DNA from: Iocasia fonsfrigidae
Lineage (GTDB): Bacteria > Bacillota > Halanaerobiia > Halanaerobiales > DTU029
DNA length: 64,000 nucleotides
NCBI RefSeq assembly: GCF_017751145.1
Contig: NZ_CP046640.1
Coordinates: 2,708,137 to 2,772,136 of the forward strand
Reading direction: 5' to 3'
How positions within the stretch are numbered: position 1 is the first letter of the stretch; each line of letters opens with the position of its first letter. Position numbers and translations under genes: made by a program. The notes beneath the pieces were generated by a model. It worked only from the letters and a program-made list of their open reading frames with translations. It made no database searches and was not told the DNA's origin. Shown here piece after piece: positions 1 to 64,000 of the stretch.

Positions 1-485
1 TCATCAAGAAAAAGGATATTAGGTTCCTGAGCCAGGGCACGGGCAATAGCTACTTTTTGTTTTTCTCCTCCACTCAGGGTGTTAATTTCTCTTTCAGCCA
101 GATGCATAATCTTAAATTTATTTAGAATAGACTCTACAATCGCTTCATCATTTGCTGATACCTTCCATTTGATATAAGGTCTCCTGCCCAATAGGATCAT
201 TTCATAAACTGTCATACTAAAACTAATAGCCTGCTTCTGCGGAACATAAGCCAGATTTTTAGCTAGTGTCCGTGAATTCATGCTGACTATTTCCTTACCA
301 TTTAAATAAACAACCCCATGCTTAGGCTTATATATATTACATAAACATTTAAGCAAAGTAGACTTACCAATCCCATTGGGCCCAACAATACTTGTCAGTT
401 GCCCTGATTTTATTTCCAAATTGATTTTTTTAATCACATCATCTTTATTATAAGCAAAATATAAATCTTGACATTTAATATCCAT
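1..485 (-). CDS. btuD: BtuD-like ABC importer ATPase (partial, runs off the left edge)
   Basis: ATP-binding subunit of a FecCDE/BtuFCD-type importer; it would power uptake of a corrinoid or siderophore across the inner membrane. Reading back from the ATG at 483-485, the protein shows Walker A (GPNGIGKST), then the signature LSGGEKQ, and Walker B (ILFLDE) right at the window edge. The H-loop and C-terminus lie outside. It is the third gene of an operon with the permease (64 bases upstream) and the binding protein, under a cobalamin riboswitch, which argues for vitamin B12 rather than iron as substrate. The family call is firm; the substrate rests on the riboswitch. Confidence 0.88.
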   Translation of the reverse strand, partial: MDIKCQDLYFAYNKDDVIKKINLEIKSGQLTSIVGPNGIGKSTLLKCLCNIYKPKHGVVYLNGKEIVSMNSRTLAKNLAYVPQKQAISFSMTVYEMILLGRRPYIKWKVSANDEAIVESILNKFKIMHLAEREINTLSGGEKQKVAIARALAQEPNILFLD

Positions 486-549
486 ATTCTATAACCCTTA
501 TCCCCTGAATTTACTTCAAAAGAGAATAAACCTCCCCTTACTCTAATTT

Positions 550-1632
550 TCAAAAATAATCACTTTTTCTTCTAATTAAAATATAAAGAAAAAATGGAGC
601 TCCACATATAGAGGTGATTATGCCTATAGGTAATTCTGTAGGATTAATAATTAACCTGGCTGCTGTATCAGCTAGTACCAGAATAATTGCTCCCATTAGT
701 CCCGATGCAATAATTAAAAATCTATTATCATTTCCAAATATCATCCTACAAACATGAGGTGCAAGTAGACCAACAAATCCAATAATACCAGTAAAAGCCA
801 CCACACAACTTGTTAATAAAGCTGTAATAAAACTCCCCTTTCTCCGCAATGTTTTTACATCTATTCCTAAATTTTTAGCCACCTCTTCACCAGCGTTTAA
901 TGTATTAATGTCCCAGGCTAATTTAATTAAAAATATAAAACAAATTATCATAATTGGTGTCAGTATTAAAACATCAATCCATTCTGCTCGATATAGACCA
1001 CCCATCAACCAGATAGTTAATTCAGCAAGTTGCTCATGATTAGAAGTATATTTTAGAAAAGATATTCCTGCTGAAAAGAGATAGCTTAAAGCTACCCCGG
1101 CCAGAATCAAAGTGGCTGCTCCACCTTTTTTTAAAGATGATATCACATTAATTAAAATAATACTCAAAATACCCATTACAAAAGCCCCCATTATTATTAT
1201 CCAGGAACCATATTGAACCATCATTTCTGTACCAAGGATATAATTTCCCAAAACAATAGCCATCCCTGCCCCTAAAGCCGAAGCTGAAGAAACACCTAAT
1301 GTATAGGGACTAGCTAGGGGGTTGCGTAATAATGACTGCATAACAGTACCATTAGCCCCTAATGATAAACCAGTAATTAACCCCAATAATACTCGAGGTA
1401 ATCTGATTTTTAATATTATTCCTTGATCAAAATTTGTATAATTACCAAGAGTAATCCCTGTTATTTTTTGTAATATAACCCCATAAACATCTTTCATAGT
1501 TATATCAGCAACCCCCAGGGTTATAGAATAACCTAAAACTAACAGCAAAATCACAGCCATTAAAATTAACAGCAATACCCTTTTAGCTATTATCCTAGAA
1601 TATAAACTCTTACTTAATTTAGTATTAAACAC
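550..1632 (-). CDS. btuC: BtuC-like FecCD-family permease
   Basis: Membrane subunit of the B12-type ABC importer, 360 aa, the usual FecCD length. Many hydrophobic segments are visible, as are family blocks such as RLPRVLLGLITG near residue 75, NPLASPYTLG near residue 108 and GFVGLLAPHVCR near residue 285. It apparently starts with GTG at 1632, preceded by a GGGGG ribosome site. It lies 22 bases after the binding protein gene and 64 bases before the ATPase, so one transcript is likely. FecCD permeases carry siderophores, haem or B12; the upstream cobalamin riboswitch selects B12 here. Confidence 0.92.
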   Translation of the reverse strand: MFNTKLSKSLYSRIIAKRVLLLILMAVILLLVLGYSITLGVADITMKDVYGVILQKITGITLGNYTNFDQGIILKIRLPRVLLGLITGLSLGANGTVMQSLLRNPLASPYTLGVSSASALGAGMAIVLGNYILGTEMMVQYGSWIIIMGAFVMGILSIILINVISSLKKGGAATLILAGVALSYLFSAGISFLKYTSNHEQLAELTIWLMGGLYRAEWIDVLILTPIMIICFIFLIKLAWDINTLNAGEEVAKNLGIDVKTLRRKGSFITALLTSCVVAFTGIIGFVGLLAPHVCRMIFGNDNRFLIIASGLMGAIILVLADTAARLIINPTELPIGIITSICGAPFFLYILIRRKSDYF

Positions 1633-1654
1633 TTTTTCCCCCTATTTGTTCAGA

Positions 1655-2686
1655 CTAATATTCTGGAAATATTAATTGTTTATTATCATCAATACTTATC
1701 CTAAAAAACTTATTCATTAAATCTGCATATACTGCTTGTGGTTCAATATCGGCAAACAATTCAGGGTGAGCAAGTTTAGCATAATATAAGTCTCCAACTA
1801 CCGAAGGCAACCCACTATTTACAAGCCAGGTCATTACATATACCCTGTCATTCTTAACAGCTGATGTATTTTTAAGACCTGTTCTGTTGATTATTTCCTT
1901 CCAAGACTCTTTCATTTCTTCATTAGAAACTCCAGGACTTTCCATCCTAATTATTAATTCTGGATTTTCTTGAATTACATACTCACTGGAAACCTCAGGA
2001 TATCTTCCCACAGTATTAGCACAGATATTTATCCCACCTGCCAATTCAATTCGCGGTTGGACAGTCGCTTTAGAACTTCCGGTTTTATACTTGCCTCTCC
2101 ATTCCCAATAAATACGTGTTTTTTCGTCTTCCTTCAGTCCAGCAACTCTCTCTTTAATTAAGACCCTATACTGAGATATAAAAGCAATTAACTCCGTAGC
2201 TTTCTCTTCATTATTAACAATCTTAGCTAATTTTCTAATTACATTAAAAAGATTACTGGCTTCAGAAGTTCTTTCAGCTATTGTTGGAATACCAAAATCA
2301 TTGAACTTTTTGCGGGCATCATCCTGAAGCATGGTATCAGCAATAATAACATCAGGGTTCAACTCTATAATAGACTCAATTTGCGGTCTATATGAAGAAC
2401 TTGCAACAATTGGTACATCTTCTAGCATACTCAAAGCAGCTGAGGTAGCACTCCAATCATCCCTTCCTATTATTTTATTACCAGCATCTAGGGCAATAAG
2501 CATTTCATTTAAAGGAGCACTAAGACAAATAATTCTTTTCACAGGGAGTTTAATTTTAACTCTGTAACCATCAGAATCTGTTAGGATAATAGTGTTATCT
2601 GCAAAGACATAAGTTGACCCTAATAAAACTATCACTAATGAAAAAACAAGTAATAAAATATAGTTTTTCAAATTTTTCTGGCCCAT
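1655..2686 (-). CDS. btuF: BtuF-like periplasmic binding protein
   Basis: Substrate-binding protein of the importer, 343 aa, PF01497-type. The first 29 residues are a signal peptide (charged start, hydrophobic core, cleavage near YVFA). The body has the family pattern: RIICLSAPLNEMLIAL near residue 50, NPDVIIAD near residue 108, and a C-terminal lobe ending the domain. No lipobox cysteine is seen at the signal peptide, so it is probably free in the periplasm, as expected for a diderm cell. It is the first gene of the btuFCD operon, about 240 bases downstream of a cobalamin riboswitch. The substrate could be a corrinoid other than B12. Confidence 0.9.
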   Translation of the reverse strand: MGQKNLKNYILLLVFSLVIVLLGSTYVFADNTIILTDSDGYRVKIKLPVKRIICLSAPLNEMLIALDAGNKIIGRDDWSATSAALSMLEDVPIVASSSYRPQIESIIELNPDVIIADTMLQDDARKKFNDFGIPTIAERTSEASNLFNVIRKLAKIVNNEEKATELIAFISQYRVLIKERVAGLKEDEKTRIYWEWRGKYKTGSSKATVQPRIELAGGINICANTVGRYPEVSSEYVIQENPELIIRMESPGVSNEEMKESWKEIINRTGLKNTSAVKNDRVYVMTWLVNSGLPSVVGDLYYAKLAHPELFADIEPQAVYADLMNKFFRISIDDNKQLIFPEY

Positions 2687-2729
2687 TTTTATCTCTCTTT
2701 CTTATAGTATAATTAATATATAATATTAA

Positions 2730-2755
2730 AGCTGCCTCTTCTAAAAAAGGCAGCT
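2730..2755 (-). other. Hairpin in the btuF leader
   Basis: An 8-bp perfect inverted repeat (AGCTGCCT / AGGCAGCT, arms 2730-2737 and 2748-2755) between the riboswitch terminator and the btuF start. On the minus strand it is followed by TTTAATATT, a poor terminator tract. It may be a second regulatory stem or a translation-level element. Role unproven. Confidence 0.45.
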
Positions 2756-2818
2756 GTGAATAATCATGTTTTATGTATAAATAGTAATAAATACATCATT
2801 TAACGATTGTATAATAAT

Positions 2819-2844
2819 AAAAAAACGCCTTTCCGGGGAAAGGC
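2819..2844 (-). terminator. Riboswitch-controlled intrinsic terminator
   Basis: On the minus strand an 8-bp G+C-rich stem (GCCTTTCC / GGAAAGGC, 2827-2844) is followed by GTTTTTTT. It lies between the cobalamin aptamer and btuF, the classical position for a transcription-terminating expression platform. High B12 would be expected to favour this stem and stop transcription of btuFCD. Confidence 0.85.
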
Positions 2845-2934
2845 AAAAATAATCATATCTAAATCAGCACATATTAATACTTATTCAAACATGAGTTATC
2901 CCTCGTTACCTCTAATGCCGGAGGAAATACGAAG

Positions 2935-3108
2935 TACACAATAATGGCAGGTCTTCTGGCTCCAGCCCCTAACAATTATTTCATGCCTATCCTTCCCGTT
3001 TAAAAACAGTGGATATGCAAATACTTATACAGGCTGTTACAGCTACGACTACAGCAACGGTCTCTCACCGTTTTCCCTATTAATTTTAAAAACCATTAAT
3101 GGAACTCA
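2935..3108 (-). ncRNA. Cobalamin riboswitch
   Basis: Read on the minus strand, the leader contains the conserved aptamer blocks in order: GAGTTCC, AGGGAAAACGGTGAGA, CCGTTGCTGT, CCACTG, GGGAAGG, and the B12 box AGCCAGAAGACCTGCC (2946-2961). This order is diagnostic of the adenosylcobalamin/cobalamin class. A terminator follows at 2819-2844, so control is probably at transcription. It governs the btuFCD operon and is the main reason for assigning those genes to corrinoid uptake. Confidence 0.95.
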
Positions 3109-3255
3109 ATTATATTTTATTGTAACAAACAAATAAAATTATCCCGCTCCTTTTTTTATTGCTATATATTACTGATTTATAATAACACATAGCTCAAAAA
3201 TATATCTTGTAATAATTTGTACATATTTTGTAATTTTTAATTAAACTCTAATGTA

Positions 3256-3285
3256 ATTATACTATATTACAGAACAAAAGGTCAA
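3256..3285 (-). promoter_or_regulatory. Sigma-A-type promoter of the btuFCD leader
   Basis: On the minus strand TTGACC (3280-3285) and TATAAT (3256-3261) are separated by 18 bases, a near-consensus vegetative promoter. Transcription would start near 3249 and run through the riboswitch. Confidence 0.6.
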
Positions 3286-3337
3286 ATAACTATTAGAATT
3301 AAAATAAATTTAAACATTTCACAGACAAACTTTTATC

Positions 3338-5083
3338 CTAAAACAAACTATCAGCTGCCGTTAACTCAGTATTAAATTCCGTCTGATACAATTTCTTATA
3401 TACACCATTTTCTTTCTTGATGAGTTCTTCATGTCTGCCCCTTTCTACAATACCCTCATCAGTCAGAACAAGGATCTCGTCAGCATTTTTCACTGTAGAA
3501 AGCCGGTGGGCAATAACCAGTGTTGTCCTACCTCTGGCTAACTCTTCCAGTGAAGCCTGGATTATCTTTTCACTCTGATTATCCAGTGAGGAAGTGGCCT
3601 CATCTAAAATTAAAATCGGTGGATTCTTTAAAAATGACCTGGCAATCGATAATCTCTGTTTCTGACCCCCGGAGAGCTTGACCCCTCTTTCACCAATCTC
3701 TGTTTCATAGCCATTTTCCATATTTTTAATGAATTGATGGGCATTGGCTTTCCTGGCTGCTTCAACTATCTCTTCATCTGTTGCTTTGAAATTTCCATAA
3801 AGGATATTATCCCTGACAGTCCCATTAAACAAAAATACATCCTGTTGTACTATACCGATATTATTCCGCAATGAATTGAGTTTGATATCCTTTATATCTA
3901 CTCCATCTATAAAAATCTTACCACTATCTATCTCATAAAAACGGGGTAACAGATTACAAATAGTTGTTTTACCGGCCCCAGAAGGGCCAACAAAAGCTAC
4001 TGTCCGTCCTGGTTCTACTTCAATATTAATATTTTTTAGTACATGTGATTTGTTATCATAACTAAAACTAACATTCTGATATTTAATTTTCCCCTTCACA
4101 TCATCCATTTCAATAGCATCACTTTTATCTTCTATCTGCGGTTTAATAGCCAGTATATTGGTAAAGCGGCTAAAACCAGACATACCCCTCTGCAATTGCT
4201 CATTAAAATTTACTAACCTTCTTATCGGCTGCATAAACATATTGACATAAAAGAGAAAAGCTACTAATTGACCTGTACTCAATTCGCCCCGGTAAATAAA
4301 ATATGTACCAGCACCAAGTGTAACAACCCTGATTAGATTGATAAACAGGTTCATCCCGGCATGAAAACGGGCCATATTTTTCATGGCATATTCCCGGGAA
4401 CGGCGGAACTGATTATTACCTTCATCAAATTTCTTCTTTTCAAAACCTTCATTAGTAAACGATTTAACTACCCTGATACCACTAAGGCTATCTTCAATAA
4501 TAGAATTTACCTCAGCAACCTTTTCTCTGATATCTTTAAAGGCAATATACATTTTTTGACCCAATTTAAGAGAAAAGAATATCATCAGCGGCAGCAGCAT
4601 AAAGGTTACCAAAGCCAGTTTCAAACTCATTCCAGCCATAATAAGGAAAGAACCAATAATCATGATCACAGAAATAAAAAAGTCTTCAGGACCATGATGA
4701 GCTAGCTCAGAAATATTATTAAGGTCATTAACAATTCGGGACATAAGATAAGCAACCTTATTATCATCATAAAACTTAAAAGAAAGCTTCTGGAGATGGC
4801 TAAAAATCTCTTCCCTCATATCAGTCTCCATCCTAATACCAACAACATGACCCCAGAAGTGAACTATATATTGTAAAATAAAGCGAAAAAGATAAAGCAC
4901 TATAAGAATAAACACCAGTCTAGCCGCTATAGTAAAATTCCTATCTGGAAAATATGTATCGACTAGCTTCTGAATAAAGATTGGAAAAACAAGATCTAAG
5001 CCTGACATTAAAAAGGCACAGGAAATATCCAGTACAAATAATTTCCAGTGTTTTTTATAATAACTACTAAATTTCTTTAACAT
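3338..5083 (-). CDS. MsbA/MdlB-type ABC exporter (half transporter)
   Basis: A 581-aa type IV exporter with an N-terminal six-helix membrane domain (about residues 1-310) fused to a nucleotide-binding domain. Walker A (GPSGAGKTT) is near residue 365, the signature LSGGQKQR near residue 470 and Walker B with the catalytic glutamate (ILILDEAT) follow. It is a single gene, so it probably works as a homodimer, pumping lipid, drug or peptide outwards; the substrate cannot be read from sequence. It starts at ATG 5083, with a GGGGGG tract 11 bases upstream as an unusual ribosome site. It lies 127 bases after feoB, with no clear terminator between them, so cotranscription is possible. Confidence 0.9.
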   Translation of the reverse strand: MLKKFSSYYKKHWKLFVLDISCAFLMSGLDLVFPIFIQKLVDTYFPDRNFTIAARLVFILIVLYLFRFILQYIVHFWGHVVGIRMETDMREEIFSHLQKLSFKFYDDNKVAYLMSRIVNDLNNISELAHHGPEDFFISVIMIIGSFLIMAGMSLKLALVTFMLLPLMIFFSLKLGQKMYIAFKDIREKVAEVNSIIEDSLSGIRVVKSFTNEGFEKKKFDEGNNQFRRSREYAMKNMARFHAGMNLFINLIRVVTLGAGTYFIYRGELSTGQLVAFLFYVNMFMQPIRRLVNFNEQLQRGMSGFSRFTNILAIKPQIEDKSDAIEMDDVKGKIKYQNVSFSYDNKSHVLKNINIEVEPGRTVAFVGPSGAGKTTICNLLPRFYEIDSGKIFIDGVDIKDIKLNSLRNNIGIVQQDVFLFNGTVRDNILYGNFKATDEEIVEAARKANAHQFIKNMENGYETEIGERGVKLSGGQKQRLSIARSFLKNPPILILDEATSSLDNQSEKIIQASLEELARGRTTLVIAHRLSTVKNADEILVLTDEGIVERGRHEELIKKENGVYKKLYQTEFNTELTAADSLF

Positions 5084-5210
5084 AAAAAAGAAAACCCCCC
5101 AAAAATAATAACTGTAATATTTATGTATTATTAATTATTAACATCATTTATTATAATACACTCCACTAATTATAGCAATTTTATCAGGAGGAAAATCTTA
5201 TATTATTTTC

Positions 5211-7274
5211 TTATTTTAATCCAAACAATAAACCACCCTGGTAAATAATAAATCCAATTATCCAGGCCAGCATAAAGGTATATACAGCAGTAAAGACCAT
5301 CCACTTCCACGAATTGGTCTCTCTTTTAATAGCAGCCAGGGTAGCAATACACGGTGTATATAATAATGTTAGAATCATCATCACATAGGCTTTTAAAGGG
5401 GTAAAATTATTCATTATAACTGTACTTAATCCCCCATCACCGACACTATAGACTACTCCTAGAGCTGCAACCACTACCTCCTTAGCTAAAACACCAAATA
5501 TTAGAGAAGCAGTAGCCTGCCAGTTTCCCAAACCAAGGGGCGAAAAAACGGGAGACAAAAAGTCAGCAATTCTGCCTATCATACTCTCCTGACTGGCATA
5601 AGCCACTCCTACCGGTAAACTTGCCAGAGCCCAGATTAAAATTACAACAGCAAATATAATCGTCCCGGCTTTTTTAATAAAAGTTCTTGCCCTCTGCCAC
5701 ATATGAATCAGAATAGTCCTGATACCAGGTAATCTATAGGGAGGTAATTCCATTACAAATGTACCTGTTTCATTCTTAAAAAGAAAAGATCTAAAGAATT
5801 TTGCCATAAATATTGCAATAACTATTCCTAAAACATAAAGAGAGAAAATAACATTACCCTCTTTCCCTGGGAAAAAAACAGCTGCAAAAACTATATAAAC
5901 AGGTAATCTGGCTGAACAGGACATAAAACTATTGATAAGAATAGTAATCACTCTATCATCCCTATTTTCCAGTGTACGGGCAGCCATTACTCCGGTAACA
6001 TTACAACCAAATCCCAGGATAAGGGGAATAAATGACTTGCCATGCAGACCAAAATTCTGCATAATTTTATCCATTACATAAGCAGCCCTGGACATATATC
6101 CACTATCTTCAAGTATAGAAATACACAAAAAAAGCAGAAAAATATTCGGCAGATATACTAAAACAGCACCAACCCCAGCAATGATGCCATCAATAAACAG
6201 TGAATTTAAAAATACAACACCCCCAATATTTGGTAAAAACGTTTCGAGAAAATCTGTTAAATATACAAAAAACCCTTTAATAAAAAGGCTTATAGGATTG
6301 CTTAAAGTAAATGTAATTTTAAAGAGAGTCCACATAATTAAAAAAAATACTGGTAAACCCAGAAAACGGTTGGTCACTATTTTATCAATTCTGTCACTGA
6401 AGGAAATCTCATTTCTATTAATCAGGGGAAACTTAAGCACATCATTAACAAGACCATGGATAAAGGCATATTTTTTCTCAACTATAAGGGCATCACTTTC
6501 TTCACCTGTTTCAGTCTCAATACTTTCCAGGCTTTTTCTAATCCGGTTTATTGAATAATTAGTAATTTCTTTTTCAATTTCTTTTATAATGTGTTCATCC
6601 TGTTCAAGAATTCCAACTGCTAAGTAGCGTGTATTATAATCTCTATTTATACCTGGATTACTGTCCAAAATTGCCTTAATCTCAGCAATCTCCCTTTCAA
6701 TATCATTTCCATAGTCTATTTTAAAATTAATAGCCATATCTTTCCTGAATTCCTCTACAGCCCTGGCCACTAAATTATTAATGCCTTTACCCTTTGTCGC
6801 AATAGTCCTTACCACCGGGACACCTAGAAAATCACTAAGCTTTTCAATATCAATATTAAAATTCTTTTTACTTACTTCATCATACATATTCAGAACCAGT
6901 ATAAGCTGAACACCCATTTCTAATAACTGGGTTGTTAAGTAAAGATTTCGTTCCAGATTGGTAGCATCTACTACATTAATAACCAGGTCTGTCCCTTTTG
7001 ATAGGAGAAAATCTTTAGCAATAAGTTCATCTTCTGAATAAGCGCCCAGACTATATATTCCTGGAAGATCAACTATCTTAAGTGATAGGTCTTTATAGTT
7101 TAAATAACCCTCTTTCTTCTCTACCGTAACCCCAGGCCAGTTGCCAACATGTTGTTTAGTACCAGTCAGTTGATTAAATATACTGGTCTTTCCTGAGTTA
7201 GGGTTGCCGGCTATAGCAACTATTAACTCATCTGCTTTTTCTGCTACAGCTATATTTTTTTTGCTTGCTTTCAT
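5211..7274 (-). CDS. feoB: Ferrous iron transporter FeoB
   Basis: Inner-membrane Fe(II) uptake protein. The N-terminal GTPase domain shows G1 (GNPNSGKTS), G3 (DLPGIYSLG) and G4 (NMYD). A helical insertion follows, then two Gate regions with many membrane segments; SCSARLPVYIV near residue 460 and GVLAKEVVVAALGV near residue 600 are typical FeoB blocks. Length, about 687 aa, is normal. A GTG at 7283 is in frame, but AGGTGG lies six bases before the ATG at 7274, so I choose that start. It directly follows the DtxR gene, and no separate feoA is seen: the FeoA-like domain is on the regulator. Confidence 0.96.
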   Translation of the reverse strand: MKASKKNIAVAEKADELIVAIAGNPNSGKTSIFNQLTGTKQHVGNWPGVTVEKKEGYLNYKDLSLKIVDLPGIYSLGAYSEDELIAKDFLLSKGTDLVINVVDATNLERNLYLTTQLLEMGVQLILVLNMYDEVSKKNFNIDIEKLSDFLGVPVVRTIATKGKGINNLVARAVEEFRKDMAINFKIDYGNDIEREIAEIKAILDSNPGINRDYNTRYLAVGILEQDEHIIKEIEKEITNYSINRIRKSLESIETETGEESDALIVEKKYAFIHGLVNDVLKFPLINRNEISFSDRIDKIVTNRFLGLPVFFLIMWTLFKITFTLSNPISLFIKGFFVYLTDFLETFLPNIGGVVFLNSLFIDGIIAGVGAVLVYLPNIFLLFLCISILEDSGYMSRAAYVMDKIMQNFGLHGKSFIPLILGFGCNVTGVMAARTLENRDDRVITILINSFMSCSARLPVYIVFAAVFFPGKEGNVIFSLYVLGIVIAIFMAKFFRSFLFKNETGTFVMELPPYRLPGIRTILIHMWQRARTFIKKAGTIIFAVVILIWALASLPVGVAYASQESMIGRIADFLSPVFSPLGLGNWQATASLIFGVLAKEVVVAALGVVYSVGDGGLSTVIMNNFTPLKAYVMMILTLLYTPCIATLAAIKRETNSWKWMVFTAVYTFMLAWIIGFIIYQGGLLFGLK

Positions 7275-7289
7275 TTTAACCACCTTTTA

Positions 7290-7985
7290 TTACTCCACCT
7301 CTACATAAATTTCTGCTGCTTCTTTTTTCCGCAAACTCAAATTATATCCCTTTACATTAAGTTCAATAGGGTCTCCTAAAGGTGCCTTACCCTTTACTTT
7401 TATATGTGTCCCTGGAATCAAACCCATTTCTAACAATTTCTTTTTCTTCTTCCCTTTAGCAGTAATCTTAACAATTCTAGCAGAATCATTAACAACAAGC
7501 TCATTTAATGAAGCAATACTATCTGGGGAAATTTTTCCCTTGGTTTCAGTCATCTGAAATAGTTCACTTATACAACTGCTTTCTAAATCAATACTATTTG
7601 TATTAACCAGAAAATCAACTAACCGTTCCATAGTAACAGAACTAACTACATGTTCCATTAAACAGGCATCTTTCTCAGCAATCTCCTCTTCAACTTTCAA
7701 AATATTAACTAAGAAATTCTTAATAATTTTGTGTCGGCATGATATTTTTCTTGCATAATCCTTACCCATTTTAGTTAAGATAACCGGTCCATATTTTTCC
7801 TGTTCTACCAGTTTTAATTTAGATAGTTTATTAACTACTTCGTTTACACTGGAGGCAGCAATCTCTAACTTCCTGGCAATATCGGATACACGGGCTGAAC
7901 CCTCTTTCTCGGAAATCAAAAATATTGTTTCTAAATAATCTTCCATTGATGAAGAAAGACTCATTGTCTTATCCATCATAATCAT
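7290..7985 (-). CDS. DtxR/IdeR-family iron regulator with a FeoA-like C-terminal domain
   Basis: A 231-aa metal-dependent repressor. Residues 10-70 form the winged helix (MEDYLETIFLI is the family signature). Residues 75-150 carry the metal and dimer domain (HKIIKNFLVNIL, then CLMEHVVS with candidate ligands). Residues 155-231 are a FeoA/SH3-like domain (LLEMGLIPGTHIKVKGKAP). It probably represses with Fe(II) or Mn(II). It is followed by feoB after 15 bases, and a DtxR-type palindrome stands 29 bases upstream of it, which implies autoregulation. An alternative start is the ATG at 7979, better spaced from AAAGG. It is the most likely owner of the repeated TTAGG-N4-CCTAA sites in this window. 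Confidence 0.93.
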   Translation of the reverse strand: MIMMDKTMSLSSSMEDYLETIFLISEKEGSARVSDIARKLEIAASSVNEVVNKLSKLKLVEQEKYGPVILTKMGKDYARKISCRHKIIKNFLVNILKVEEEIAEKDACLMEHVVSSVTMERLVDFLVNTNSIDLESSCISELFQMTETKGKISPDSIASLNELVVNDSARIVKITAKGKKKKKLLEMGLIPGTHIKVKGKAPLGDPIELNVKGYNLSLRKKEAAEIYVEVE

Positions 7986-8013
7986 CCTTTCTCTTTAATT
8001 GTACTAACAGTGA

Positions 8014-8027
8014 TTAGGTTTCCCTAA
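8014..8027 (-). promoter_or_regulatory. DtxR-type iron box upstream of dtxR-feoB
   Basis: TTAGGTTTCCCTAA, a 14-bp near-palindrome matching the half-site pattern of DtxR/IdeR operators (TTAGG, four bases, CCTAA). It lies 29 bases before the regulator's start. Confidence 0.82.
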
Positions 8028-8178
8028 TATATACTTAAAAAATTATATTTTCCATTACTTCTTTTCCTTGATAATATAAAACTTCAATATCATTATACAC
8101 CAGAATACTACTCTTTATCAAATAATTCAATTAAATTATATTATATATAATATCTAAATCAGTAGGTTTCAAAGAAAA

Positions 8179-8210
8179 TAAGTCTCTTAAAATTAATCCT
8201 AAGAGACTTA
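8179..8210 (-). terminator. Terminator of the receptor/DUF4198 operon
   Basis: A perfect 11-bp inverted repeat (TAAGTCTCTTA / TAAGAGACTTA) with a ten-base loop. On the minus strand it is followed by TTTTCTTT. It lies 29 bases after the stop of the DUF4198 gene. Confidence 0.82.
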
Positions 8211-8238
8211 AATGGACAATATCTTTGAATCACATTTT

Positions 8239-9063
8239 TTAGGGAATTTCAAAAGTTAAAGTAGCTGTATAACTTAATGTATTGCATTTTGTACTCATTT
8301 CACCTTCAGGGGGCAATTTCATCTGGGCTTTTAGTAACCATGGACCCCAGTGAGTAATTCTTATTTTGGCTATACCATCACTACTTGTTGTGGTTGCATA
8401 GGCAAAATCATCACTACTAGAAAAGCCACTGTAAGTAGCATATAATTTGCAAAATTTAGCTGGTTTACCATCAAATAAAACCTTAACTCGTAAAAACTGT
8501 CCATTACTTGCATTAAATTTATAGGGATTGTCTAGGGGAATTATTTCTAATTTTTGACCAATTGGTTTAGCAAAAGAATCATCATTTGTTTCACCCACAG
8601 ATATTAAGCATTTAGCATACTGTTCATAGTAATTACTTAAAATAACACCCTTGAGACCGCTTTTAGGCCCTAATTTATGATGGATTTTCCCGTTATCGAC
8701 GTGCATAGTATAAAATCCTGGTTTCTTTGCAGCATAAACAGTATAAAAACCAGGTTTTTCAAAACTTAACGAAGTTGCTAAAAACCCTCCCTCTCCTGGA
8801 GCAATTTCCTTTTTCCCTAATTCTTCATTAAATAGAGAAATTTCTTTAAATCCCTTAACATCAGGAAAATCTGCTACAGGATAACGATGACCCCAACCAA
8901 AATAAATCTTACTCATTCCTCCAAATTTTTCATAAAATGATGGTGCATAATCTGTAGAATTTATCCACAGACTATGAGCAGACACAAATCCAGAAAACAA
9001 AAAAAACATTGCTAACAACAAACCCCAAACAATACCTATTTTACCCTTTTTAATCATATTCAT
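8239..9063 (-). CDS. Periplasmic DUF4198-type protein
   Basis: A 274-aa exported protein. A signal peptide covers about residues 1-29, and the mature chain begins AHSLWIN, the His-containing start typical of DUF4198 proteins, which often accompany TonB-dependent metal receptors. Two beta-sandwich-like parts are suggested: residues 30-150, and a C-terminal part with DGIAKIRITHWGPWLLKA. It is 58 bases after the TonB receptor gene, so it is very likely cotranscribed and iron-controlled. The start at 9063 has a clear AGGAGGG site. Its role as a periplasmic metal or ligand carrier is inferred from neighbours; no catalytic residues are recognised. Confidence 0.8.
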   Translation of the reverse strand: MNMIKKGKIGIVWGLLLAMFFLFSGFVSAHSLWINSTDYAPSFYEKFGGMSKIYFGWGHRYPVADFPDVKGFKEISLFNEELGKKEIAPGEGGFLATSLSFEKPGFYTVYAAKKPGFYTMHVDNGKIHHKLGPKSGLKGVILSNYYEQYAKCLISVGETNDDSFAKPIGQKLEIIPLDNPYKFNASNGQFLRVKVLFDGKPAKFCKLYATYSGFSSSDDFAYATTTSSDGIAKIRITHWGPWLLKAQMKLPPEGEMSTKCNTLSYTATLTFEIP

Positions 9064-9121
9064 TGTTCCCTCCTATTAATATTTTAATATGTAAAATTTT
9101 TATTTTTCCCTATTTTATTTA

Positions 9122-10951
9122 TTATAACTTAACTACCATACCTAAGTAATATTCAATACCGTCTATTTCAGGTTCATTATCTATATCATCAATACCTAGC
9201 AAATTATCAACATTAAAGTACATTTCATAATTATCACTAATTCTTTTATTAAAAGCAACATTAACTAAAGAATAATCTTTTACTTTATTCTCATTTTCAT
9301 CATCACTATATGATTCCCCTTTATAGATACTAGAGAATTGAACATCTAATTCATATGGGGTTTTCCAATCAAACTTAAAAGATAGACTATCTCTAGATCG
9401 ATCAGTTAATTCTTTTCCTGTTTCTTTGTTTTCTGTATCAAGAAAAGTATATCCCAAAGTTCCACTAATATTTTCACTTAATCTGATACGACAATTTATT
9501 TCCGCTCCCTGAATTAACGCCTCTTCTACATTTTCCCAATACATATCATAGGGATAGCCATTTCTTTCTATCCTGGAACTAACTAAATTATCAACATCAT
9601 TCCTAAATAAAGTTGTACTTAATGTTACATTTTTGGTGAAATCATAGTCCAACCCCAACTGATAACCAAGAGATTCTTCTGGTTCTAAATCAGCATTAGC
9701 ATGTACTAAATATGGACCCATCCTCCACTCATCTGCATAAAGATTAACTAAAGTTGGCGCTTTAAAAGCCTTACCTACCGACCCTCTAACCCTCATCAGC
9801 TCATTTATCTGATAAGATGCTCCTAAATTAGGGCAGACCTCTGTTCCCCAAAGTTCATGACTATCAATCCTGGTTCCTAAAACAACTTGTAGTAGTGTAA
9901 AATCCATTTCGTCCTGAATAAATATACTCTTAATATTCTGGGATTCTTCATAATCTTTACCCTTATCATCACGTTCTTCTAAACTATATTCCCCTCCTAT
10001 AGTAAACAAATGCCTGGTGCCCAACAATCTATTATAACCTAGCTCTAATTCAGTAGAATCCTCTTTATAATTTGTTCCTTCATCTGTTGTCCAATGTTTA
10101 TAATTAAGCAATGAACTCCTTATGTAAAAATTTGAAAAAACATCAGGTTCAAATTTCCATTTCATATTTAAACCATGCCTCTCTTGTACCCTATCATCAT
10201 ACTCATGCTCTAATCTTGAATAATAAGGGCTAAATTCAAACTTAGCTTGAGGAGTAAAATCGAGAGCAAAACTAGCATTTAGAATATCTTTATTATATCT
10301 ATCTTCTTTTTTTATTCCATCAGAACTTTGACGTGTAAAACTGAAATTTCCTCCAATTTCATTTTTATTAAAACCACCACTTAAATTAGTATTCCTGGTA
10401 TTGTTCGACCCTGCTTCTGCTGAAAGATTAGCATAGTTTTTTTTAGGAGTTTTTTTAGTAATTATATTTATAACCCCACCCATGGCATCACTTCCATAAA
10501 GTGAAGAAAATGGCCCTTTAACAATTTCAATCTGCTGCACCATATCAATAGAAATTGTAGATAAATCAACACAATTATGCCCACCACGGAAACGCTGACC
10601 ATCAACCAATACTAAAGTATATTTGCTCCCCATACCACGTAATTGGACACCGTTATTTCCCCAACTCCCACTATCTTGAATTGCCTTAACTCCATTTATA
10701 AAATTCAATGCCTCCATAACTGTCTTGGCATTAGACTCTTTTAATTCTTCTGCAGTAATTACCTCAACTATCAGTGGAACTTCACTTATTTTTTTCTCAG
10801 TCTTAGTAGAAGTAGTTACCACAATCTCACCTAAGTCCTTTTCTTCATCAGAATTCACCTCTTGATTTGTGGCTTTTATTGGTATAGTAAAATTAATTAA
10901 TAAAAGAAACAAAAAAACCAATCCTAAAATCCTCTTATGATTTCTAAACAT
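9122..10951 (-). CDS. TonB-dependent outer-membrane receptor
   Basis: A 609-aa receptor of the Cir/BtuB/FepA type. Signal peptide at residues 1-28, TonB-box-like stretch DLGEIVVTTS near residue 40, then the plug (VIEVITAEELKES-like start, LRGMGSKYTLVLVDG, GPFSSLYGSDAMGGVINIIT) to about residue 165, and a 22-strand-type barrel ending YYLGMVVKL. Length is typical for small-siderophore or corrinoid receptors. The promoter carries a DtxR-type box, so the ligand is probably a ferric complex, though B12 cannot be excluded given btuFCD nearby. The start at 10951 has AGGAGGT nine bases upstream. The TonB-ExbB-ExbD motor is encoded about 39 kb away behind a copy of the same promoter. Confidence 0.95.
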   Translation of the reverse strand: MFRNHKRILGLVFLFLLLINFTIPIKATNQEVNSDEEKDLGEIVVTTSTKTEKKISEVPLIVEVITAEELKESNAKTVMEALNFINGVKAIQDSGSWGNNGVQLRGMGSKYTLVLVDGQRFRGGHNCVDLSTISIDMVQQIEIVKGPFSSLYGSDAMGGVINIITKKTPKKNYANLSAEAGSNNTRNTNLSGGFNKNEIGGNFSFTRQSSDGIKKEDRYNKDILNASFALDFTPQAKFEFSPYYSRLEHEYDDRVQERHGLNMKWKFEPDVFSNFYIRSSLLNYKHWTTDEGTNYKEDSTELELGYNRLLGTRHLFTIGGEYSLEERDDKGKDYEESQNIKSIFIQDEMDFTLLQVVLGTRIDSHELWGTEVCPNLGASYQINELMRVRGSVGKAFKAPTLVNLYADEWRMGPYLVHANADLEPEESLGYQLGLDYDFTKNVTLSTTLFRNDVDNLVSSRIERNGYPYDMYWENVEEALIQGAEINCRIRLSENISGTLGYTFLDTENKETGKELTDRSRDSLSFKFDWKTPYELDVQFSSIYKGESYSDDENENKVKDYSLVNVAFNKRISDNYEMYFNVDNLLGIDDIDNEPEIDGIEYYLGMVVKL

Positions 10952-11107
10952 TATTTCTTTACCTCCTGTTTATATTATTTATTATTATTGATTATTTTTT
11001 GCTTGGAATAATTTTTTAAAAAATAATCCATAATTACATGTTAAATGATTATGATTCTAACTGGCAAATTGAGTTTAATGCCACTATCACTCAGTTACAA
11101 AACTAAA

Positions 11108-11311
11108 CTCCAAATTATTTAGGTATCCCTAACTTTGAATTAAAAAAATATCTCTCAGTTTCATTCCTTTATTCTATTAATTTATAGTATACAGAAAATA
11201 ATAAATCAAGTCAATAAATCACTAAAAACATCAGGACTAAATAATCTTTGTAGGATTAAATTATATACAGCATACACCCTATTTCTCATTTTTTTAGGGC
11301 GACCTAATAAA
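11108..11311. repeat. Iron-box promoter segment, copy 1 (copy 2 at 51534-51743)
   Basis: About 200 bases upstream of the TonB receptor recur with high similarity and a few indels upstream of exbB. Shared blocks include CTCCAAATTATTTAGGTAT, GGACTAAATAATCTTTGTAG and CATACACCCTATTTCTCATT. Apart from this segment I see no gene in the interval 10952-11460. Confidence 0.88.
11119..11132 (-). promoter_or_regulatory. DtxR-type iron box upstream of the TonB receptor
   Basis: TTAGGTATCCCTAA, 168 bases upstream of the receptor start and inside the duplicated promoter segment. Confidence 0.8.
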
Positions 11312-11460
11312 TGCAGTTTTATTCCCTCTTTTTTCTCCGTTACATTTTGTGTTGCTTTGCTCACTAAACAATTTAAAGTGTGTGTGACTTTTCGAACAGA
11401 CTCTTAAAAGAAAAATGGAAATTTACTTTTATAATTTGAACTAGTAATAATCATAAAATT

Positions 11461-12060
11461 TTAAATTGCTATAACGTCCTCACAGGCAAGCAGAACAGAT
11501 TTCTGACCTGATTTTGTCAATTTTAAGATACCGTTTTTTTCTACTATCAAGCCATCCCGTTTTAGCTTTCGTATTATAGAATTCAGAAAATCTTTTTTCC
11601 AGTTAAGGTGTTCAAAAATGTTTTCTACTGCATTTTCTCCCCTTTTATTTAGATTGACCTCATGATTATAAATACGAAACAAAAGAGATTTAGCCGCAAA
11701 ATTAATAGCCTGTATTCTTCTCCTACGGACAACTGTGATAATTCCTCGTTCCGGGGCAAAAACAAATATAAGCATAAAAGATATCCCTATTACTAAAGAT
11801 ATCGAGCCAGCTATTGAGACATCAAAAAGTACTGCCAGATGAAAGCCTAAAATAGCATTGACAATACCTATTATACAGATAGTACTAAAGCCAGGGCACT
11901 ATCAAATTTTATTGTTATAAGTGCCCCCAGTAAAAGAACCGCTGTCTCCTTTCTTTGAGTAAACATAAACGCTAAAGCAACACCAGGTAATGCTGCATGA
12001 GAAACTGCATCACTTGTTATTAAAGCTTTTTCAAGTATCCAGAGGCCACTTAATGAGATC
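11461..12060 (-). pseudogene. Remnant of a TroC/MntB-type Mn/Zn ABC permease with a C-terminal winged helix
   Basis: Broken gene. The stretch 11880-12060 encodes LEKALITSDAVSHAALPGVALAFMF-like sequence, the hallmark of ZnuB/TroC permeases. After a frameshift and internal deletion near 11880 the reading resumes with GFHLAVLFDVSIAG and FVFAPERGIITVVRRRR, and ends in a winged-helix tail (DFLNSIIRKLKRDGLIVEKN) like that of TroC-type permeases carrying a DtxR-like extension. The N-terminal part is lost where an IS3 transposase fragment abuts at about 12060. It is non-functional as read. Confidence 0.75.
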
Positions 12061-12357
12061 AATATTTTACATACTGATAGAGGCAATGAGTTCAAAAATA
12101 AAGCTATAGACCAGCTATTAAATGCATTTAGTATTGATCGTTCTTTGAGCAAGAAAGGCTGTTCCTATGATAATGCTGTTTTTAAAGTAGTAAAGACAGA
12201 GTATGCTTTTAATAGGATATTTAATAGATTTGAGGAATTGAAATATGAGTTATTCGATTATGTAAATTGGTATAATAATTACAGAATACATGGTTCATTA
12301 GATTATCTTACCCCTGTAGAATATAGGATTTTAATGTCCGAGAAAAAAGCACCTTAA
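12061..12357 (+). mobile_element. IS3-family transposase fragment 1 (OrfB C-terminal part)
   Basis: Reading from about 12064 gives ILHTDRGNEF (second D of the DDE triad region), then SKKGCSYDNAV and the terminal WYNNYRIHGSLDYLTPVEY, all characteristic of IS150/IS3 OrfB. The N-terminal half and OrfA are missing. It abuts the truncated permease at about 12060 and probably marks an old insertion followed by deletion. Confidence 0.82.
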
Positions 12358-12374
12358 AAAGGGTTAACAATCCA

Positions 12375-12823
12375 ATCTTTATGATAATAGTATTATCGTG
12401 TATGAACTTTCTTTTAGAAATAATAATCAGCTTGTATTTAAAATGTTTGATAAAGCTACTAAAATGTATCCTGATGCAAAACCAATATTTCATAGTGATA
12501 GAGGGTTTCAATATACTGGAAATGTCTTTATAAGCAAGGTTGAAGAAGCTGAAATGACTCAGAGTATGTCTCGTGTTGGCAAATGTATCGATAATGGGCC
12601 TATGGAAGGTTTCTTCGGTTTATTAAAGACTGAAATGTTTTACGGAAAAAAGTTCAAATCTCTTGAAGAACTAACAGAAAAAATAGTTGAATATATTGAA
12701 TTTTATAAAGAAGATTTCAAAATAAATTAGGATGTATGGCTCCTTTAGAATATCGCAACCATACATCCAGATGTGCATAATATTTTAATTAAATTACCTG
12801 TCTACTTGACATAGGTCAGTTCA
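12375..12823 (+). mobile_element. IS3-family transposase fragment 2 with a probable terminal repeat
   Basis: A second OrfB remnant, different from the first: DNSIIVYELSFRNNNQLVF, then FHSDRGFQYTGN and MSRVGKCIDNGPMEGFFGLL. The frame is lost near 12730. The C-terminal tail (MAPLEYRNHTSRC) continues in another frame at 12736-12780, so the centre was deleted. A 10-bp inverted repeat (12730-12739 / 12759-12768) overlaps the tail. The stretch 12798-12823, ending in GTCAGTTCA, looks like an IS3-type right end. Confidence 0.78.
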
Positions 12824-12833
12824 TTTTGTCTGT

Positions 12834-13916
12834 TTAGAATTCTATATTCAACCTGCTATAAAACCTATCTTCCCCCAGATCATAAGCAATTGAAACATCT
12901 TCATTATTTCTCTCAACAAACGTTCCACCAATCTGTAATTCTATTGCTTCAGCTAAAGAATAAGTAAACTGCGGCTCAAAAACAAAGGTTTCTGATTCAA
13001 ATTCATAGATTACTTTACCTTCTATTGTATGGAAATTAAAGACTGGTTTATCAAAATGGAAATTAAACATTTTAGTGTCACTTTCCTTCTCAATGCGGCT
13101 TTCTAAATAATAAAGCTGGCCAACTAAATATAAATCATTAGTAAATTTATAATCAACCCCAAAGGTTCCCGCTAAAGAATTGTCAAAATCATTGTCCTTA
13201 TATATTCCATATACACACTCTGTCCAGATTCCCATCTCTCCTATATCACCAATCAAATCAAATCCAAACTTGTCAAGTTCTGCAAAAGTTATATCCCCTT
13301 GAATACTTAAAGGAATTTTATCAAAACCATGATATCCACTTACAGACAAATCAAAACCCTTAAAAGACCGCCTGGTCACCTTAAATCCTGCCTGTAAATT
13401 TTCAAGATCATCTTCTACGTCATTAACTATACTACTTTCAAAAAATGGAACCACTACCCCTGTAATTTCTAAGGCATTAGGGGTATAATAAACCCCTTTA
13501 ACGGCTTTAATCCCAAGTTTTTCATCTAAAGGCTTTAAAGCCGTATAATCATAAGGATTGAAATAATCAGTCGGCTGTAATTTATATGAACTACCCCAGT
13601 TAATAACTTGCTTACCAATTCTCCAGTCCATATTATCAGTATAGTAATTTAAATATGCCTCATTAGTCCCTACTTCTGTATCTTCTTTTTCCATAGCCTG
13701 AATAGCTAAATCTATATACATATCTGCAGCAAAACCAAAATCCCTTTTAAGTTCTAAATTAAGCCTTTCCCGGTCAATTAACTCCCCATCATCAGAAAAT
13801 GCTTCAATACTAGTACTTAAAGATCCAGCAATATTCAGTTTATCACCGGCTGAAACCCCAACACTAGTAATTAAAAGTAGTATTATAAGTAAAATAAAAT
13901 TTATTTCTCTCAGCAT
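12834..13916 (-). CDS. Module A outer-membrane beta-barrel (DUF1302-like porin)
   Basis: A 360-aa outer-membrane protein. Signal peptide at residues 1-23, alternating amphipathic strands throughout, and a C-terminal aromatic residue (NIEF) as in barrels inserted by BamA. The segment WRIGKQVINWGSSYKLQPTD near residue 95 corresponds to the equivalent block of the longer paralogs at 29508 and 58147 (KIGRQIYSWGKADGVRITD). It is the last gene of module A, 90 bases after the LolA-like gene, with a hairpin between them. It probably provides the outer-membrane exit for what the RND and LolA-like partners handle. It is 40-50 aa shorter than the paralogs. Confidence 0.8.
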   Translation of the reverse strand: MLREINFILLIILLLITSVGVSAGDKLNIAGSLSTSIEAFSDDGELIDRERLNLELKRDFGFAADMYIDLAIQAMEKEDTEVGTNEAYLNYYTDNMDWRIGKQVINWGSSYKLQPTDYFNPYDYTALKPLDEKLGIKAVKGVYYTPNALEITGVVVPFFESSIVNDVEDDLENLQAGFKVTRRSFKGFDLSVSGYHGFDKIPLSIQGDITFAELDKFGFDLIGDIGEMGIWTECVYGIYKDNDFDNSLAGTFGVDYKFTNDLYLVGQLYYLESRIEKESDTKMFNFHFDKPVFNFHTIEGKVIYEFESETFVFEPQFTYSLAEAIELQIGGTFVERNNEDVSIAYDLGEDRFYSRLNIEF

Positions 13917-13954
13917 TACTCCAACCCTCCTTTATACTAATTATAATTAAAATA

Positions 13955-13996
13955 AATAACAGGTAATAGATCATCAGGCATTCATTACCTGTTATT
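13955..13996 (-). other. Intercistronic hairpin of module A
   Basis: A perfect 13-bp inverted repeat (AATAACAGGTAAT / ATTACCTGTTATT) between the LolA-like and barrel genes, with no T-tract typical of a terminator. Modules B and C have hairpins of different sequence at the same position. Confidence 0.75.
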
Positions 13997-14006
13997 CATT
14001 AATAAC

Positions 14007-14780
14007 TTAATATCTCTTTAGATATCTTGGACTAAAAATTTTACTATTTACTTCTTCATTATATAAAACAGACTCTAAATAAAGTATAGTCCTGGTCCCT
14101 TCCTGAACATCTTCCATCACCATTTTTTGAGGGGTCCAATACCCCTGGATCTTTTGAATATCATGGCTTGTTAGAATCTTATTCAATTTACCTCTAGTAT
14201 CATAAAATTCAGCTTTAACTGGATACCACATCTCTTTATTTACCCATAACTTACCATAGTCATAATCTATATCCTCATCAGTTGGACTTAAACGTAAGAT
14301 ATACTCTTTTTCATTATCTTCTAATACTACTGCCTGATAATCATCATTATAATTCTCCGCACTTACTAATGATAGGTCATTATAACTAAAATCTGTTCCT
14401 ACAAAACTACCATTTTTTTGGCTACCAGAGATCTTTCTTACTGACCCTAAAGCCGGCAAATACAAATACATATCCTCATCATCAATTTCAGGTTTATCTA
14501 TTGATAAAAAGCCTGTTCCTGCTACATCTGCCGGTGATAAAAACCTGCTTAATGTCTTTTTCTGTCCATAATCTTCACTTATATTTGTCAGTGTCCTTAC
14601 CCTTTTACTCCCTGATGGGTCATATAATTCCAGCTTAAGTTCCATCTGATTTGTCTGAATATCCCTGACTTCTTCCATCTTATTTAATATCTCATCACCT
14701 GTCATCTCAGCAGAAACTAATAGAGTCATACTAAAAATCATTACTATTAAAATAAGCAAACTAATAATCTTCTTCATCAT
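14007..14780 (-). CDS. Module A LolA-like periplasmic protein (outer membrane lipoprotein-sorting type)
   Basis: A 257-aa exported protein of the LolA_like group (PF17131-type, commonly named outer membrane lipoprotein-sorting protein). Signal peptide at residues 1-24. Family blocks are visible: LSPADVAGTGFL near residue 85, MYLYLPALGSVRKISGSQ near residue 108, FVGTDFSYNDL, and GYWTPQKMVMED near the end. The fold is a half-barrel that binds a lipid-like ligand. It lies between the RND pair and the barrel gene, so it probably shuttles a hydrophobic cargo across the periplasm. The cargo is unknown. Confidence 0.85.
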   Translation of the reverse strand: MMKKIISLLILIVMIFSMTLLVSAEMTGDEILNKMEEVRDIQTNQMELKLELYDPSGSKRVRTLTNISEDYGQKKTLSRFLSPADVAGTGFLSIDKPEIDDEDMYLYLPALGSVRKISGSQKNGSFVGTDFSYNDLSLVSAENYNDDYQAVVLEDNEKEYILRLSPTDEDIDYDYGKLWVNKEMWYPVKAEFYDTRGKLNKILTSHDIQKIQGYWTPQKMVMEDVQEGTRTILYLESVLYNEEVNSKIFSPRYLKRY

Positions 14781-14815
14781 ACACTCTCCTTTTGTAATTT
14801 AGTTAAAGAATCTCC

Positions 14816-17082
14816 TTAATTCTTTTCTTTATCCTGAACTTCCAGGAATTTAGGTTTAAAAATAATGCAAATTGCTGGTAAAAATACTAAAGCACCTAGT
14901 AAGCAAGCCCCTATTGACACTACAACTAAAAAACCAAAAAATTTAACCGGCAGGAAATCTGAAATCATTAATGCAACAAATCCAATAACAACTGATAAGG
15001 CATTAAAAATTATTCCTCTGCCTGTTGTTTTTAATGTCTTCTTAACTGCTTCTACAGTATCTTTAAGTTTCTTTTCTTCACGGTATCTCCATAAGAAATG
15101 AATTGTATAATCAACCCCTACCCCAATCATCACTGAGGATAATAAGGCTGTTGCAATATTTAACTCAATTTTAAAGAATCCCATTAACCCAAACAGAGTA
15201 ACTATAGCCAGAGCTAGAGGTGTTATAGACATTAAACCAGCAACTGGTGATTTAAATAACAGCATTACAATTATACCTACTACTATAGCAGCTGTAATTA
15301 GACTAATCACCTGTCCCTTGACTACTGCCTCACTTAATTCAGATTGCAGGTCACCAAAGCCCCCTACTATTTTTAATGGTGATTCCTCATCCTTTTTAAT
15401 ATAATCCCTCATATATTCAACTAATCCCTTGATATCATCAGTGCTATTAGTAGGTATCTTGGCAGTGATCAAAGCATGTTTACGATCAAAGTCTACTAAC
15501 TTTTTAAGGTCACCAGAGCTTTCATATAACATAAAATATTGAGGAAGAGCATTTTTATTATCAGGGATTATACTAAATTCTTCATCCCCATTATGTAGTT
15601 CCTTATTCATCTTTCTCATTATCTTAGATATTGCCCCCACATCTCCAACACTTTCATGCTTAATAATTTTTTCTTCAAAATCACTTATCTTCTTCATTAC
15701 TTCAGGAGCTGTTATATCTCCTTCTGCCATTATAGAAATAGTATTAGCCCCTCCAAAATATCTATTGCCCGCATTAGTTGCCTTAGTAACCCTTGAGTCA
15801 TCTTAAAGTAATTAACTGGATTTGTATCTACCCTCAGATAAAAGATTCCTGAAGAAATCAAAGCTATAAATACAATCGACAGAATAGCTATCTTCCCAGG
15901 GTTAGCTGTTACAAAATTAGCAGTAAAATCAAGTAATCTTTCTAATAATCCTTTTTTCCCTTCAACAGTAGTTTTTAGGGGTTTAGCCTTGGGTAAAAGA
16001 ACCATTACAGCCGGCATAAAAGTTATACTAGCTATTAAAGCAAAACCAATTCCTACTGCAGCAAGTATCCCAAGTTCCTGGGCAGGCACCATAATATGTG
16101 ATATTAAACATAACATTCCTGCTATGGTAGTAAGCCCTGCCGCAATAATTGGTGCACCTAAACTGGAAACCACCTTCCCTACCAGTTTTTTTTCACTTAA
16201 ATTAGATTTTAGGGTATTTTCTTCCTGATAATGGGCAATAATATGGATTCCATAATCATTAGCTATTGCTATTAAGGACATGGGTAAAATAACTGTAATT
16301 AAATATATCTTCCAGTTTAATACTGGAATTAATCCAAGGGAAATAATAATTGACATCACTACTACCGCAAAAGGCAATAAAACACCCCTCAACTGTCTGA
16401 AACATAGATATAAAAAGATCAACATAATCAATAAAGCCAACGGCATCAATCTCCTCATATCATTCTGGGTGTTTTTACTAACCTCCGCTCTAATTATCGG
16501 CATACCAGCCAGCTGAATTTCTTCTTCTCCAGGAAACTCTGTTAATAATTTATTGACTTTATCTAAAATCAGATTATCTGAAACATCATCCTTTAACATT
16601 CCAATAATGGCCATTGCTTTAAAATCTTTTGAGATAATACTACCATAAATTAATTCATTATTTTTGATTCTCTCTCTTATTACTTCTCTCTGCGCAGAAC
16701 TTTGTGGAATATCTTCAATAGCATCTTCAACAATCAATATATCTTCTTCTCCCCTTACATCTTGTACAGTAAAAGGACTATTTACTTTATCTACTACTTC
16801 CCAGCTTTCTAATTCATCTGATAATTGCTGCGCCCTTATTAAGGTTTCTGCCTTTAAAATATCATCTGTTTCCAAAATAATCATTATGGCATCAGTTCCA
16901 CCAAAGACCTTTTCAATCTTATCTAGATTTATCCTTGAAGGCATGTCTTCAGGTACCATCCCTTCAAGACTAGGGTCCATTTGCACTTTGGGAATCTGTA
17001 ATGCAAAAAAGACAGTAATTATGAGAAAAACACTTATTACTATCCAGGGATGACGAATAGAAAAATTGGCTATCTTGTTCAT
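14816..17082 (-). pseudogene. Module A RND/MMPL-family transporter, split by a frameshift
   Basis: Two reading frames together make one RND protein of about 755 aa. The first part (15730-17082, 450 aa) starts MNKIANFSIRHPWIVI and carries the first periplasmic domain and helices with NDYGIHIIAHY. The second part (14816-15730) carries the second domain and the helices with GVGVDYTIHFLWRYREE. Near 15775-15795 the frame breaks: shifting there joins the two parts through YFGGANTISIMAEGD, exactly the RND sequence expected. It could be a real inactivation or a base-calling error. Module A may therefore be off. A Fur-type palindrome precedes it, and MarR is encoded upstream. Confidence 0.85.
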
Positions 17083-17125
17083 AAAAAATCAACTCCTTAA
17101 TTATTTTATTATTCTAATATGATTT

Positions 17126-17140
17126 TGATAATTATTATCA
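17126..17140 (-). promoter_or_regulatory. Fur box upstream of module A
   Basis: TGATAATTATTATCA is an exact match to the Bacillus-type 7-1-7 Fur palindrome (TGATAAT-N-ATTATCA). It lies 44 bases before the RND start. A Fur-family gene is at 63433-63891. The AT-rich context makes chance matches more likely, but an exact 15-base match in a promoter interval is notable. Confidence 0.65.
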
Positions 17141-17283
17141 ATTATTGGCAAAAATTTATCCCCTTGATAATCAAATTTAACTCGCTCTAAAAACAAATAT
17201 AATCCCCCCTTTTAATAAATTAGTTAAATTATTTAATAGTTAAATTTTTTAAGTATTTGACCAAAAAAATACCCTGCTCTTAT

Positions 17284-17709
17284 TTAATTCAAGATTACCC
17301 TCTTAACTTTGGCTAATAATTTAGAGGTTATTTTTATCTCTTTTTCAGTTAAATCCAATAGAAATTCTTTAAATTTCCCTATATATTCTTGCCTATGGTT
17401 TTGGTAATACTCTTCACCTTTAATAGAAAGACTTATTAAAACAACACGTCTATCTTCTTCGCTTCGACACCTTTTAAGATACCCTCTTTCAACTAAACGA
17501 TGAACCATACTCGTCATTGTAGGCAGTGAGGTAAAAAAGAATGAAGCTAATTCAGACATTTTTACCTCACCTTTTTGTCCAAGCAGCTCAATCAAAAAAT
17601 GCTCTTTCAAACTAAAATCTTCATCTATCTCAGAAACATGTTCAAAAATAATTTCCAAAAAGTCCATTATGATTTTTTCTCCTGTTTTAAACCTCTGATC
17701 TAAATCCAT
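17284..17709 (-). CDS. MarR-family regulator upstream of module A
   Basis: A winged-helix repressor of about 141 aa starting MDLDQRFKTG. An in-frame ATG at 17796 exists, but the extra 29 residues are hydrophobic and unlike MarR, so I use 17709. The recognition region is TSLPTMTSMVHRLVERGYLKR, followed by the wing with EEDRRVVLISLS. It lies 200 bases upstream of the RND gene in the same direction and is probably its local regulator. The inducer is unknown; MarR proteins usually sense small lipophilic or phenolic compounds, which would fit a transporter of hydrophobic cargo. Confidence 0.85.
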   Translation of the reverse strand: MDLDQRFKTGEKIIMDFLEIIFEHVSEIDEDFSLKEHFLIELLGQKGEVKMSELASFFFTSLPTMTSMVHRLVERGYLKRCRSEEDRRVVLISLSIKGEEYYQNHRQEYIGKFKEFLLDLTEKEIKITSKLLAKVKRVILN

Positions 17710-17852
17710 AATTAACTTCACCCTAGCAAAATATAATAATAATACTTTGAATATCAAACTATTTATTATTATAATATATATTTTTATATTTATCAAGAAA
17801 TACTTAAAATAATCAGAGAAAAAATCACAAAATAATTATACTCTAAATTTAA

Positions 17853-18262
17853 TCACACTAATTTTCCAGCAAACTTACCAGGAGTGAGATGATAAAGAAA
17901 ATCAATTTTACAAATCACTATATCTATAGCAGATATATCAACTTTATTATCTAACAGGATATTTTTAAATTGTTCTACCTGCTCAGAATTATTTTTCCCC
18001 TCAAGATCTGAAATTACTTTACCTTTATATTGATACCCTTTAATTTTTTTCCAGATAGCAATAGAGATTTTCATTTCAGGTGTAGCATTTAAATACTTTG
18101 CTTCTTTTTTTTAATCCCCAGTAATATTACATTATCAAGAACATATTTGTATTTTACTGAAAACACTTCAATTTCATTTTTCTCATTTAAAATACTGACA
18201 AAACAATTACTAGATGTGTTTGAATATTTTATGATATCTTCTTTGACACTCAATTTATTCAT
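17853..18262 (-). pseudogene. Pyridoxamine-oxidase-fold flavin-binding protein, frameshifted
   Basis: A gene starts at ATG 18262 with a good GGTGGGATGAG site and reads MNKLSVKEDIIKYSN to LLGIKKKKQ, then meets a stop. Moving one frame at the T8 run (18105-18112) restores KEAKYLNATPEMKISIAIW, KGYQYKGKVISD and the final YHLTPGKFAGK. These parts resemble the small split-barrel PPOX family (NPKVAI and DLTPG-like blocks). It may be inactive, phase-variable or miscalled at the homopolymer. It lies 22 bases after the related intact gene. Confidence 0.6.
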
Positions 18263-18283
18263 TTTCTCATCCCACCTTTTAAC

Positions 18284-18712
18284 TTATAGTTGTATTTTTT
18301 CTATCTTTTTAATATCCATAATAATTATCCCCTTACATTTTATCTTTATCTTTTTGTTTTTTGCTTTTGTTTTAGCATATTCTTCAACCATTTGAACTGC
18401 TTTTTCATAATATGAACCTTCATTTTCATATTTACACTTACCACTTATTTTGTATAAAATATTTTTATCTTCAATAGCAAGCATAGCATTTGCTTCCTTA
18501 ATAATATTATTTTTTGTTTTATTCATAAATTGATCAGTAATTAAAATTTGATCTTTAGAAAGAATATGTTTTGAGTGAATAGGTACAACATTAGAAACTC
18601 TTTCTAAAGATTTTGTAATAAAAGCCGCATCTTTTGTCATAACAAATAAATCTTTATACTCATTTAAATCAATACTTTCTTTATCAGAAATTATTTTTGA
18701 CGAAATGGACAT
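18284..18712 (-). CDS. Pyridoxamine 5'-phosphate oxidase-like flavoprotein
   Basis: A 142-aa single-domain split beta-barrel protein. Visible family pattern: LFVMTKDAAF near residue 25, VSNVVPIHSKHI near residue 40, ILITDQFMNKTKNNI near residue 58, then NAMLAI and YKISGKCKYE. Such proteins usually bind FMN or F420 and reduce small molecules; some degrade haem. The sequence is short and lysine-rich, and I cannot name its substrate. RBS AAGGAGTG precedes ATG 18712. A second, broken homolog follows at once, so the pair probably arose by duplication. Confidence 0.65.
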   Translation of the reverse strand: MSISSKIISDKESIDLNEYKDLFVMTKDAAFITKSLERVSNVVPIHSKHILSKDQILITDQFMNKTKNNIIKEANAMLAIEDKNILYKISGKCKYENEGSYYEKAVQMVEEYAKTKAKNKKIKIKCKGIIIMDIKKIEKIQL

Positions 18713-18772
18713 TATATTTAATCACTCCTTGTTTTAGTATGTTTGTTAATTTATAAGAATAACATTTATAAA

Positions 18773-18822
18773 TTCTAGTAAAAGTAAGTTGATTTTTAAA
18801 AATCAACTTACTTTTACTAGAA
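18773..18822. terminator. Perfect 50-base palindrome, probable terminator
   Basis: Two 25-base arms with no loop, centred on TTTTTAAAAA; each arm reads TTCTAGTAAAAGTAAGTTGA plus five more T. It lies 44 bases after the transglutaminase-like gene and 60 before the next gene. The length and perfection exceed an ordinary terminator. Confidence 0.6.
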
Positions 18823-18865
18823 AATCAATTGCTCAAATAAAATCACCATACATAATAATAGATTA

Positions 18866-19603
18866 TTACTTAGTTTTATCTCTTAATTCATCCATAATAT
18901 TCTGTGCTTTTCTAAATATCATCGGCTGTAACATTCTCTTCCACCACGGAACATCTGCATGGAGATATTTAACAAACTCAGACAAATCTTCTCCATAAAA
19001 AGACTCCATCCCTTCTACGTGAACATATTGCTGATGTCCTTTTACCCCATCTGGTGAAAATTCAATCGATATATCTTCAACAATATCTTTATATTTTCCA
19101 AAATTAATCTTCTTTTTAATACAAATTTCGTGAAGTTCTTTATCAAAAGTAGCTTCCATTGATACCCATTTACCATTTAAATGGATTTCAGGAAAAGTAT
19201 GGGCAAATGGGTTTGACCACCTTTTATAAGCAAATCCAGGCAAAAAATCTTCCAATGCGTTTTTACGTACATACATAAAATGAAACCTCGCTTTTAATCC
19301 AGCTTCTCTTGCCATTGCAACCAGCAAATTTGCTTTCTGCATACAAACTCCCTTTTTATTTTTTAATACCTCTTCTACAGGAATTGCTTGTGGAAAAAGC
19401 CACCCGAATTTAATTTCATCTCTAATAAAATAATATATTTTCTCTGCTTTTTCTACATCGGTTTCTGCCCCCGCAATTACTTCTTGGGTTGTTTTTTTTA
19501 ATAAGTCATCTTCATATTCCTCACAATTTCCTTTTATCGAAGAAAAATCTAATAAAAATAAACTTAATAAAACTACTAACATAGTTTTCCTTAACATTAG
19601 CAT
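18866..19603 (-). CDS. Exported transglutaminase-like cysteine protease-fold protein
   Basis: A 245-aa protein with a signal peptide (about 1-26) and a transglutaminase core. The catalytic Cys is in KNKKGVCMQKANLLVAMAR near residue 88, His in FAHTFPEIHLNGKW near residue 135 and Asp in SMEATFD near residue 150. Such enzymes act on peptides or peptidoglycan in the envelope. Its start (19603, or ATG 19597) overlaps the stop of a truncated ABC exporter gene, so it was once translationally coupled to that exporter. It may have processed the exporter's cargo. A strong palindrome follows it. Confidence 0.8.
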   Translation of the reverse strand: MLMLRKTMLVVLLSLFLLDFSSIKGNCEEYEDDLLKKTTQEVIAGAETDVEKAEKIYYFIRDEIKFGWLFPQAIPVEEVLKNKKGVCMQKANLLVAMAREAGLKARFHFMYVRKNALEDFLPGFAYKRWSNPFAHTFPEIHLNGKWVSMEATFDKELHEICIKKKINFGKYKDIVEDISIEFSPDGVKGHQQYVHVEGMESFYGEDLSEFVKYLHADVPWWKRMLQPMIFRKAQNIMDELRDKTK

Positions 19604-19915
19604 TCACTCCTAATTTGTTTAATACTATACAACTTCCACTCTTTCGCCTTTTCTCGAGCATCCCAAAGTTCTTTATACAACCCTTCATTTTGCATTAGCT
19701 CATGATGTTTTCCTGTCTCAACAATTGAAAACAATAATTTTATCAGCATTTCTAATTGTCTTTAAATGATGAGCAATAACGATTACTGTTTTTTCAACAG
19801 CCAGATTACTCATCGCCTCTTGAATCTTTTTTTCATTAAGCGGATCAACATTACTTGTCATTTCATCAAGTATAACAATAGGAGCATCTTTCAAGAGAAC
19901 CCTGGCAATTAAATA
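19597..19915 (-). pseudogene. 3' remnant of an ABC exporter ATPase
   Basis: The minus strand from about 19914 encodes [22 protein letters not shown], then [16 protein letters not shown], and after a frameshift the tail GKHHELMQNEGLYKELWDAR. It ends at TAA 19597-19599. The membrane domain, Walker A and signature are gone. A decayed MarR cassette abuts it. Confidence 0.8.
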
Positions 19916-19918
19916 TTG

Positions 19919-20055
19919 TTAACAAGGTTAATATTTTATTAAAAATTTTTGTCTTATTCTTTCATTCAAAGACTTATAAATGCTTTTTTGTAAAATTGCT
20001 GATAGCAACTTACTTTTAATTATATTGTACACCTGGTTAATAATTTTGTCAAGTG
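19919..20055 (-). pseudogene. Internally deleted copy of the MarR cassette
   Basis: Both ends match the flanks of the intact MarR gene at 20956: left TTAACAAGGTTAA plus a C-terminal coding scrap, right TGGTTAATAATTTTGTCAAG. About 450 bases of coding sequence are missing between them. Confidence 0.65.
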
Positions 20056-20143
20056 TTCTTTTGAGTTGAAATAAGAATGTTGAAATAAGAAAAAAATCAA
20101 GGAAACCCTCAAGTCTCGTCTGTTCCCAGGTAATCCACTTAAA

Positions 20144-20833
20144 ATTCCACTTTCATTCCCACAGAATACTCTGTTCCATCTATAACCTATCCATACCAAC
20201 ATCATCAACATCTAGCAAGTTATTGATTTTCAAAAAGACCTTATAATTATCTTTAATCTTTTTATTCAAAACCAAATTAAGCAAGCAATAGTCTTCTACA
20301 TCTACTTTGCTTCCACTTCCTGTCGATTTGTTAGTTTCATTATAATAATATCTAGGTATTGACTTAGCCTTATTTACATAAGTTGAATAATCTTCTAAAT
20401 TTAAATTCATTCTAGAAACCTGTTCTTCTAAAAATGAACCTGTCCCAGCAGAGCAATCAGATTTTATTGAAATATTTATTCTCGATTTGTCATCTTCACT
20501 AAACTCAGTTATATATTTTGCAGTTTGACCACTAATTTCAATGATTGAAGCAATATTATTATTTATCTTAATACTGCCTCTACTATTGCAGCTACTTCAT
20601 TTATGAACTTTTCCTTCATTTTTAGTCAAAAACTTACTTTCTCTACCTGTTACAGCACCATATTTTATATTATGAAAGTTATAATTTCTTAACAAATCAT
20701 TAATAGCATTCTTTAAAGTTACTTTAACTCTTCCTTTATGTACTAAATACTTAAAATATTTTATCTCACTACTAGTATCTAATAATACTACTTTAAGAGA
20801 TGAATATCCTATATCTATTCCTAAACTATACAA
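20144..20833 (-). pseudogene. Chimeric relic: BcrAD-type activase joined to a TonB-receptor C-terminus
   Basis: The N-terminal part, from ATG 20833, reads MYSLGIDIGYSSLKVVLLD, the ASKHA ATPase start of 2-hydroxyacyl-CoA dehydratase activase-like proteins. After frameshifts it goes on with NEVAAIVEAV and IIEISGQTAKYITEF to about 20380. The frame then becomes a receptor barrel end: VDVEDYCLLNLVLNKKI, INNLLDVDD, and after another shift IDGTEYSVGMKVEF, ending at 20144. The ending mirrors the intact receptor (IDGIEYYLGMVVKL). A deletion must have fused the two genes. Not functional. Confidence 0.75.
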
Positions 20834-20925
20834 AATAAATCTCTCCCCTATAATGCTTTTAGTCTTAATTTTATAATCATCTTTAAGTAATTTGCTAGTA
20901 TATTATCCTCAAAACTAAAAAAATG

Positions 20926-20938
20926 TTAACCAGGTTAA
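20926..20938 (-). promoter_or_regulatory. MarR-type operator
   Basis: TTAACCAGGTTAA, a perfect 13-bp palindrome between the MarR gene and the activase relic downstream. A half-site (TTAACCATG on the minus strand) lies upstream of the MarR start near 21480, and a variant (TTAACAAGGTTAA) at 19919-19931. The pattern suggests autoregulation. Confidence 0.6.
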
Positions 20939-20955
20939 TATCTTATTAAAAAAAT

Positions 20956-21402
20956 TTATTTAATGTCATCTAATTCTTCGTTCAACTTTTTTAAGAAATT
21001 TTCAATTGTTATAATTTCTCTATCTGCTATATTTTCCAAAATATCATACAAACTCCCAAATATTTCACGAGAAAACTCTTCATGTCCTTTAAAAGCTGTT
21101 TTACCTCTATCAGTAAGATTAAATATCACCTCTTTGTGGTTACCAACAGGTCTACTCTTAAGAACATATCCTTTCTTTAAAAGTTTTTTTATAAATTTAG
21201 ATACAGCGCTTTTAGAAACACCTAAATTTTCAGCTAGTTGTGTTAAATTAATAGCCGGTTTTTCACCAATAGCAACTATTGTATGAATTTCGGTAGAATA
21301 CAACAAATCCCCAGTACTAAAATCCCTTGGTTCACTTTCAAGTAAATTAAATTTATTATGAGCCCTTAAAAATAAATCAACTATTTTGCTATACCTTTTC
21401 AT
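20956..21402 (-). CDS. MarR-family regulator
   Basis: A 148-aa winged-helix protein, standard MarR length. The recognition helix region is LAENLGVSKSAVSKFIKKLLKKGYVLKS, abbreviated, near residue 58; the wing holds NHKEVIFNLTDRG. It starts at ATG 21402 with GGGGTG upstream. It resembles the MarR proteins at 21883 and 46265 in layout (EIHTI / EIHMI before the DNA-binding part). Its likely target genes next door are decayed, so it may now only regulate itself. Confidence 0.88.
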   Translation of the reverse strand: MKRYSKIVDLFLRAHNKFNLLESEPRDFSTGDLLYSTEIHTIVAIGEKPAINLTQLAENLGVSKSAVSKFIKKLLKKGYVLKSRPVGNHKEVIFNLTDRGKTAFKGHEEFSREIFGSLYDILENIADREIITIENFLKKLNEELDDIK

Positions 21403-21509
21403 TTAAACACCCCAACAACATTTTAACATATATAATTAGTATAATATAATTTTAATCATTATATATATTGTACACATGGTTAATAATTTTGTCAAGTATA
21501 TTTTCTAGT

Positions 21510-21940
21510 TTAAGAGCATAAATCTTTCATGTGATAAGATTTATTTATCACAGTATTTAACAAGTCATTATTATGTGATACTATTATATATGGTTGAGAT
21601 ATCCTGTTTAAAATATTAACCATTCTTTCTATAGCTTTTTCATCAAGACTGGCAAATGGCTCATCCAGCAGTAGTACTTCCGGTTCCATAGCCAGCACTG
21701 CTGCAAAAGATATTATCTTTTTTTCGCCTTGAGATAGATTGTAAGTAACCCTTTTTTCAAAACCGTTCATTTCTACTAATTCCAGGGTATTACGGACAAT
21801 TTCCAGTACTCTCTGCTTACTTTTTCCCAGATTCAAAGGACCAAAGGCAATATCTTCTTCTACTGTAGGACAGAATAACTGGTTATCTGAATCCTGAAAT
21901 AAATACCCGACCCTTTCCCTGACTTCTAAAAACATATTTA
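21510..21940 (-). pseudogene. Truncated CbiO/EcfA-type ATPase
   Basis: The 3' two thirds of an energy-coupling ATPase: RVGYLFQDSDNQLFCPTVEE (Q-loop block), YNLSQGEKKIISFAAVLAM (signature) and VLLLDEPFASLD (Walker B), then IVSHNN (H-loop). The N-terminus with Walker A is absent; homology begins at LEVRERV, where the MarR gene at 21883 runs in. It cannot bind ATP properly. It suggests a former cobalt/nickel- or siderophore-type ECF importer here. Confidence 0.8.
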
Positions 21941-22356
21941 AGGAATTCCTGTATTAGTTTCAAGTCAACCTCCTGCAAACTTTCAAGATATTCAAACAAA
22001 GGGCGGTCATATTTTTGATGATATTCATTGTGTAACTCATAGGCCTGTAAGCCTTTATCAGTCAAAAATAGACAAAAACGTCTTTTATCACGGGGGTCTT
22101 CCTCTTTTTTTAAAAAACCGTTTTCTTCAAGTTTACCGACAGTTTTAGCTACTACCGCCCGGGTTACATTAAAATTTCGGGCCATCTCTGAAATAAAGGT
22201 CCCTGGATGATCACCAATCATTTTTATCATATGGATTTCACCACGGTAAAAAGTCATCCCCTCTGGAGCAAATTCCAATACATTCATCTTACCATTGGAA
22301 ATCCGCTCGGTCATTTTAATGAATTTATTGATAACTTGATTTGATAATTTGTTCAT
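21883..22356 (-). CDS. MarR-family regulator with an altered C-terminus
   Basis: About 157 aa from ATG 22356 (GGGGATAG upstream), reading MNKLSNQVINKFIK. DNA-binding block: EMARNFNVTRAVVAKTVGKL; wing: PRDKRRFCLFLTDKG. The last 15 residues (after EFLKYVF) are read from the neighbouring CbiO relic in another frame, so a deletion replaced the natural end. The fold is probably kept because the lost part is only the tip of the dimerisation helix. It lies 20 bases after the methyltransferase gene in one operon. Confidence 0.8.
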   Translation of the reverse strand: MNKLSNQVINKFIKMTERISNGKMNVLEFAPEGMTFYRGEIHMIKMIGDHPGTFISEMARNFNVTRAVVAKTVGKLEENGFLKKEEDPRDKRRFCLFLTDKGLQAYELHNEYHQKYDRPLFEYLESLQEVDLKLIQEFLKYVFRSQGKGRVFISGFR

Positions 22357-22375
22357 AATATCTATCCCCATAGCT

Positions 22376-23383
22376 TTACTTTGAATAAAATTCACCTTGC
22401 AGACCTTTAAATATACCATTCACGTCATTAATATGTACACGTCTGAAGCCATGTTGTTTTAAAGCACTGTCAACTGTCTTCTTAGAAAGCAAAATGTCCA
22501 GACCCTCCAGATGACTTGACAGCCACCCGAGAATACTCTCTGGTGGTCTTTGATAATCCTCACTTATATTATGGGTCACTACGTATAAATACCCGCTAGC
22601 TGTCAGGGCATGATACATTTTATCCATCAGTGTATTAAGATGGTCTCTAGCAAAATCTAGAATTCCTGATGCAATTATCAGGTCATAATCTCCACCAATA
22701 CTATCAACAGTAAAATCCCCTTCAAGAACACTAACCTGTTGGGTTAGACCTCGTTCTGCCACAAGCTTTCGAGCTAAGACAGCTACACCAGGGTACTCAA
22801 AGATTACGCCAGAACAATCCGGGAAAAGAGAAACCAGCTCCATAACAAGAACACCGGAACCACCCCCAAGATCCAAAATTTTTTTAGGAAAATCATTCTT
22901 AAATAAACTTAATGCAACTTTCACAAATGATTGAACTCTACCTGAATACATCTCGGAAATACTGACCCGTGCCGCTTCATAAAAATCATATACCTCTACA
23001 CCCTTATTATTACGTACAATTTCATCTACAGGACCATTTTTAATCCGCTCATCCAGCTGTTTTAAAGACATCATTTCTTCCCGGAACAAAATCCATTCTC
23101 CTAAATATATGGGACTTCTTTGATTCAAAAATTCATTGCTTTGAGAGGTATTGCGATAAATTCCCTCTCCTTTTTCAAGCAGCCCTATACAGGCAAGAGC
23201 ATTAAAGAAAAGATCTAAGTTGCGTTCATTAAATCCTGTTCTTTCCGCTACTATCTTTGCTGTTGTCCACTCCTCCAGATATGAAAATATATTTAGGCGA
23301 ACTGCAGATAAAAAAAGCTCAGTTTCCCGTTTTTGATGAAGAAGCCTATGATATAATTTAGAATTTTCTTTTGGCTGGTACAA
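22376..23383 (-). CDS. SAM-dependent O-methyltransferase-like protein, iron-controlled
   Basis: A 335-aa class I methyltransferase with an N-terminal winged-helix dimerisation domain (about residues 15-90; AERTGFNERNLDLFFNAL) and a Rossmann domain with motif I KILDLGGGSGVLVMEL near residue 168, then VIFEYPGV and YDLIIASGIL. This layout is that of acetylserotonin/hydroxyneurosporene O-methyltransferases. The start is TTG 23383 with GAGGTGA six bases upstream. A DtxR-type box 26 bases upstream would block transcription in iron excess. It may modify a metallophore or porphyrin-like ligand; the substrate is unknown. A MarR gene and an ECF ATPase relic follow. Confidence 0.85.
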   Translation of the reverse strand: MYQPKENSKLYHRLLHQKRETELFLSAVRLNIFSYLEEWTTAKIVAERTGFNERNLDLFFNALACIGLLEKGEGIYRNTSQSNEFLNQRSPIYLGEWILFREEMMSLKQLDERIKNGPVDEIVRNNKGVEVYDFYEAARVSISEMYSGRVQSFVKVALSLFKNDFPKKILDLGGGSGVLVMELVSLFPDCSGVIFEYPGVAVLARKLVAERGLTQQVSVLEGDFTVDSIGGDYDLIIASGILDFARDHLNTLMDKMYHALTASGYLYVVTHNISEDYQRPPESILGWLSSHLEGLDILLSKKTVDSALKQHGFRRVHINDVNGIFKGLQGEFYSK

Positions 23384-23408
23384 GATTTCACCTCATTTTT
23401 TAAAATTA

Positions 23409-23422
23409 TTAGGTAAACCTAA
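23409..23422 (-). promoter_or_regulatory. DtxR-type iron box upstream of the methyltransferase
   Basis: TTAGGTAAACCTAA, a perfect palindrome apart from the central four bases, 26 bases before the TTG start. Confidence 0.85.
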
Positions 23423-23505
23423 CTAGTTTATAAAGTTAGTATATATTAATTAAGAAATCCTTTCATCACTTACGATTAGATGCTTATTCACTTAAGGGTT
23501 ATAAA

Positions 23506-23661
23506 TTAATTTATTTTATTTATTTGACAATCCCTTCCCTCTTCAACCATCTTTTTTATGGCTTTAGTATGACCAATAATCCGCAAAAAACGATGGGATA
23601 TTTGTTTTAGGTTTGGATGATGGTGACTACTTTCATTTTTTTTTTCATTTAAGTCTGACAT
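23506..23661 (-). pseudogene. Truncated CsoR/RcnR-family metal-sensing repressor
   Basis: A 51-codon ORF from ATG 23661 with a strong GGAGGGGG site. It reads SSHHHPNLKQISHRFLRIIG and HTKAIKKMVEEGRDC, which is helix 1 and the metal-site Cys of the CsoR/RcnR (DUF156) fold, then runs into a short unrelated tail. The normal protein needs about 35 more residues, including the other metal ligands. It is probably a dead remnant of a copper or nickel sensor. Confidence 0.65.
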
Positions 23662-23767
23662 AATTATGAACCCCCTCCTGAGGATAATATAACCTATTAT
23701 AAAAATAATGTCAAGGCCAAAACAAAAGTATAGTCCCCTTCTTTTCCCACAAATTAAATGTAATTTA

Positions 23768-25210
23768 TTATCTATGGACTATTGTCAAATCATATTTTTT
23801 TATTTTATACTGTAAAGATTGTCTGGAAATTTTTAGTTCTCTTGCAGCAGCACTAATATTCCCAGCTGTTCTTTTTAATGCCATCTGAATCAGATTAGCT
23901 TCAATATTTTCTAGGGTTTCTTCTAATGGAGGGAGTTTATTACCTGAAATAAGTAAGCCAAGATCATCTTTTAAATTTGCTTTTTTTTCCATACGCCCTT
24001 TTATATATTGAGGAATAGCATTTACACCTAATTTATTTGCATTCTGCAGGATATTAAAACTGCTTTCAATAACATGCTGTAATTCCCGAACATTTCCCGG
24101 CCAGTTATAATTATTAAATACCTTCCCCATCTCTACTGTAATACCTTTAATAGACCTAGAAAACTTTTTATTATATTTATTAATAAAATGCTCAGTCAAA
24201 AGCTGAATATCCCCCTCGCGCTCACGAAGAGGGGGAATTTCAATATAAACCACACTTAATCTATAAAAAAGATCCTCTCTCAATTTGTTTTCCTTAAGGT
24301 TTATTTCTGCTGATTCATTAATGGTAGCAATAATTCTGACATCAATATCTATCTCTTTTTGACCTCCTATTCTTCTAACTTTTTTCTCCTGTAAAACCCT
24401 TAATAATTTTGCCTGTAATGCAGGATCCATAGCATTAATTTCATCTAATAGTATACTACCACCATCAGCATCTTCAAAAAGACCTGCGCGACTTCTAGCA
24501 CCAGTAAATCCCCCTTTTTCTGTACCAAAAAGTAAGCCTTCTAAAAGGTCTTTCGGTAAAGCAGCACAATTTTGAGCAATAAATGGTCTACTATTTCTCC
24601 GACTTGCAGTATGAATACCCTGAGCAAATAATTCTTTTCCAGTTCCTGTTTCCCCAGCCAGTAAAACTGAGGAATCACTATCAGCAGCCTTAATAGCCAT
24701 CTGTAGGGCCTTCTGTATTGTTTTACTCTTACCCACAATATCTTTAAAACTATAGCTGGTACTATTACTGAATTTTTGACTAATGCTTTTTTTCTTTTGG
24801 CGCTTTTTTATAATATCTGTACGCAGAGCGTTTATATTATTTACTAATTCCTTTAACTGGGTAATATCCCGGGAAACCTCCATAGCACCTGTTTCTCCAT
24901 TCTCAAAGTTTAAAGGGATAGTACTATTTATAGTAGTAATTTTTTTCCCGCGGCAATTAATAAATGTTTGTTGATAATTACTTATCCCCTTTTTTTCTTT
25001 GAGTGTTTTCATTAAAGTACTTGTTTCTAAGGTCAGTGAAGGATATGTTTCAAAAACATTTTTGCCTAATACTTCTTCAGGGTCAAGCCCATCAATTTCA
25101 GAAACCTTTCTATTATAAAATATGGTATAACCCTCCTGATTAACAATATGTATTCCTTCATCCAATGAATTAAGAATAAATCTAAGATTTTTATCATCAA
25201 ACTGTATCAT
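23768..25210 (-). CDS. PAS-containing sigma-54 activator
   Basis: A 480-aa bacterial enhancer-binding protein of the RocR type. A PAS sensor domain lies at about residues 5-115 (GIHIVNQEGYTIFYNRK). The AAA+ domain spans about 155-390, with Walker A GETGTGKELFAQ, the sigma-54 contact loop as GGFTGA instead of GAFTGA, and Walker B GGSILLDEINAMD. A Fis-type helix-turn-helix lies at the C-terminus (NISAAARELKISRQSLQYKI). It is divergent from kamA, whose upstream region has an inverted-repeat enhancer and a -24/-12 element, so it probably activates kamA. Confidence 0.93.
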   Translation of the reverse strand: MIQFDDKNLRFILNSLDEGIHIVNQEGYTIFYNRKVSEIDGLDPEEVLGKNVFETYPSLTLETSTLMKTLKEKKGISNYQQTFINCRGKKITTINSTIPLNFENGETGAMEVSRDITQLKELVNNINALRTDIIKKRQKKKSISQKFSNSTSYSFKDIVGKSKTIQKALQMAIKAADSDSSVLLAGETGTGKELFAQGIHTASRRNSRPFIAQNCAALPKDLLEGLLFGTEKGGFTGARSRAGLFEDADGGSILLDEINAMDPALQAKLLRVLQEKKVRRIGGQKEIDIDVRIIATINESAEINLKENKLREDLFYRLSVVYIEIPPLREREGDIQLLTEHFINKYNKKFSRSIKGITVEMGKVFNNYNWPGNVRELQHVIESSFNILQNANKLGVNAIPQYIKGRMEKKANLKDDLGLLISGNKLPPLEETLENIEANLIQMALKRTAGNISAAARELKISRQSLQYKIKKYDLTIVHR

Positions 25211-25265
25211 AAAAATTCACCACCTCTTAACCTATTATTCAAGCCGAACACAAAATATCCTGCAC

Positions 25266-25311
25266 TACATGCAAAATATCTTTCTTCTTTATGAAAAATA
25301 TTTTGCATGTA
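25266..25311 (+). promoter_or_regulatory. Candidate enhancer site for the sigma-54 activator
   Basis: A perfect 14-bp inverted repeat, TACATGCAAAATAT (25266-25279) and ATATTTTGCATGTA (25298-25311), located 56 bases before the activator start and about 315 bases before the -24/-12 element. This is the arrangement of an upstream activator sequence. Confidence 0.65.
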
Positions 25312-25588
25312 TAGACCTATCTAAATAATAAATATACTGGTCTTAAAGATTCTATACTTATTCCAGCTTTCCAGTAGAATCAATAATCCTTTATTAGAAA
25401 AGCAGTTCATTATATACTAATATACTATCCCTTAATATAAACTTACTTACTGCAGTTTTTCTTGCATTTCCTCCTCTAAAGAATAAAATTTTATTCTTTA
25501 ATACTATGTTATCGACTTTAAGTTTTAACAACTTCTATTCCCCTGACACTGCCACAGGAGTGACATGAAGGTATCTTTTACTTCTGTT

Positions 25589-25624
25589 TTTACAAGAAAT
25601 AGTGCTGGCACTACTTCTTGTAAA
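25589..25624 (+). other. Long inverted repeat beside the kamA promoter
   Basis: 17-base arms (25589-25605 and 25608-25624), 16 of 17 paired, with a two-base centre. It immediately precedes the -24/-12 element, so it would not be transcribed from it. It is a candidate operator for a second regulator, or a terminator for upstream transcription. Confidence 0.6.
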
Positions 25625-25626
25625 TA

Positions 25627-25642
25627 TGGAATAATTTATGCA
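25627..25642 (+). promoter_or_regulatory. Sigma-54 (-24/-12) promoter of kamA
   Basis: TGGAATAATTTATGCA has the essential GG and GC dinucleotides exactly ten bases apart (25628-25629 and 25640-25641), 66 bases before the kamA start. Otherwise I see no gene in the interval 25211-25707. Confidence 0.55.
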
Positions 25643-25707
25643 AGATATATTATTGGATTTATGACAAATAAAATAGTAAAAACCAATTGAAAGAAGGAGA
25701 AAATCTA

Positions 25708-26901
25708 ATGCGTAACTATCATGAAATAAGTCTCTGGAAAAACACATCAGAAGAAGAATGGAATGATTGGAACTGGCAAGTTAAGAACAGAATTACCACC
25801 GTAGAAAACTTAAAAAAAGTAATAAACCTTAGTGATCAGGAGACAAGAGAAATTGAAGATTCTCTTAGCACATTAAGGATGGCTATCACCCCTTATTATG
25901 CAACATTAATGGACCCTGAAGATAGAAATTGTCCTATTCGCAAACAGGCAGTTCCCACATCTAAAGAATTACATCTAGGGAATGCCGATATGGAAGACCC
26001 ACTCTATGAAGATATTGACTCACCAGTTCCAGGCCTAACTCATCGATACCCGGACAGGGTTTTATTATTAATTACAGATCAATGCTCTATGTACTGCCGC
26101 CACTGTACAAGACGTAGATTCGCAGGTATAAAAGATAAGGCCCTACCAGTTAGTCAAATAGAAAAAGCAATTGATTACATTAAAAATCATTCTGAGGTAC
26201 GAGATGTGCTTTTATCAGGTGGAGATGCACTTCTCATGTCTGATGACAAATTAGAAGAAATCATTAGTAAAATATATAAAATACATCATGTTGAAATAAT
26301 TCGGCTAGGCACAAGGACTCCCTGTGTTATGCCCCAGAGAATTACTAATAAACTGGTAAAAATGTTAAAAAAATACCAGCCAATCTATGTTAATGTCCAA
26401 TTTAATCACCCCATGGAAATAAATCCGAGTAGTGCAGCTGCTGCTGCAAAATTAAATGATGCCGGAATACCTATAGGTAACCAATCAGTATTATTAAAAG
26501 GAATTAATGAACAACCAGCAGTTATGAGACAGTTAGTTCAAGACCTTCTTAGGATTAGAATTAAACCCTATTACCTCTATCAATGTGATCTTTCTCAGGG
26601 AATCGAACACTTCCGCACCCCCGTAAGCAGAGGAATCGAAATAATTGAATCCCTCAGACAACACACTACAGGAATGGCAGTTCCTACTTATGTTATTGAT
26701 GCACCTGGAGGTGGTGGTAAAATCCCTGTCAGCCCACAATATTTAATATCACAATCTGAGGGAAAAGTAATCTTAAGGAATTATGAAGGTAAAATCTTCG
26801 CCTATACTGAACCCGGTTTCAAGCCAAGTAATCATGATATAGCTAAAGGCACAAAAGGAGTCAGCAAATTAGCCCAAAATGAAAAATTTTCTTTAGAATA
26901 A
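25708..26901 (+). CDS. kamA: Lysine 2,3-aminomutase (radical SAM)
   Basis: Converts L-lysine to beta-lysine using a [4Fe-4S] cluster, SAM and PLP. The cluster motif CSMYCRHC is at residues 126-133, almost the position in the clostridial enzyme. PGGGGK supplies the PLP lysine. Two acidic residues expected for lysine specificity are present in QCDLSQG and VIDAPGGGG. Length, about 397 aa, is normal. A TTG at 25687 is in frame, but AAGGAG lies within that extension, so ATG 25708 is the start. It could serve lysine fermentation or, in halophiles, acetyl-beta-lysine osmolyte synthesis; no ablB-like acetyltransferase or kamDE is adjacent. The PAS activator suggests substrate control. Confidence 0.93.
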   Translation: MRNYHEISLWKNTSEEEWNDWNWQVKNRITTVENLKKVINLSDQETREIEDSLSTLRMAITPYYATLMDPEDRNCPIRKQAVPTSKELHLGNADMEDPLYEDIDSPVPGLTHRYPDRVLLLITDQCSMYCRHCTRRRFAGIKDKALPVSQIEKAIDYIKNHSEVRDVLLSGGDALLMSDDKLEEIISKIYKIHHVEIIRLGTRTPCVMPQRITNKLVKMLKKYQPIYVNVQFNHPMEINPSSAAAAAKLNDAGIPIGNQSVLLKGINEQPAVMRQLVQDLLRIRIKPYYLYQCDLSQGIEHFRTPVSRGIEIIESLRQHTTGMAVPTYVIDAPGGGGKIPVSPQYLISQSEGKVILRNYEGKIFAYTEPGFKPSNHDIAKGTKGVSKLAQNEKFSLE

Positions 26902-26983
26902 AATATAAACCCATAACTTCTCTTAACAGATGTTCAGCAAGATGATAAGTAGCCATTCATCCTTTCTTATTCAAAATAAAAAG

Positions 26984-27025
26984 CAAAAGATATTTGTGTT
27001 ATTTTAATAACACAAATATCTCTTG
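26984..27025. terminator. Terminator of module B (shared with kamA)
   Basis: A 20-bp stem with one mismatch (26984-27003 / 27006-27025, core AGATATTTGTGTTATT). On the minus strand it is followed by a T-rich tract (TTTTTATTTTG). The same element ends module C at 55614-55655. Confidence 0.85.
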
Positions 27026-27034
27026 TCTTATAGC

Positions 27035-29476
27035 TTATGAAAAATCTTTTGATTCATTATCTATATTTTTATATTTTTCATCAAAGGGTTTAGTAATATT
27101 TAAACATATTGGGGTCACAAAATAATCAGCTAAAAGCGCTACTAAAATCCCTACTCCCGCTAAAATTCCAAAATGAACATAAAATTTAACAATAGAGGTC
27201 AAATATGCTGTAAAATTCAAGATTAATATTAGGGAAGTCATAAACAAAGATTTTCCAACTGTCCTAAAGGTATCTTCTATAGATAAAACATAATCTCCCC
27301 TCTTCTGGTATTCATATTTAGCATGATTAATGAAATGAATTGTATCATCTACGGCCAGTCCCATTAACATTGGAATTATTACTGAAGTCATCATATCAAA
27401 AGGAATGCCGAAAATTCCCATAACCCCTCCAACCGCTAGAGCCGGTGATATATTAGGAATTAATCCAATTAAACCCACCTTGACACTGGCAAAGACAATC
27501 ATCATTAAAACAGCAATTATAAGCATTGCAATTAAAAAAGCCTTTACTTGACCTAGTGAAACCTTATACATCATATCTGTATATTTGGCAATCGATCCAC
27601 TGACAAACACCTTGCCCTCTGGAAAAAATTCCTGGCCCAGCTGTTCTATTTTTTGAAGTTCGTCAGATATTTCCTTTTGTTTATAGTCAGAAATTTCCAC
27701 TCTAATCCGCAATTTTTTATAGTTATAATCAACCCATTTATCTATTTCATTTCCTCCAGCATTTTCATATAATAGTAATGTTTGAGCTACCATCGGTCCT
27801 GTCTCGGGTATTTTATAATATTCAAGACTGCCATCATTTAAAACCTGATTTAATTCCTTCAATGTATCTAAAAGTGAAGTAGTCCTTTTAGTAAGCGGAA
27901 ATTCTTCTATCTCCTGAATAAATATATCTAATTTCTGTAAAAATTCCGGGTCTTTAACTATATTATCTTTTTCAAACTCAATCCCTATATCATAACTATA
28001 TAAAGAACCAATTTTCGTTTCCCCTGCACTTAACATCCTATCTACATAAGGAATTTTCCTCCCCATTGTCCTTTCATTATCAAAATCCACTTCAGTTTTT
28101 GTTATTCCATAGACAGATACCAGTGTTAAAACAATAAAGATAATTATTATTGGTTTAGTATTATTCAAAGTCCATTTCCCAAAATTACCTAGTTTTTCTT
28201 CCAGTCCGCTAGTTTTTTTATTATTTATTTTAGCAGTAACTTTTTTATCCCTTCCAAAACTCAAAAAAATCGGGAAAACTATTAAAATCAACAAATAAGT
28301 AACAGCTACTATTCCAGCAGTAGTATATCCAACCCAATTTAAAGACTTTATTTTAATAAACACAAACGACATTAAAGCAAAAATAGTTGTTAAAGCAGTA
28401 AATAAAAGGGGCCAGCCTGTCTTTTCTATTGCTATTACTACTGCTTCTTTTCTCTTTCCTGTTTTTAATAGTTCTTTTTTAAAAAAATTAAAGAGATGAA
28501 TTGAATAACCTACCGCTACCGCTAAACCTAAAAATAAAGGCATGGGAAGTATTGAAGGTTGGACTGTTGTTTTAAAATATCCTTCAATCCCTAAGGTAAT
28601 AATCATTGTCCCTATAGCAGTAATAATCGGGAAAATAACCCCTCTCCATGAACGCAAAAATATTCCTAATAAAATTACTGATATTATTAAGCCTAACCCC
28701 ATCAAGCGCGGTGTTTCTTTAGCAAAAAAACCCCTTTTATCTACATTTATGCAAGGCATTCCAGTTGTTCTAGGATTTAAATCCTTATACTTTTCCTGAC
28801 GGGCAATTTTATTTACTACCTTCCCGGTAATATAATTTGGAGCAACAGGTTTTGATAAATCAAATTCCTTATATAGTTCATGATACTCTTTAGCTTTATT
28901 CTGTAAATAAGTTAGATAGTCTTTGTTTTTTCGCCAATTATCTGGGTCTTTTTTTAAATTACCTAAAATCCAGGTCTCTTTTCCATCATCAGAAACCAAC
29001 CTATTAAAAAGCGATTTTTTTGCTAAAGCTCTTCTCTTTAATTCAGCTAGTTCTTTTGCATTATCTGGTATTTCCTCAGGTATAAGATCACCAATATCTA
29101 TACCCCAGTCTGTACCATTAATATATTCGAAATCTGTAATCGAAATTATATCATCTACTAAAGGGACTTTATCTTCTAACTCCTCTGTTAACTCCCTTAT
29201 TTTTTCTAGATTCTCTTTCTTAAAAACATCATCAAGCTGAACATGTACCGCAAATATATCTGTATTACCAAACATCCTTTCGAATCTATTCTCTAATACT
29301 ATTACCGGATCATCATCAAAATACCAGGCATCATTAGAAGAATCACTTTCTATCCCCTTCAATCCGTTAAAAGCAAAACCAAGCAAAAGAACAAACATAA
29401 TTAAAATTAAATAACGGTATTTTATTATTTTTTTACCTAATGCTCTAAACTTAGTATTTATTTTTTCTAAGTTCAT
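27035..29476 (-). CDS. Module B RND/MMPL-family transporter
   Basis: An 813-aa inner-membrane protein with the RND layout: helix 1 at residues 20-38, large periplasmic domain, helices 2-6 near residues 270-410, helix 7, a second periplasmic domain and helices 8-12. Characteristic blocks are GLAVAVGYSIHLFNFF near residue 325 and GLAVDDTIHFINHA near residue 705, with acidic or polar residues for proton flow in both. There is no HAE-type adaptor gene, so it belongs to the MMPL/hopanoid-type group that moves lipids or lipophilic products. It is last in module B, 31 bases after the barrel gene. The start has GAGGTGAG upstream. Confidence 0.9.
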   Translation of the reverse strand: MNLEKINTKFRALGKKIIKYRYLILIMFVLLLGFAFNGLKGIESDSSNDAWYFDDDPVIVLENRFERMFGNTDIFAVHVQLDDVFKKENLEKIRELTEELEDKVPLVDDIISITDFEYINGTDWGIDIGDLIPEEIPDNAKELAELKRRALAKKSLFNRLVSDDGKETWILGNLKKDPDNWRKNKDYLTYLQNKAKEYHELYKEFDLSKPVAPNYITGKVVNKIARQEKYKDLNPRTTGMPCINVDKRGFFAKETPRLMGLGLIISVILLGIFLRSWRGVIFPIITAIGTMIITLGIEGYFKTTVQPSILPMPLFLGLAVAVGYSIHLFNFFKKELLKTGKRKEAVVIAIEKTGWPLLFTALTTIFALMSFVFIKIKSLNWVGYTTAGIVAVTYLLILIVFPIFLSFGRDKKVTAKINNKKTSGLEEKLGNFGKWTLNNTKPIIIIFIVLTLVSVYGITKTEVDFDNERTMGRKIPYVDRMLSAGETKIGSLYSYDIGIEFEKDNIVKDPEFLQKLDIFIQEIEEFPLTKRTTSLLDTLKELNQVLNDGSLEYYKIPETGPMVAQTLLLYENAGGNEIDKWVDYNYKKLRIRVEISDYKQKEISDELQKIEQLGQEFFPEGKVFVSGSIAKYTDMMYKVSLGQVKAFLIAMLIIAVLMMIVFASVKVGLIGLIPNISPALAVGGVMGIFGIPFDMMTSVIIPMLMGLAVDDTIHFINHAKYEYQKRGDYVLSIEDTFRTVGKSLFMTSLILILNFTAYLTSIVKFYVHFGILAGVGILVALLADYFVTPICLNITKPFDEKYKNIDNESKDFS

Positions 29477-29507
29477 CTAAACACTCACCTCACTTAAGTT
29501 ATGTAAA

Positions 29508-30710
29508 TTAAAAATTATATTTAACCTTTACCCATAATGAATCATTATCATCATAGTTTGCAAACTCCCCTTCATCCCCAAAGAAATAATCTATCCCTGT
29601 TAAGAAATGAAGGTTGTCATTTACTGCATAATCTAAAGAAATTCTATTAAAACCATCCCTCTCATCGGTTTCATAATAAACCATATTAGCAAGTTCAAGG
29701 GTCTCTCTATAGAACTTCTTGCTTAGATTTAATGTCAGGATAGTCTGACTCTCATCTTCTTCTATTTCATCTTCATAATCAAAGATATATTTATTGGTAA
29801 GCTGGGTAGTTACTGTCCAGTTGTTTCCAGGATACCAGTCTAAACCTGCTAAAGAATGAACATAATCCCTTTCCAATAGTCCACAATTATTATCAGCAGA
29901 AAAATATTTGCCCTGATAATAGGCTGACTCAAACCTGATTACAAAATCATTTACTGGTTTTGATAAATCAAGACCGTAGAATCTTAAACGATGGTATTCT
30001 GGTGTAAAGGTAGCACCTGTTTTATGATAGGTAGCTTCATCATCCCATAAATAGGCTGTTGAAAAGGAAAAGTCTATTCCGTTTAGATAAAAAGACAATC
30101 TTGCTGCCAGTTCACTATTCCCTAACTCATTTTCAACCTCTTCTGCTGAATTTACCTTAATACCTTTTTCCACATACCAGGGATTATCCTCATCCCCAGG
30201 GTATACTGGCTCTGTAAAGGTAGGAATCCAGACTAACTCTAAATCAGCCATAGGAAACAAATATCTGTATTTTACTGAATCTACCGGTATCCTTATCTCA
30301 TCAAAATCCCTGGTAATAAATTCACTATAGTCACAGGGTGAAAGCACATCCGTTATCCTTACTCCATCTGCCTTCCCCCAGCTATAGATCTGTCTGCCAA
30401 TTTTTACATCCCACAGGGGCTGGGTATATTCAAGATAGGCTTCATGGATCTCTACTTCTAACTCATCATCTTCTATTATTCCATTACTAACCCCATTTAA
30501 AGAGGCAAACATATACATATTATCACTACTATTCCTAAGATTTAATCTAAACCTTGAACGTTCACCAATAAAATCATGATCGTCTTTTAATTTTATCGAA
30601 TAATAGCTTTCTAAAAAACCATCAAATTGGAGTCCCTGAGCTAAAACATTATTAACTGCAAAAATTAAAAACACTATAATTAATAAAGAAAATACTAGCG
30701 GTTTTCTCAT
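29508..30710 (-). CDS. Module B outer-membrane beta-barrel
   Basis: About 400 aa from ATG 30710, which has GGAGGTG five bases upstream; a longer frame from 30734 would run through the intercistronic hairpin and is unlikely. Signal peptide MRKPLVFSLLIIVFLIF, then amphipathic strands, and a terminal aromatic residue (VKYNF). The block WDVKIGRQIYSWGKADGVRI near residue 100 is shared with module A's barrel. It is rich in Asp and Glu. It resembles DUF1302-type porins that accompany RND/LolA-like proteins. It is nearly identical to the protein at 58147 (two residue changes noticed). Confidence 0.82.
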   Translation of the reverse strand: MRKPLVFSLLIIVFLIFAVNNVLAQGLQFDGFLESYYSIKLKDDHDFIGERSRFRLNLRNSSDNMYMFASLNGVSNGIIEDDELEVEIHEAYLEYTQPLWDVKIGRQIYSWGKADGVRITDVLSPCDYSEFITRDFDEIRIPVDSVKYRYLFPMADLELVWIPTFTEPVYPGDEDNPWYVEKGIKVNSAEEVENELGNSELAARLSFYLNGIDFSFSTAYLWDDEATYHKTGATFTPEYHRLRFYGLDLSKPVNDFVIRFESAYYQGKYFSADNNCGLLERDYVHSLAGLDWYPGNNWTVTTQLTNKYIFDYEDEIEEDESQTILTLNLSKKFYRETLELANMVYYETDERDGFNRISLDYAVNDNLHFLTGIDYFFGDEGEFANYDDNDSLWVKVKYNF

Positions 30711-30725
30711 CCTACACCTCCAGCT

Positions 30726-30756
30726 AATTGCCAATTGATAATATCAACTGGCAATT
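30726..30756 (-). other. Intercistronic hairpin of module B
   Basis: 15-base arms (30726-30740 and 30742-30756) with one mismatch or wobble pair, between the LolA-like stop and the barrel ribosome site. No T-tract follows, so it is more likely an mRNA processing or stability element than a terminator. Confidence 0.72.
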
Positions 30757-30771
30757 TTATTGGTCATTTCA

Positions 30772-31560
30772 CTAATATCTGATATTCCCCCGTTTTAACA
30801 TTGAGGTCCTAAATAGATTATCATCCATTGCTACATTAAATTTAAGTTCTGTCATATCTATAATAGTCTGGTGTTCATCCTGTTTGTTAACCATTAACCT
30901 TTGTTTAGGGGTCCAGATCCCATCTATCTCGACAATATCTTTAGCCTGGTAGGTTTTTAGTAAACCATATTCGTTATAGTAGTCAGTCTTTATTGCCATA
31001 GCTATATCCTGTCTTATCCAGGATATCTTCTTGGTATAATCCCCTTCATCAATTTCTTTAGGAATTGATTGAATAACCCAGCATTGATACCCATTTAGCT
31101 CTTCTTCTCGCAATAAGGTATGCTCATCTTCATCTACATTCCTGTCTCCCATATCATCATAGGTGAAATCTGTTCCCATAAAATAGTCATCATTGGAACT
31201 CCCACTGATTCTCCTTATTTTTCGTAAAGCAGGCATATAAAGCCATCTATTATCTTCCTTATCCTCGTCATCATACTCCCAGCTTAAATAACCTGTACCC
31301 TTCACATCTCCCGGGCTTTCAAAGATCATAATTGCTTTAGTGTCTTTCCCATAGTCTTTCTGATAACTTACTACCTCTCTTATCCGCTTATCACCTACAT
31401 TATTGATTAAGGTCATTACCATTTTTGCCTTCCTTGTATCACCATCATCCCTATTATCAACCTTCACCATAATATCTCTCCCTGTCAGTTCAGCTGCCTG
31501 AACAACAGTTCCAAGCACTAAGATTAACAATAAAAACACTAATAATATTCTATTTCTCAT
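30772..31560 (-). CDS. Module B LolA-like periplasmic protein
   Basis: A 262-aa exported protein of the outer membrane lipoprotein-sorting group. Signal peptide at residues 1-22. Family blocks: AIMIFESPGDVKGTGYLSW near residue 75, WLYMPALRKIRRISGSS near residue 103, FMGTDFTYDDM near residue 125 and IDGIWTPKQRLMV near residue 218. It is the first gene of module B, probably carrying a hydrophobic cargo between the RND pump and the barrel. A repeated motif found also beside AraC-linked exporters lies 132 bases upstream, instead of the iron box seen in module C. Confidence 0.87.
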   Translation of the reverse strand: MRNRILLVFLLLILVLGTVVQAAELTGRDIMVKVDNRDDGDTRKAKMVMTLINNVGDKRIREVVSYQKDYGKDTKAIMIFESPGDVKGTGYLSWEYDDEDKEDNRWLYMPALRKIRRISGSSNDDYFMGTDFTYDDMGDRNVDEDEHTLLREEELNGYQCWVIQSIPKEIDEGDYTKKISWIRQDIAMAIKTDYYNEYGLLKTYQAKDIVEIDGIWTPKQRLMVNKQDEHQTIIDMTELKFNVAMDDNLFRTSMLKRGNIRY

Positions 31561-31691
31561 TTTAATTTCACCTCAAATTTATTATTATTTAAAACTATCA
31601 GCTAAAATGAACTAAACCAACGGGTACAACTATTCTCTGAACACAGTTATTAACTATTTCTATATAATATTTTAAGCTATCTTTATATTTT

Positions 31692-31728
31692 TTCCGAACC
31701 TTAAAAGTATTTTTTTCACTCAATTTCA
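31692..31728 (-). promoter_or_regulatory. Repeated motif, copy 1 (candidate AraC operator), upstream of module B
   Basis: Core TTAAAAGTATTTTTTTCACT followed by CAATTTCA, with CCGAACC before it. Near-copies occur at 39934-39972 and 47079-47113, each downstream of AraC coding sequence or its remnant. Confidence 0.55.
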
Positions 31729-31729
31729 A

Positions 31730-33478
31730 TTATGCCAGAGTCCATCCCTCTGCCTTTTCACGTATAGACATAAATTTTTTATAAATCTTTCCTTCTCTAA
31801 TCAACTCTTTATGGCTTCCCTGTTGTACAATTTCTCCATCATCTACAACAAGAATCTGATCTGCATTTTCAATGGTTGCCAGTCTGTGAGCAATAGTAAT
31901 CATAGTCTTCCCTTTTACCAAAGAAGTAATAGCGCCCTGGATTTTATGTTCATTTTCAGGGTCAACACTGGCGGTTGCCTCATCCAGTATGACAATAGAT
32001 GCATCCTTCAGTATTGCCCTAGCTATAGATATTCGCTGTTTCTCTCCCCCTGACAGAGTAGAACCGGTATCTCCAATAACTGTTTGATACCTCTCTGGAA
32101 GTTTCATTATAAATTCATGACAACATGCCTTTTTAGCTGCCTCAATAACCTCTTCCTTACCTGCCTCTGGATTACCAAACTTTATATTGTTATAAACAGT
32201 ATCATGGAAGAGATATACATTCTGAAATACCATACTAATATTTCGCAAAAGACTATTACAACTCATCTCTCTTATATCCCTACCACCAATTGATATACTC
32301 CCCTTGCTGACATCATAAAATCTTGCTAACAAACTACAAATAGTAGTTTTGCCACTCCCTGAAGGTCCGACAATAGCTGTAGTTGTTTTTTCTGGAATTT
32401 TAAAACTAAGACTTTTAATAACATCCTTTTGTTCATAAGCAAAAGATACATTCTTAAATTCAATATCATAAGAAGATAGAGTTAATTCCTTTCCATTCTT
32501 ATCAATAAATTCGGCCTCTTTAATCTTTTCTAATTTGTCCATTGTAGCATCAATAATCTCCAGTACATGGGCAGCATTATTAATCGACTCTACATGCCCA
32601 AATATTATAAAGGAAAAGATTAACATCATTAACATATTTGGTATGGCCATTTCTCCCTTAGCAGCCATCGTAGCCGCTGCAAGTACAACTGCCACAGAAG
32701 CCAGCTTAAGGGAAAATAAATGCAAACAATTCGCAGGAACATAATCCATTTCAATCTTGACATTTATATCTCTACTTTTTCTATAGGCCTTTTCAATCCC
32801 TTCTCTGGAAACCCCCACCTGTTTAAATGCCTTCACTATAGGAATCCCTCTAATATATTCTATAGTTGCTGCAATCATAGAATCCTGTGCTTCCTGATGA
32901 ACCGGTGCATTTCGATTACTACGATTACTAAGAAGCCTTAAAAACACAGCTGATAATCCCACCCCAGCAAGACAAATTAAGGCTATAATATAATTATAAA
33001 AAGCCAGACATAATATCATGGTAAGGGTACATATATATCCATTAACTACATTATCTATCATCTTCATACCGTACATTTCAACATATGAAAAATCAGTTGT
33101 AACAGCAGAAGCTATTTTCCCTGCATTATTTGAGTCAAAGAACCCCAGGGATACTTTCTTGAGAATATTACCTATTTCAATTCTTTCCTTAGCAGTAATC
33201 TCATAACCTATACTTTCCTGGGACTTCGCCCTTAAATACGAAAACAATGCCCTTCCCAAAACTAATAAAATAAGAAAAGCTAAGATATATAAGACCCAGT
33301 CCATACTCAACTGCTGACTTCCATTCATATCAAGAATAATAAGATTTAAAACATAGGCTGCTCCCATTACCGGTAAAGCAGTTAAAATACTTAAAAAGAA
33401 AGAGTAAACAAAACCTAGATAAAGCCGTTTTTTATCTTCACCAGTCCATTTAATAATTCTCTTAATTGTTTTAAACAT
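31730..33478 (-). CDS. ABC exporter pair 1, second half
   Basis: About 582 aa from ATG 33478 (GAGGTGG upstream; a longer frame from 33538 is read over the partner gene and is unlikely). Membrane domain, then an ATPase with Walker A GPSGSGKTT, signature LSGGEKQR and Walker B VILDEATASVDP, all intact with the catalytic Glu. Its start overlaps the partner's stop by 8 bases, implying coupled translation and a heterodimer of the YbtPQ/IrtAB-like kind. Proteins of this kind export drugs or import siderophores despite an exporter fold. The iron box and TetR upstream favour an iron-linked substrate. Confidence 0.88.
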   Translation of the reverse strand: MFKTIKRIIKWTGEDKKRLYLGFVYSFFLSILTALPVMGAAYVLNLIILDMNGSQQLSMDWVLYILAFLILLVLGRALFSYLRAKSQESIGYEITAKERIEIGNILKKVSLGFFDSNNAGKIASAVTTDFSYVEMYGMKMIDNVVNGYICTLTMILCLAFYNYIIALICLAGVGLSAVFLRLLSNRSNRNAPVHQEAQDSMIAATIEYIRGIPIVKAFKQVGVSREGIEKAYRKSRDINVKIEMDYVPANCLHLFSLKLASVAVVLAAATMAAKGEMAIPNMLMMLIFSFIIFGHVESINNAAHVLEIIDATMDKLEKIKEAEFIDKNGKELTLSSYDIEFKNVSFAYEQKDVIKSLSFKIPEKTTTAIVGPSGSGKTTICSLLARFYDVSKGSISIGGRDIREMSCNSLLRNISMVFQNVYLFHDTVYNNIKFGNPEAGKEEVIEAAKKACCHEFIMKLPERYQTVIGDTGSTLSGGEKQRISIARAILKDASIVILDEATASVDPENEHKIQGAITSLVKGKTMITIAHRLATIENADQILVVDDGEIVQQGSHKELIREGKIYKKFMSIREKAEGWTLA

Positions 33479-35264
33479 TGGATACCACCTCACCTTCAAT
33501 ATTCTGATCACTATTAGCAGCCCAGGCCTTACTGCCAATATGGGCCTGCCACATATCCCTATACAGCTTACAATCCTTTAAGAGTTTTTCATGACTGCCA
33601 GTATCCTCAATCCTACCATTGTTTAAAACAACAATGTTATCAGCATTTCTAATTGTAGATAATCTATGGGCAATAACTAATAATGTCTTTCCTTTGGTAA
33701 GGGCAGCAATTGACTTTTGAATCTTATCTTCATTTTCAGGGTCGGTAAAAGCTGTAGCCTCATCAAGCATGACAATAGGTGCATTTTTAAGAATTGCCCT
33801 GGCAATAGCAATCCTCTGCTTCTCCCCTCCTGAAAGTTTATTTCCAGCTTCCCCTGCCAGGGTATTATATCCCCCATCCAGCTCTTCAATAAATTCATGA
33901 CAGCAGGCCGCTTTAGCTGCCTCTTTTACCTCTTCATCAGAGGCCTTGGAATTTCCCAGACGGATATTTTCCAATAAAGAAGAATTAAAGAGGAAGTTAT
34001 CCTGGGTCACAAAACTGACAGTATCTGTTAGTTGGGTTAGAGGGATATCTCTGATATCAGTATCCCCAATTTTAATAGCACCCTTACCTACATCCCAGAA
34101 CCTGGCCATCAATCTTGCAATAGTAGATTTTCCGCCACCTGATGGACCAACCAGAGCCGTAAAACTTCCCTCTGGAATTTCTAGATCAATATTTGTCAAA
34201 ACATTTTCTTTATTATTTTCATCTTGCAGATAAGAAAAAGATACATTTTCTAGTTTTATATTATAATTCTTTAATTTTACCTGCTGCCTGACAGACGGCA
34301 GTTCTTTCAGATTAAGGAATTGATCAGCATCCCTTAGAGCATATTCAATTGACTTGAGGTCATTTACAAAGACCGTAAACTTTGTCAATGTTTCCACTAT
34401 TCCCAGTGATAAAATAATTGATATTGTCAAATCAGCTGGAGTTAATAAACCATTAATATAAAGATACATTCCTAGCGGTAATGTACCTAATAATGTTGAC
34501 GGTAAAATTGCACTTCCCAGGTTCATTAATTTCCAGGTACTCTGGAACCAATCCAGGGTATAATCCTTAAAATCGTTTATTGCCTTTTGAAATTTTTCAT
34601 AGGAAATAGAAGCATGATTAAAGGCCTTAATAACTTCAATACCCTCAATATACTCTACAATTACACCATTTACATAATTACTTGCTTTCATATAATCATC
34701 ATACTTTTTGTTATATGTTCTCATCACAATTCCATAGGGAATGGCGGCAAGGGGTATAGATATAATGCCTGCAATAGCCATCCGCCAGTCAACAACAATC
34801 AAATAAACCAAAACAGAAACTGCCAGAAGCAGACTAGATAATCCCTCTGGAATTAAATGGGCTAATGGTAGTTCAATGGTTTCTACCCTATCTACTATTA
34901 CATTTTTCATCTTACCTATACTCTCATTTAATACTGTACCTAGAGGTACCTTCATTAACTTATCTGCAATAGCAAGACGGATATTTTCCAATATCTTATA
35001 GGCTGACCTATGAGACAAAACAGTAGAGAAACCATAAAATAAGATCTTAATAAGATATCCTCCCAGACAGATTCCTGCCCAGTATAAAATTTTACTACCT
35101 GTCTGTGTACCTGCAAAAAACATAATAATAATATGGTAAACCCCCAGATAAGGAAGCAAACCACCAAATACACTAATAATCGCCAGTAAAATAGATAGTG
35201 ATAGCTTAATCTTACTACCTTTAGTATAAGAAAATAAAATACCTACCCAGCTTTTCTCCTTCAT
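33471..35264 (-). CDS. ABC exporter pair 1, first half
   Basis: A 597-aa membrane-ATPase fusion. Six helices cover about residues 15-320; Walker A GPSGGGKST near residue 383, signature LSGGEKQR near residue 488, and Walker B VMLDEATAFTDPENE. The AFTDPENE sequence after Walker B is shared with the first halves at 37989 and 41901 (AFADPENE), so the three pairs come from a common ancestor. A DtxR-type box is 86 bases upstream and a TetR gene lies beyond it, so both iron and an effector may control it. YbtPQ-type siderophore import is one option, drug export another. Confidence 0.88.
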   Translation of the reverse strand: MKEKSWVGILFSYTKGSKIKLSLSILLAIISVFGGLLPYLGVYHIIIMFFAGTQTGSKILYWAGICLGGYLIKILFYGFSTVLSHRSAYKILENIRLAIADKLMKVPLGTVLNESIGKMKNVIVDRVETIELPLAHLIPEGLSSLLLAVSVLVYLIVVDWRMAIAGIISIPLAAIPYGIVMRTYNKKYDDYMKASNYVNGVIVEYIEGIEVIKAFNHASISYEKFQKAINDFKDYTLDWFQSTWKLMNLGSAILPSTLLGTLPLGMYLYINGLLTPADLTISIILSLGIVETLTKFTVFVNDLKSIEYALRDADQFLNLKELPSVRQQVKLKNYNIKLENVSFSYLQDENNKENVLTNIDLEIPEGSFTALVGPSGGGKSTIARLMARFWDVGKGAIKIGDTDIRDIPLTQLTDTVSFVTQDNFLFNSSLLENIRLGNSKASDEEVKEAAKAACCHEFIEELDGGYNTLAGEAGNKLSGGEKQRIAIARAILKNAPIVMLDEATAFTDPENEDKIQKSIAALTKGKTLLVIAHRLSTIRNADNIVVLNNGRIEDTGSHEKLLKDCKLYRDMWQAHIGSKAWAANSDQNIEGEVVSNV

Positions 35265-35349
35265 TTATATCTCCCCTCTCATTTCTAATATCATTCCATA
35301 GATTTTGGATGTATTTATCGAAATAAACTCCCCTCTTGCTTTCTGTTTT

Positions 35350-35363
35350 TTAGGGATTCCTAA
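35350..35363 (-). promoter_or_regulatory. DtxR-type iron box upstream of ABC pair 1
   Basis: TTAGGGATTCCTAA, 86 bases before the first ABC gene and after the TetR stop, so the pair can be transcribed separately from tetR. Confidence 0.78.
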
Positions 35364-35379
35364 ATTTAAACTAAAAAAA

Positions 35380-35973
35380 TTAATCTCTTAAAATATCAAT
35401 AAATAAATCTTTAAGATATTTCTTATTCCTCTTGTAAATATTTTTGCCAGCCATCATATTACAATTTATAACAAAGTTATGATAGAGGGTATACAGAAAA
35501 TTTATCTTTTCTCTCAACTTTTCTTTCCCCATGTCAGGGTGTTTTTCAATAATAATATTCACAGTAAGATCAACATATTTTTCCTGGATTAAACCGAATT
35601 TTTCCATAAAATCATTATCATAATAACTTTCATACAATCCCATTAAAAAAAGTCTTCTTTCAGCAAAGTCTTCAAAGATACTCTCTGCTAAATAGTCTAC
35701 CACTTCCCCTATTGTATCCTGATTATCAGCAAACATCTGTCCCAGATAAGCAATAGTATTATCTGATTTTTCCTCTAAAATAGCAAAGTAAATCTCTTTT
35801 GTATTTTTAAAATAATAGTAAAAACCGCCTTTAGATAAGGTAGTTTCATTAATAATATCCTCCATGTTTGTATCTTTAAATCCTTTTCTTAAAAAAACTT
35901 TCTGTGCTGCCTGTTTTATCTCTTCTAACCGCTCCTCTCTGCTTTTCCTTGTATAAGTTTCTATTTTTATCAC
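35380..35973 (-). CDS. TetR-family regulator of ABC pair 1
   Basis: A 197-aa TetR repressor. The DNA-binding part is at about residues 12-60 (VFLRKGFKDTNMEDI, then TTLSKGGFYYYFKNTKEIYF), followed by a helical ligand domain with no recognised motif. It is upstream of ABC pair 1 in the same direction. A 22-bp palindrome sits just before its start. It probably senses the exporter's substrate and represses itself and perhaps the transporter. Confidence 0.9.
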   Translation of the reverse strand: MIKIETYTRKSREERLEEIKQAAQKVFLRKGFKDTNMEDIINETTLSKGGFYYYFKNTKEIYFAILEEKSDNTIAYLGQMFADNQDTIGEVVDYLAESIFEDFAERRLFLMGLYESYYDNDFMEKFGLIQEKYVDLTVNIIIEKHPDMGKEKLREKINFLYTLYHNFVINCNMMAGKNIYKRNKKYLKDLFIDILRD

Positions 35974-35986
35974 CTCTGTTCTGATT

Positions 35987-36008
35987 TAATCGACGCTGAC
36001 GTCGGTTA
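35987..36008 (-). promoter_or_regulatory. TetR operator
   Basis: A 22-bp palindrome, TAA-N-CGACG-CTGA-CGTCG-N-TTA, located 13 bases before the TetR start. Its CG-rich half-sites stand out in this AT-rich DNA. Confidence 0.8.
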
Positions 36009-36073
36009 GTTTTAAAAAAATATTCGAGCTATTTTTTGAAACTTTTTTTAATTTATTCGTCTAATATACCTTG

Positions 36074-36112
36074 AAATCTAAGTGAGAATAATTTTTATTC
36101 TCGCTTAGATTT
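36074..36112 (-). terminator. Hairpin between ABC pair 2 and tetR
   Basis: 18-base arms (36074-36091 / 36095-36112, one G-T pair) with a three-base loop. It is 130 bases after the stop of ABC pair 2 and is its probable terminator. The T-tract is weak. Confidence 0.6.
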
Positions 36113-36241
36113 TATAATATTTACCCATAATTATCAAATATATTATTCTCTACTAACTACTATTATAACTAATCATCTTACTAATAAACCAAAATTCTTA
36201 ATAATACTTACTCACTGTCCTATACTCCATAGTATTCATTT

Positions 36242-37996
36242 CTAATCTTTAGCTAAAGTGGCTTTACTAATCTCCCAACTTTTTGCCTTCATTCGTCTAT
36301 CCCAGAAGTCCTTATATTTTCCCTCTTCTTCTACAAGCTGATTATGATTACCCTTCTGTACAAGATTTCCATTTTCTAATACTAAAATCTGGTTTGCACT
36401 ACGAATAGTCGATAACCTGTGAGCAATCACCACCAGGGTCTTATCTTTAACCAGTTCATTGATAGCCAGTTGAATATATTTTTCATTCTCCGGGTCAACA
36501 CTTGCTGTTGCTTCATCCAGTAATATAATAGGGGCATCTTTCAAAATAGCCCTTGCAATTGAGATCCTCTGTTTTTCACCACCAGACAATGATGAGCCAC
36601 CTTCATCAACCATAGTGTCATACCCATCTGGCAACTCCATAATAAACTCATGGCATCTGGCTTTTTTAGCAACTGCTATTACTTCTTCACGACTAGCCTC
36701 CGGGTTTCCAAATTTAATATTATTAAAAATCGTATCATTAAAGAGATATACATTCTGAAAAACCATACTGATGTTAGATAAAAGACTATCACAAGTCATT
36801 TCTTTGACATTAACCCCACCAACTCTGACTTCACCCTTCTGTACATCCCAGAAGCGGGCAATCAAATTGGCAATGGTAGTTTTACCAGAACCAGATGACC
36901 CCACCAGGGCTGTCATACTTTTTTCAGGTATTGCAAAACTAATATTCTGTAATACCTTCTTATCGTCATAAGCAAAAGAAACATCCTTAAATTCAATATC
37001 AAAGCTATCAAGCTTAATATCCCTGCCATTTTCATCTATAATCTCTATATTTTTCAGGGCATCATATCGATCAAGCCCGGCCTCCATAATCCTGATTTCG
37101 GCACTCAGTAAACTCAAAGCATTAAAGGGTAAGTATATACGGAAGATAAATACAAAGATCATCAACATTATGGACATATTTAGACTCCCGTAAACAGTAA
37201 AACTACTAGCCAGCAAAATAGTTAAGCCAATTCCCAGGGCAAAAATACTCTCAAAACGAAATATATAAGGCATAAAACCCTTTTCCATCTCTATAGAAAT
37301 ATCTCTGAACTCTTCAAAAGCCTTTTTAGTCGCCTTTGCTTTGTCTCCACTCATATTGAAGGCCTTTATTACTGACATCCCCTGCACATATTCCAAAACA
37401 GCAGAAACTAATTCTGATTGTTTATCCTGTCTAATAACAGAATGTTTTTTCCCCACTGCTAAAATCTTCTTGAGCAAAAAGACTCCAATTAAAAAAGCTA
37501 AAATTGATATTACTGCTATTCTGTAATCAATAATCAGCAAAAAAATACAAGCCACCATAGCATTGACATAAGCGATAACAACTTTGTCAATGGCATTCAT
37601 AGCATACATCTCAATAAAATTTATATCAGAGGTAATCACGGCCGAAATATAACCCTTATTCCCTTCACTAAAATAACCCATGGGAAATCTCTTAAATCTA
37701 TCACCAATTTTTATTCTTTCCCGGGCGAAAATCTCAAAACCAGTACCACTCTGCAAAACATAGATAACCCTTTTTAATACACATTGTAAAAGCAAAGCAG
37801 TTATAATAATACCACCACTTATCCAGACATCATTTACATCCAAAGCATCATTCATTATCCCAATTAATATATATAAGATTATAAAGATAGGGACATTATT
37901 AAAAATAGCTTCAAAAAAACTTACAAACATGGCCAGTTTTATTTTGCCTGCAAACTCACCAGCCAGCTTTAATACCCTTTTAATAATACTAAGCAT
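36242..37996 (-). CDS. ABC exporter pair 2, second half
   Basis: A 584-aa half transporter: membrane domain, Walker A GSSGSGKTT near residue 369, signature LSGGEKQR and Walker B ILLDEATASVDPENE. It overlaps the partner's stop by 8 bases, as in pairs 1 and 3. Its C-terminus (NLVQKGNHNQLVEEEGKYKD) closely matches a remnant at 46863-47008, showing that a second copy of this gene once stood next to the AraC gene. Substrate unknown; by comparison with AraC-regulated YbtPQ/PchR systems, a siderophore is plausible. Confidence 0.88.
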   Translation of the reverse strand: MLSIIKRVLKLAGEFAGKIKLAMFVSFFEAIFNNVPIFIILYILIGIMNDALDVNDVWISGGIIITALLLQCVLKRVIYVLQSGTGFEIFARERIKIGDRFKRFPMGYFSEGNKGYISAVITSDINFIEMYAMNAIDKVVIAYVNAMVACIFLLIIDYRIAVISILAFLIGVFLLKKILAVGKKHSVIRQDKQSELVSAVLEYVQGMSVIKAFNMSGDKAKATKKAFEEFRDISIEMEKGFMPYIFRFESIFALGIGLTILLASSFTVYGSLNMSIMLMIFVFIFRIYLPFNALSLLSAEIRIMEAGLDRYDALKNIEIIDENGRDIKLDSFDIEFKDVSFAYDDKKVLQNISFAIPEKSMTALVGSSGSGKTTIANLIARFWDVQKGEVRVGGVNVKEMTCDSLLSNISMVFQNVYLFNDTIFNNIKFGNPEASREEVIAVAKKARCHEFIMELPDGYDTMVDEGGSSLSGGEKQRISIARAILKDAPIILLDEATASVDPENEKYIQLAINELVKDKTLVVIAHRLSTIRSANQILVLENGNLVQKGNHNQLVEEEGKYKDFWDRRMKAKSWEISKATLAKD

Positions 37997-39746
37997 TTAA
38001 ACTGCCCCCTTTTACATTGATATTCCAATCCATAGCATCTGTATGGGCCTGCCACATTTTTTGATAAATTTCTGATTTGTCTAGTAGTTCTTGATGGGTT
38101 CCCTGGGCTGCTATCTGACCATTACCCATTACTATAATATTATTAGCAGCTGTAATAGTTGATAAACGGTGGGCAATCACTATCAAGGTTTTACCTTTAA
38201 TTAAATCATTTAAAGCCTCCTGGATTTTATCTTCATTTTCCGGGTCAGTAAAGGCAGTGGCTTCATCAAGAATAATAATTGGAGCGTCTTTTAATAAAGC
38301 CCTGGCAATTGAGATCCGCTGTTTTTGCCCCCCGGAAATCTTATTACCAGCATCACCAGCCAGGGTATCATATCCCTTATCTAATTCCATAATAAAATCA
38401 TGACATTGGGCAATCCTGGCCACCTTAATAACTTCTTCGTCTACAGCCTCAGGTCTTCCCATCCGAATGTTTTCCATAATGGAAGTATCAAAAAGGAAAA
38501 TATCCTGTGATACATAACTAATTGAATCCATTAATTTGGCAAAGGGTATATTCTTAATATCTATATTACCAATCTTAATTTTACCAGTATTAACATCCCA
38601 AAATCTAACCAGCAATTTGGCAATAGTTGATTTACCAGACCCAGATTCACCAACCAGGGCAGTAACTGTGTTCTCTTTAGCAGTAAAACTAATATCACTT
38701 AAAACTTCTTCTTCATCATAAGCAAAACTTACTTGCTTAAATGAAATATTGCTGTTTCTCGGAATTTGTTCAACTTCACTCTTCACCAGTTCCTGACTAT
38801 CTAAAATTTGATTGATTGCTTGACTCTTTTTGGTAAGCATTGTAATTGATTCTATAAACCTGGCTAATTTGCTAAGTGGTTCGCCTAAACTCATGGATAA
38901 AAGCATAGATAAAATATAAACACTCAAAGAAAGGCTTCCCTGAAGGTAAAACAGGGCACCAAATGGTATCACAAATAACATGGTACAGGGTAAGATAGTA
39001 AAAAATCCCGCCATATATGTCCATGATTCTCGATACCAATCAAGGGTAAACTTCTCATAATCCCTTACTGATTCTGTATATTTTTTAAAAGATGTAGTTG
39101 TCTGGTTAAAAATCTTAATTACTTCCATTCCGCCTATATATTCTACAATATTAGCATTCATTTCAGCACCAGCTTTAAACCAGGATTCTAATTTTTCCTT
39201 ATTACTATTCATCATTAGATGGAATATAAACATTGAAACCGGAATATTTCCTAAAGACAAAAAAGCCATCCGCCAATCAAGGAAAAATAAATAAACTACT
39301 ATTGACAGTGGGACTATAATATAGGACACACCCTCTGGAATCATATGGGCTAAGATTAATTCCATTTCCTCAATCATATCAACAAAAATATTCTTTAATT
39401 TACCGGAGCCCCTCTTTTTTATTTCACCCATGGGCAGTCTAAGTAATTTATCAGCCAGCTTCTTGCGCATACCCATCAGTGTATCGAAAGCAACCTCATG
39501 GGAATTAGCCATCGCCTTCAAAAAAAAGAATGATTTAGCCAGTAAAGACAAGAAAATTAACCCTGATATTAACAAGAGATAATTGAAATTAAGCGGCAAA
39601 TCTCCCATATACCTCATTATAATCCTATACACCAGATAAAAAGGAATTATACCAATAAAAACACTTAAGACTGCCAGTAATACCGCCGTATATAACTTAT
39701 AATGATATTCTTTAGCAAAAGCAAAAACCTTTTTTATTTCTTTCAT
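37989..39746 (-). CDS. ABC exporter pair 2, first half
   Basis: A 585-aa half transporter. Six membrane helices, Walker A GESGSGKST near residue 372, signature ISGGQKQR (Ile for the usual Leu) and Walker B IILDEATAFTDPENE. It forms a heterodimer with the next gene by the 8-base overlap. The upstream interval 39747-40174 has no intact gene: it contains an ABC tail fragment, the repeated motif and an AraC fragment, so the original regulator has been lost from this copy. Confidence 0.88.
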   Translation of the reverse strand: MKEIKKVFAFAKEYHYKLYTAVLLAVLSVFIGIIPFYLVYRIIMRYMGDLPLNFNYLLLISGLIFLSLLAKSFFFLKAMANSHEVAFDTLMGMRKKLADKLLRLPMGEIKKRGSGKLKNIFVDMIEEMELILAHMIPEGVSYIIVPLSIVVYLFFLDWRMAFLSLGNIPVSMFIFHLMMNSNKEKLESWFKAGAEMNANIVEYIGGMEVIKIFNQTTTSFKKYTESVRDYEKFTLDWYRESWTYMAGFFTILPCTMLFVIPFGALFYLQGSLSLSVYILSMLLSMSLGEPLSKLARFIESITMLTKKSQAINQILDSQELVKSEVEQIPRNSNISFKQVSFAYDEEEVLSDISFTAKENTVTALVGESGSGKSTIAKLLVRFWDVNTGKIKIGNIDIKNIPFAKLMDSISYVSQDIFLFDTSIMENIRMGRPEAVDEEVIKVARIAQCHDFIMELDKGYDTLAGDAGNKISGGQKQRISIARALLKDAPIIILDEATAFTDPENEDKIQEALNDLIKGKTLIVIAHRLSTITAANNIIVMGNGQIAAQGTHQELLDKSEIYQKMWQAHTDAMDWNINVKGGSLNA

Positions 39747-39794
39747 TTTTTCACCTTCTTTTTAAGGATTTTGAACTAAACACTCCAACCCAGG

Positions 39795-39887
39795 CTACAA
39801 GCCCTTTTTCCTGATTAATTCCTCATGTCTGCCTTCCTCTACCAGTCTACCTCTGTCCATCACAATAATCTTATTAGCACTCCGCAT
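39795..39887 (-). pseudogene. 30-codon tail of an ABC exporter
   Basis: Encodes MRSANKIIVMDRGRLVEEGR then HEELIRKKGL and a stop: the end of an ABC exporter ATPase domain. The rest of the gene is absent. It is one of four such tails in the window. Confidence 0.75.
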
Positions 39888-39933
39888 TAAAACTTTCCTT
39901 TCTATTTAAGTATTTTAAACCACCTTGATAGTT

Positions 39934-39972
39934 CCTTTCGACCCCTAAAAGTATTTTTTTCACTCAATTTCA
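39934..39972 (-). promoter_or_regulatory. Repeated motif, copy 2 (candidate AraC operator)
   Basis: CCTTTCGACCCCTAAAAG then TATTTTTTTCACTCAATTTC. It lies upstream of ABC pair 2 and just downstream of the AraC fragment. The order AraC, motif, ABC matches that at 47225-46863. Confidence 0.6.
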
Positions 39973-40000
39973 TTAGACTCTCTTATTTTCCCTGAAAACA

Positions 40001-40155
40001 AAATTATTTCTATCACTTTACTCTGCAGATATAACACTTCAATAATCAACCCACAATCCCAGCTGCTTTTCGCAATTAAAAAGGAACAATAATTGCTGGC
40101 ATATTAAGTTTTTTACTAATTTGAATCAACTTATTATCAAAAATTGTTCTTTTCA
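40001..40155 (-). pseudogene. Internal fragment of an AraC-family regulator gene
   Basis: About 155 bases that match the interval 47630-47770 inside the intact AraC gene at high identity, including CTTTACTCTGCAGATATAAC and CCCAGCTGCTTTTCGCAATT. Only the middle of the gene remains, with small indels. Confidence 0.85.
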
Positions 40156-40174
40156 ACTATCTAGATAATAAGTG

Positions 40175-41908
40175 TTAATTATTTTGATACTGCGTCTTTA
40201 ACATTGAGGAAAAGATTCCTTGTTTTTCTTTTAATTCCAAGGATGTGCCTGTTTCTACGATAGTACCTTCTTTAATAACAACAATCTTATCAGCTCCTAA
40301 AACGGTTCTCATCCGGTGAGCAATAACTAAAACGGTTTTGTTTTTGATAAGCACGCTAAGTGCGCTTTGGATTTTGCTCTCATTTTCCGCATCAAGGGAT
40401 GCTGTAGCCTCGTCAAGCAGGATAATCGGAGCGTCTTTTAGTATTGCTCTGGCTATTGAGATCCGCTGCCTTTCGCCTCCTGATAATTTTTCTCCATTTT
40501 CTCCAATCAAGGTATCGTATCCCTGCGGAAGCTTATTAATAAACTCACCGCATTGGGCCAGCTGTGCCGCTTTCCTTACTTCTTCATCGGTTGCGTCTTT
40601 CTTGCCAAGACGAATATTTTCCATCACACTGGAATTAAACAGGGTAACGTCCTGAAAAACGATTGAAAAATTATTCAGCAGGGTTTCAGGATCAACCAGG
40701 GAAATATCTTCTTCGCCCAAGGTGATGACGCCTTTGTCTATATCCCAGAAGCGCGCAGACAGCTTTGCTACCGTACTCTTCCCGCCGCCGGAAGGTCCTA
40801 CCAGCGCGGTCACGTCGCCCTGCTTTGCCATAAAGCTTACATCCTTTAATATCTGCACACCATCCTGATATGAAAAGTCGACGTTTTTGAATTCGATATC
40901 GTAGTTTTTAGGATAAAACTCCGATTTCCCCTCTTGTCTTGGCATTTCATCCATCTCTTTCATGCGGTTTATTCGCACGTTGAGAAACAAAAGCAGTGCA
41001 AGGTTGTTCATTGCATCCATGATCGGGTTATAAATACGTGCGGTAACTACAAGAAAAACAAGATAAGTAAAAATATTTACAGAACCTGTTGCTAAAAGAT
41101 AAGCACCATACAATATAACACTTGGAAGTCCAAGCTTTAAAAACACATAAGATAGGTTGATAAATGCGCCTAACAAAAGTTCTCCTTTAATCATAAACTT
41201 TTCGTAATCGTCTAACTTGGAGTTTAAAGTATTCGAAAAGACCTCTTCTTTGTTATAGGATTTTATTTCATGAGCTAAGTCAAGTCCCTCTTGGATATTG
41301 TCTGAGATCTCCCTTTTTATATTATAAAGGTTCGTATGCATTCTGTTTTGAAACTTTCTCGACAGAAAAAAAACTAAGACTGCAACCGGAACTACCCAAA
41401 AAACAGCAAGAGACAACTTCCAGTTGTAAAAAAACAACATTACTCCTATAATCAGAACATTCAATACTGCTGCATAAATTTGAGGAACAGCATGAGAAAA
41501 TAGCATCTCGATCTGTGTAGCATCTTCCATTATGGTAGAGCTTAAATCGGCAACATCCTTTTTGCCAAAAAAGGCCAACGGTAGTTTTCTTAGTGTTTCA
41601 GCTAGACTGATCCGTCTCCTGGCGCTTTCTTCGTAAATTTTGGTGTAGGTCGAATTATATTGAAAATACGCAATAACCAACATTACGAGGAAAAACGCTA
41701 CAGACATAATAACATAGTAGAAAATGCTGCTTCCCTGGTTGCGTGAAGAGTTTAGAAGTAAACTCATATATTCATCTAAAAATTTAAAGCCGAGGATAAC
41801 CGGAATCATAAAGCTAATGTCCATCACTATGGTCCAAATTATCGAGTAAATAAGGTCTTTCGCTCCTTTTTCAGACATCGCATATTTTTTTTGAAAATAT
41901 TTAATCAT
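40175..41908 (-). CDS. ABC exporter pair 3, second half (island gene)
   Basis: A 577-aa half transporter. Membrane domain to about residue 320; Walker A GPSGGGKST, signature LSGGERQR and Walker B ILLDEATASLDAENE. It overlaps the partner by 8 bases. The codon use is visibly richer in G and C than in the neighbouring genes (for example GCG, CGC and GGC codons), which suggests recent transfer from another Firmicute. It resembles TetR-regulated heterodimeric exporters common in gut clostridia. Drug efflux is the simplest guess; siderophore traffic is possible given iron-type boxes upstream. Confidence 0.88.
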   Translation of the reverse strand: MIKYFQKKYAMSEKGAKDLIYSIIWTIVMDISFMIPVILGFKFLDEYMSLLLNSSRNQGSSIFYYVIMSVAFFLVMLVIAYFQYNSTYTKIYEESARRRISLAETLRKLPLAFFGKKDVADLSSTIMEDATQIEMLFSHAVPQIYAAVLNVLIIGVMLFFYNWKLSLAVFWVVPVAVLVFFLSRKFQNRMHTNLYNIKREISDNIQEGLDLAHEIKSYNKEEVFSNTLNSKLDDYEKFMIKGELLLGAFINLSYVFLKLGLPSVILYGAYLLATGSVNIFTYLVFLVVTARIYNPIMDAMNNLALLLFLNVRINRMKEMDEMPRQEGKSEFYPKNYDIEFKNVDFSYQDGVQILKDVSFMAKQGDVTALVGPSGGGKSTVAKLSARFWDIDKGVITLGEEDISLVDPETLLNNFSIVFQDVTLFNSSVMENIRLGKKDATDEEVRKAAQLAQCGEFINKLPQGYDTLIGENGEKLSGGERQRISIARAILKDAPIILLDEATASLDAENESKIQSALSVLIKNKTVLVIAHRMRTVLGADKIVVIKEGTIVETGTSLELKEKQGIFSSMLKTQYQNN

Positions 41909-43709
41909 TTTTTTCCTCCTTGCTTACAGTGTCTTTAGCAACTATTTTCCAGGCAACAGATTTTTGGTATTCATCCCACATGATTTTGTAGATGCCGCCT
42001 TTATTCAGCAGTTCCTCGTGCGTTCCTTCCTCCGCAATCCTTCCGCTATCAATAACCAGGATTCTGTCGACATTCTGTACGCTGGTAAGACGATGTGCAA
42101 TCATGAGAGTCGTTTTTCCTTGGCTAAGCTCTTTAAGGGCTTTTTGGATTAAATGCTCATTTTCCGGGTCAGCAAAGGCAGTGGCTTCATCTAAAAGAAC
42201 GATTGGTGCATTCTTTACAAATGCTCTGGCAAGTGCAATTCTCTGCTGTTCTCCCCCTGAAAGATAGGTCCCTTTAGAACCTATCACCGTATCGAGGCCC
42301 TCAGACAGGTTTTCAATAATTTCTCTTGACTGCGAAAAATCAATTGCCTTATTGATAACTTCTTCTCCAGAGTGTTCTTTTCCAAAGACTATATTCTCTC
42401 TTAATGAACCCTTAAATAGCTTTGTACTTTGAAAAACAAAGGAAATGTTATCCATCAGTTCTTTTTTAGGAATGTCCTTCACATTTATTCCTCCGACTAA
42501 GACTTCGCCTTCATCTGCATCCCAAAAACGAGCGGCCAGTCGGGCAATCGTTGTTTTCCCTCCTCCGGAAGGCCCAACAAGAGCGATGGTTTCACCTTCG
42601 TTTAATTTAAAGCTGATTTTATCGATGGTGGGTTTGTCGCTGCCTTCATATGAAAACACTACATCCTTAAACTCAACGCTATGCTTATTAATATTTTTTG
42701 TATTTTCGATATAGCTCATACTTGGATAATCTAAAAGCTTATCCAGTCTGTCAATTGCTTGCTCGGCAATCAAAGTATTTTGCTGAAAATACATCGATTT
42801 CATCAAAAGCATAGTAAAAATAGGAGATATAAGAATGTAAAAGATAAAGTCGGCAAGCACAAGAGGGAGATTTTCACCTCTTCCTATTAAAAAGATAGCC
42901 ATTGGAATTAAAAAAAAGGCCGCTGATTGCATAATTATGGTGTAAAATGACATCGGCTTTTGCCAAAGGAGAGTATAGGCGTGAACCATCTCTTTATATT
43001 TGATTATACTGTCATAAAATCGTTTAAAAGCAAAGATAGTTTGACCGAATGTTTTTACAACCGGAATACCGCGGATATATTCTACGGATTCAGAGCTCAT
43101 TTCCTCCAAAGAATCATAATACATTTTTTGGAATTTTCTACCTTCGGAATTTCTCATGAACCTCATTGTTATAAAGCCCAAAATAATCGGAACAAGAGAA
43201 GCAAGGCCCATTCTCAAGTCTACGATTAAAATCAAAGCGATAAGAATAATGGGGGAGATGATGCTACCCGCCATATCCGGGAGCTGGTGTGCTAAAAATG
43301 TATGAGTTGTTCCCGCACCGTCGTTGACAATTTTTCGTATCTTTCCGCTGGAATGCTGATCAAAAAAACCCAGCGGCATCGCTAGTATTTTTTTCATACC
43401 AACTTTTTGCATTCCGACCTCTACGCGAAAGGCCGCCAGATGTGAACTCATCAGTGCACAAAAATATACTGCTATTCCCCCTATTGCACTTGCCAAGGCT
43501 AGCCACGCGTAAAAACTGACATTTGAAACATCAATGGATTGTGGAACCGATAATATATCACGTGTTATGTACCATACGAGTACAAAAGGCAAGATGTTAA
43601 GGACTGCTGAAAGTCCTGACAATACTAATGACAAAGGCAAAAGTACTTTCTTCTTGCCCATATAAGGCGTGAACCTTTTTAAAACAAATTCTTTTTTCTT
43701 TTTTGGCAT
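41901..43709 (-). CDS. ABC exporter pair 3, first half (island gene)
   Basis: A 602-aa half transporter. Membrane domain about residues 15-330, Walker A GPSGGGKTT near residue 378, signature LSGGEQQR and Walker B VLLDEATAFADPENE. It is the first gene of the pair, 241 bases downstream of a TetR gene. The interval between them holds a Fur-like 19-mer and a DtxR-like palindrome, so metal control is possible. The higher G+C content matches the rest of the island (about 40.2-46.8 kb). Confidence 0.88.
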   Translation of the reverse strand: MPKKKKEFVLKRFTPYMGKKKVLLPLSLVLSGLSAVLNILPFVLVWYITRDILSVPQSIDVSNVSFYAWLALASAIGGIAVYFCALMSSHLAAFRVEVGMQKVGMKKILAMPLGFFDQHSSGKIRKIVNDGAGTTHTFLAHQLPDMAGSIISPIILIALILIVDLRMGLASLVPIILGFITMRFMRNSEGRKFQKMYYDSLEEMSSESVEYIRGIPVVKTFGQTIFAFKRFYDSIIKYKEMVHAYTLLWQKPMSFYTIIMQSAAFFLIPMAIFLIGRGENLPLVLADFIFYILISPIFTMLLMKSMYFQQNTLIAEQAIDRLDKLLDYPSMSYIENTKNINKHSVEFKDVVFSYEGSDKPTIDKISFKLNEGETIALVGPSGGGKTTIARLAARFWDADEGEVLVGGINVKDIPKKELMDNISFVFQSTKLFKGSLRENIVFGKEHSGEEVINKAIDFSQSREIIENLSEGLDTVIGSKGTYLSGGEQQRIALARAFVKNAPIVLLDEATAFADPENEHLIQKALKELSQGKTTLMIAHRLTSVQNVDRILVIDSGRIAEEGTHEELLNKGGIYKIMWDEYQKSVAWKIVAKDTVSKEEKND

Positions 43710-43768
43710 TCTGTTTGACCTCCTATGTCTAAGTGTTTAAAAAGACTTTGATTAATCTTAAGCGTATT

Positions 43769-43787
43769 GATATTGATTTTCATAATC
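43769..43787 (-). promoter_or_regulatory. Fur-like site upstream of ABC pair 3
   Basis: GATATTGATTTTCATAATC matches the classical 19-bp Fur consensus at 15 of 19 positions. It is 60 bases before the first ABC gene. Confidence 0.45.
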
Positions 43788-43855
43788 ATTTAAAAAATAA
43801 TACTTCATTTTTATCTCTTCCGTCTACACTAAAAGAGATTATCATCCTCCTTTTG

Positions 43856-43869
43856 TTAGGTTGAGCTAA
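43856..43869 (-). promoter_or_regulatory. DtxR-like site upstream of ABC pair 3
   Basis: TTAGGTTGAGCTAA, one mismatch from the TTAGG-N4-CCTAA pattern, and palindromic as GTTAG-N6-CTAAC. It is 147 bases before the ABC start. A GAGGTTC/GAACCTC hairpin follows at 43888-43907. Confidence 0.5.
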
Positions 43870-43950
43870 CTTTTTTATAATTTTTTTGAGGTTCTTTTGG
43901 AACCTCATTATACGGTCTTCAAAATGTGAAGTACCCTTTGGGGAGTACGT

Positions 43951-44571
43951 TTATGGATTTAAAAACCTCTTCCATCCTGCTGTAAAAAACTGTTTTAGAC
44001 TGTCTATGTAGCTGTCTGCCGCTTCCTTTGTCATGTCATGCTTTACCACCTCAAATACTGCTGAAAAAAATGCACTTGCAATAATATGCAGAAGCTCAGG
44101 CGTAGCCCTTCCTGAAGTCAGTACATCATTTCCTGTAGATTCAATAAATTTTAAGGTGTATTCTACCTCAATCTCTACAAGATCATGAATAAAATCTGAA
44201 AAAGCAGTTCCGTCTGCACAGGTAATAAGCAATTTAAACTCATCAAAATGATCATAAATATATGTAATAAACTTCTTTAACTCTTCAGTTGTATAATCAT
44301 ATACATTCGCCTTTTTAATATTCTCCGGCAGCTCGTCAAAGTTCTTCTGGGTCGACAAGAACAGTTCTCTCAGTCCATCTGCGGCCGGCGACACTAATGC
44401 CTCAAAAAGTGCTTCCTTGTCCGGGTAATAACCGTAAAATGCACCTGTAGTCACGCCCGCCCGCTTCACAATATTACGCAGAGATGCATCTTTAAAGCCT
44501 TTTTCCAGAAATACCTTTTTACCCTCTGTCATAATTTTCTGCAATGTGTTTAAATCATCAGTACTCACCAT
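43951..44571 (-). CDS. TetR-family regulator (island gene)
   Basis: A 206-aa repressor: KVFLEKGFKDASLRNIVKRA, then GVTTGAFYGYYPDKEALFEAL as the DNA-binding part, followed by a helical sensor domain. It starts with ATG 44571 and GGTGGGG upstream. A 34-bp perfect palindrome just upstream is its probable operator. It is upstream of ABC pair 3 in the same direction, so it probably regulates itself and that pair. Confidence 0.9.
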   Translation of the reverse strand: MVSTDDLNTLQKIMTEGKKVFLEKGFKDASLRNIVKRAGVTTGAFYGYYPDKEALFEALVSPAADGLRELFLSTQKNFDELPENIKKANVYDYTTEELKKFITYIYDHFDEFKLLITCADGTAFSDFIHDLVEIEVEYTLKFIESTGNDVLTSGRATPELLHIIASAFFSAVFEVVKHDMTKEAADSYIDSLKQFFTAGWKRFLNP

Positions 44572-44581
44572 ATCCCCACCT

Positions 44582-44615
44582 AAATATAACAGTGTTATAT
44601 AACACTGTTATATTT
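44582..44615 (-). promoter_or_regulatory. 34-bp perfect palindrome, TetR operator
   Basis: Centre ACAGTGTTATATAACACTGT, extended by ATAT-type arms on each side. It begins 11 bases before the tetR start codon and would cover the promoter or leader. The MATE stop lies 51 bases further. Confidence 0.85.
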
Positions 44616-44665
44616 TATACCAACTAGTTTAATTTGTCAAGTGGTACAGTATGTCTTTTTTTCTG

Positions 44666-46033
44666 TTAGAATTGTATTGAATTTCCCTTTAACACCTTAA
44701 GTTTTCTATTGAAACCTATAACAAATATTGCTGTCAAAACAACGGTCAGAGCATCTGCAACAGGCTGTGCATAAATCACACCACCAATTCCAAGCAAACC
44801 GGGCATAATCAGAATTGCCGGAATGAAAAACAACCCCTGTCTGCTTATACTGAGAATGCCGCCCTCCTTACCACGGCCAAGGGCCAGAAATAATGACATA
44901 TAAACCATTTGAAAGCCAAAGAAAATAAAGACTATGCCATTTGCCCGCAATGCCTTACCGCCGATCTCAATGAGTACGGCATCATTCTGGCTGAACAGTG
45001 ATACGATTTGTTCAGGGAGCACGATCATAACAAGTGCCGTGATGCCACAGAATATCGTCACCCATATCAGTGATAGCTTTATAGCCTCCCTCAGCCGGTC
45101 ATAGCTCTTTGCTCCGTAATTGTACCCCGCTACCGGCTGGAAGCCCTTCATATAGCCAAACACAACATAGGTACCAAGCGCCATGATGCGGGTCACGACA
45201 CCCATTGCAGCCACTGCCGAATCACCATAGACGCTTGCCATCGTATTGGTCAGTCCCATGGCAGTACTGAACAATAATTGGAACATAAAGGTGGGAATGC
45301 CTACTTTGAAGATTTCACCATAAATCGTTCCGTCAAGGGCAAAGCTATAGACAGAAAAACGCAGATATCCTTTTTCACGTAAAATATACAAGACATAAAG
45401 CAATGTAGTGACACCTTGTGCTACTACTGTTGCAATGGCCGCTCCCTGTATCCCGAAACCAAGCAGATAAATGAATATGGGATCCAAGATTACATTGAGC
45501 CCTCCCCCGATCAGCATCGCAGTCATGGTCATCTTTGCGGCACCCTCCGAGGTAACGATATTGTTCATTGTCACATTGAAGATATTCAGAATAGAACCTG
45601 AAATATAGATCAACGCATAGGCTCTTGCAAAGGGTAATATCGTTTCAGTGGCACCAAGAGCAAGCAGTATATTATCGAGGAAACACAGAGAAACAATAAT
45701 GGCGGTTACTCCAACAAACAGACTGGAAAACAAAGCTGTGGAAGCAGTCTTATTGGCTTTCTCAGTATTTTTCTCCCCCAAAAGGCGGGATATGTAGGAA
45801 GCCGCACCACTTCCAAAGGTCATGCCCAAGCCGATGACAATTTGTACAATGGGAAACACAACCGATACCGCCCCCATCTGACTGGTTCCAAGGCCCCCAA
45901 CAAAATAGGCATCCACTACATTGTACAGAGCATTAACCATCATGCCGACCATTATAGGCATTCCCAGCTTTAACAGTGCTAAAGAGATTTTCTCATCCCT
46001 CATAATTCTTATCCTTGTATCACGTGCATTCAT
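44666..46033 (-). CDS. MATE-family multidrug efflux protein (island gene)
   Basis: A cation-coupled exporter of about 455 aa with twelve membrane segments in two similar halves. Family blocks: MPIMVGMMVNALYNVVDAYF near the start and PVAGYNYGAKSYDRL near residue 310. I choose ATG 46033 because AAAGGG lies nine bases upstream; the longer frame from 46072 begins within a MarR-type operator. It is under the MarR gene at 46265 through GTATAGTTGCTATAC sites. Its G+C-rich codons match the island. Confidence 0.92.
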   Translation of the reverse strand: MNARDTRIRIMRDEKISLALLKLGMPIMVGMMVNALYNVVDAYFVGGLGTSQMGAVSVVFPIVQIVIGLGMTFGSGAASYISRLLGEKNTEKANKTASTALFSSLFVGVTAIIVSLCFLDNILLALGATETILPFARAYALIYISGSILNIFNVTMNNIVTSEGAAKMTMTAMLIGGGLNVILDPIFIYLLGFGIQGAAIATVVAQGVTTLLYVLYILREKGYLRFSVYSFALDGTIYGEIFKVGIPTFMFQLLFSTAMGLTNTMASVYGDSAVAAMGVVTRIMALGTYVVFGYMKGFQPVAGYNYGAKSYDRLREAIKLSLIWVTIFCGITALVMIVLPEQIVSLFSQNDAVLIEIGGKALRANGIVFIFFGFQMVYMSLFLALGRGKEGGILSISRQGLFFIPAILIMPGLLGIGGVIYAQPVADALTVVLTAIFVIGFNRKLKVLKGNSIQF

Positions 46034-46055
46034 AAAATCAAACCCTTTCATTTTA

Positions 46056-46070
46056 GTATAGTTGCTATAC
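46056..46070 (-). promoter_or_regulatory. MarR operator 1 (MATE promoter)
   Basis: GTATAGTTGCTATAC, a 15-bp palindrome, 23 bases before the MATE start. Confidence 0.78.
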
Positions 46071-46160
46071 ACTTTGCTTATAGTATTTACTCTGTCATTT
46101 TAGCTTATTGTCGTTATATCAAACTTCAGTAAAACAACTCACAAGTCCCTGGCGGAATGT

Positions 46161-46175
46161 GTATAGTTGCTATAC
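46161..46175 (-). promoter_or_regulatory. MarR operator 2 (MATE promoter)
   Basis: The same GTATAGTTGCTATAC palindrome, 105 bases upstream of site 1, about ten helical turns. Confidence 0.75.
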
Positions 46176-46264
46176 TCATTCTGTAAAAAATATGACTTCT
46201 TTATTGATTAAGCAGATAGATACCTTTACAATCTACTTCTATTTGTACTCAATCACCAGAATCT

Positions 46265-46741
46265 TTATGCTTTTCCCCCTCCATTAAAGTCTCTCAATTT
46301 TTCTTCAAGAGAATCTAAAAAGCCTTTTAAAAATGCTTTGTTATCCTCTGTGGCCTCGTCCAAAGTTTCATTTACAAGGTCGTCAAGCTCCTGATGAAAC
46401 TTTTCATGATACAGATAGGCCGTTTCACCCTTTGAAGTCAGTCGGAGCATAAGCCTTGACAGATTGTGCGGGTCCGTGTCCTTGATGATCATACCCTTTT
46501 TCTGGAGCTTCATAATAATCTGGGAAACAGCTCCTTTCGTCACCCCTAACAATTCTGCAAGCCCTGTCACGTGAATACCTTCATTCTCCTTAACAGACTT
46601 TATCATATGAATCTCTGCATCAAAAAGATGTTCATCAGTCCCATAGCGGCGAGTCTGTTTGTCAAACTTTGAAAGCTCACTCATCACTCGCAGTAGGGTA
46701 CAGCTAATTTTTGTTCTTCTTTTGAATTTCATATTCATCAT
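46265..46741 (-). CDS. MarR-family regulator of the MATE pump (island gene)
   Basis: A 158-aa winged-helix repressor: TGLAELLGVTKGAVSQIIMK as the recognition block and DPHNLSRLMLRLTSKGE as the wing. It is upstream of the MATE gene in the same direction. Three matching palindromes (two before MATE, one before itself) show an autoregulated efflux unit. Inducer unknown. Confidence 0.9.
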   Translation of the reverse strand: MMNMKFKRRTKISCTLLRVMSELSKFDKQTRRYGTDEHLFDAEIHMIKSVKENEGIHVTGLAELLGVTKGAVSQIIMKLQKKGMIIKDTDPHNLSRLMLRLTSKGETAYLYHEKFHQELDDLVNETLDEATEDNKAFLKGFLDSLEEKLRDFNGGGKA

Positions 46742-46750
46742 AAAACAATT

Positions 46751-46765
46751 ATATAGCTGCTATAC
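46751..46765 (-). promoter_or_regulatory. MarR operator 3 (marR promoter)
   Basis: ATATAGCTGCTATAC, a variant of operators 1 and 2, ten bases before the marR start. Confidence 0.75.
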
Positions 46766-46862
46766 ACTTTTGTCAATCCAATATTTATAACCATGAATTT
46801 TTGTATAAATTCCCTTACTACCTTTTCAAATTTTTCCAAAGGAAGTAGCAAACCATTTATTA

Positions 46863-47008
46863 CTAATTTTCAACAACAACAGCTTTACTAATTTCCCAGC
46901 TTTTGGCCTTCACTCGTCTATCCAAGAAGTCCTTATATTTATATTTCCCCTCTTCTTCTAGAAGTTGATTATGATTTCCCTTTTGTACAAGATTTCCATC
47001 TTCTAACT
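46863..47008 (-). pseudogene. 3' remnant of a duplicate of ABC pair 2, second half
   Basis: Encodes LEDGNLVQKGNHNQLLEEEG, then KDFLDRRVKAKSWEISKA and a short tail, nearly the same as the C-terminus of the protein at 36242-37996, with a two-residue insertion. The remaining 90 percent of the gene is missing. Confidence 0.88.
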
Positions 47009-47078
47009 ATGATATTTTAGAGAATATTTGATATCTATATCATCCTACCCTGTTTAATTTTAAAACATAATTATATTT

Positions 47079-47113
47079 CCTTTCGACCCTGAAGAATATT
47101 TTTTCACTCAATT
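47079..47113 (-). promoter_or_regulatory. Repeated motif, copy 3 (candidate AraC operator)
   Basis: CCTTTCGACCCTGAAG then AATATTTTTTCACTCAAT, between the AraC stop and the ABC remnant. It is more diverged than copies 1 and 2. Confidence 0.55.
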
Positions 47114-47224
47114 ATTAACAGCGTTATCTGTTTTAGTTTTAAACAGATAATTTTAGCTATATTAGCAAAAAACCTTACATCTGACCGATACAAGGTTTTT
47201 ATAAAGACCATTTTTAAATTAAAA

Positions 47225-48226
47225 TTATATGTCTCTCACTTTTTCTCTATAAACACTGGGATTCACCCCATACTTATTTCTAAAAGCAGCAGCAAAATGA
47301 CTGGAATTTGAATAACCTACATTATTAGCTATCTCTAAAATATTATCATTGTCTTTAAGTAGATATTCCCTGGCTTTCTCCATTCGCAGTGACCGCAGAT
47401 AGGAAAAAACTGTTGTTTTATATATCTCTTTAAAACCCTTTTTCAATTTAAAGGTATTCAAACCCACTCGTTGTGATAATTCATCAATTGATAATGGTTC
47501 AACCAAATTTTTAGAGATAAGAGATTTTACTTCTCTTAGTTTTGCTATATCTTCTTTTTTAATAATAATACTATTATCATTACTTTTCTTCTTAAAAAAT
47601 TCATTATTCACAAATAAGGAAATTATCTCTATCGCTTTACTCTGCAGATATAACACTTCACTTATCAACCCACGATCCCAGCTGCTTTTCGCAATTTGCT
47701 CAAAAGGTACAATTATTGCTGGCATATTAAGTCTTTTGGTAATCTGAAGCAAGTTATTATCACAAATCATTTTTTTGACTTTTTGGGACCCACTGTATGA
47801 TAGTTTTTCAAAAAAGGTTTCACTAAAATATACATTAACAATGCTAATATTGGTATCTTTAGGATATTTCATCCAGCCTTCATTATTAACATTACTTCTC
47901 CAGAAATGAGTCTCACCAGGGTTTATACTAACATCACTTCTTAAATTATAATCTCCACAAAAAATATTGCCCTCCATACAATAAATTAACTCAAATCCCT
48001 TTTTCATCAGTTTATATTCAAATTCAATATCTTCAAGTAACTCGAATTCTGTCATTGCCAGCTCAATGCCATTTCCAAAATCAAGGTATTTGAAAAAACC
48101 TTTTCCCAACTTATCATTAATCTTGTATCTGTTAATATTAATACCATTCACTTTTTTTAATAAACCAATCTTTTTATCTAATTTATTAAAATAATCTTCT
48201 GTATCCTCAAATTTATATGCTTCCAT
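47225..48226 (-). CDS. AraC-family regulator (YbtA/PchR-like)
   Basis: A 333-aa activator. The N-terminal sensor part (about 1-225) has no recognised pocket motif. The C-terminal two-helix-turn-helix domain (about 232-330) shows LSIDELSQRVGLNTFKLKKG, FKEIYKTTVFSYLRSLRMEK and ILEIANNVGYSNSSHFAAAF. Regulators of this shape control siderophore uptake and the YbtPQ/IrtAB-like ABC pairs, using the siderophore as inducer. The ABC pair it once preceded is reduced to a tail (46863). A fragment of a second copy sits before ABC pair 2 (40001), and a shared motif may be its binding site. Confidence 0.88.
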   Translation of the reverse strand: MEAYKFEDTEDYFNKLDKKIGLLKKVNGININRYKINDKLGKGFFKYLDFGNGIELAMTEFELLEDIEFEYKLMKKGFELIYCMEGNIFCGDYNLRSDVSINPGETHFWRSNVNNEGWMKYPKDTNISIVNVYFSETFFEKLSYSGSQKVKKMICDNNLLQITKRLNMPAIIVPFEQIAKSSWDRGLISEVLYLQSKAIEIISLFVNNEFFKKKSNDNSIIIKKEDIAKLREVKSLISKNLVEPLSIDELSQRVGLNTFKLKKGFKEIYKTTVFSYLRSLRMEKAREYLLKDNDNILEIANNVGYSNSSHFAAAFRNKYGVNPSVYREKVRDI

Positions 48227-48286
48227 GCTATCACCCCTAATTATCTCTACCCTTAAATAATCTTACAGCTAACAACTTAACTATAC

Positions 48287-48323
48287 ATATATCCCCTTCC
48301 TTCAAGGGAGAAAGGGGATATAT
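48287..48323 (-). terminator. Hairpin after the ZinT-like gene
   Basis: 12-bp perfect arms (ATATATCCCCTT / AAGGGGATATAT) immediately after the stop at 48327. The T-tract is weak but the stem is strong. Confidence 0.65.
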
Positions 48324-48326
48324 TAA

Positions 48327-48962
48327 TTATTTTTCTAATGGAGGGAGCATCGAAGAATACATTTTAACCTGCTTCATCATTCCCTGAACAACTTCTTCTT
48401 TATCGACCTGGTAAGTTTTAAATAATGTCGGCCACCAATCTACTACTGACAGATCAGTAGTTAAAAAATCAAAATTTTGGTTACCGTAACGCATATGGCA
48501 GTGTTTCATGCCATCTCCGTCACCATGATAAGGCATCATAATTAAATGCTTATACCCCGCCTTTATTGCCTCATTATTCTCAGTCCTGAAAATATACCAG
48601 CTAATACTATATTCACCCCAGACAGTATTAAAATTACCAATATACTGGTATTTAGCCTCGATTTCATCATCAAAAATAACTGTTTCAGCATCAACTATCT
48701 TCATTGTCGAAAAAGATGTTTCATACATTTTTGCAAAATAATTATATACCATCTCAGCATCATAACCATCGGCATAATTGGCTACCTCTTCAAAAAAACT
48801 ATCTCCACTCTCTGTATTAAACAGATTAATATATGTTTCATTATTACCTTTCCATGGTAACAAATCAGATACAACATTATCATCAGCCGAAATAAAAGCA
48901 GGAACAAGCAATACCAAAAACACCATTACCATCATAGAAAATAATATTTTTTTGCTTTTCAC
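48327..48962 (-). CDS. ZinT/YodA-like periplasmic metal-binding protein
   Basis: A 211-aa exported protein. Signal peptide to about residue 26, then a lipocalin-like region: WKGNNETYINLF, KYQYIGNFNTVWGEYSISWY, the His-rich MMPYHGDGDGMKHCHMRYGN near residue 145, and WWPTLFK at the end. The order (Trp near the start, Tyr-rich strand, HxH motif, WPT) follows ZinT, which binds zinc or cadmium, though identity looks low. The start is GTG 48962 with GAGGTGAT. A DtxR-type box 91 bases upstream suggests control by iron rather than zinc. Confidence 0.7.
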   Translation of the reverse strand: MKSKKILFSMMVMVFLVLLVPAFISADDNVVSDLLPWKGNNETYINLFNTESGDSFFEEVANYADGYDAEMVYNYFAKMYETSFSTMKIVDAETVIFDDEIEAKYQYIGNFNTVWGEYSISWYIFRTENNEAIKAGYKHLIMMPYHGDGDGMKHCHMRYGNQNFDFLTTDLSVVDWWPTLFKTYQVDKEEVVQGMMKQVKMYSSMLPPLEK

Positions 48963-49022
48963 TATTTATCACCTCTAGTTTTTTGGTTAATAATCTTTTG
49001 TTTCATAAGATATAAACTTAAC

Positions 49023-49202
49023 TATTCCGATAACACCTCCTATTTTAATATTTTAGGTTTCCCTAAATACAAAACAAAAAATAATCCTCCTATTTATTTG
49101 AGAATAAGTTTCAATTTCATTCAACTTTATTTTACTATGTTTTTTTTGTATTGTCAAATATTTATTTCTTATAAATGAATTTTATAAATGAATTTCTATG
49201 CC
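49023..49202. repeat. ZinT promoter segment, copy 1 (copy 2 at 51761-51920)
   Basis: About 170 bases shared with 51761-51920, including TTTACTATGTTTTTTTTGTA and GTCAAATATTTATTTCTTAT. The right end also encodes IEIHL-stop, the last codons of the ArsP_2-type gene, so the ancestral order was permease, promoter, ZinT-like gene. Confidence 0.88.
49053..49066 (-). promoter_or_regulatory. DtxR-type iron box upstream of the ZinT-like gene
   Basis: TTAGGTTTCCCTAA, identical to the box of dtxR-feoB (8014-8027). Confidence 0.82.
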
Positions 49203-49230
49203 TGTCAATTCGCTAAACTTAATACTCATT

Positions 49231-49445
49231 TTAGCAATCTAAGACAAATTTATCAAAAGCCGTAATACTCAGAGGCACTTCCTGAACATCCTTTTCTTGT
49301 TGTTTTTCTGTAGTTACTTTAACAGTCCTAATTCATATTCAACCTCATCCTCAGAACTCTCCTCTGCATTTATCGGTACACTAACAGCCATTAATATAAA
49401 ACAGATCATAAGCAATCCCAAAACTCGATTATAATTTCTCAACAT
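49231..49445 (-). pseudogene. N-terminal remnant of a TonB-dependent receptor
   Basis: From ATG 49445 (AGGAGGAAT upstream) a signal peptide MLRNYNRVLGLLMICFIL is followed by an acidic stretch. After a frameshift it continues TVKVTTEKQQEKDVQEVPLS then ITAFDKF, a TonB-box and plug start, and stops at 49231. The rest is deleted. It follows tonB by 75 bases and was probably the fourth gene of that operon. Confidence 0.75.
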
Positions 49446-49520
49446 TATCAATTCCTCCTTCTTTTTATTAAATAAAAATAATTATCTCTCTAAACCTTAA
49501 ACTCATATACTAAACACTTA

Positions 49521-50402
49521 CTATTCCAACTCAAACACAATTGTAATATGCATCGTAACTAAATCATCATCGTCTTTGTCTGGTACTGGCGGAAAAGATG
49601 CTGCCCGTTTAATTGTAGATACTGCTGCTTTATCTAAAATTGAATATCCAGACGAATCAATTACTTTTACATCCTTCAATTTTCCATTACCCCAAATTAT
49701 AAATTCTAATCGAATTTCCCCCTCTATTCCCCGCTTTTGGGCAAAACGAGGATAACTTTGAGCAGAAATAATTTTTTTTATTACAATCTGAAAATAACTT
49801 TCAGGAACTTGTAGTCTTTGAATTTCATTTTGACTTTCAGATGAAGCTGTTTCATCTTCAACAGTAGATTTTATGTCTTTAGATGAGGACTCGTTATTTT
49901 CTACATTAGCCTTAGATTTTTTAACTACTTTTTCTTCTTGTCCCTCTACTATAGGCTTCGATTCTTCAATCACTTCTTCTACTTCTTCTGGCATAGGCTC
50001 GGGTTCTTCAATCACTTCCTCTGATTCTTCTGGCATAGGTTCTGGCTCTTCAATCACTTCCTCTACTTCTTCTAGTATAGGCTCGGGTTCTTCAATCACT
50101 TCCTCTACTTCTTCTGGCATAGGTTCTGGCTCTTCAATCACTTCCTCTACTTCTTCTAGTATAGGCTCGGGTTCTTCAATCACTTCCTCTACTTCTTCTG
50201 GCATAGGTTCTGGTTCTTCAATCACTTCCTCTGCTTCTTCTGGCATAGGCTCAGGTTCTTCGAACTCAATAGAGATTTCAAGTGGTGTTTCAATAAAATC
50301 AGGAGGAATCTCATATAAGTTCCAGGCCACAAGTAAAAATAAACAATGAATACCCAAAGCAAATAACAATGCTAATTGAATAAGATTATCATTCCTCCCC
50401 AT
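49521..50402 (-). CDS. tonB: TonB energy-transducing protein with an acidic repeat arm
   Basis: A 293-aa protein. One membrane anchor at residues 8-28; residues 50-147 are seven 14-residue repeats (PEPMPEEVEEVIEE type), and residues 200-293 form the C-terminal TonB domain (QSYPRFAQKRGIEGEIRLEF, DSSGYSILDKAA, FPPVP). The periplasm-spanning arm is glutamate-proline rather than the usual proline-lysine mix. It overlaps exbD by 14 bases and belongs to exbB-exbD-tonB. It would energise the receptor at 9122 using proton force from ExbBD. Confidence 0.93.
   Translation of the reverse strand: MGRNDNLIQLALLFALGIHCLFLLVAWNLYEIPPDFIETPLEISIEFEEPEPMPEEAEEVIEEPEPMPEEVEEVIEEPEPILEEVEEVIEEPEPMPEEVEEVIEEPEPILEEVEEVIEEPEPMPEESEEVIEEPEPMPEEVEEVIEESKPIVEGQEEKVVKKSKANVENNESSSKDIKSTVEDETASSESQNEIQRLQVPESYFQIVIKKIISAQSYPRFAQKRGIEGEIRLEFIIWGNGKLKDVKVIDSSGYSILDKAAVSTIKRAASFPPVPDKDDDDLVTMHITIVFELE
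49962..50255 (-). repeat. Seven tandem 42-bp repeats inside tonB
   Basis: 98 residues in exactly seven 14-residue units. Units alternate between PEPMPEE and PEPILEE starts, which suggests duplication of two-unit blocks. Such arrays can change copy number by slippage and alter the reach of TonB. Confidence 0.95.
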
Positions 50403-50820
50403 GCATCACACCTTCTACTTTCTTAGTTGAAATAATTAAATTTTCTCCTTTCGCCTGCCGTGCAATATCCATTACCTTTACCACAAATCCCATTGGCACA
50501 GCTTCATCAGATTTGAGTACAACTTTTTTTAGCTGACTATTTTTCAATTTTTCTGCAAGCGATTTCTCTAACTGCTCAAGTTCAAATGTTTCATTATCTA
50601 AAAAAATTCGTTGATCTTGATCAATATATATAACCACCGGTTCACTTTCTTCCTGAATCTTTCCAGTCTCTGCCTGTGGCAAATTTAGTTCAATACCATT
50701 ATCAGTTACAAAACTAGAGGTTAGCATAAAAAATAGAAGAAGCATAAACACAATGTCTATTAAAGGAGCGATATCAAGATGCATCTCTACACCCTTTGGC
50801 CTGTCAAATTCCATATTCAA
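50389..50820 (-). CDS. exbD: ExbD biopolymer transport protein
   Basis: A 143-aa inner-membrane protein. A single helix at about residues 17-36 begins with the essential Asp (IAPLIDIVFMLLLFFMLTS), followed by a periplasmic domain. It overlaps exbB by 17 bases and tonB by 14. With ExbB it forms the proton channel that energises TonB. Confidence 0.95.
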   Translation of the reverse strand: MNMEFDRPKGVEMHLDIAPLIDIVFMLLLFFMLTSSFVTDNGIELNLPQAETGKIQEESEPVVIYIDQDQRIFLDNETFELEQLEKSLAEKLKNSQLKKVVLKSDEAVPMGFVVKVMDIARQAKGENLIISTKKVEGVMHGEE

Positions 50821-51478
50821 TATCCTCCTTAGTATTTATAGTTTCATTACTTTCATCAAAATCTACATGGGTTTCCCCTAACCATTCTGATAAAAGTTGA
50901 ACTGACTCTTTCATCTGGGCATAATAGCGATCAATTTTACCCTCAAAATAATGGTAAAAAATCATGGCAGGAATAGCTACTGTTAGACCAGTAGCAGTAG
51001 TAATTAATGCCGCCCAAATACCTCCCGCTAATACTACCGGGTCTACACTTCCTCCTAATTCCTGAATCTTTTTAAAGGCCTCAATCATACCAGCAACAGT
51101 TCCCAGGAGACCAATCAGAGGAGAAACATGTGCCACAATGCCTAAACCACTAATATTCCTTGACATCTTTCGTAATTCTCTTGAACCAATTCGAAATAGT
51201 ATTTTATCGCGCTCTTCCTGTGATTTTTCATGCTGCTCAATTCCAGCACTAATAACCTGAGAGACCGGGCAATTTTTAGCTTGACTAATTCGTATTGCTT
51301 CCGAAAACTTCTCCTGCTGAACTAAAATACCAACCTGCTCTAACATTTCATTAGAATAATTTTTAAGTTTTCTAAAATAATACCATCTCTCTAATACAAT
51401 AGCCAAAACAATACTAGAACATATTAATAATGGGTACATTAAAACCCCGCCTTTTTCAAACAATAAATAAATATTAAT
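50804..51478 (-). CDS. exbB: ExbB/TolQ-type proton channel protein
   Basis: A TolQ/ExbB-family protein of 219-224 aa with three helices: residues 10-25, SPLIGLLGTVAGMIEAFKKI near residue 120, and WAALITTATGLTVAIPAMIF near residue 155. The family N-terminus FEKGGVLMYPLL lies upstream of the first ATG (51439), so translation begins earlier. TTG 51463 lacks a ribosome site; ATT 51478 has GGGGGG eight bases upstream and gives MNIYLLFEKGG, a better family match. The start is uncertain between these. It is the first gene of the iron-controlled exbB-exbD-tonB operon. Confidence 0.93.
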   Translation of the reverse strand: MNIYLLFEKGGVLMYPLLICSSIVLAIVLERWYYFRKLKNYSNEMLEQVGILVQQEKFSEAIRISQAKNCPVSQVISAGIEQHEKSQEERDKILFRIGSRELRKMSRNISGLGIVAHVSPLIGLLGTVAGMIEAFKKIQELGGSVDPVVLAGGIWAALITTATGLTVAIPAMIFYHYFEGKIDRYYAQMKESVQLLSEWLGETHVDFDESNETINTKEDIEYGI

Positions 51479-51533
51479 TTTCTCTACCCCCCATTAATTT
51501 ATAATAATAGTACTCTGCCAGTACTAAATAAAA

Positions 51534-51743
51534 CTCCAAATTATTTAGGTATTCCTAACTTTGAATTAAAAAAATATTATCTCAGTTTCATAGAATATTC
51601 CTTTATTCTATTACCTTATAATATACAGAAAATAATAAGTCAAATCAATAAATCACTAAAAGCATAAGGACTAAATAATCTTTGTAGGATTAAATTATAT
51701 GCAGCATACACCCTATTTCTCATTTTTTAGGACAAACTAATAA
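51534..51743. repeat. Iron-box promoter segment, copy 2 (copy 1 at 11108-11311)
   Basis: The same promoter stretch as upstream of the TonB receptor, here driving exbB-exbD-tonB. It is slightly longer through small insertions. It abuts the ZinT-type promoter copy at 51761. Confidence 0.88.
51545..51558 (-). promoter_or_regulatory. DtxR-type iron box upstream of exbB-exbD-tonB
   Basis: TTAGGTATTCCTAA, in the same position within the duplicated segment as the receptor's box. Confidence 0.82.
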
Positions 51744-51760
51744 AAGTAATATTTTTTTGC

Positions 51761-51920
51761 TATTCTGATAACACCTCCTGTTTTAATATTTTAGGTTTCC
51801 ATAAATGCAAAACAAAATTCTCCTCTTTATTTGAGAATAAGTTCCAATTTCATTTGGCTTTATTTTACTATGTTTTTTTTGTATTGTCAAATATTTATTT
51901 CTTATAAATGAATTTCTATG
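51761..51920. repeat. ZinT-type promoter segment, copy 2, orphan
   Basis: A copy of 49023-49202 with no gene of its own downstream. Its box (51791-51804, TTAGGTTTCCATAA) has lost one conserved base. Confidence 0.85.
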
Positions 51921-52139
51921 AAATAATAAATTATCCCAACAAAAAGAGCTGGTATAGTAGTAATAACAGTAGCCCAGAAAGACGATTTTCTATCAATAGC
52001 CAGGAGTGGGAATAAGGCATCTCCATCCTGAGATATGGTATTTGCCAGTAAGGCAGCAAAACTGCCCAACAAAAGAACCTACTTCCAAAAAAGCACCCTC
52101 AGCACATCCTAAAAATATATCCAAAATTTCATACATCAT
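51902..52139 (-). pseudogene. Remnant of an ArsP_2-type heavy-metal permease
   Basis: The start at ATG 52139 (AAGGGAA upstream) gives MMYEILDIFLGCAEGAFLEV. Another frame then gives LLANTISQDGDALFPLLAID and SSFWATVITTIPALFVGIIY with a stop at 51902. These match the two ends of the putative 10-TM heavy-metal exporter family; about 80 percent of the gene between them is deleted. Confidence 0.7.
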
Positions 52140-52195
52140 CAATTCCCTTCAATTACAGATGCTCATTATTATAATTTTTACTTAAATCTAATCAT

Positions 52196-53701
52196 TCATC
52201 TAACTTTATATGCACTAGATCTAGTATTAAATTTACTATTTTCAATATAAAAAAACGATTTGATTTTCCTTTCACCCCTGTCATCTAACGGATAGTTAGC
52301 TATTACCTTGCCTTCTTCAAAATGCAAAACATGGGTACAACTCTCAAATATCAGCTCCAGATCATGGGAAATGATAAATAGGGTTTTTCTCATCTGTTGA
52401 AGTCGTTTTAAATTATTGGCCACTTCTTTCATATGACGCAAGTCAAGCCCACTGGTGGGCTCATCAAAGATTATAATCTCTTTCTTTGAGGCAATGGCAC
52501 TGGCAATTGCCACCCGCTGTTTTTGACCACCTGATAAAGACATGGGATGCAGGTCTTTCATTGCTAACAGATCAAGGCTACTTAAAATATTTTCCGCCTT
52601 TAACGTATCAGGTTCATCCATACTCAATAAAATCTCATCAAGGACACTTTCTGTAAAAAGCTGATTATTGACATCTTGCATAACCATATAACACTGCTTC
52701 AAACGTTCTCTTCCCTTATATACCTTGCCACAGAGGGATATAGTCCCTTGGCAACTTTTCTCCAATCCACAGAGACATCTGGCAAAGGTTGATTTTCCAG
52801 CCCCATTGTATCCAATTACAGCAACGGCACTACTTCTTGGTATTGCTAGCGAATCTATCTTAATAAAAGGAGATTCATTTTTATAAGAAAAGACAAAATC
52901 GCTCAGGCACAAATCCTTTGATTTTGGAATCACCGTTCGCTTATCTCGTGTTAAGCCTTCCCAAAAAAGCGGCCTAAGCCCCATGCCTGAAAACTCTTCT
53001 AAATTAATTCTTTTCATTTCTTTGTTATTTAATTCTCTTTCTATTTTACCATTTTTCATATACAGAATGCGGTCAGCCAGTTCACGCATAAAATATAAGC
53101 GATGTTCGGCAATAATAATGGTTTTACCCCGACTTTTCCACATTTCAATAAGTTGTCGCAGATCATCAATCGCTATTGTATCCAGATTGGAAGACGGCTC
53201 ATCAAGAACAAAAATATCAGGACTGGCTGTTGAAACAGACGCACAGGCAATTTTTTGTTTTTCTCCACCTGACAAGTGAAAAATACTTCTATTCATCAGT
53301 CTCTCTATCTTAAAATCAAAAACAGTTTTTCTTATTCGTTGTTTTATTTCTTCTACAGGCAAACCCATATTCTCACAAGCAAAGGCAAGCTCACTTGTAG
53401 TATCTACATTAAAAAACTGAGAACGCGGATTTTGAAAAACCGACCCTACCATTTGAGCCGTCTCATAAATGGGCATTTTTTGGACTTCTAAACCATTAAT
53501 TAGTACCTTTCCTGACAGAGAGCCTTCATAGTAATTGGGTATCAAGCCATTTATCAACCTTGTCAAAGTGGTTTTTCCACAGCCAGATTCCCCACATAGC
53601 AAAACAAGTTCACCCTGATGAATTGTTATATTAATATTATGTAATCCCTTTTCTTTTTGGCCCTGCGAATATGAAAAAGAAACGCTTTTCAGCTTAATAA
53701 T
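52196..53701 (-). CDS. ECF transporter double ATPase (EcfA1-EcfA2 fusion)
   Basis: Two ABC ATPase domains in one chain. Domain 1 has Walker A GESGCGKTT, signature LSGGEKQK and Walker B IFVLDEPSSNLD. Domain 2 has GYNGAGKST, LSGGQKQR and IIIFDEPTSGLD. The first ATG (53602) would delete the first strand of domain 1. Reading back gives IIKLKSVSFSYSQG in frame from ATT 53701, with GGGGGG seven bases upstream, so an AUU start (about 501 aa) is likely. It powers the EcfT and S subunits encoded just upstream. Confidence 0.9.
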   Translation of the reverse strand: MIKLKSVSFSYSQGQKEKGLHNINITIHQGELVLLCGESGCGKTTLTRLINGLIPNYYEGSLSGKVLINGLEVQKMPIYETAQMVGSVFQNPRSQFFNVDTTSELAFACENMGLPVEEIKQRIRKTVFDFKIERLMNRSIFHLSGGEKQKIACASVSTASPDIFVLDEPSSNLDTIAIDDLRQLIEMWKSRGKTIIIAEHRLYFMRELADRILYMKNGKIERELNNKEMKRINLEEFSGMGLRPLFWEGLTRDKRTVIPKSKDLCLSDFVFSYKNESPFIKIDSLAIPRSSAVAVIGYNGAGKSTFARCLCGLEKSCQGTISLCGKVYKGRERLKQCYMVMQDVNNQLFTESVLDEILLSMDEPDTLKAENILSSLDLLAMKDLHPMSLSGGQKQRVAIASAIASKKEIIIFDEPTSGLDLRHMKEVANNLKRLQQMRKTLFIISHDLELIFESCTHVLHFEEGKVIANYPLDDRGERKIKSFFYIENSKFNTRSSAYKVR

Positions 53702-53717
53702 TCTTAAGCCCCCCTTT

Positions 53718-54443
53718 TTAAAGTAATATAAATCCTATAAATGTAGTAACAGCAATTATTGATAATATAATATCCTGAATGCCAAATCCAATTTCACATA
53801 TATTTGTTCTTTTAACTGGACCGCCAAGCCCTCTAGTCAATGATGCAGCAGAGAGTTCATCTCCAATTTTAACTGTTGACATCAACAGAGGAATCAACCT
53901 GTACTCTAACATCAATATAGGGTTTTTGAAAAAACCACCAGAGCTAAAACCTACTCTTCTCATTCGCATAGCATTACTAATAGAACGGGCCTCCTCCCCA
54001 ATTGTAGGGAAAAAACGAAACATAACCGCCATAGGAATGATTATTTTCTGTGGTACATGCATATGCTCCATTGATGCTATAAATTCACTTACTGTTGTCG
54101 TGCTTATAAGATAATATCCCATAATAAATCCAGGCATCATCCGATATAGCATACCTGAAACCATTACAATGAAAATATTCAGGATCCCATAGGTAACTGG
54201 AACAAGAAATTCATTAATTAAAATAGCAAGAGTATATGCAAGGGTACAATATAAAGCCGGCTTTATTTTTTTATTCACAAATAAAAGAAACAAAGGAATT
54301 GCTGCCATAAGCAGCATAATATAGATAATAGCCCCTCCAAAAATACTAATATTGATTATCAACATCAGCATTAGTTTTGTTCTTGGATCCAATTTGAAGT
54401 AAGTATTAGCCTCAACACTTCGTAAAATTTCCTTCTGCATCAC
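53718..54443 (-). CDS. EcfT/CbiQ-like transmembrane coupling protein
   Basis: A 241-aa inner-membrane protein with five to six helices. The coupling-helix motif appears as ARSISNAMRMRRVGF near residue 155 and DELSAASLTRGLGG near residue 200 (AxRxRG-like blocks). It overlaps the S-component gene by four bases (ATGA) and is followed by the ATPase gene. It couples ATP hydrolysis to tilting of the substrate-binding S protein. Confidence 0.88.
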   Translation of the reverse strand: MMQKEILRSVEANTYFKLDPRTKLMLMLIINISIFGGAIIYIMLLMAAIPLFLLFVNKKIKPALYCTLAYTLAILINEFLVPVTYGILNIFIVMVSGMLYRMMPGFIMGYYLISTTTVSEFIASMEHMHVPQKIIIPMAVMFRFFPTIGEEARSISNAMRMRRVGFSSGGFFKNPILMLEYRLIPLLMSTVKIGDELSAASLTRGLGGPVKRTNICEIGFGIQDIILSIIAVTTFIGFILL

Positions 54444-55021
54444 AAAATTCCTGCCCTCTTAAAATGTTTTTTTAGAATTGCTTTACCAAAAAAAGCCCCT
54501 ATTATGCCAGCAATAAATATTACTCCAACCATAACATAGGCGATCCAAACTGGAGTCATGGTAAAAATAGCATTTGCATATTCCTTACCCATACTCTCCC
54601 GAATATAAGCGAAATAACTGTCGCGCATAATCCACAGAGGAAGCATTGCCCCCATTAACCAGAAACTGAAAATACTATATCCTAACACAGTATGCTTAAA
54701 ACTTTGATATTTACCAGCCTTGAAAATTAAATCAGCAAAAAATCCACATATAATTGTCGCGACAAGCGGTACCCATGTATGTCCAGTTGCAAACATTAAA
54801 AGACCTAAAATAATAGACATAATTGTCACCATACCAAATTTTTTAACCTTTGTTAAAAAAAGCATAAATGGAATTGAAGATATGATAGGCATATATAATG
54901 GAAAAAAAAGAAATATAATCGGAATAAAACCAAGCATTCCACTTGCAAACATAATAAGAAAATAAAGCGCTGTAAAAATACCGACATTGATCAAATCTTG
55001 CACTTCCAGTTTCTCACTCAT
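54440..55021 (-). CDS. ECF S-component, MptD/Trep_Strep type
   Basis: A 193-aa membrane protein with about six helices. It resembles the Trep_Strep/MptD family of putative ECF substrate-binding components: LINVGIFTALYFLIMFASG at the start and GHTWVPLVATIICGFFADLI in the middle. Known ECF units with this kind of S protein include ones inside siderophore loci of streptococci (equibactin-type). The DtxR box at 55220 makes a ferric-chelate or metallophore substrate likely here. It is first in the S-T-A operon, 40 bases after a truncated 32-codon ORF. Confidence 0.82.
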   Translation of the reverse strand: MSEKLEVQDLINVGIFTALYFLIMFASGMLGFIPIIFLFFPLYMPIISSIPFMLFLTKVKKFGMVTIMSIILGLLMFATGHTWVPLVATIICGFFADLIFKAGKYQSFKHTVLGYSIFSFWLMGAMLPLWIMRDSYFAYIRESMGKEYANAIFTMTPVWIAYVMVGVIFIAGIIGAFFGKAILKKHFKRAGIL

Positions 55022-55061
55022 AATTCAAACCCCCTGGTTTATTAATATTTAATTTGCCTTT

Positions 55062-55160
55062 TCATCCCATTACCAAAATACCACCTATTTCAAGCAAAAC
55101 CGAACATACTCCAGAATAATCTGAGGCAAATGGTGGCAACACTTTATATAAGTCTTTCAT
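55062..55160 (-). pseudogene. 32-codon N-terminal relic resembling nitrogenase component 1-like proteins
   Basis: ATG 55160 with a strong AGGAAGG site encodes MKDLYKVLPPFASDYSGVCS and then VLLEIGGILVMG and a stop. The LPPFA-D-SGVCSVL-E-GG pattern is, from memory, that of the N-terminus of nitrogenase component 1-like oxidoreductases found in clostridia. The rest is gone. It sits 60 bases after the iron box and leads the ECF operon, so it is still transcribed and probably translated. Confidence 0.55.
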
Positions 55161-55219
55161 CAAAATCCTTCCTGGATTATTCTATTGTAGTAATTTTAAA
55201 ATAAGGAACAAAAAATACT

Positions 55220-55233
55220 TTAGGTGAACCTAA
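55220..55233 (-). promoter_or_regulatory. DtxR-type iron box of the ECF operon
   Basis: TTAGGTGAACCTAA, 60 bases before the 32-codon ORF and about 200 before the S component. In the rest of 55161-55531 I see no gene. Confidence 0.83.
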
Positions 55234-55531
55234 AAATTAATTAAAAATGATAATAGCTTTCATTTTCATTTAGTTTATATTTTAATATGCATATTTATAA
55301 ATGTCAAGGCCACACTTCCTTTTTATCTCTTAATATATTTAAATATATTCCATTTACTTAATAATACTTACTAATATTTGTTATAATTCTAAAATATAAA
55401 TTAAGAACAATTAATATAGTTACAAACCAAAGATATTTCTATTAGTGTTATATTATACAGATACCTTTTTAAAAATTATAGTACATATATCAATTAAACA
55501 ACTTAAAGCAAGACAGCTATCCACTAATTTT

Positions 55532-55603
55532 TCATTCTTTCGCCTGTTCCTGAACATTCCAAAGTTTTTTATATAATCCATCATTTCTTATTAATTCATA
55601 ATG
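55532..55603 (-). pseudogene. Short 3' tail of an ABC exporter
   Basis: Encodes HYELIRNDGLYKKLWNVQEQ then AKE and a stop: the end of an ABC exporter ATPase domain similar to the relic at 19597. It sits directly beside the module C terminator. Confidence 0.72.
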
Positions 55604-55613
55604 TATTCAAAAA

Positions 55614-55655
55614 CAAAAGATATCTGTGTCATTGAAATGACACAGATATCTTTTG
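55614..55655 (-). terminator. Terminator of module C
   Basis: A perfect 20-bp stem (55614-55633 / 55636-55655, core AGATATCTGTGTCATT) with a two-base loop. It is the counterpart of 26984-27025, with two base pairs changed on both strands so that pairing is kept. Confidence 0.88.
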
Positions 55656-55667
55656 TGCCTTTATAGC

Positions 55668-58113
55668 TTATAAAAAATCCTTTGACTCATCAATTATTTT
55701 TTCATATTTCTTATCAAAGGGTTTAATCATATTTAAACACACTGGGGTTACAAAATAATCCGCCAGGAGTGCTGCCAGAATACCCACACCGGCTAAAACT
55801 CCAAAGTGAATATATAATTTTGCAATAGAGCTTAAATAGGCTGCAAAATTAAAAATCAATACCAGAGAGGTCATAAATAGGGATTTACCAACTACTCTAA
55901 AGGTATGTTCGATAGACAAAACATAGTCCCCTCTCTGTTGATACTCATATTTAGCATGATTAATAAAGTGGATTGTATCATCAACTGCTAGCCCCATTAT
56001 CATCGGCATAAGTGTCGCTGTAATCATATCAAAAGGTATACTAAAAATACCCATGACACCCCCAACAGCTAAAACCGGTGAAATATTGGGAATAAGCCCT
56101 ATCAAACCAACTTTAACACTGCCAAAGACAAGCATCATTAAGAAAGCTATTACTATTAAAGCAATTAAAAAGGCCTTTACCTGTCCTATCGAAACCTTAT
56201 AACTCATATCAGTATATTTAGCACCAGAACCACTAATAAATACCTTGGCCTCAGGAAAAAGTTCTTTTCCTAATTCTTCTATTCTCTGGTGTTCAGCTAA
56301 TAGTTCTTTTTGCCGAAATTTAGAGATTTCAACCCTGATCCGTAACTTTTTATAATTATAGTCAACCCACTTGTCTAACTCATCCCCCCCCTGCATTTTC
56401 ATACAAAAGTAAGGTCTGGGCTATCATTGGTCTTGTCTCTGGTATTTTGTAATATGCAGGATTATCCTCATTTAAGACCTGATTTAGGTCTTTTAAGATA
56501 TTTAAAATAGAAGTAGTCCTTTTAGTCAAAGAAAATCCTTCAATCTCTTGAACAAAACTATCTAATCTCTGTAAAAATTCCGGGTCTTTAACTACATTAT
56601 CCTCTGTAAATTCAATCCCAATATCATAATTAATCATAGAGCCAATTTTCGTTTCTCCTACACTTATCATCCTATCTACAAAAGGAACCTTTCTCCCCAT
56701 TGTCCTTTCATTATCAAAATCCACTTCTGTTTTTGTTAGTCCATAGACAAATATTAGAGTTAGAATAATAGAAACAGAAATTATTGGCATAGTATTCTTC
56801 AAAATCCATTTGCCCAAAGCAGCTAATTTGCCTTCTAAACCACTACCCTCCTCTTCGACTAATTTATGAGAAGATTTTCTATCTCTACCAAAACTCAAAA
56901 CAATAGCGAAAACTAAAACAGTCAATAAATAGGTAAGGGCTACTATTAAGGCAGTAGTATAACCCATCCAATTTAATACCTTTATCTTAATAAAGGCAAA
57001 AGACATTAAGGCACAGATCGTTGTTAAGGCTGTAAATAAAAGCGGCCAGCCTGTCTTTTCTATGGCAGTTATTACTGCTTCTTTCCTTTTCCCTGTCCTT
57101 AAGAACTCTTTTTTAAAAAAGTTAAAGAGGTGGATTGAATAACCGACTGCCACAGCTAAACCTAAAAATAAAGGCATAGGGAGAACCGAAGGCTGGACTG
57201 TTGTCTTAAAATATCCTTCAATCCCTAAGGTAATAACCATTGCTCCTATAGCTATGACAATTGGGAAAACCACCCCCCTAAAAGAGCGTAAAAATACCCC
57301 CAATAGAATTATAGAAATAATTAGCCCCAATTTCATCAATCCCGGGGTCTCTTTGAGAAAAAAATCCCTCTTATCTACCGTCATACAGGCTGTCCCTGTG
57401 GTTTTGGGATTTAAGCTCTGATACTTATCTTGCCGGGCAATCCTATTTGCTATCTTTCCCGTAATATAATTAGGAGCAACCGGCTCTGACGATAGATTAA
57501 ATCCTTGATATAGTTTGGGATATTCTTTAGCTTTATTCTGTAAATAAGTCAAATAATCTTTATTTTTTCGCCAATTATCTGGATCTTTCCTTAATTCAAC
57601 TAGAACCCATGTCTCTTTAGCATCATCAGATACCAGTCTATTATAAAGTGTTTTTTTAGCTAAGGCTTTTTGCTTTAATCCCTCTAACGTCTCCTTATCA
57701 GCTGGTATCTCTTCAGGAATAAGGTCTCCTACATCTATACCCCAGTCTGTTCCTGTCACAAATTCAAAGTCTGTAATCGAAGTAACCTCATCTACCATAG
57801 GAACTTCATGTTCTAATTCATATGTTAACTCCCTTACTTTTGCTAGATTTTCCTTCTTGAAAACATTATCAACCTGAATATGTACTGCACATATATCTGT
57901 ATTGCCAAACATCTTCTCAAATCTATCCTCTAATACTATTACTGGATCATCATCGAAATACCAGGCATCATTAGATGAATCTTTTTCTATCCCTTTTAAT
58001 CCCATAAAGCTAAAACCCACAAAAATAGCAAATATAATTAAGACTAAATAACGATATTTAATTACTTTCTTCCCTAATAATCTAAATCTCGCATTGATCT
58101 TCTCTAAATCCAT
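55668..58113 (-). pseudogene. Module C RND/MMPL-family transporter, frameshifted at a G8 run
   Basis: Homolog of the module B RND protein along its whole length (about 814 aa). The first 577 codons (56380-58113) carry the first half with GLAVAVGYSIHLFNFF and most of the second periplasmic domain. The second frame (55668-56402) carries DKWVDYNYKKLRIRVEIS and the last helices with GLAVDDTIHFINHA. The break is in a run of eight G on the coding strand; seven would restore ENAGGDELDKWV. It may be phase-variable, recently inactivated or miscalled. If really shifted, the protein lacks the last six helices. Confidence 0.88.
56394..56401 (-). repeat. Poly-G(8) tract at the frameshift
   Basis: Eight C on the plus strand. 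The paralog has no such run (GCTGGAGGAAATG at the same codons). A long G run is unusual in this AT-rich sequence. Confidence 0.9.
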
Positions 58114-58146
58114 CTTTAAACACTCACCTCACTTAAGTTATGTAAA

Positions 58147-59349
58147 CTAAAAATCATATTTAACCTTTACCCATAATGAATCATTATCATCATAGTTTGC
58201 AAACTCCCCTTCATCCCCAAAGAAATAATCTATCCCTGTTAAGAAATGAAGGTTGTCATTTACTGCATAATCTAAAGAAATTCTATTAAAACCATCCCTC
58301 TCATCGGTTTCATAATAAACCATATTAGCAAGTTCAAGGGTCTCTCTATAGAACTTCTTGCTTAGATTTAATATCAGGATAGTCTGACTCTCATCTTCTT
58401 CTATTTCATCTTCATAATCAAAGATATATTTATTGGTAAGCTGGGTAGTTACTGTCCAGTTGTTTCCAGGATACCAGTCTAAACCTGCTAAAGAATGAAC
58501 ATAATCCCTTTCCAATAGTCCACAATTATTATCAGCAGAAAAATATTTGCCCTGATAATAGGCTGACTCAAACCTGATTACAAAATCATTTACTGGTTTT
58601 GATAAATCAAGACCGTAGAATCTTAAACGATGGTATTCTGGTGTAAAGGTAGCACCTGTTTTATGATAGGTAGCTTCATCATCCCATAAATAGGCTGTTG
58701 AAAAGGAAAAGTCTATTCCGTTTAGATAAAAAGACAATCTTGCTGCCAGTTCACTATTCCCTAACTCATTTTCAACCTCTTCTGCTGAATTTACCTTAAT
58801 ACCTTTTTCCACATACCAGGGATTATCCTCATCCCCAGGGTATACTGGCTCTGTAAAGGTAGGAATCCAGACTAACTCTAAATCAGCCATAGGAAACAAA
58901 TATCTGTATTTTACTGAATCTACCGGTATCCTTATCTCATCAAAATCCCTGGTAATAAATTCACTATAGTCACAGGGTGAAAGCACATCCGTTATCCTTA
59001 CTCCATCTGCCTTCCCCCAGCTATAGATCTGTCTGCCAATTTTTACATCCCACAGGGGCTGGGTATATTCAAGATAGGCTTCATGGATCTCTACTTCTAA
59101 CTCATCATCTTCTATTATTCCATTACTAACCCCATTTAAAGAGGCAAACATATACATATTATCACTACTATTCCTAAGATTTAATCTAAACCTTGAACGT
59201 TCACCAATAAAATCATGATCGTCTTTTAATTTTATCGAATAATAGCTTTCTAAAAAACCATCAAATTGGAGTCCCTGAGCTAAAACATTATTAACTGCAA
59301 AAATTAAAAACACTATAATTAATAAAGAAAATACTAGCGGTTTTCTCAT
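58147..59349 (-). CDS. Module C outer-membrane beta-barrel
   Basis: About 400 aa, starting at ATG 59349 with GGAGGTG upstream. It is almost identical to the module B barrel; I see one Thr-to-Ile change (ILTLNL to ILILNL) and a change at the penultimate residue (YNF to YDF). It has a signal peptide, many amphipathic strands and a C-terminal Phe. It probably works with the LolA-like and RND proteins of module C, under the iron box at 60261. If the RND partner is out of frame, it could still serve module B's RND. Confidence 0.82.
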   Translation of the reverse strand: MRKPLVFSLLIIVFLIFAVNNVLAQGLQFDGFLESYYSIKLKDDHDFIGERSRFRLNLRNSSDNMYMFASLNGVSNGIIEDDELEVEIHEAYLEYTQPLWDVKIGRQIYSWGKADGVRITDVLSPCDYSEFITRDFDEIRIPVDSVKYRYLFPMADLELVWIPTFTEPVYPGDEDNPWYVEKGIKVNSAEEVENELGNSELAARLSFYLNGIDFSFSTAYLWDDEATYHKTGATFTPEYHRLRFYGLDLSKPVNDFVIRFESAYYQGKYFSADNNCGLLERDYVHSLAGLDWYPGNNWTVTTQLTNKYIFDYEDEIEEDESQTILILNLSKKFYRETLELANMVYYETDERDGFNRISLDYAVNDNLHFLTGIDYFFGDEGEFANYDDNDSLWVKVKYDF

Positions 59350-59364
59350 CCTACACCTCCAGCT

Positions 59365-59395
59365 AATTGCCAATTGATAATATCAACTGGCAATT
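59365..59395 (-). other. Intercistronic hairpin of module C
   Basis: Identical to the module B hairpin (30726-30756) because it lies inside the near-identical tract. Confidence 0.72.
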
Positions 59396-59410
59396 TTATT
59401 GGTCATTTCA

Positions 59411-60208
59411 CTAATATCTGATATTCCCCCGTTTTAACATTGAGGTCCTAAATAGATTATCATCCATTGCTACATTAAATTTAAGTTCTGTCATATCTAT
59501 AATAGTCTGGTGTTCATCCTGTTTGTTAACCATTAACCTTTGTTTAGGGGTCCAGATCCCATCTATCTCGACAATATCTTTAGCCTGGTAGGTTTTTAGT
59601 AAACCATATTCGTTATAGTAGTCAGTCTTTATTGCCATAGCTATATCCTGTCTTATCCAGGATATCTTCTTGGTATAATCCCCTTCATCAATTTCTTTAG
59701 GAATTGATTGAATAACCCAGCATTGATACCCATTTAGCTCTTCTTCTCGCAATAAGGTATGCTCATCTTCATCTACATTCCTGTCTCCCATATCATCATA
59801 GGTGAAATCTGTTCCCATAAAATAGTCATCATTGGAACTCCCACTGATTCTCCTTATTTTTCGTAAAGCAGGCATATAAAGCCATCTATTATCTTCCTTA
59901 TCCTCGTCATCATACTCCCAGCTTAAATAACCTGTACCCTTCACATCTCCCGGGCTTTCAAAGATCATAATTGCTTTAGTGTCTTTCCCATAGTCTTTCT
60001 GATAACTTACTACCTCTCTTATCCGCTTATCACCTACATTATTGATTAAGGTCATTACCATTTTTGCCTTCCTTGTATCACCATCATCCCTATTATCAAC
60101 CTTCACCATAATATCTCTCCCTGTCAGACCTGAAGCCTGGGTAAAATTAGCTATTATTAACATTAATAACACAGTCAAAAGCAAAATTCTCTTTGTCAAC
60201 TTAATCAC
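59411..60208 (-). CDS. Module C LolA-like periplasmic protein
   Basis: A 265-aa exported protein. The mature part matches the module B protein residue for residue as far as I can read, but the signal peptide is entirely different (MIKLTKRILLLTVLLMLIIA against MRNRILLVFLLLILVLGTVV). It carries the family blocks AIMIFESPGDVKGTGYLSW and FMGTDFTYDDM. It is first in module C, with a DtxR-type box 53 bases upstream, so it is probably made when iron is scarce. Confidence 0.87.
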   Translation of the reverse strand: MIKLTKRILLLTVLLMLIIANFTQASGLTGRDIMVKVDNRDDGDTRKAKMVMTLINNVGDKRIREVVSYQKDYGKDTKAIMIFESPGDVKGTGYLSWEYDDEDKEDNRWLYMPALRKIRRISGSSNDDYFMGTDFTYDDMGDRNVDEDEHTLLREEELNGYQCWVIQSIPKEIDEGDYTKKISWIRQDIAMAIKTDYYNEYGLLKTYQAKDIVEIDGIWTPKQRLMVNKQDEHQTIIDMTELKFNVAMDDNLFRTSMLKRGNIRY

Positions 60209-60260
60209 TCCTTAATTTAATATGTCCTACTCAAAAACATTCTCAAAAACATTAAATTAT

Positions 60261-60274
60261 TTAGGTTAACCTAA
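60261..60274 (-). promoter_or_regulatory. DtxR-type iron box upstream of module C
   Basis: TTAGGTTAACCTAA, a perfect 14-bp palindrome. In the rest of 60209-60519 I see no gene that I can support. Confidence 0.87.
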
Positions 60275-60519
60275 AGCATGTATATAATATCAAAATTAAT
60301 TTAGTATCTTTTAACTAACACATATTATATCTATCTACTCACATCCGTTTTATAACTTATATATTTATCACCATAAACCCATACTAAGATTTCTTCTTCA
60401 TAAGAGAGCAACAGTGAGTTTTTTCTTCCTCTTTAACAGTTACACCTCCTTCTAATATTGAATTATTATTCATTTTTATTCAAAAAAATATATTAATCCA
60501 TTTAAAACCTCTTTTGAAG

Positions 60520-61113
60520 TCACTTAACAAAATCATAAACACCATAGAAATGCTGTCTAGCAATTAATTCAATCATCTTTCTAGCTTTATTAAGATCTTC
60601 AAAATGACGAAAAATCTCAAACATTCTTCCCGTAAAGTTATCAGCAAGGATATGATAAAAAAAATCTTTATAATCATCTTCAATACCTTTGATTTTACCA
60701 GCTAATCCCTCCCTGATATGTATTTCTAATAAATTAACAATCTCTTCTTTAGCGCCTTCAAATTCTGTACCCTCACTCTTATCTACTAGGATTATTAACT
60801 GTTTTCTTTCCTGAAAGAGATTCATAATAAAATCAATCTCTATCTCCTCAAAGACATCAAAAATCCTTTCTCCTCCTTGATCCCTGTCTTTTTTGCCTTT
60901 GATGAATTCCTTTAGTTTTTGAAAAACAGGCCGGGCAATTCCTGCAAAAAGATCCTCTTTGTTCTTATAATATGAATAAATTAATCCTGTAGGAATATTT
61001 GCTCTCCTGGCAATATCTTTCATCTTAGCAGAATTATAATTATTTTCATAGAACTCTTCTACAGCTGCTGAGTATATCCTTTCCCTTACTTCTTCTTTTA
61101 ATACTTGCACCAT
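60520..61113 (-). CDS. TetR-family regulator upstream of module C
   Basis: A repressor of about 197 aa. The DNA-binding part reads EFYENNYNSAKMKDIARRAN, then IPTGLIYSYYKNKEDLF. I choose ATG 61113 because GAGGAA lies eleven bases before it; ATG 61125 has no room for a site. It lies 311 bases upstream of module C in the same direction and may add effector control to iron control. Its own operator is the palindrome at 61133. Confidence 0.88.
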   Translation of the reverse strand: MVQVLKEEVRERIYSAAVEEFYENNYNSAKMKDIARRANIPTGLIYSYYKNKEDLFAGIARPVFQKLKEFIKGKKDRDQGGERIFDVFEEIEIDFIMNLFQERKQLIILVDKSEGTEFEGAKEEIVNLLEIHIREGLAGKIKGIEDDYKDFFYHILADNFTGRMFEIFRHFEDLNKARKMIELIARQHFYGVYDFVK

Positions 61114-61132
61114 ATTTAACACCATTCCTCGG

Positions 61133-61151
61133 ATTAATATTGAATATTAAT
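61133..61151 (-). promoter_or_regulatory. TetR operator
   Basis: ATTAATATTGAATATTAAT, a perfect 19-bp palindrome around one central base, 19 bases before the chosen start. Confidence 0.6.
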
Positions 61152-61325
61152 TCATTATTAATTATACAATATTACTTATTTCCTGTCAACTATTTCTTTA
61201 TTATAATTTTTTTCATCCATATTTAATCAACAATATCTTTTACAGAACTATCTATAAGCTAGATAAACATAATTATTGGAAGAAAGACAAAAAAAACACC
61301 AGGAGGATAGTTTAAACAAATATTC

Positions 61326-61631
61326 TTAATTAATATCCCTAATAGGTCTACTTGTTTCTTCATCACCAAGCTGATGTACATGATTTAAATGTTCTTCAGA
61401 CAATTCCAGACTGGCATTCTTCAAGGCCTTAATATCAAATCTAATATCTTTAATATCCCTTTTTAAAACCTTAATATCTTTTTCCATATTATAAAGCTGG
61501 CCTTTTATCGGTTTTAACTCCTGTTTGACTTCATCCCTGAAACTATCAAATCTCATATCTAACTCCTTTGAAAGCCCAGCAGACTGTTGTTCCAGCATTT
61601 CCTGAATGGCAGACAGTGTTTCTTTATCCAA
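61326..61631 (-). CDS. Small coiled-coil protein of unknown function
   Basis: A 101-aa soluble protein with heptad-like repeats over residues 5-80 (LEQQSAGLSKELDMRFDSFR, then KDIKVLKRDIKDIRFDIKAL). No membrane segment or catalytic motif is seen. It stands alone between the TetR gene and the DUF2023 gene. Such short coiled-coil proteins are common in clostridia and often unnamed. Function not inferred. Confidence 0.65.
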   Translation of the reverse strand: MDKETLSAIQEMLEQQSAGLSKELDMRFDSFRDEVKQELKPIKGQLYNMEKDIKVLKRDIKDIRFDIKALKNASLELSEEHLNHVHQLGDEETSRPIRDIN

Positions 61632-61685
61632 ATCTTACTCCTCCTTTTTTTAACTATTTTACTCCAATGTATTATTCAAGATAAA

Positions 61686-61745
61686 AAGAAAAAATCCTGC
61701 CCTTTATTTAATTTATTGTAAATTTATATTCAGGACAGAATTTTA
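61686..61745 (-). terminator. Probable terminator of the flavodoxin operon
   Basis: On the minus strand CTGTCCTG and GGGCAGGA pair across a long AT-rich loop, and the second arm is followed by TTTTTTCTTTTT. It lies 67 bases after the DUF2023 stop. Confidence 0.5.
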
Positions 61746-61811
61746 AATTTTTTTTATTTTTCCCTATATACCTTAATACTTTCAAATTAATTATATTTAA
61801 AAATGAAAATA

Positions 61812-62165
61812 CTAGCCTACTAACTCATCTACCGCACCAGTATCTATTTTCCTTTTCATATAGCGCTTACATTGTTCCACACGATCATAGCCAAGCATTA
61901 TTCCCAGTATAAAATCCTCTTCATCTGTATAGTTTTTCAAGTTGCTTTTGCCTATCTGTTTAATAACCTCTATACAGTGTTTATTACCAAAAAAGACATT
62001 AATTTTATCTCTGCTCACATTATAAATAATATAGGGGATGTATTTCTTTTTTAGATTCCTTTCAATAAGTTCCTGGTTACTACTTTTGGTCGTATGCAGT
62101 ATTAGGTTTCTTAAGCCTTTTTTAAATTCATATAAATGGTGATAAAAAACTCTCATTTTCTTCAC
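61812..62165 (-). CDS. DUF2023 protein
   Basis: A 117-aa cytoplasmic protein: MRVFYHHLYEFKKGLRNLIL, INVFFGNKHCIEVI and the end LGIMLGYDRVEQCKRYMKRK are typical of DUF2023. The family is regularly encoded next to, or fused with, flavodoxin, as here (35 bases after it). The role is unknown; regulation or maturation of flavodoxin under iron limitation is a reasonable guess. The paired Cys residues in the C-terminal half could bind metal or be redox active. Confidence 0.82.
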   Translation of the reverse strand: MKKMRVFYHHLYEFKKGLRNLILHTTKSSNQELIERNLKKKYIPYIIYNVSRDKINVFFGNKHCIEVIKQIGKSNLKNYTDEEDFILGIMLGYDRVEQCKRYMKRKIDTGAVDELVG

Positions 62166-62200
62166 TCCTAATATTCATAAATAAACACAGCTCAATCTCA

Positions 62201-62704
62201 TTAAAATGCTTTTAATAAATCATCTACCCAGTTTCTAATCCTCTCTTCTGTCAAATCACCCTGACTATTATTATCCAAAGGAAGACCAACAAATGCATCA
62301 TTAATTAAAGCCTCAGAGTGATTAAAATCATAGTCATCCGCCAAAACCCCTCCTATTACTTCTGCCCCTTTTTCCTTGACAACATCATATATTATCCCCA
62401 TAGCATCTACAAAGGTATCTGAATACATTGCCTGGTCACCTAAACCAAATAAAGCCACCTTTTTATTACTTAAATCCAGTGTTTTAAGTTTTTCAATAAA
62501 GGTATCCCAATCATCCTGTAGCTCACCAAGTCCCCAAGTGGATGAACCAAAGATTAATTTATCATATTTCTCAACCTCATCTACAGTAACTGAGCCAACA
62601 TTATAAACCTCTGCCTTATCTTTTCCAATCACATCAGCTATCATCTCTGCAGCCTCTTCGGTCTCACCCATTGTACTACCATAAAAAATTCCGATTTCTT
62701 TCAT
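62201..62704 (-). CDS. Long-chain flavodoxin
   Basis: A 167-aa FMN electron carrier. The phosphate-binding loop YGSTMGETEEAAEM is at the N-terminus, followed by the two isoalloxazine-binding loops SSTWGLGELQDDWDTF (Trp) and FGLGDQAMYSDTF (Tyr). The extra loop near residues 125-145 makes it the long-chain type. ATG 62704 has AGGAGGAG upstream and is preferred over TTG 62710. It replaces ferredoxin when iron is scarce, which fits the DtxR box at 63061 at the head of this operon. Confidence 0.95.
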   Translation of the reverse strand: MKEIGIFYGSTMGETEEAAEMIADVIGKDKAEVYNVGSVTVDEVEKYDKLIFGSSTWGLGELQDDWDTFIEKLKTLDLSNKKVALFGLGDQAMYSDTFVDAMGIIYDVVKEKGAEVIGGVLADDYDFNHSEALINDAFVGLPLDNNSQGDLTEERIRNWVDDLLKAF

Positions 62705-62767
62705 TAACAATCTCCTCCTATAATTTTAGTTTTTAGTTTATTTAATCTAAATCTACAAGACATTTAA

Positions 62768-63058
62768 TTAAAAGTTAACACCTAATGAAGTAGTTATAAT
62801 AGATTCATCTGTCCCCGCATTGTCATCATAACTATGATCTTCATACTCTAACTCCCAGTAAGTATTTTTAGTCAGATCATAGTTGAAAATAAGGTCTAAA
62901 TAATTATCCTGGGCATCAGAATTATCAGCCTCATAAATTGCATAAGAAAAATCCACATTTAATCTATCACCAAAATCAACATTTAAACCGGGTCTAAACA
63001 TCTTTAGATCATCACTTTGATTAAGTGTACTTTCAGCAAAGAACCAATATTTTCTCAT
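62768..63058 (-). pseudogene. C-terminal fragment of an outer-membrane beta-barrel
   Basis: 96 codons of alternating strands (LNVDFGDRLNVDFSYAIYEA, YLDLIFNYDLTKNTYWELEY) ending in the typical GVNF. There is no signal peptide, and the iron box touches its start, leaving little room for a ribosome site. It is probably the tail of a deleted porin gene, now only a leader for flavodoxin. Confidence 0.7.
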
Positions 63059-63060
63059 TA

Positions 63061-63074
63061 TTAGGTTAACCTAA
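63061..63074 (-). promoter_or_regulatory. DtxR-type iron box of the flavodoxin operon
   Basis: TTAGGTTAACCTAA, identical to the module C box. It lies three bases upstream of the porin fragment's first ATG. Confidence 0.85.
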
Positions 63075-63094
63075 ATCATTAGCAAAATAAACCA

Positions 63095-63391
63095 TTATAT
63101 GCAATTTAACACCTGCCTCCTCTCTAATTTCTTATATATAGCAGCCCAACTCCTCCTGGCATAAATAACATCTACTTTTTTGTCTTTAGCCTCTCTTTTA
63201 ACTTTTTTCATTGCTGTATGGTGAATATAATCAGTCAAAACTAAGACCATATCTATATCTACAGGGAGCTGAAAATTACGAAAGGCACTCTTGCTTCTAC
63301 CGGATAAATGTATTATCTCAGTAAAACCAATATCCCTAACATTCTCCTCAATACTACCTAAATTATCAGCACCTATAATCATTAAAGACAT
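63095..63391 (-). CDS. DUF2325 protein
   Basis: A 98-aa small Rossmann-like protein: MSLMIIGADNLGSIEENVRD, then DMVLVLTDYIHHTAMKKVKR and YARRSWAAIYKKLE are typical of DUF2325. It lies 42 bases after the Fur gene in the same direction and is probably cotranscribed. The family is often found near metal regulators and transporters, but its function is unknown. Confidence 0.82.
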   Translation of the reverse strand: MSLMIIGADNLGSIEENVRDIGFTEIIHLSGRSKSAFRNFQLPVDIDMVLVLTDYIHHTAMKKVKREAKDKKVDVIYARRSWAAIYKKLERRQVLNCI

Positions 63392-63432
63392 ATTTCCCTC
63401 CTTTACTACTTTTCCTTATTCTCTTAAACATA

Positions 63433-63891
63433 TCAACTTGTCTTTTCCTCAGAAAATAATTGCTGGCACTCTTTACAAAGTCCAGAAACCTTTAGGCTGA
63501 ATTCCTGACAGATGAATTGATTTTTATCATATATCTCATCCTTAAAATGACCAGGAAGGTAATTTTCAACCTCTATTATTTTACCGCAATTTTTGCATAT
63601 TAAATGATGATGAATATCCTGCTCTTTTTGACAGCTTAATTCGTATTTAGCAAATTCCTTGTCAAAATGATATTCAGCTATTATTCCTACATCCCTTAAT
63701 AGATTTAAAGTTCTATAGACCGTAGAAAGACCTATTGAATCATCAATATCTTTACCTAAAGTATATATATCACGGGCTGAAAGGTGTTCACCCTTATTAT
63801 TATTTAAAATCCCCAGGATAATCCTTCTCTGCTGGGTTACTTTTATATTTTTTCTCTCTAATTCATTTACAAGAGATATTATCTCACTCAC
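63433..63891 (-). CDS. Fur-family metal regulator
   Basis: A 152-aa repressor. The winged helix is at residues 10-85 (KVTQQRRIILGILNNNKGEH, DDSIGLSTVYRTLNLLRDVG). A metal site lies in DIHHHLICKNCGKIIEVENY near residue 90, and structural zinc cysteines are in C-K-N-C and C-K-E-C. Whether it senses Fe, Zn or peroxide cannot be decided from sequence; the exact Fur-type palindrome at 17126 supports iron. It is followed by the DUF2325 gene. Confidence 0.93.
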   Translation of the reverse strand: MSEIISLVNELERKNIKVTQQRRIILGILNNNKGEHLSARDIYTLGKDIDDSIGLSTVYRTLNLLRDVGIIAEYHFDKEFAKYELSCQKEQDIHHHLICKNCGKIIEVENYLPGHFKDEIYDKNQFICQEFSLKVSGLCKECQQLFSEEKTS

Positions 63892-63963
63892 CTTTTACTG
63901 CCCCCCTTTTTCTACATAATCAAAGAATAATAGCTGGATTTTATCATAAATCAAATAAATACT

Positions 63964-64000
63964 TTATTTTGAATCATCTTCTTCATTTGTCATACTACAA
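63964..64000 (-). CDS. Possible C-terminal end of a gene beyond the right edge
   Basis: The minus strand reads CSMTNEEDDSK and a TAA stop at 63964-63966. Only eleven codons are visible, so neither reality nor identity can be judged. It would be the gene upstream of fur. Confidence 0.25.
   Translation of the reverse strand, partial: CSMTNEEDDSK

Follow-up and report, generated by a model that had tools for sequence, protein, structure and literature searches.

The TonB protein of Escherichia coli is driven by the ExbB-ExbD motor, and a conserved histidine in the N-terminal membrane helix is a hallmark of TonB proteins. The arm that follows the helix in E. coli TonB (b1252) is net neutral and consists of a Glu-Pro block and then a Lys-Pro block. 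In excerpts of PMC10771500, these blocks are described as rods that may form a hairpin, in which the ExbD-binding motif would stay masked until the hairpin is pulled open by tension. HasB of Serratia marcescens, which we consider from the literature only, is a TonB-type transducer with a disordered linker that lacks an extensive Glu-Pro stretch according to the same excerpts (PMC10771500). Among the matches listed in a literature search, the titles and the beginnings of the abstracts contained no report of repeat-built or acidic TonB arms, and such arms are not described in the excerpted texts of PMC10666116, PMC7098700, and PMC6821194. Force transmission through the TonB arm and the regulatory role of opposite charge blocks are the questions on which the arrays described below bear.

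The window, i.e., the whole stretch of 64,000 nucleotides that was analyzed, comes from Iocasia fonsfrigidae. Strain NS-1 is a cold-seep anaerobe with optima of pH 7.0 and 2.5-7.5% NaCl, as given in excerpts of PMC8652127. The source genome is a single contig of 3,926,493 bp, in which the TonB_C, ExbD, and receptor plug profiles have three matches each. A sister strain, SP3-1, is described in PMC9587714. The tonB gene of the window is the last gene of an overlapping ExbB-ExbD-TonB set of adjacent genes (Table 1). The best motor subtype models were TolQ (103.8 of 221) and TolR (70.2 of 127.3), and the ExbB and ExbD models likewise remained below their cut-offs. A TolA identity for the window TonB was rejected (TIGR02794, 21.8 bits against a cut-off of 59.45).

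Table 1. Features of the tonB locus, with positions in the window.
Feature	Position	Strand	Basis or remarks
tonB	49521..50402	-	293 aa; PF03544 69.5 bits, TIGR01352 64.7 bits
N-terminal membrane helix, residues 5-30, with His19	50313..50390	-	AlphaFold helix 5-30
Candidate ExbD-binding stretch PLEISIEF, residues 40-47	50262..50285	-	P40, E42, I45, and F47 invariant in three orthologs
Seven 14-residue acidic repeats, residues 48-145	49968..50261	-	Tandem Repeats Finder, self-match; AlphaFold low confidence, unstructured
Degenerate eighth repeat, residues 146-159, holding K149	49926..49967	-	Array alignment
C-terminal receptor-binding domain, residues 201-292	49527..49802	-	Block-mean pLDDT 86-97; Foldseek
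ExbD/TolR-family protein	50389..50820	-	143 aa; PF02472 119.4 bits
ExbB/TolQ-family protein	50804..51463	-	219 aa; PF01618 106.5 bits
Possible remnant of the start of a TonB-dependent receptor (signal peptide, with the plug start in a different frame and stops beyond)	49234..49445	-	Weak matches, E 0.24 and 2.9
Antisense open frame, not a gene	49873..50349	+	158 aa; expected by chance, P 0.53

The window TonB has the same general anatomy as E. coli TonB: a membrane helix, a proline-rich arm with Glu-Pro dipeptides, and a C-terminal domain of the same fold. The profile score for this domain is far above the PF03544 cut-off of 24.6. An AlphaFold model was built from a six-sequence alignment, in which H19 is invariant. 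Its C-terminal domain matches solved TonB domains, the top PDB match by Foldseek being the C-terminal domain of Helicobacter pylori TonB (6sly, E 3.6e-8); the preliminary description had therefore correctly named the protein. Residues 31-200 are modeled without structure (block-mean pLDDT 31-52), and the arm contains 20 prolines between residues 47 and 160. The stretch at residues 40-47 is a candidate ExbD-binding region, located immediately behind the membrane helix, much like the ExbD-binding region of HasB (excerpts of PMC10771500). By profile and fold, the window protein is a TonB of ordinary architecture, and by its family it would function as an energy transducer. The feature is real and the protein type is known; what is surprising is a homologous array with switched charges in a relative and an envelope-wide correlation of charge, not a relation to salt.

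The arm is built of seven copies of a 14-residue unit, EEPEPMPEEVEEVI, with the variable form EEPEP(M/I)(P/L)EE(V/A/S)EEVI. This agrees with the preliminary description, whose interval 49962-50255 is this array with the unit boundaries placed two residues away; the degenerate eighth copy is an addition. Its statement that lysine is absent until residue 149 also holds: K149 is the first lysine, and R3 and H19 are the only other Lys, Arg, or His residues before it. Tandem Repeats Finder described the array in three overlapping rows with periods of 42, 84, and 126 (scores 441, 528, and 487), and the other five of the eight rows in the window scored only 53-58. In the self-match of the arm over lags of 5-39, the top value was 0.91 at lag 28, and 2000 shuffles of its own residues reached a maximum of 0.54. 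The repeats had been called exact at 42 bp. The period is indeed exactly 42 bp, yet the copies are 0-7 nt apart; copies 3 and 5 form the one identical pair, and copies 4 and 6 are one codon apart. An 84-bp dimer describes the array better than the 42-bp unit (3.6 copies, 95% matches). Because the 84-bp units formed by copies 2-3 and 4-5 differ by 1 nt, duplication by pairs is the simplest history, and the copies show that duplication in the array was recent. The further proposal that such repeats allow changes in length would rest on the array of this one genome. A promoter and terminator scan gave site numbers about equal to those in shuffles.

In a tree of 83 C-terminal domains, which has few columns and places L036 on a long branch, the window TonB groups with L122 of genome G056 and L036 of genome G018 (support 100/99). 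This TonB type was found in three of the 59 genomes searched in the class. The window ExbB is 67% identical to its counterpart in G056 and 59% identical to that in G018, and the ExbD proteins of the window and G056 share 66% identity. A search with the window ExbB in 398 genomes of the phylum, among which G056 is not listed, returned at E 1e-40 or better the protein itself, the 59% match of G018, and five proteins at 37-40%. One scan of the contigs of named genomes for relatives gave only three distant proteobacterial loci.

G056 belongs to another order of the same class and has an orthologous ExbB-ExbD-TonB operon, the TonB of which carries nine 14-residue units, VVEKPKPISEEVEE (97% match). 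In contrast to the window array, each unit has Lys at two positions where the Iocasia unit has Glu. The consensus units have the 14-residue frame in common and are equal at 9 of 14 residues (best-rotation shuffle P 0.0047), with a shared codon at eight of these nine. At the two switched sites, the Glu and Lys codons are one base apart (GAG/AAG and GAA/AAA). Judged from these units, the two orthologous arrays are homologous, with two charges per unit reversed. The mean distance between copies is 3.8 nt among six Iocasia copies, 1.3 nt among eight G056 copies, and 10.2 nt between the species, a pattern that concerted evolution would give. Of the two switched sites, one is Lys in the degenerate last copy of Iocasia, and neither is Lys in that of G056. 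Because the G056 array has Lys at two Glu sites, duplication and homogenization can apparently multiply a single charge change. The G056 operon also differs from that of the window in being followed by a long receptor frame and ABC-importer-like genes. No 14-residue array was seen in the TonB of G018.

We surveyed the class and found 83 TonB genes, of which 82 arms were used. L019 was dropped (arm <60 aa), L033, L039, and L105 were kept though shortened by contig ends or unknown bases, and a class match below the cut-off (G026:C158) was left out of the TonB set. An arm charge of -0.3 per residue or lower was observed in 28 of the 82 arms of the class. Of the 26 arms that we examined elsewhere in the phylum (11 + 15, two of them fragments), which were taken from the best-scoring loci first and are not a random sample, none was this acidic. 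On these counts, the class is enriched in acidic arms. The window arm itself has -0.32 charge per residue and a Lys/Arg-free run of 122 residues. Runs of at least 100 residues were found in 19/82 class arms, and runs of at least 80 in 2/26 of the examined arms from other classes. The other TonBs of the same genome (L001 and L003) share the domain family but lack the 14-residue unit; the arm of L001 is mixed (-0.14), whereas that of L003 (G000:C1:2142756-2142974) consists of some 25 Glu-Pro dipeptides in a long Lys-free run. Near-perfect arrays (96-100% match) with units of 18 bp (L039, G021), 12 bp (L123, G056), and 15 bp (L120, G054) indicate that repeat-built arms recur in the class.

These arms bear directly on the hairpin model. 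The extreme 25-residue segments have net charges of -7 and +9 in the E. coli arm, but -14 and +2 in the window arm. Paired Glu-Pro and Lys-Pro blocks are absent from the latter; they are a feature of E. coli TonB and do not define the family. Segments of -5 or lower and of +5 or higher occur together in 14 of the 82 class arms. A net-positive 25-residue segment is lacking in 38/82, among them the arms of both H. hydrogeniformans TonBs and two that are cut short (L033 and L105). Without a positive block, an arm cannot fold into a hairpin of opposite blocks, so the Glu-Pro/Lys-Pro hairpin is unlikely to be general, and an extended like-charged tether is favored. The window arm is not the cleanest single-sign example because a small basic cluster follows the array (residues 158-164), and a partial hairpin may form in it. 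A broader generalization is somewhat doubtful: that single-sign arms are common and functional in the class, so that the hairpin would lie outside the general Ton mechanism, and that arm charge would be a freely tunable property of the envelope, being flipped in a few steps when homogenization spreads one Lys-Glu change. With the natural TonBs that lack a net-positive block and the ortholog pair whose units differ in Lys or Glu at two positions, the hairpin model becomes testable by domain swap.

We compared the charge of the arms with that of other proteins in 52 genomes (368 exported and 959 cytoplasmic proteins). The two sets were split by a simple hydrophobicity rule, which gave few exported proteins per genome, and TonB was left out. 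Mean arm charge followed the charge of the exported proteins (rho 0.915) and showed no relation to that of the cytoplasmic proteins of these genomes (rho -0.08). As sources of arm charge, cytoplasmic charge and GC found no support, the partial rho on GC being 0.91. The correlation was also observed with exported proteins of at least 180 aa only (rho 0.90), and in 21 genomes with exported proteins from stretches elsewhere in the genome, which for Iocasia include the other genes of the window (rho 0.73). Kinship was controlled only coarsely, by genus means (0.944, n = 29), families (0.95, n = 10), within-family values (0.76, n = 48), and within-genus deviations (0.50, n = 31, P 0.004). Within Halanaerobium alone, rho was 0.66 (n = 11, P 0.03), and for this genus the sample from elsewhere in the genomes gave 0.66 (n = 6, P 0.16). 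With a slope of about 3.8, the trend of the exported proteins is exaggerated in the disordered arm. When arms were fitted singly (n = 78), 63% of the variance was explained. Wide differences within a genome were seen between the two arms of G015 (+0.04 and -0.42) and between those of G014 (-0.09 and -0.40), although the exported proteins of these genomes are only mildly acidic (-0.04 and -0.03). The window arm lies on the acidic side of the value expected for its genome (-1.18 residual SD). The link between arm and exported charge provides a simple sequence readout of envelope adaptation where cytoplasmic proteins showed none here.

Based on these observations, we propose the following mechanism. 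The ExbB-ExbD proton channel encoded just upstream would drive TonB, with its membrane helix, periplasm-spanning disordered arm, and receptor-binding domain. The arm would be a spacer, the length of which is set by duplication of the 42/84-bp unit, and homogenization of the copies would keep its charge uniform. Its acidity would largely reflect a shift of exported proteins toward acid throughout the lineage, which is stronger in a disordered segment that no fold constrains; high salt in itself would not be the main determinant. Such an arm would work as an extended like-charged tether that needs no opposing Lys-Pro block, rather than as a Glu-Pro/Lys-Pro hairpin. We assign a probability of about 0.65 to this explanation as a whole.

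Whatever makes the envelope acidic would lie behind this trend, and the five species with published optima allow a limited comparison. Arm charges are +0.05 and -0.12 in H. praevalens (13% NaCl) and -0.06 in H. orenii (10%), whose optima were taken from table columns in excerpts of PMC8652127 and assigned through the references cited there. They are -0.18 and -0.18 in A. arabaticum (15-18%), -0.32, -0.23, and -0.14 in NS-1, and -0.41 and -0.41 in H. hydrogeniformans (7.5%), the most acidic of the five. Because H. hydrogeniformans has a pH optimum of 11, external alkalinity might drive the acidification of the envelope, with the arms following. Both of its TonBs are strongly acid-shifted compared with those of its congener H. 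praevalens (pH about 7). However, it is the one named alkaliphile, the NS-1 arm is acidic at pH 7, and the correlation with pH is not significant (rho -0.5, n = 5). We regard alkalinity as an unlikely driver, although the best placed of the alternatives.

The preliminary description attributed the acidity to a periplasm at high salinity. The enrichment of acidic arms in the class agrees with this, but a causal role of salt is not supported: with range mid-points, the five NaCl optima (only five) fail to order the arms, the trend being toward less acidic arms with more salt (rho +0.6, not significant, P 0.28), and NS-1 itself has its optimum at 2.5-7.5%. Arm charge is better predicted from the charge of a genome's other exported proteins than from salt. 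Ten named TonBs were used for comparison. Two of them, closely related plasmid TonBs of the marine alphaproteobacterium Sagittula (L237 and L238), have arms at -0.23 without a net-positive 25-residue segment, that of S. meliloti has an acidic and then a basic block (-9 and +10), and the other seven range from -0.03 to +0.04. The Sagittula arms fit salt as well as envelope acidity. In excerpts of PMC3817357, periplasmic proteins of Chromohalobacter are reported to be unusually acidic, so acidic periplasmic proteins of a halophile are already known, and the proteomes of Halanaerobiales are described as not acidic overall. On balance, adaptation to high salt appears improbable as the explanation.

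About equally improbable is neutral drift, in which slippage in GAA-rich DNA expands any unit present and the charge has no role. Tandem arrays scoring at least 50, many of them weak, occur in 59 of the 83 TonB genes of the class, and the identity of copies 3 and 5 is what slippage would leave. However, arm charge tracks the exported proteins even after correction for GC, and although some codons vary, the unit keeps its seven Glu residues, Pro 3, Pro 5, Val 13, and Ile 14 in all seven copies.

The possible receptor remnant lies directly after tonB, where long receptor frames are found in G056 and G018. Because this receptor start looks decayed, the window TonB may now serve unlinked receptors. 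Next to it is a gene for an exported ZinT-like protein (48327-48962, minus strand; PF09223, 31.3 bits), which hints at zinc or metal uptake around the operon. That the acidic arm binds a periplasmic divalent metal, as this next downstream gene might suggest, is very improbable, since the array has no His or Cys, the called genes in the 20-kb loci of the G056 and G018 operons have no ZinT match at E 1e-5, and many other TonBs have acidic arms.

The antisense open frame across the array was rejected as a gene and is a by-product, as had been proposed: among 1000 versions in which synonymous codons were drawn anew at local frequencies, 52.8% had an antisense opening of at least this length. Farther from the operon, the minus strand has two copies (27035-31560 and 55668-60208) of a cassette that encodes a large membrane transporter and two exported proteins, one of 408 aa and one of 262/265 aa. 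By eye, its 408-aa proteins are almost identical, and the second transporter is split between two frames. The region 31730-43709 (minus strand) contains six paired genes for ABC-exporter-like half-transporters with TetR-like regulators between or beside them, as judged by eye.

Follow-up and report, generated by a model that had tools for sequence, protein, structure and literature searches.

A group of nitrogenase-like proteins that includes Dhaf_1539/1540 and Mlab_1040/1039 shows a 2+1 cysteine pattern and lacks the ligands of the FeMo-cofactor (Dos Santos et al. 2012, PMC3464626). Its gene neighbours are ABC transporters or, in gut Firmicutes, hydrogenase-maturation genes, and metal delivery for cofactor assembly has been suggested as the role of the Dhaf_1539/1540-type clade (PMC3464626). 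Among the other nitrogenase-like systems, DPOR (BchLNB/ChlLNB) also uses a NifH-type reductase and has no FeMo-cofactor ligands. The methylthio-alkane reductase MarHDK and the isethionate reductase IsrHDK are ATP-dependent two-component reductases of anaerobes (PMC12552129, PMC11423573), and their loci belong to sulfur metabolism and contain the radical SAM partner MarB/IsrB. The locus described here carries a fossil of the first of these clades, which was recognised in 2012 (PMC3464626) and is functionally unsolved.

The analyzed window comprises 64,000 nucleotides (G000:C1:2708137-2772136) of the 3.93-Mb genome of Iocasia fonsfrigidae. Genomes (G) and loci (L) used for comparison are referred to by number. 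A short ORF in the window was confirmed by sequence comparison as the 5′ end of a nitrogenase component-1-like gene, here called N1b, which encodes a NifK/N-like subunit. Its translation is MKDLYKVLPPFASDYSGVCSVLLEIGGILVMG, followed by a TGA stop, and it consists of 31 recognisable N1b codons, a Gly codon and the stop. The ATG start is preceded by a strong Shine-Dalgarno sequence (AGGAAGG), and an in-frame TTG at 55163 would lengthen the ORF by one codon. The earlier note had described a 32-codon, nitrogenase component 1-like ORF with its own strong ribosome site, located between a DtxR box and ECF transporter genes, and this description was borne out in full (Table 1).

Table 1 Features of the window discussed in the text, with positions counted from its first nucleotide.
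Feature	Position	Strand	Remarks
N1b remnant ORF	55062-55160	minus	32 codons, ATG start
EcfS	54440-55021	minus	Trep_Strep / MptD-family S component of ECF importer; PF09605 E = 3.3e-64, 216.7 bits; TIGR02185 E = 1.1e-42, 146.3 bits (cut-off 76.45)
EcfT	53718-54443	minus	CbiQ-type transmembrane component; PF02361 E = 8.2e-19
EcfA	52196-53698	minus	Dual ATPase; ABC_tran x2
EcfA start region	53690-53705	minus	AGAATTATTAAGCTG after GGGGGG ribosome site
DtxR/IdeR-type box	55219-55234	.	TTTAGGTGAACCTAAA; 0 mismatches to palindrome
Sigma-70-like promoter	55279-55307	minus	TTGACA-17-TAAAAT; 11/12 consensus positions
Probable ABC C-terminal tail relic	55538-55603	minus	IrtAB/YbtPQ-like; upstream of promoter
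Terminator-like hairpin	55613-55656	minus	20-bp stem, then T run; 1 found vs 0.1 expected
DtxR-FeoA fusion-like ORF	7290-7985		231 aa; assigned by sequence and by relatives beside feoB
ABC-protein tail relics	19600-19912, 39798-39899, 46866-47006
Further relic of the AraC and ABC-tail set	40002-40165
Activase relic	20833		Two pieces split by internal stop
ABC/EcfA-type ATPase fragment	21510-21935
DtxR box of O-methyltransferase	23408-23423
Palindromic TTAACCnGGTTAA-like repeats	19911-19957, 20016-20070, 20918-20964, 21459-21513		MarR/activase relic region

For the identification of the remnant, an HMM was built from the N-termini of 12 intact N1b proteins, leaving out the window sequence, and searched against 36,524 ORFs. 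The only match was the window ORF (E = 1.6e-15, 57 bits), aligned from position 1, and the runner-up reached E = 0.73 and 10 bits. The remnant is identical to the N1b proteins of G242, G073 and G394 at 22/31 positions each, compared with a maximum of 12/31 in 200,000 shuffles. Its alignment with the intact proteins begins at their Met1, where the N-terminal block M-x-x-L-x-x-x-LPPFxxDYSG-x-x-S-x-L starts, which the remnant has retained. In a tblastn search of 7.3 Gb of plasmids, the only record found was a Treponema saccharophilum ‘nitrogenase component 1’ (E = 0.05), again aligned from the first codon. One tblastn alignment of N1b continued beyond the stop into EcfS and was judged to be a spurious gapped extension. 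A search of the component-1 family with the 32 residues had been proposed in the earlier note; the N1b HMM returned the match described above, although Pfam (including PF00148, Oxidored_nitro, whose cut-off was not reached), NCBIfam and other generic libraries gave none for the peptide. This silence is explained by PF00148 aligning to intact N1b, which scores 106.9 bits on this model, only from about residue 28.

The remnant ends at residue 32, so that the DEPRW motif and the cluster cysteine (Cys40 in the N1b of G242, or roughly residue 37 when counted from the true start) are deleted. As this cysteine is lost along with all that follows in the protein, no nitrogenase-like activity is possible. 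A search of the 64-kb window for NifH, N1a and further N1b sequence found none. When the peptide was searched in 60 relatives, only its own genome was found at a meaningful E-value. Elsewhere, the I. fonsfrigidae genome contains no N1b and four adjacent full-length nif-type component-1 genes that score above the cut-off of PF00148 and are immediately preceded by a NifH-like gene (G000:C1:706299-711902), so that the organism may fix nitrogen.

Intact relatives, found by using the T. saccharophilum gene as probe, occur in many Bacillota. They are NifH-N1a-N1b operons in which N1a and N1b match PF00148 and NifH matches PF00142; the N1b of G242, for example, starts with MKGLFKVLPPFAPDYSGVCSVLYNLGGMVVVHDAGGC. 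The clade nearest to the remnant comprises G242, G189, G073 and G394 (support 0.95), whose mutual N-terminal identity is 22-26/31. Among the cysteines, only Cys61 and Cys119 in N1a and Cys40 in N1b never vary, while Cys22 of N1b is present in 11/16 cases, and the FeMo-cofactor ligands are absent. These operons thus resemble the Dhaf_1539/Dhaf_1540 and Mlab_1040/Mlab_1039 clade in combining NifH with two component-1 subunits, of which the NifD/E-like one has two cysteines and the NifK/N-like one has one, and both published contexts, ABC transporter and hydrogenase-maturation genes, were recovered among them. The comparison with this clade was made on its published features. In contrast to that clade, the window keeps only the first 31 NifK/N-like codons, and these stand before an ECF operon and not beside FecBCD. 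The nearest solved structures for the N1 proteins are NifE, NifD and BchB/ChlB chains (N1b profile against 2xdq_B, E = 1.1e-17). Despite this likeness to DPOR, intact N1b scores below every equivalog cut-off of NCBIfam and reaches 56.7 bits on the curated BchB model, whose cut-off is 490, and the neighbours of the N1 genes are metal-chelate importers instead of chlorophyll genes.

FecB/FecCD/FecE metal-chelate importer genes were linked in 21/30 N1 loci, and HypF/HypD, HydE/HydF or TM1266-type genes were found in 12/30, with some of these loci also having Fec genes. By sequence, the remnant falls into the mostly FecBCD-linked branch, whose near clade member G073 has no FecBCD neighbour. FecCD and FecB resemble importers of B12, haem and siderophores. 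A second branch (L118, L119, L141, L149, L150, L184-L186 and L190) is linked to HypF, HypD, HypE-like, HydE, HydF and TM1266 genes, several of its loci having FecBCD in addition and some having two NifH-N1a-N1b sets. In L182 (G500, 1444-4665), an N1-FecBCD operon has a divergently oriented ECF transporter from a different family as its neighbour. Upstream of three of the intact operons there are DtxR-type boxes (at most one mismatch), 292 bp before nifH in G242, 111 bp before nifH in G426 and 66 bp before the operon-leading fecB in G433, compared with a chance expectation of about 0.05 over all scanned upstream regions (single-base shuffling). This FecBCD linkage, partly under DtxR-type boxes, also separates the intact N1 relatives from the sulfur-metabolism loci of MarHDK and IsrHDK. 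A literature search, with most subscription papers outside its coverage, yielded no report of DtxR control of N1 operons.

Based on this linkage, the three boxed operons, the absence of FeMo-cofactor ligands, the likeness to tetrapyrrole reductases and the resemblance of the Fec importers, the most likely function of the parent would be that of a NifH-driven, ATP-dependent low-potential reductase, which would lack a FeMo-cofactor and use an [Fe-S] cluster at an interface. Our best guess for its substrate would be a metal chelate or tetrapyrrole imported by the linked FecBCD under iron limitation. Alternatively, the parent may have delivered metal for cofactor assembly. A more specific scenario can be offered only tentatively and is itself improbable: the clade would be an iron-starvation-induced reductase of strict anaerobes, which strips iron from, or dismantles, haem, corrinoids or siderophores imported by FecBCD, and in I. 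fonsfrigidae an ECF importer would have taken over this import before the reductase was lost.

The EcfS gene begins 40 bp beyond the stop of the remnant and is followed by EcfT and EcfA in an operon that looks intact. With its S component scoring above the family cut-off and T and then A following in this order, the operon encodes an importer of the Trep_Strep (MptD-family) type. At the expected start of EcfA, the codon is ATT, compared with ATG in relatives (which start ATGATTGAG); the frame is open to about 53698, and no ATG, GTG or TTG occurs at the expected position. This appears to be either a rare start codon or an early sign of decay of the importer. The closest relatives of the ECF genes lie outside the order. 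An operon of Geosporobacter ferrireducens (L013) has an EcfS that is 73% identical, the same S-T-A order and an AraC regulator and IrtAB-like ABC pairs nearby, but no N1b remnant ahead of EcfS.

The box, an exact match to the DtxR-type operator palindrome, sits 58 bp upstream of the remnant ORF. Exact matches to TTAGGTNNACCTAA occur four times in the whole 3.93-Mb genome, all inside the window, and 10 of the genome’s 19 near-consensus DtxR-like sites (at most one mismatch) fall in the window, which makes up 1.6% of the genome. Judged from this operator, the remnant/ECF transcript is probably repressed by iron. The putative promoter is a consensus match, and such matches are not more numerous in this region than in shuffled sequences. 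The hairpin divides the remnant-ECF unit from the upstream RND operon. An Rfam scan of positions 51000-56000 gave no match. The probable ABC tail relic between promoter and hairpin is supported by a weak match (45% identity over 22 aa to an ABC protein of the window; E = 0.005 when only a small set of proteins was searched).

In addition to the remnant-ECF unit, the window contains FecBCD, FeoB, the DtxR-FeoA-like gene, a TonB receptor, three IrtAB/YbtPQ-like ABC pairs and regulators of the MarR, AraC and TetR types. ABC-protein tail relics are found at three places and probably at a fourth, just upstream of the remnant. The AraC relics share 65-88% identity with the AraC at 47225, and one ABC tail shares 77% with the protein encoded at 36242-37996. 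These AraC and ABC-tail relics point to duplications and deletions within the iron island. The palindromic repeats listed in Table 1 are possibly operators of paralogous MarR regulators. Taken together, the relics of the window seem to derive from several iron-uptake cassettes within a single rearranged island.

We consider it very probable that the ORF is a pseudogene fragment of a decayed, horizontally acquired NifH-N1a-N1b operon, which was left between the iron box and promoter and the ECF operon. This reading builds on the observed sequence identity, the box, the gene order and the intact relatives with their genomic context, and for the route of decay we infer the following steps. An N1 operon of the Dhaf_1539/1540-type clade would have arrived by horizontal transfer, because it is missing from all sampled relatives in the order. 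Deletion or unequal recombination in the repeat-rich island of paralogous ABC genes would then have cut the operon, and the ABC tail relics, including the one just upstream of the remnant, fit unequal recombination. The rearrangement would have spared the N1b ribosome site and the first 31 codons, fused between box/promoter and ECF operon. Since N1b is normally the third gene, the junction of box and N1b calls for either a second rearrangement event or an ancestral gene order unlike the usual one. Today, the ECF mRNA is predicted to carry the remnant as its leader and to be repressed by iron, and the remnant is possibly translated into a non-functional peptide of 32 aa.

The state of the remnant itself counts to some degree against decay, as its frame is intact, its ribosome site is strong and, with 22/31 identical positions, it is conserved to the same degree as the intact clade members are among each other. 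With such conservation, a very recent deletion and a retained role as leader look alike. It is therefore conceivable, although rather unlikely, that the 5′ end of N1b has been kept by selection as a translated leader which aids expression of the ECF genes, consistent with its location directly between promoter/box and EcfS. However, the arrangement was found in no second genome, the ECF homologs in G004 and G042 and 80 ECF loci have no such ORF, the 40 nt between the stop of the remnant and the start of EcfS give no evidence of tight translational coupling, and no known leader was matched in Rfam.

The earlier note had further proposed that a nitrogenase-like protein, an activase, a methyltransferase, an ECF importer and a TonB receptor once formed a single iron-regulated system. 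The pieces it named are real: the activase relic with its internal stop, the iron-boxed methyltransferase (an O-methyltransferase) and the ABC/EcfA-type fragment. All parts lie in one DtxR-rich island, and the N1-Fec operon of G242 has IrtAB-like ABC genes and a class I methyltransferase no more than 10 kb away. N1b-type genes were also found in 8/50 ECF-bearing genomes compared with 18/398 of a broad sample, for which the E-value limit was stricter; these rates are not corrected for phylogeny. Nevertheless, the importer genes linked to N1 in 21/30 loci are those of FecBCD, whereas the ECF family of the window was present in 0/30 intact N1 loci and N1 in 0/80 ECF loci. The search for full-length relatives, also suggested in that note, revealed intact genes and the DtxR-boxed operons described above, but no linkage to the ECF or activase families of the window. 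The activase family was unmatched in the 30 N1 loci. The relic is 66% identical to an intact 1334-aa BadF/DUF2229 activase of G004, a genome of the same family of organisms. This activase leads a separate cassette, in which a methyltransferase of class I comes next and an IrtAB-like ABC pair last (L156, 11933-19999), and 20 kb of sequence at this locus contain no nitrogenase genes. A single composite system was therefore rejected as very unlikely. A relative of the methyltransferase of the L156 cassette is also present in L113. The O-methyltransferase-MarR pair has its best relative in L041, where it neighbours a FecB-like gene ahead of an ECF operon and where N1 is missing; the N1-Fec operon of that genome is located elsewhere. 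Finally, a chance ORF that merely resembles a nitrogenase N-terminus, as the lack of any Pfam or generic-library match might suggest, is refuted by the unique HMM match and the identity far above the shuffle maximum, and can practically be dismissed. The ORF also has the correct start codon, reading start and ribosome site, and the Pfam silence is expected from the start of that model at about residue 28.

On the reading preferred here, a fragment of a decayed operon, the N1b remnant is a fossil of an ordinary kind that plays no catalytic role and comes from a functionally unsolved family. Its intact relatives, being mostly linked to FecBCD and in some cases preceded by DtxR-type boxes, lead to the testable prediction that they reduce imported metal complexes and are regulated by iron. 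If true, the reduction of imported metal complexes would be a new physiological role in the nitrogenase superfamily.
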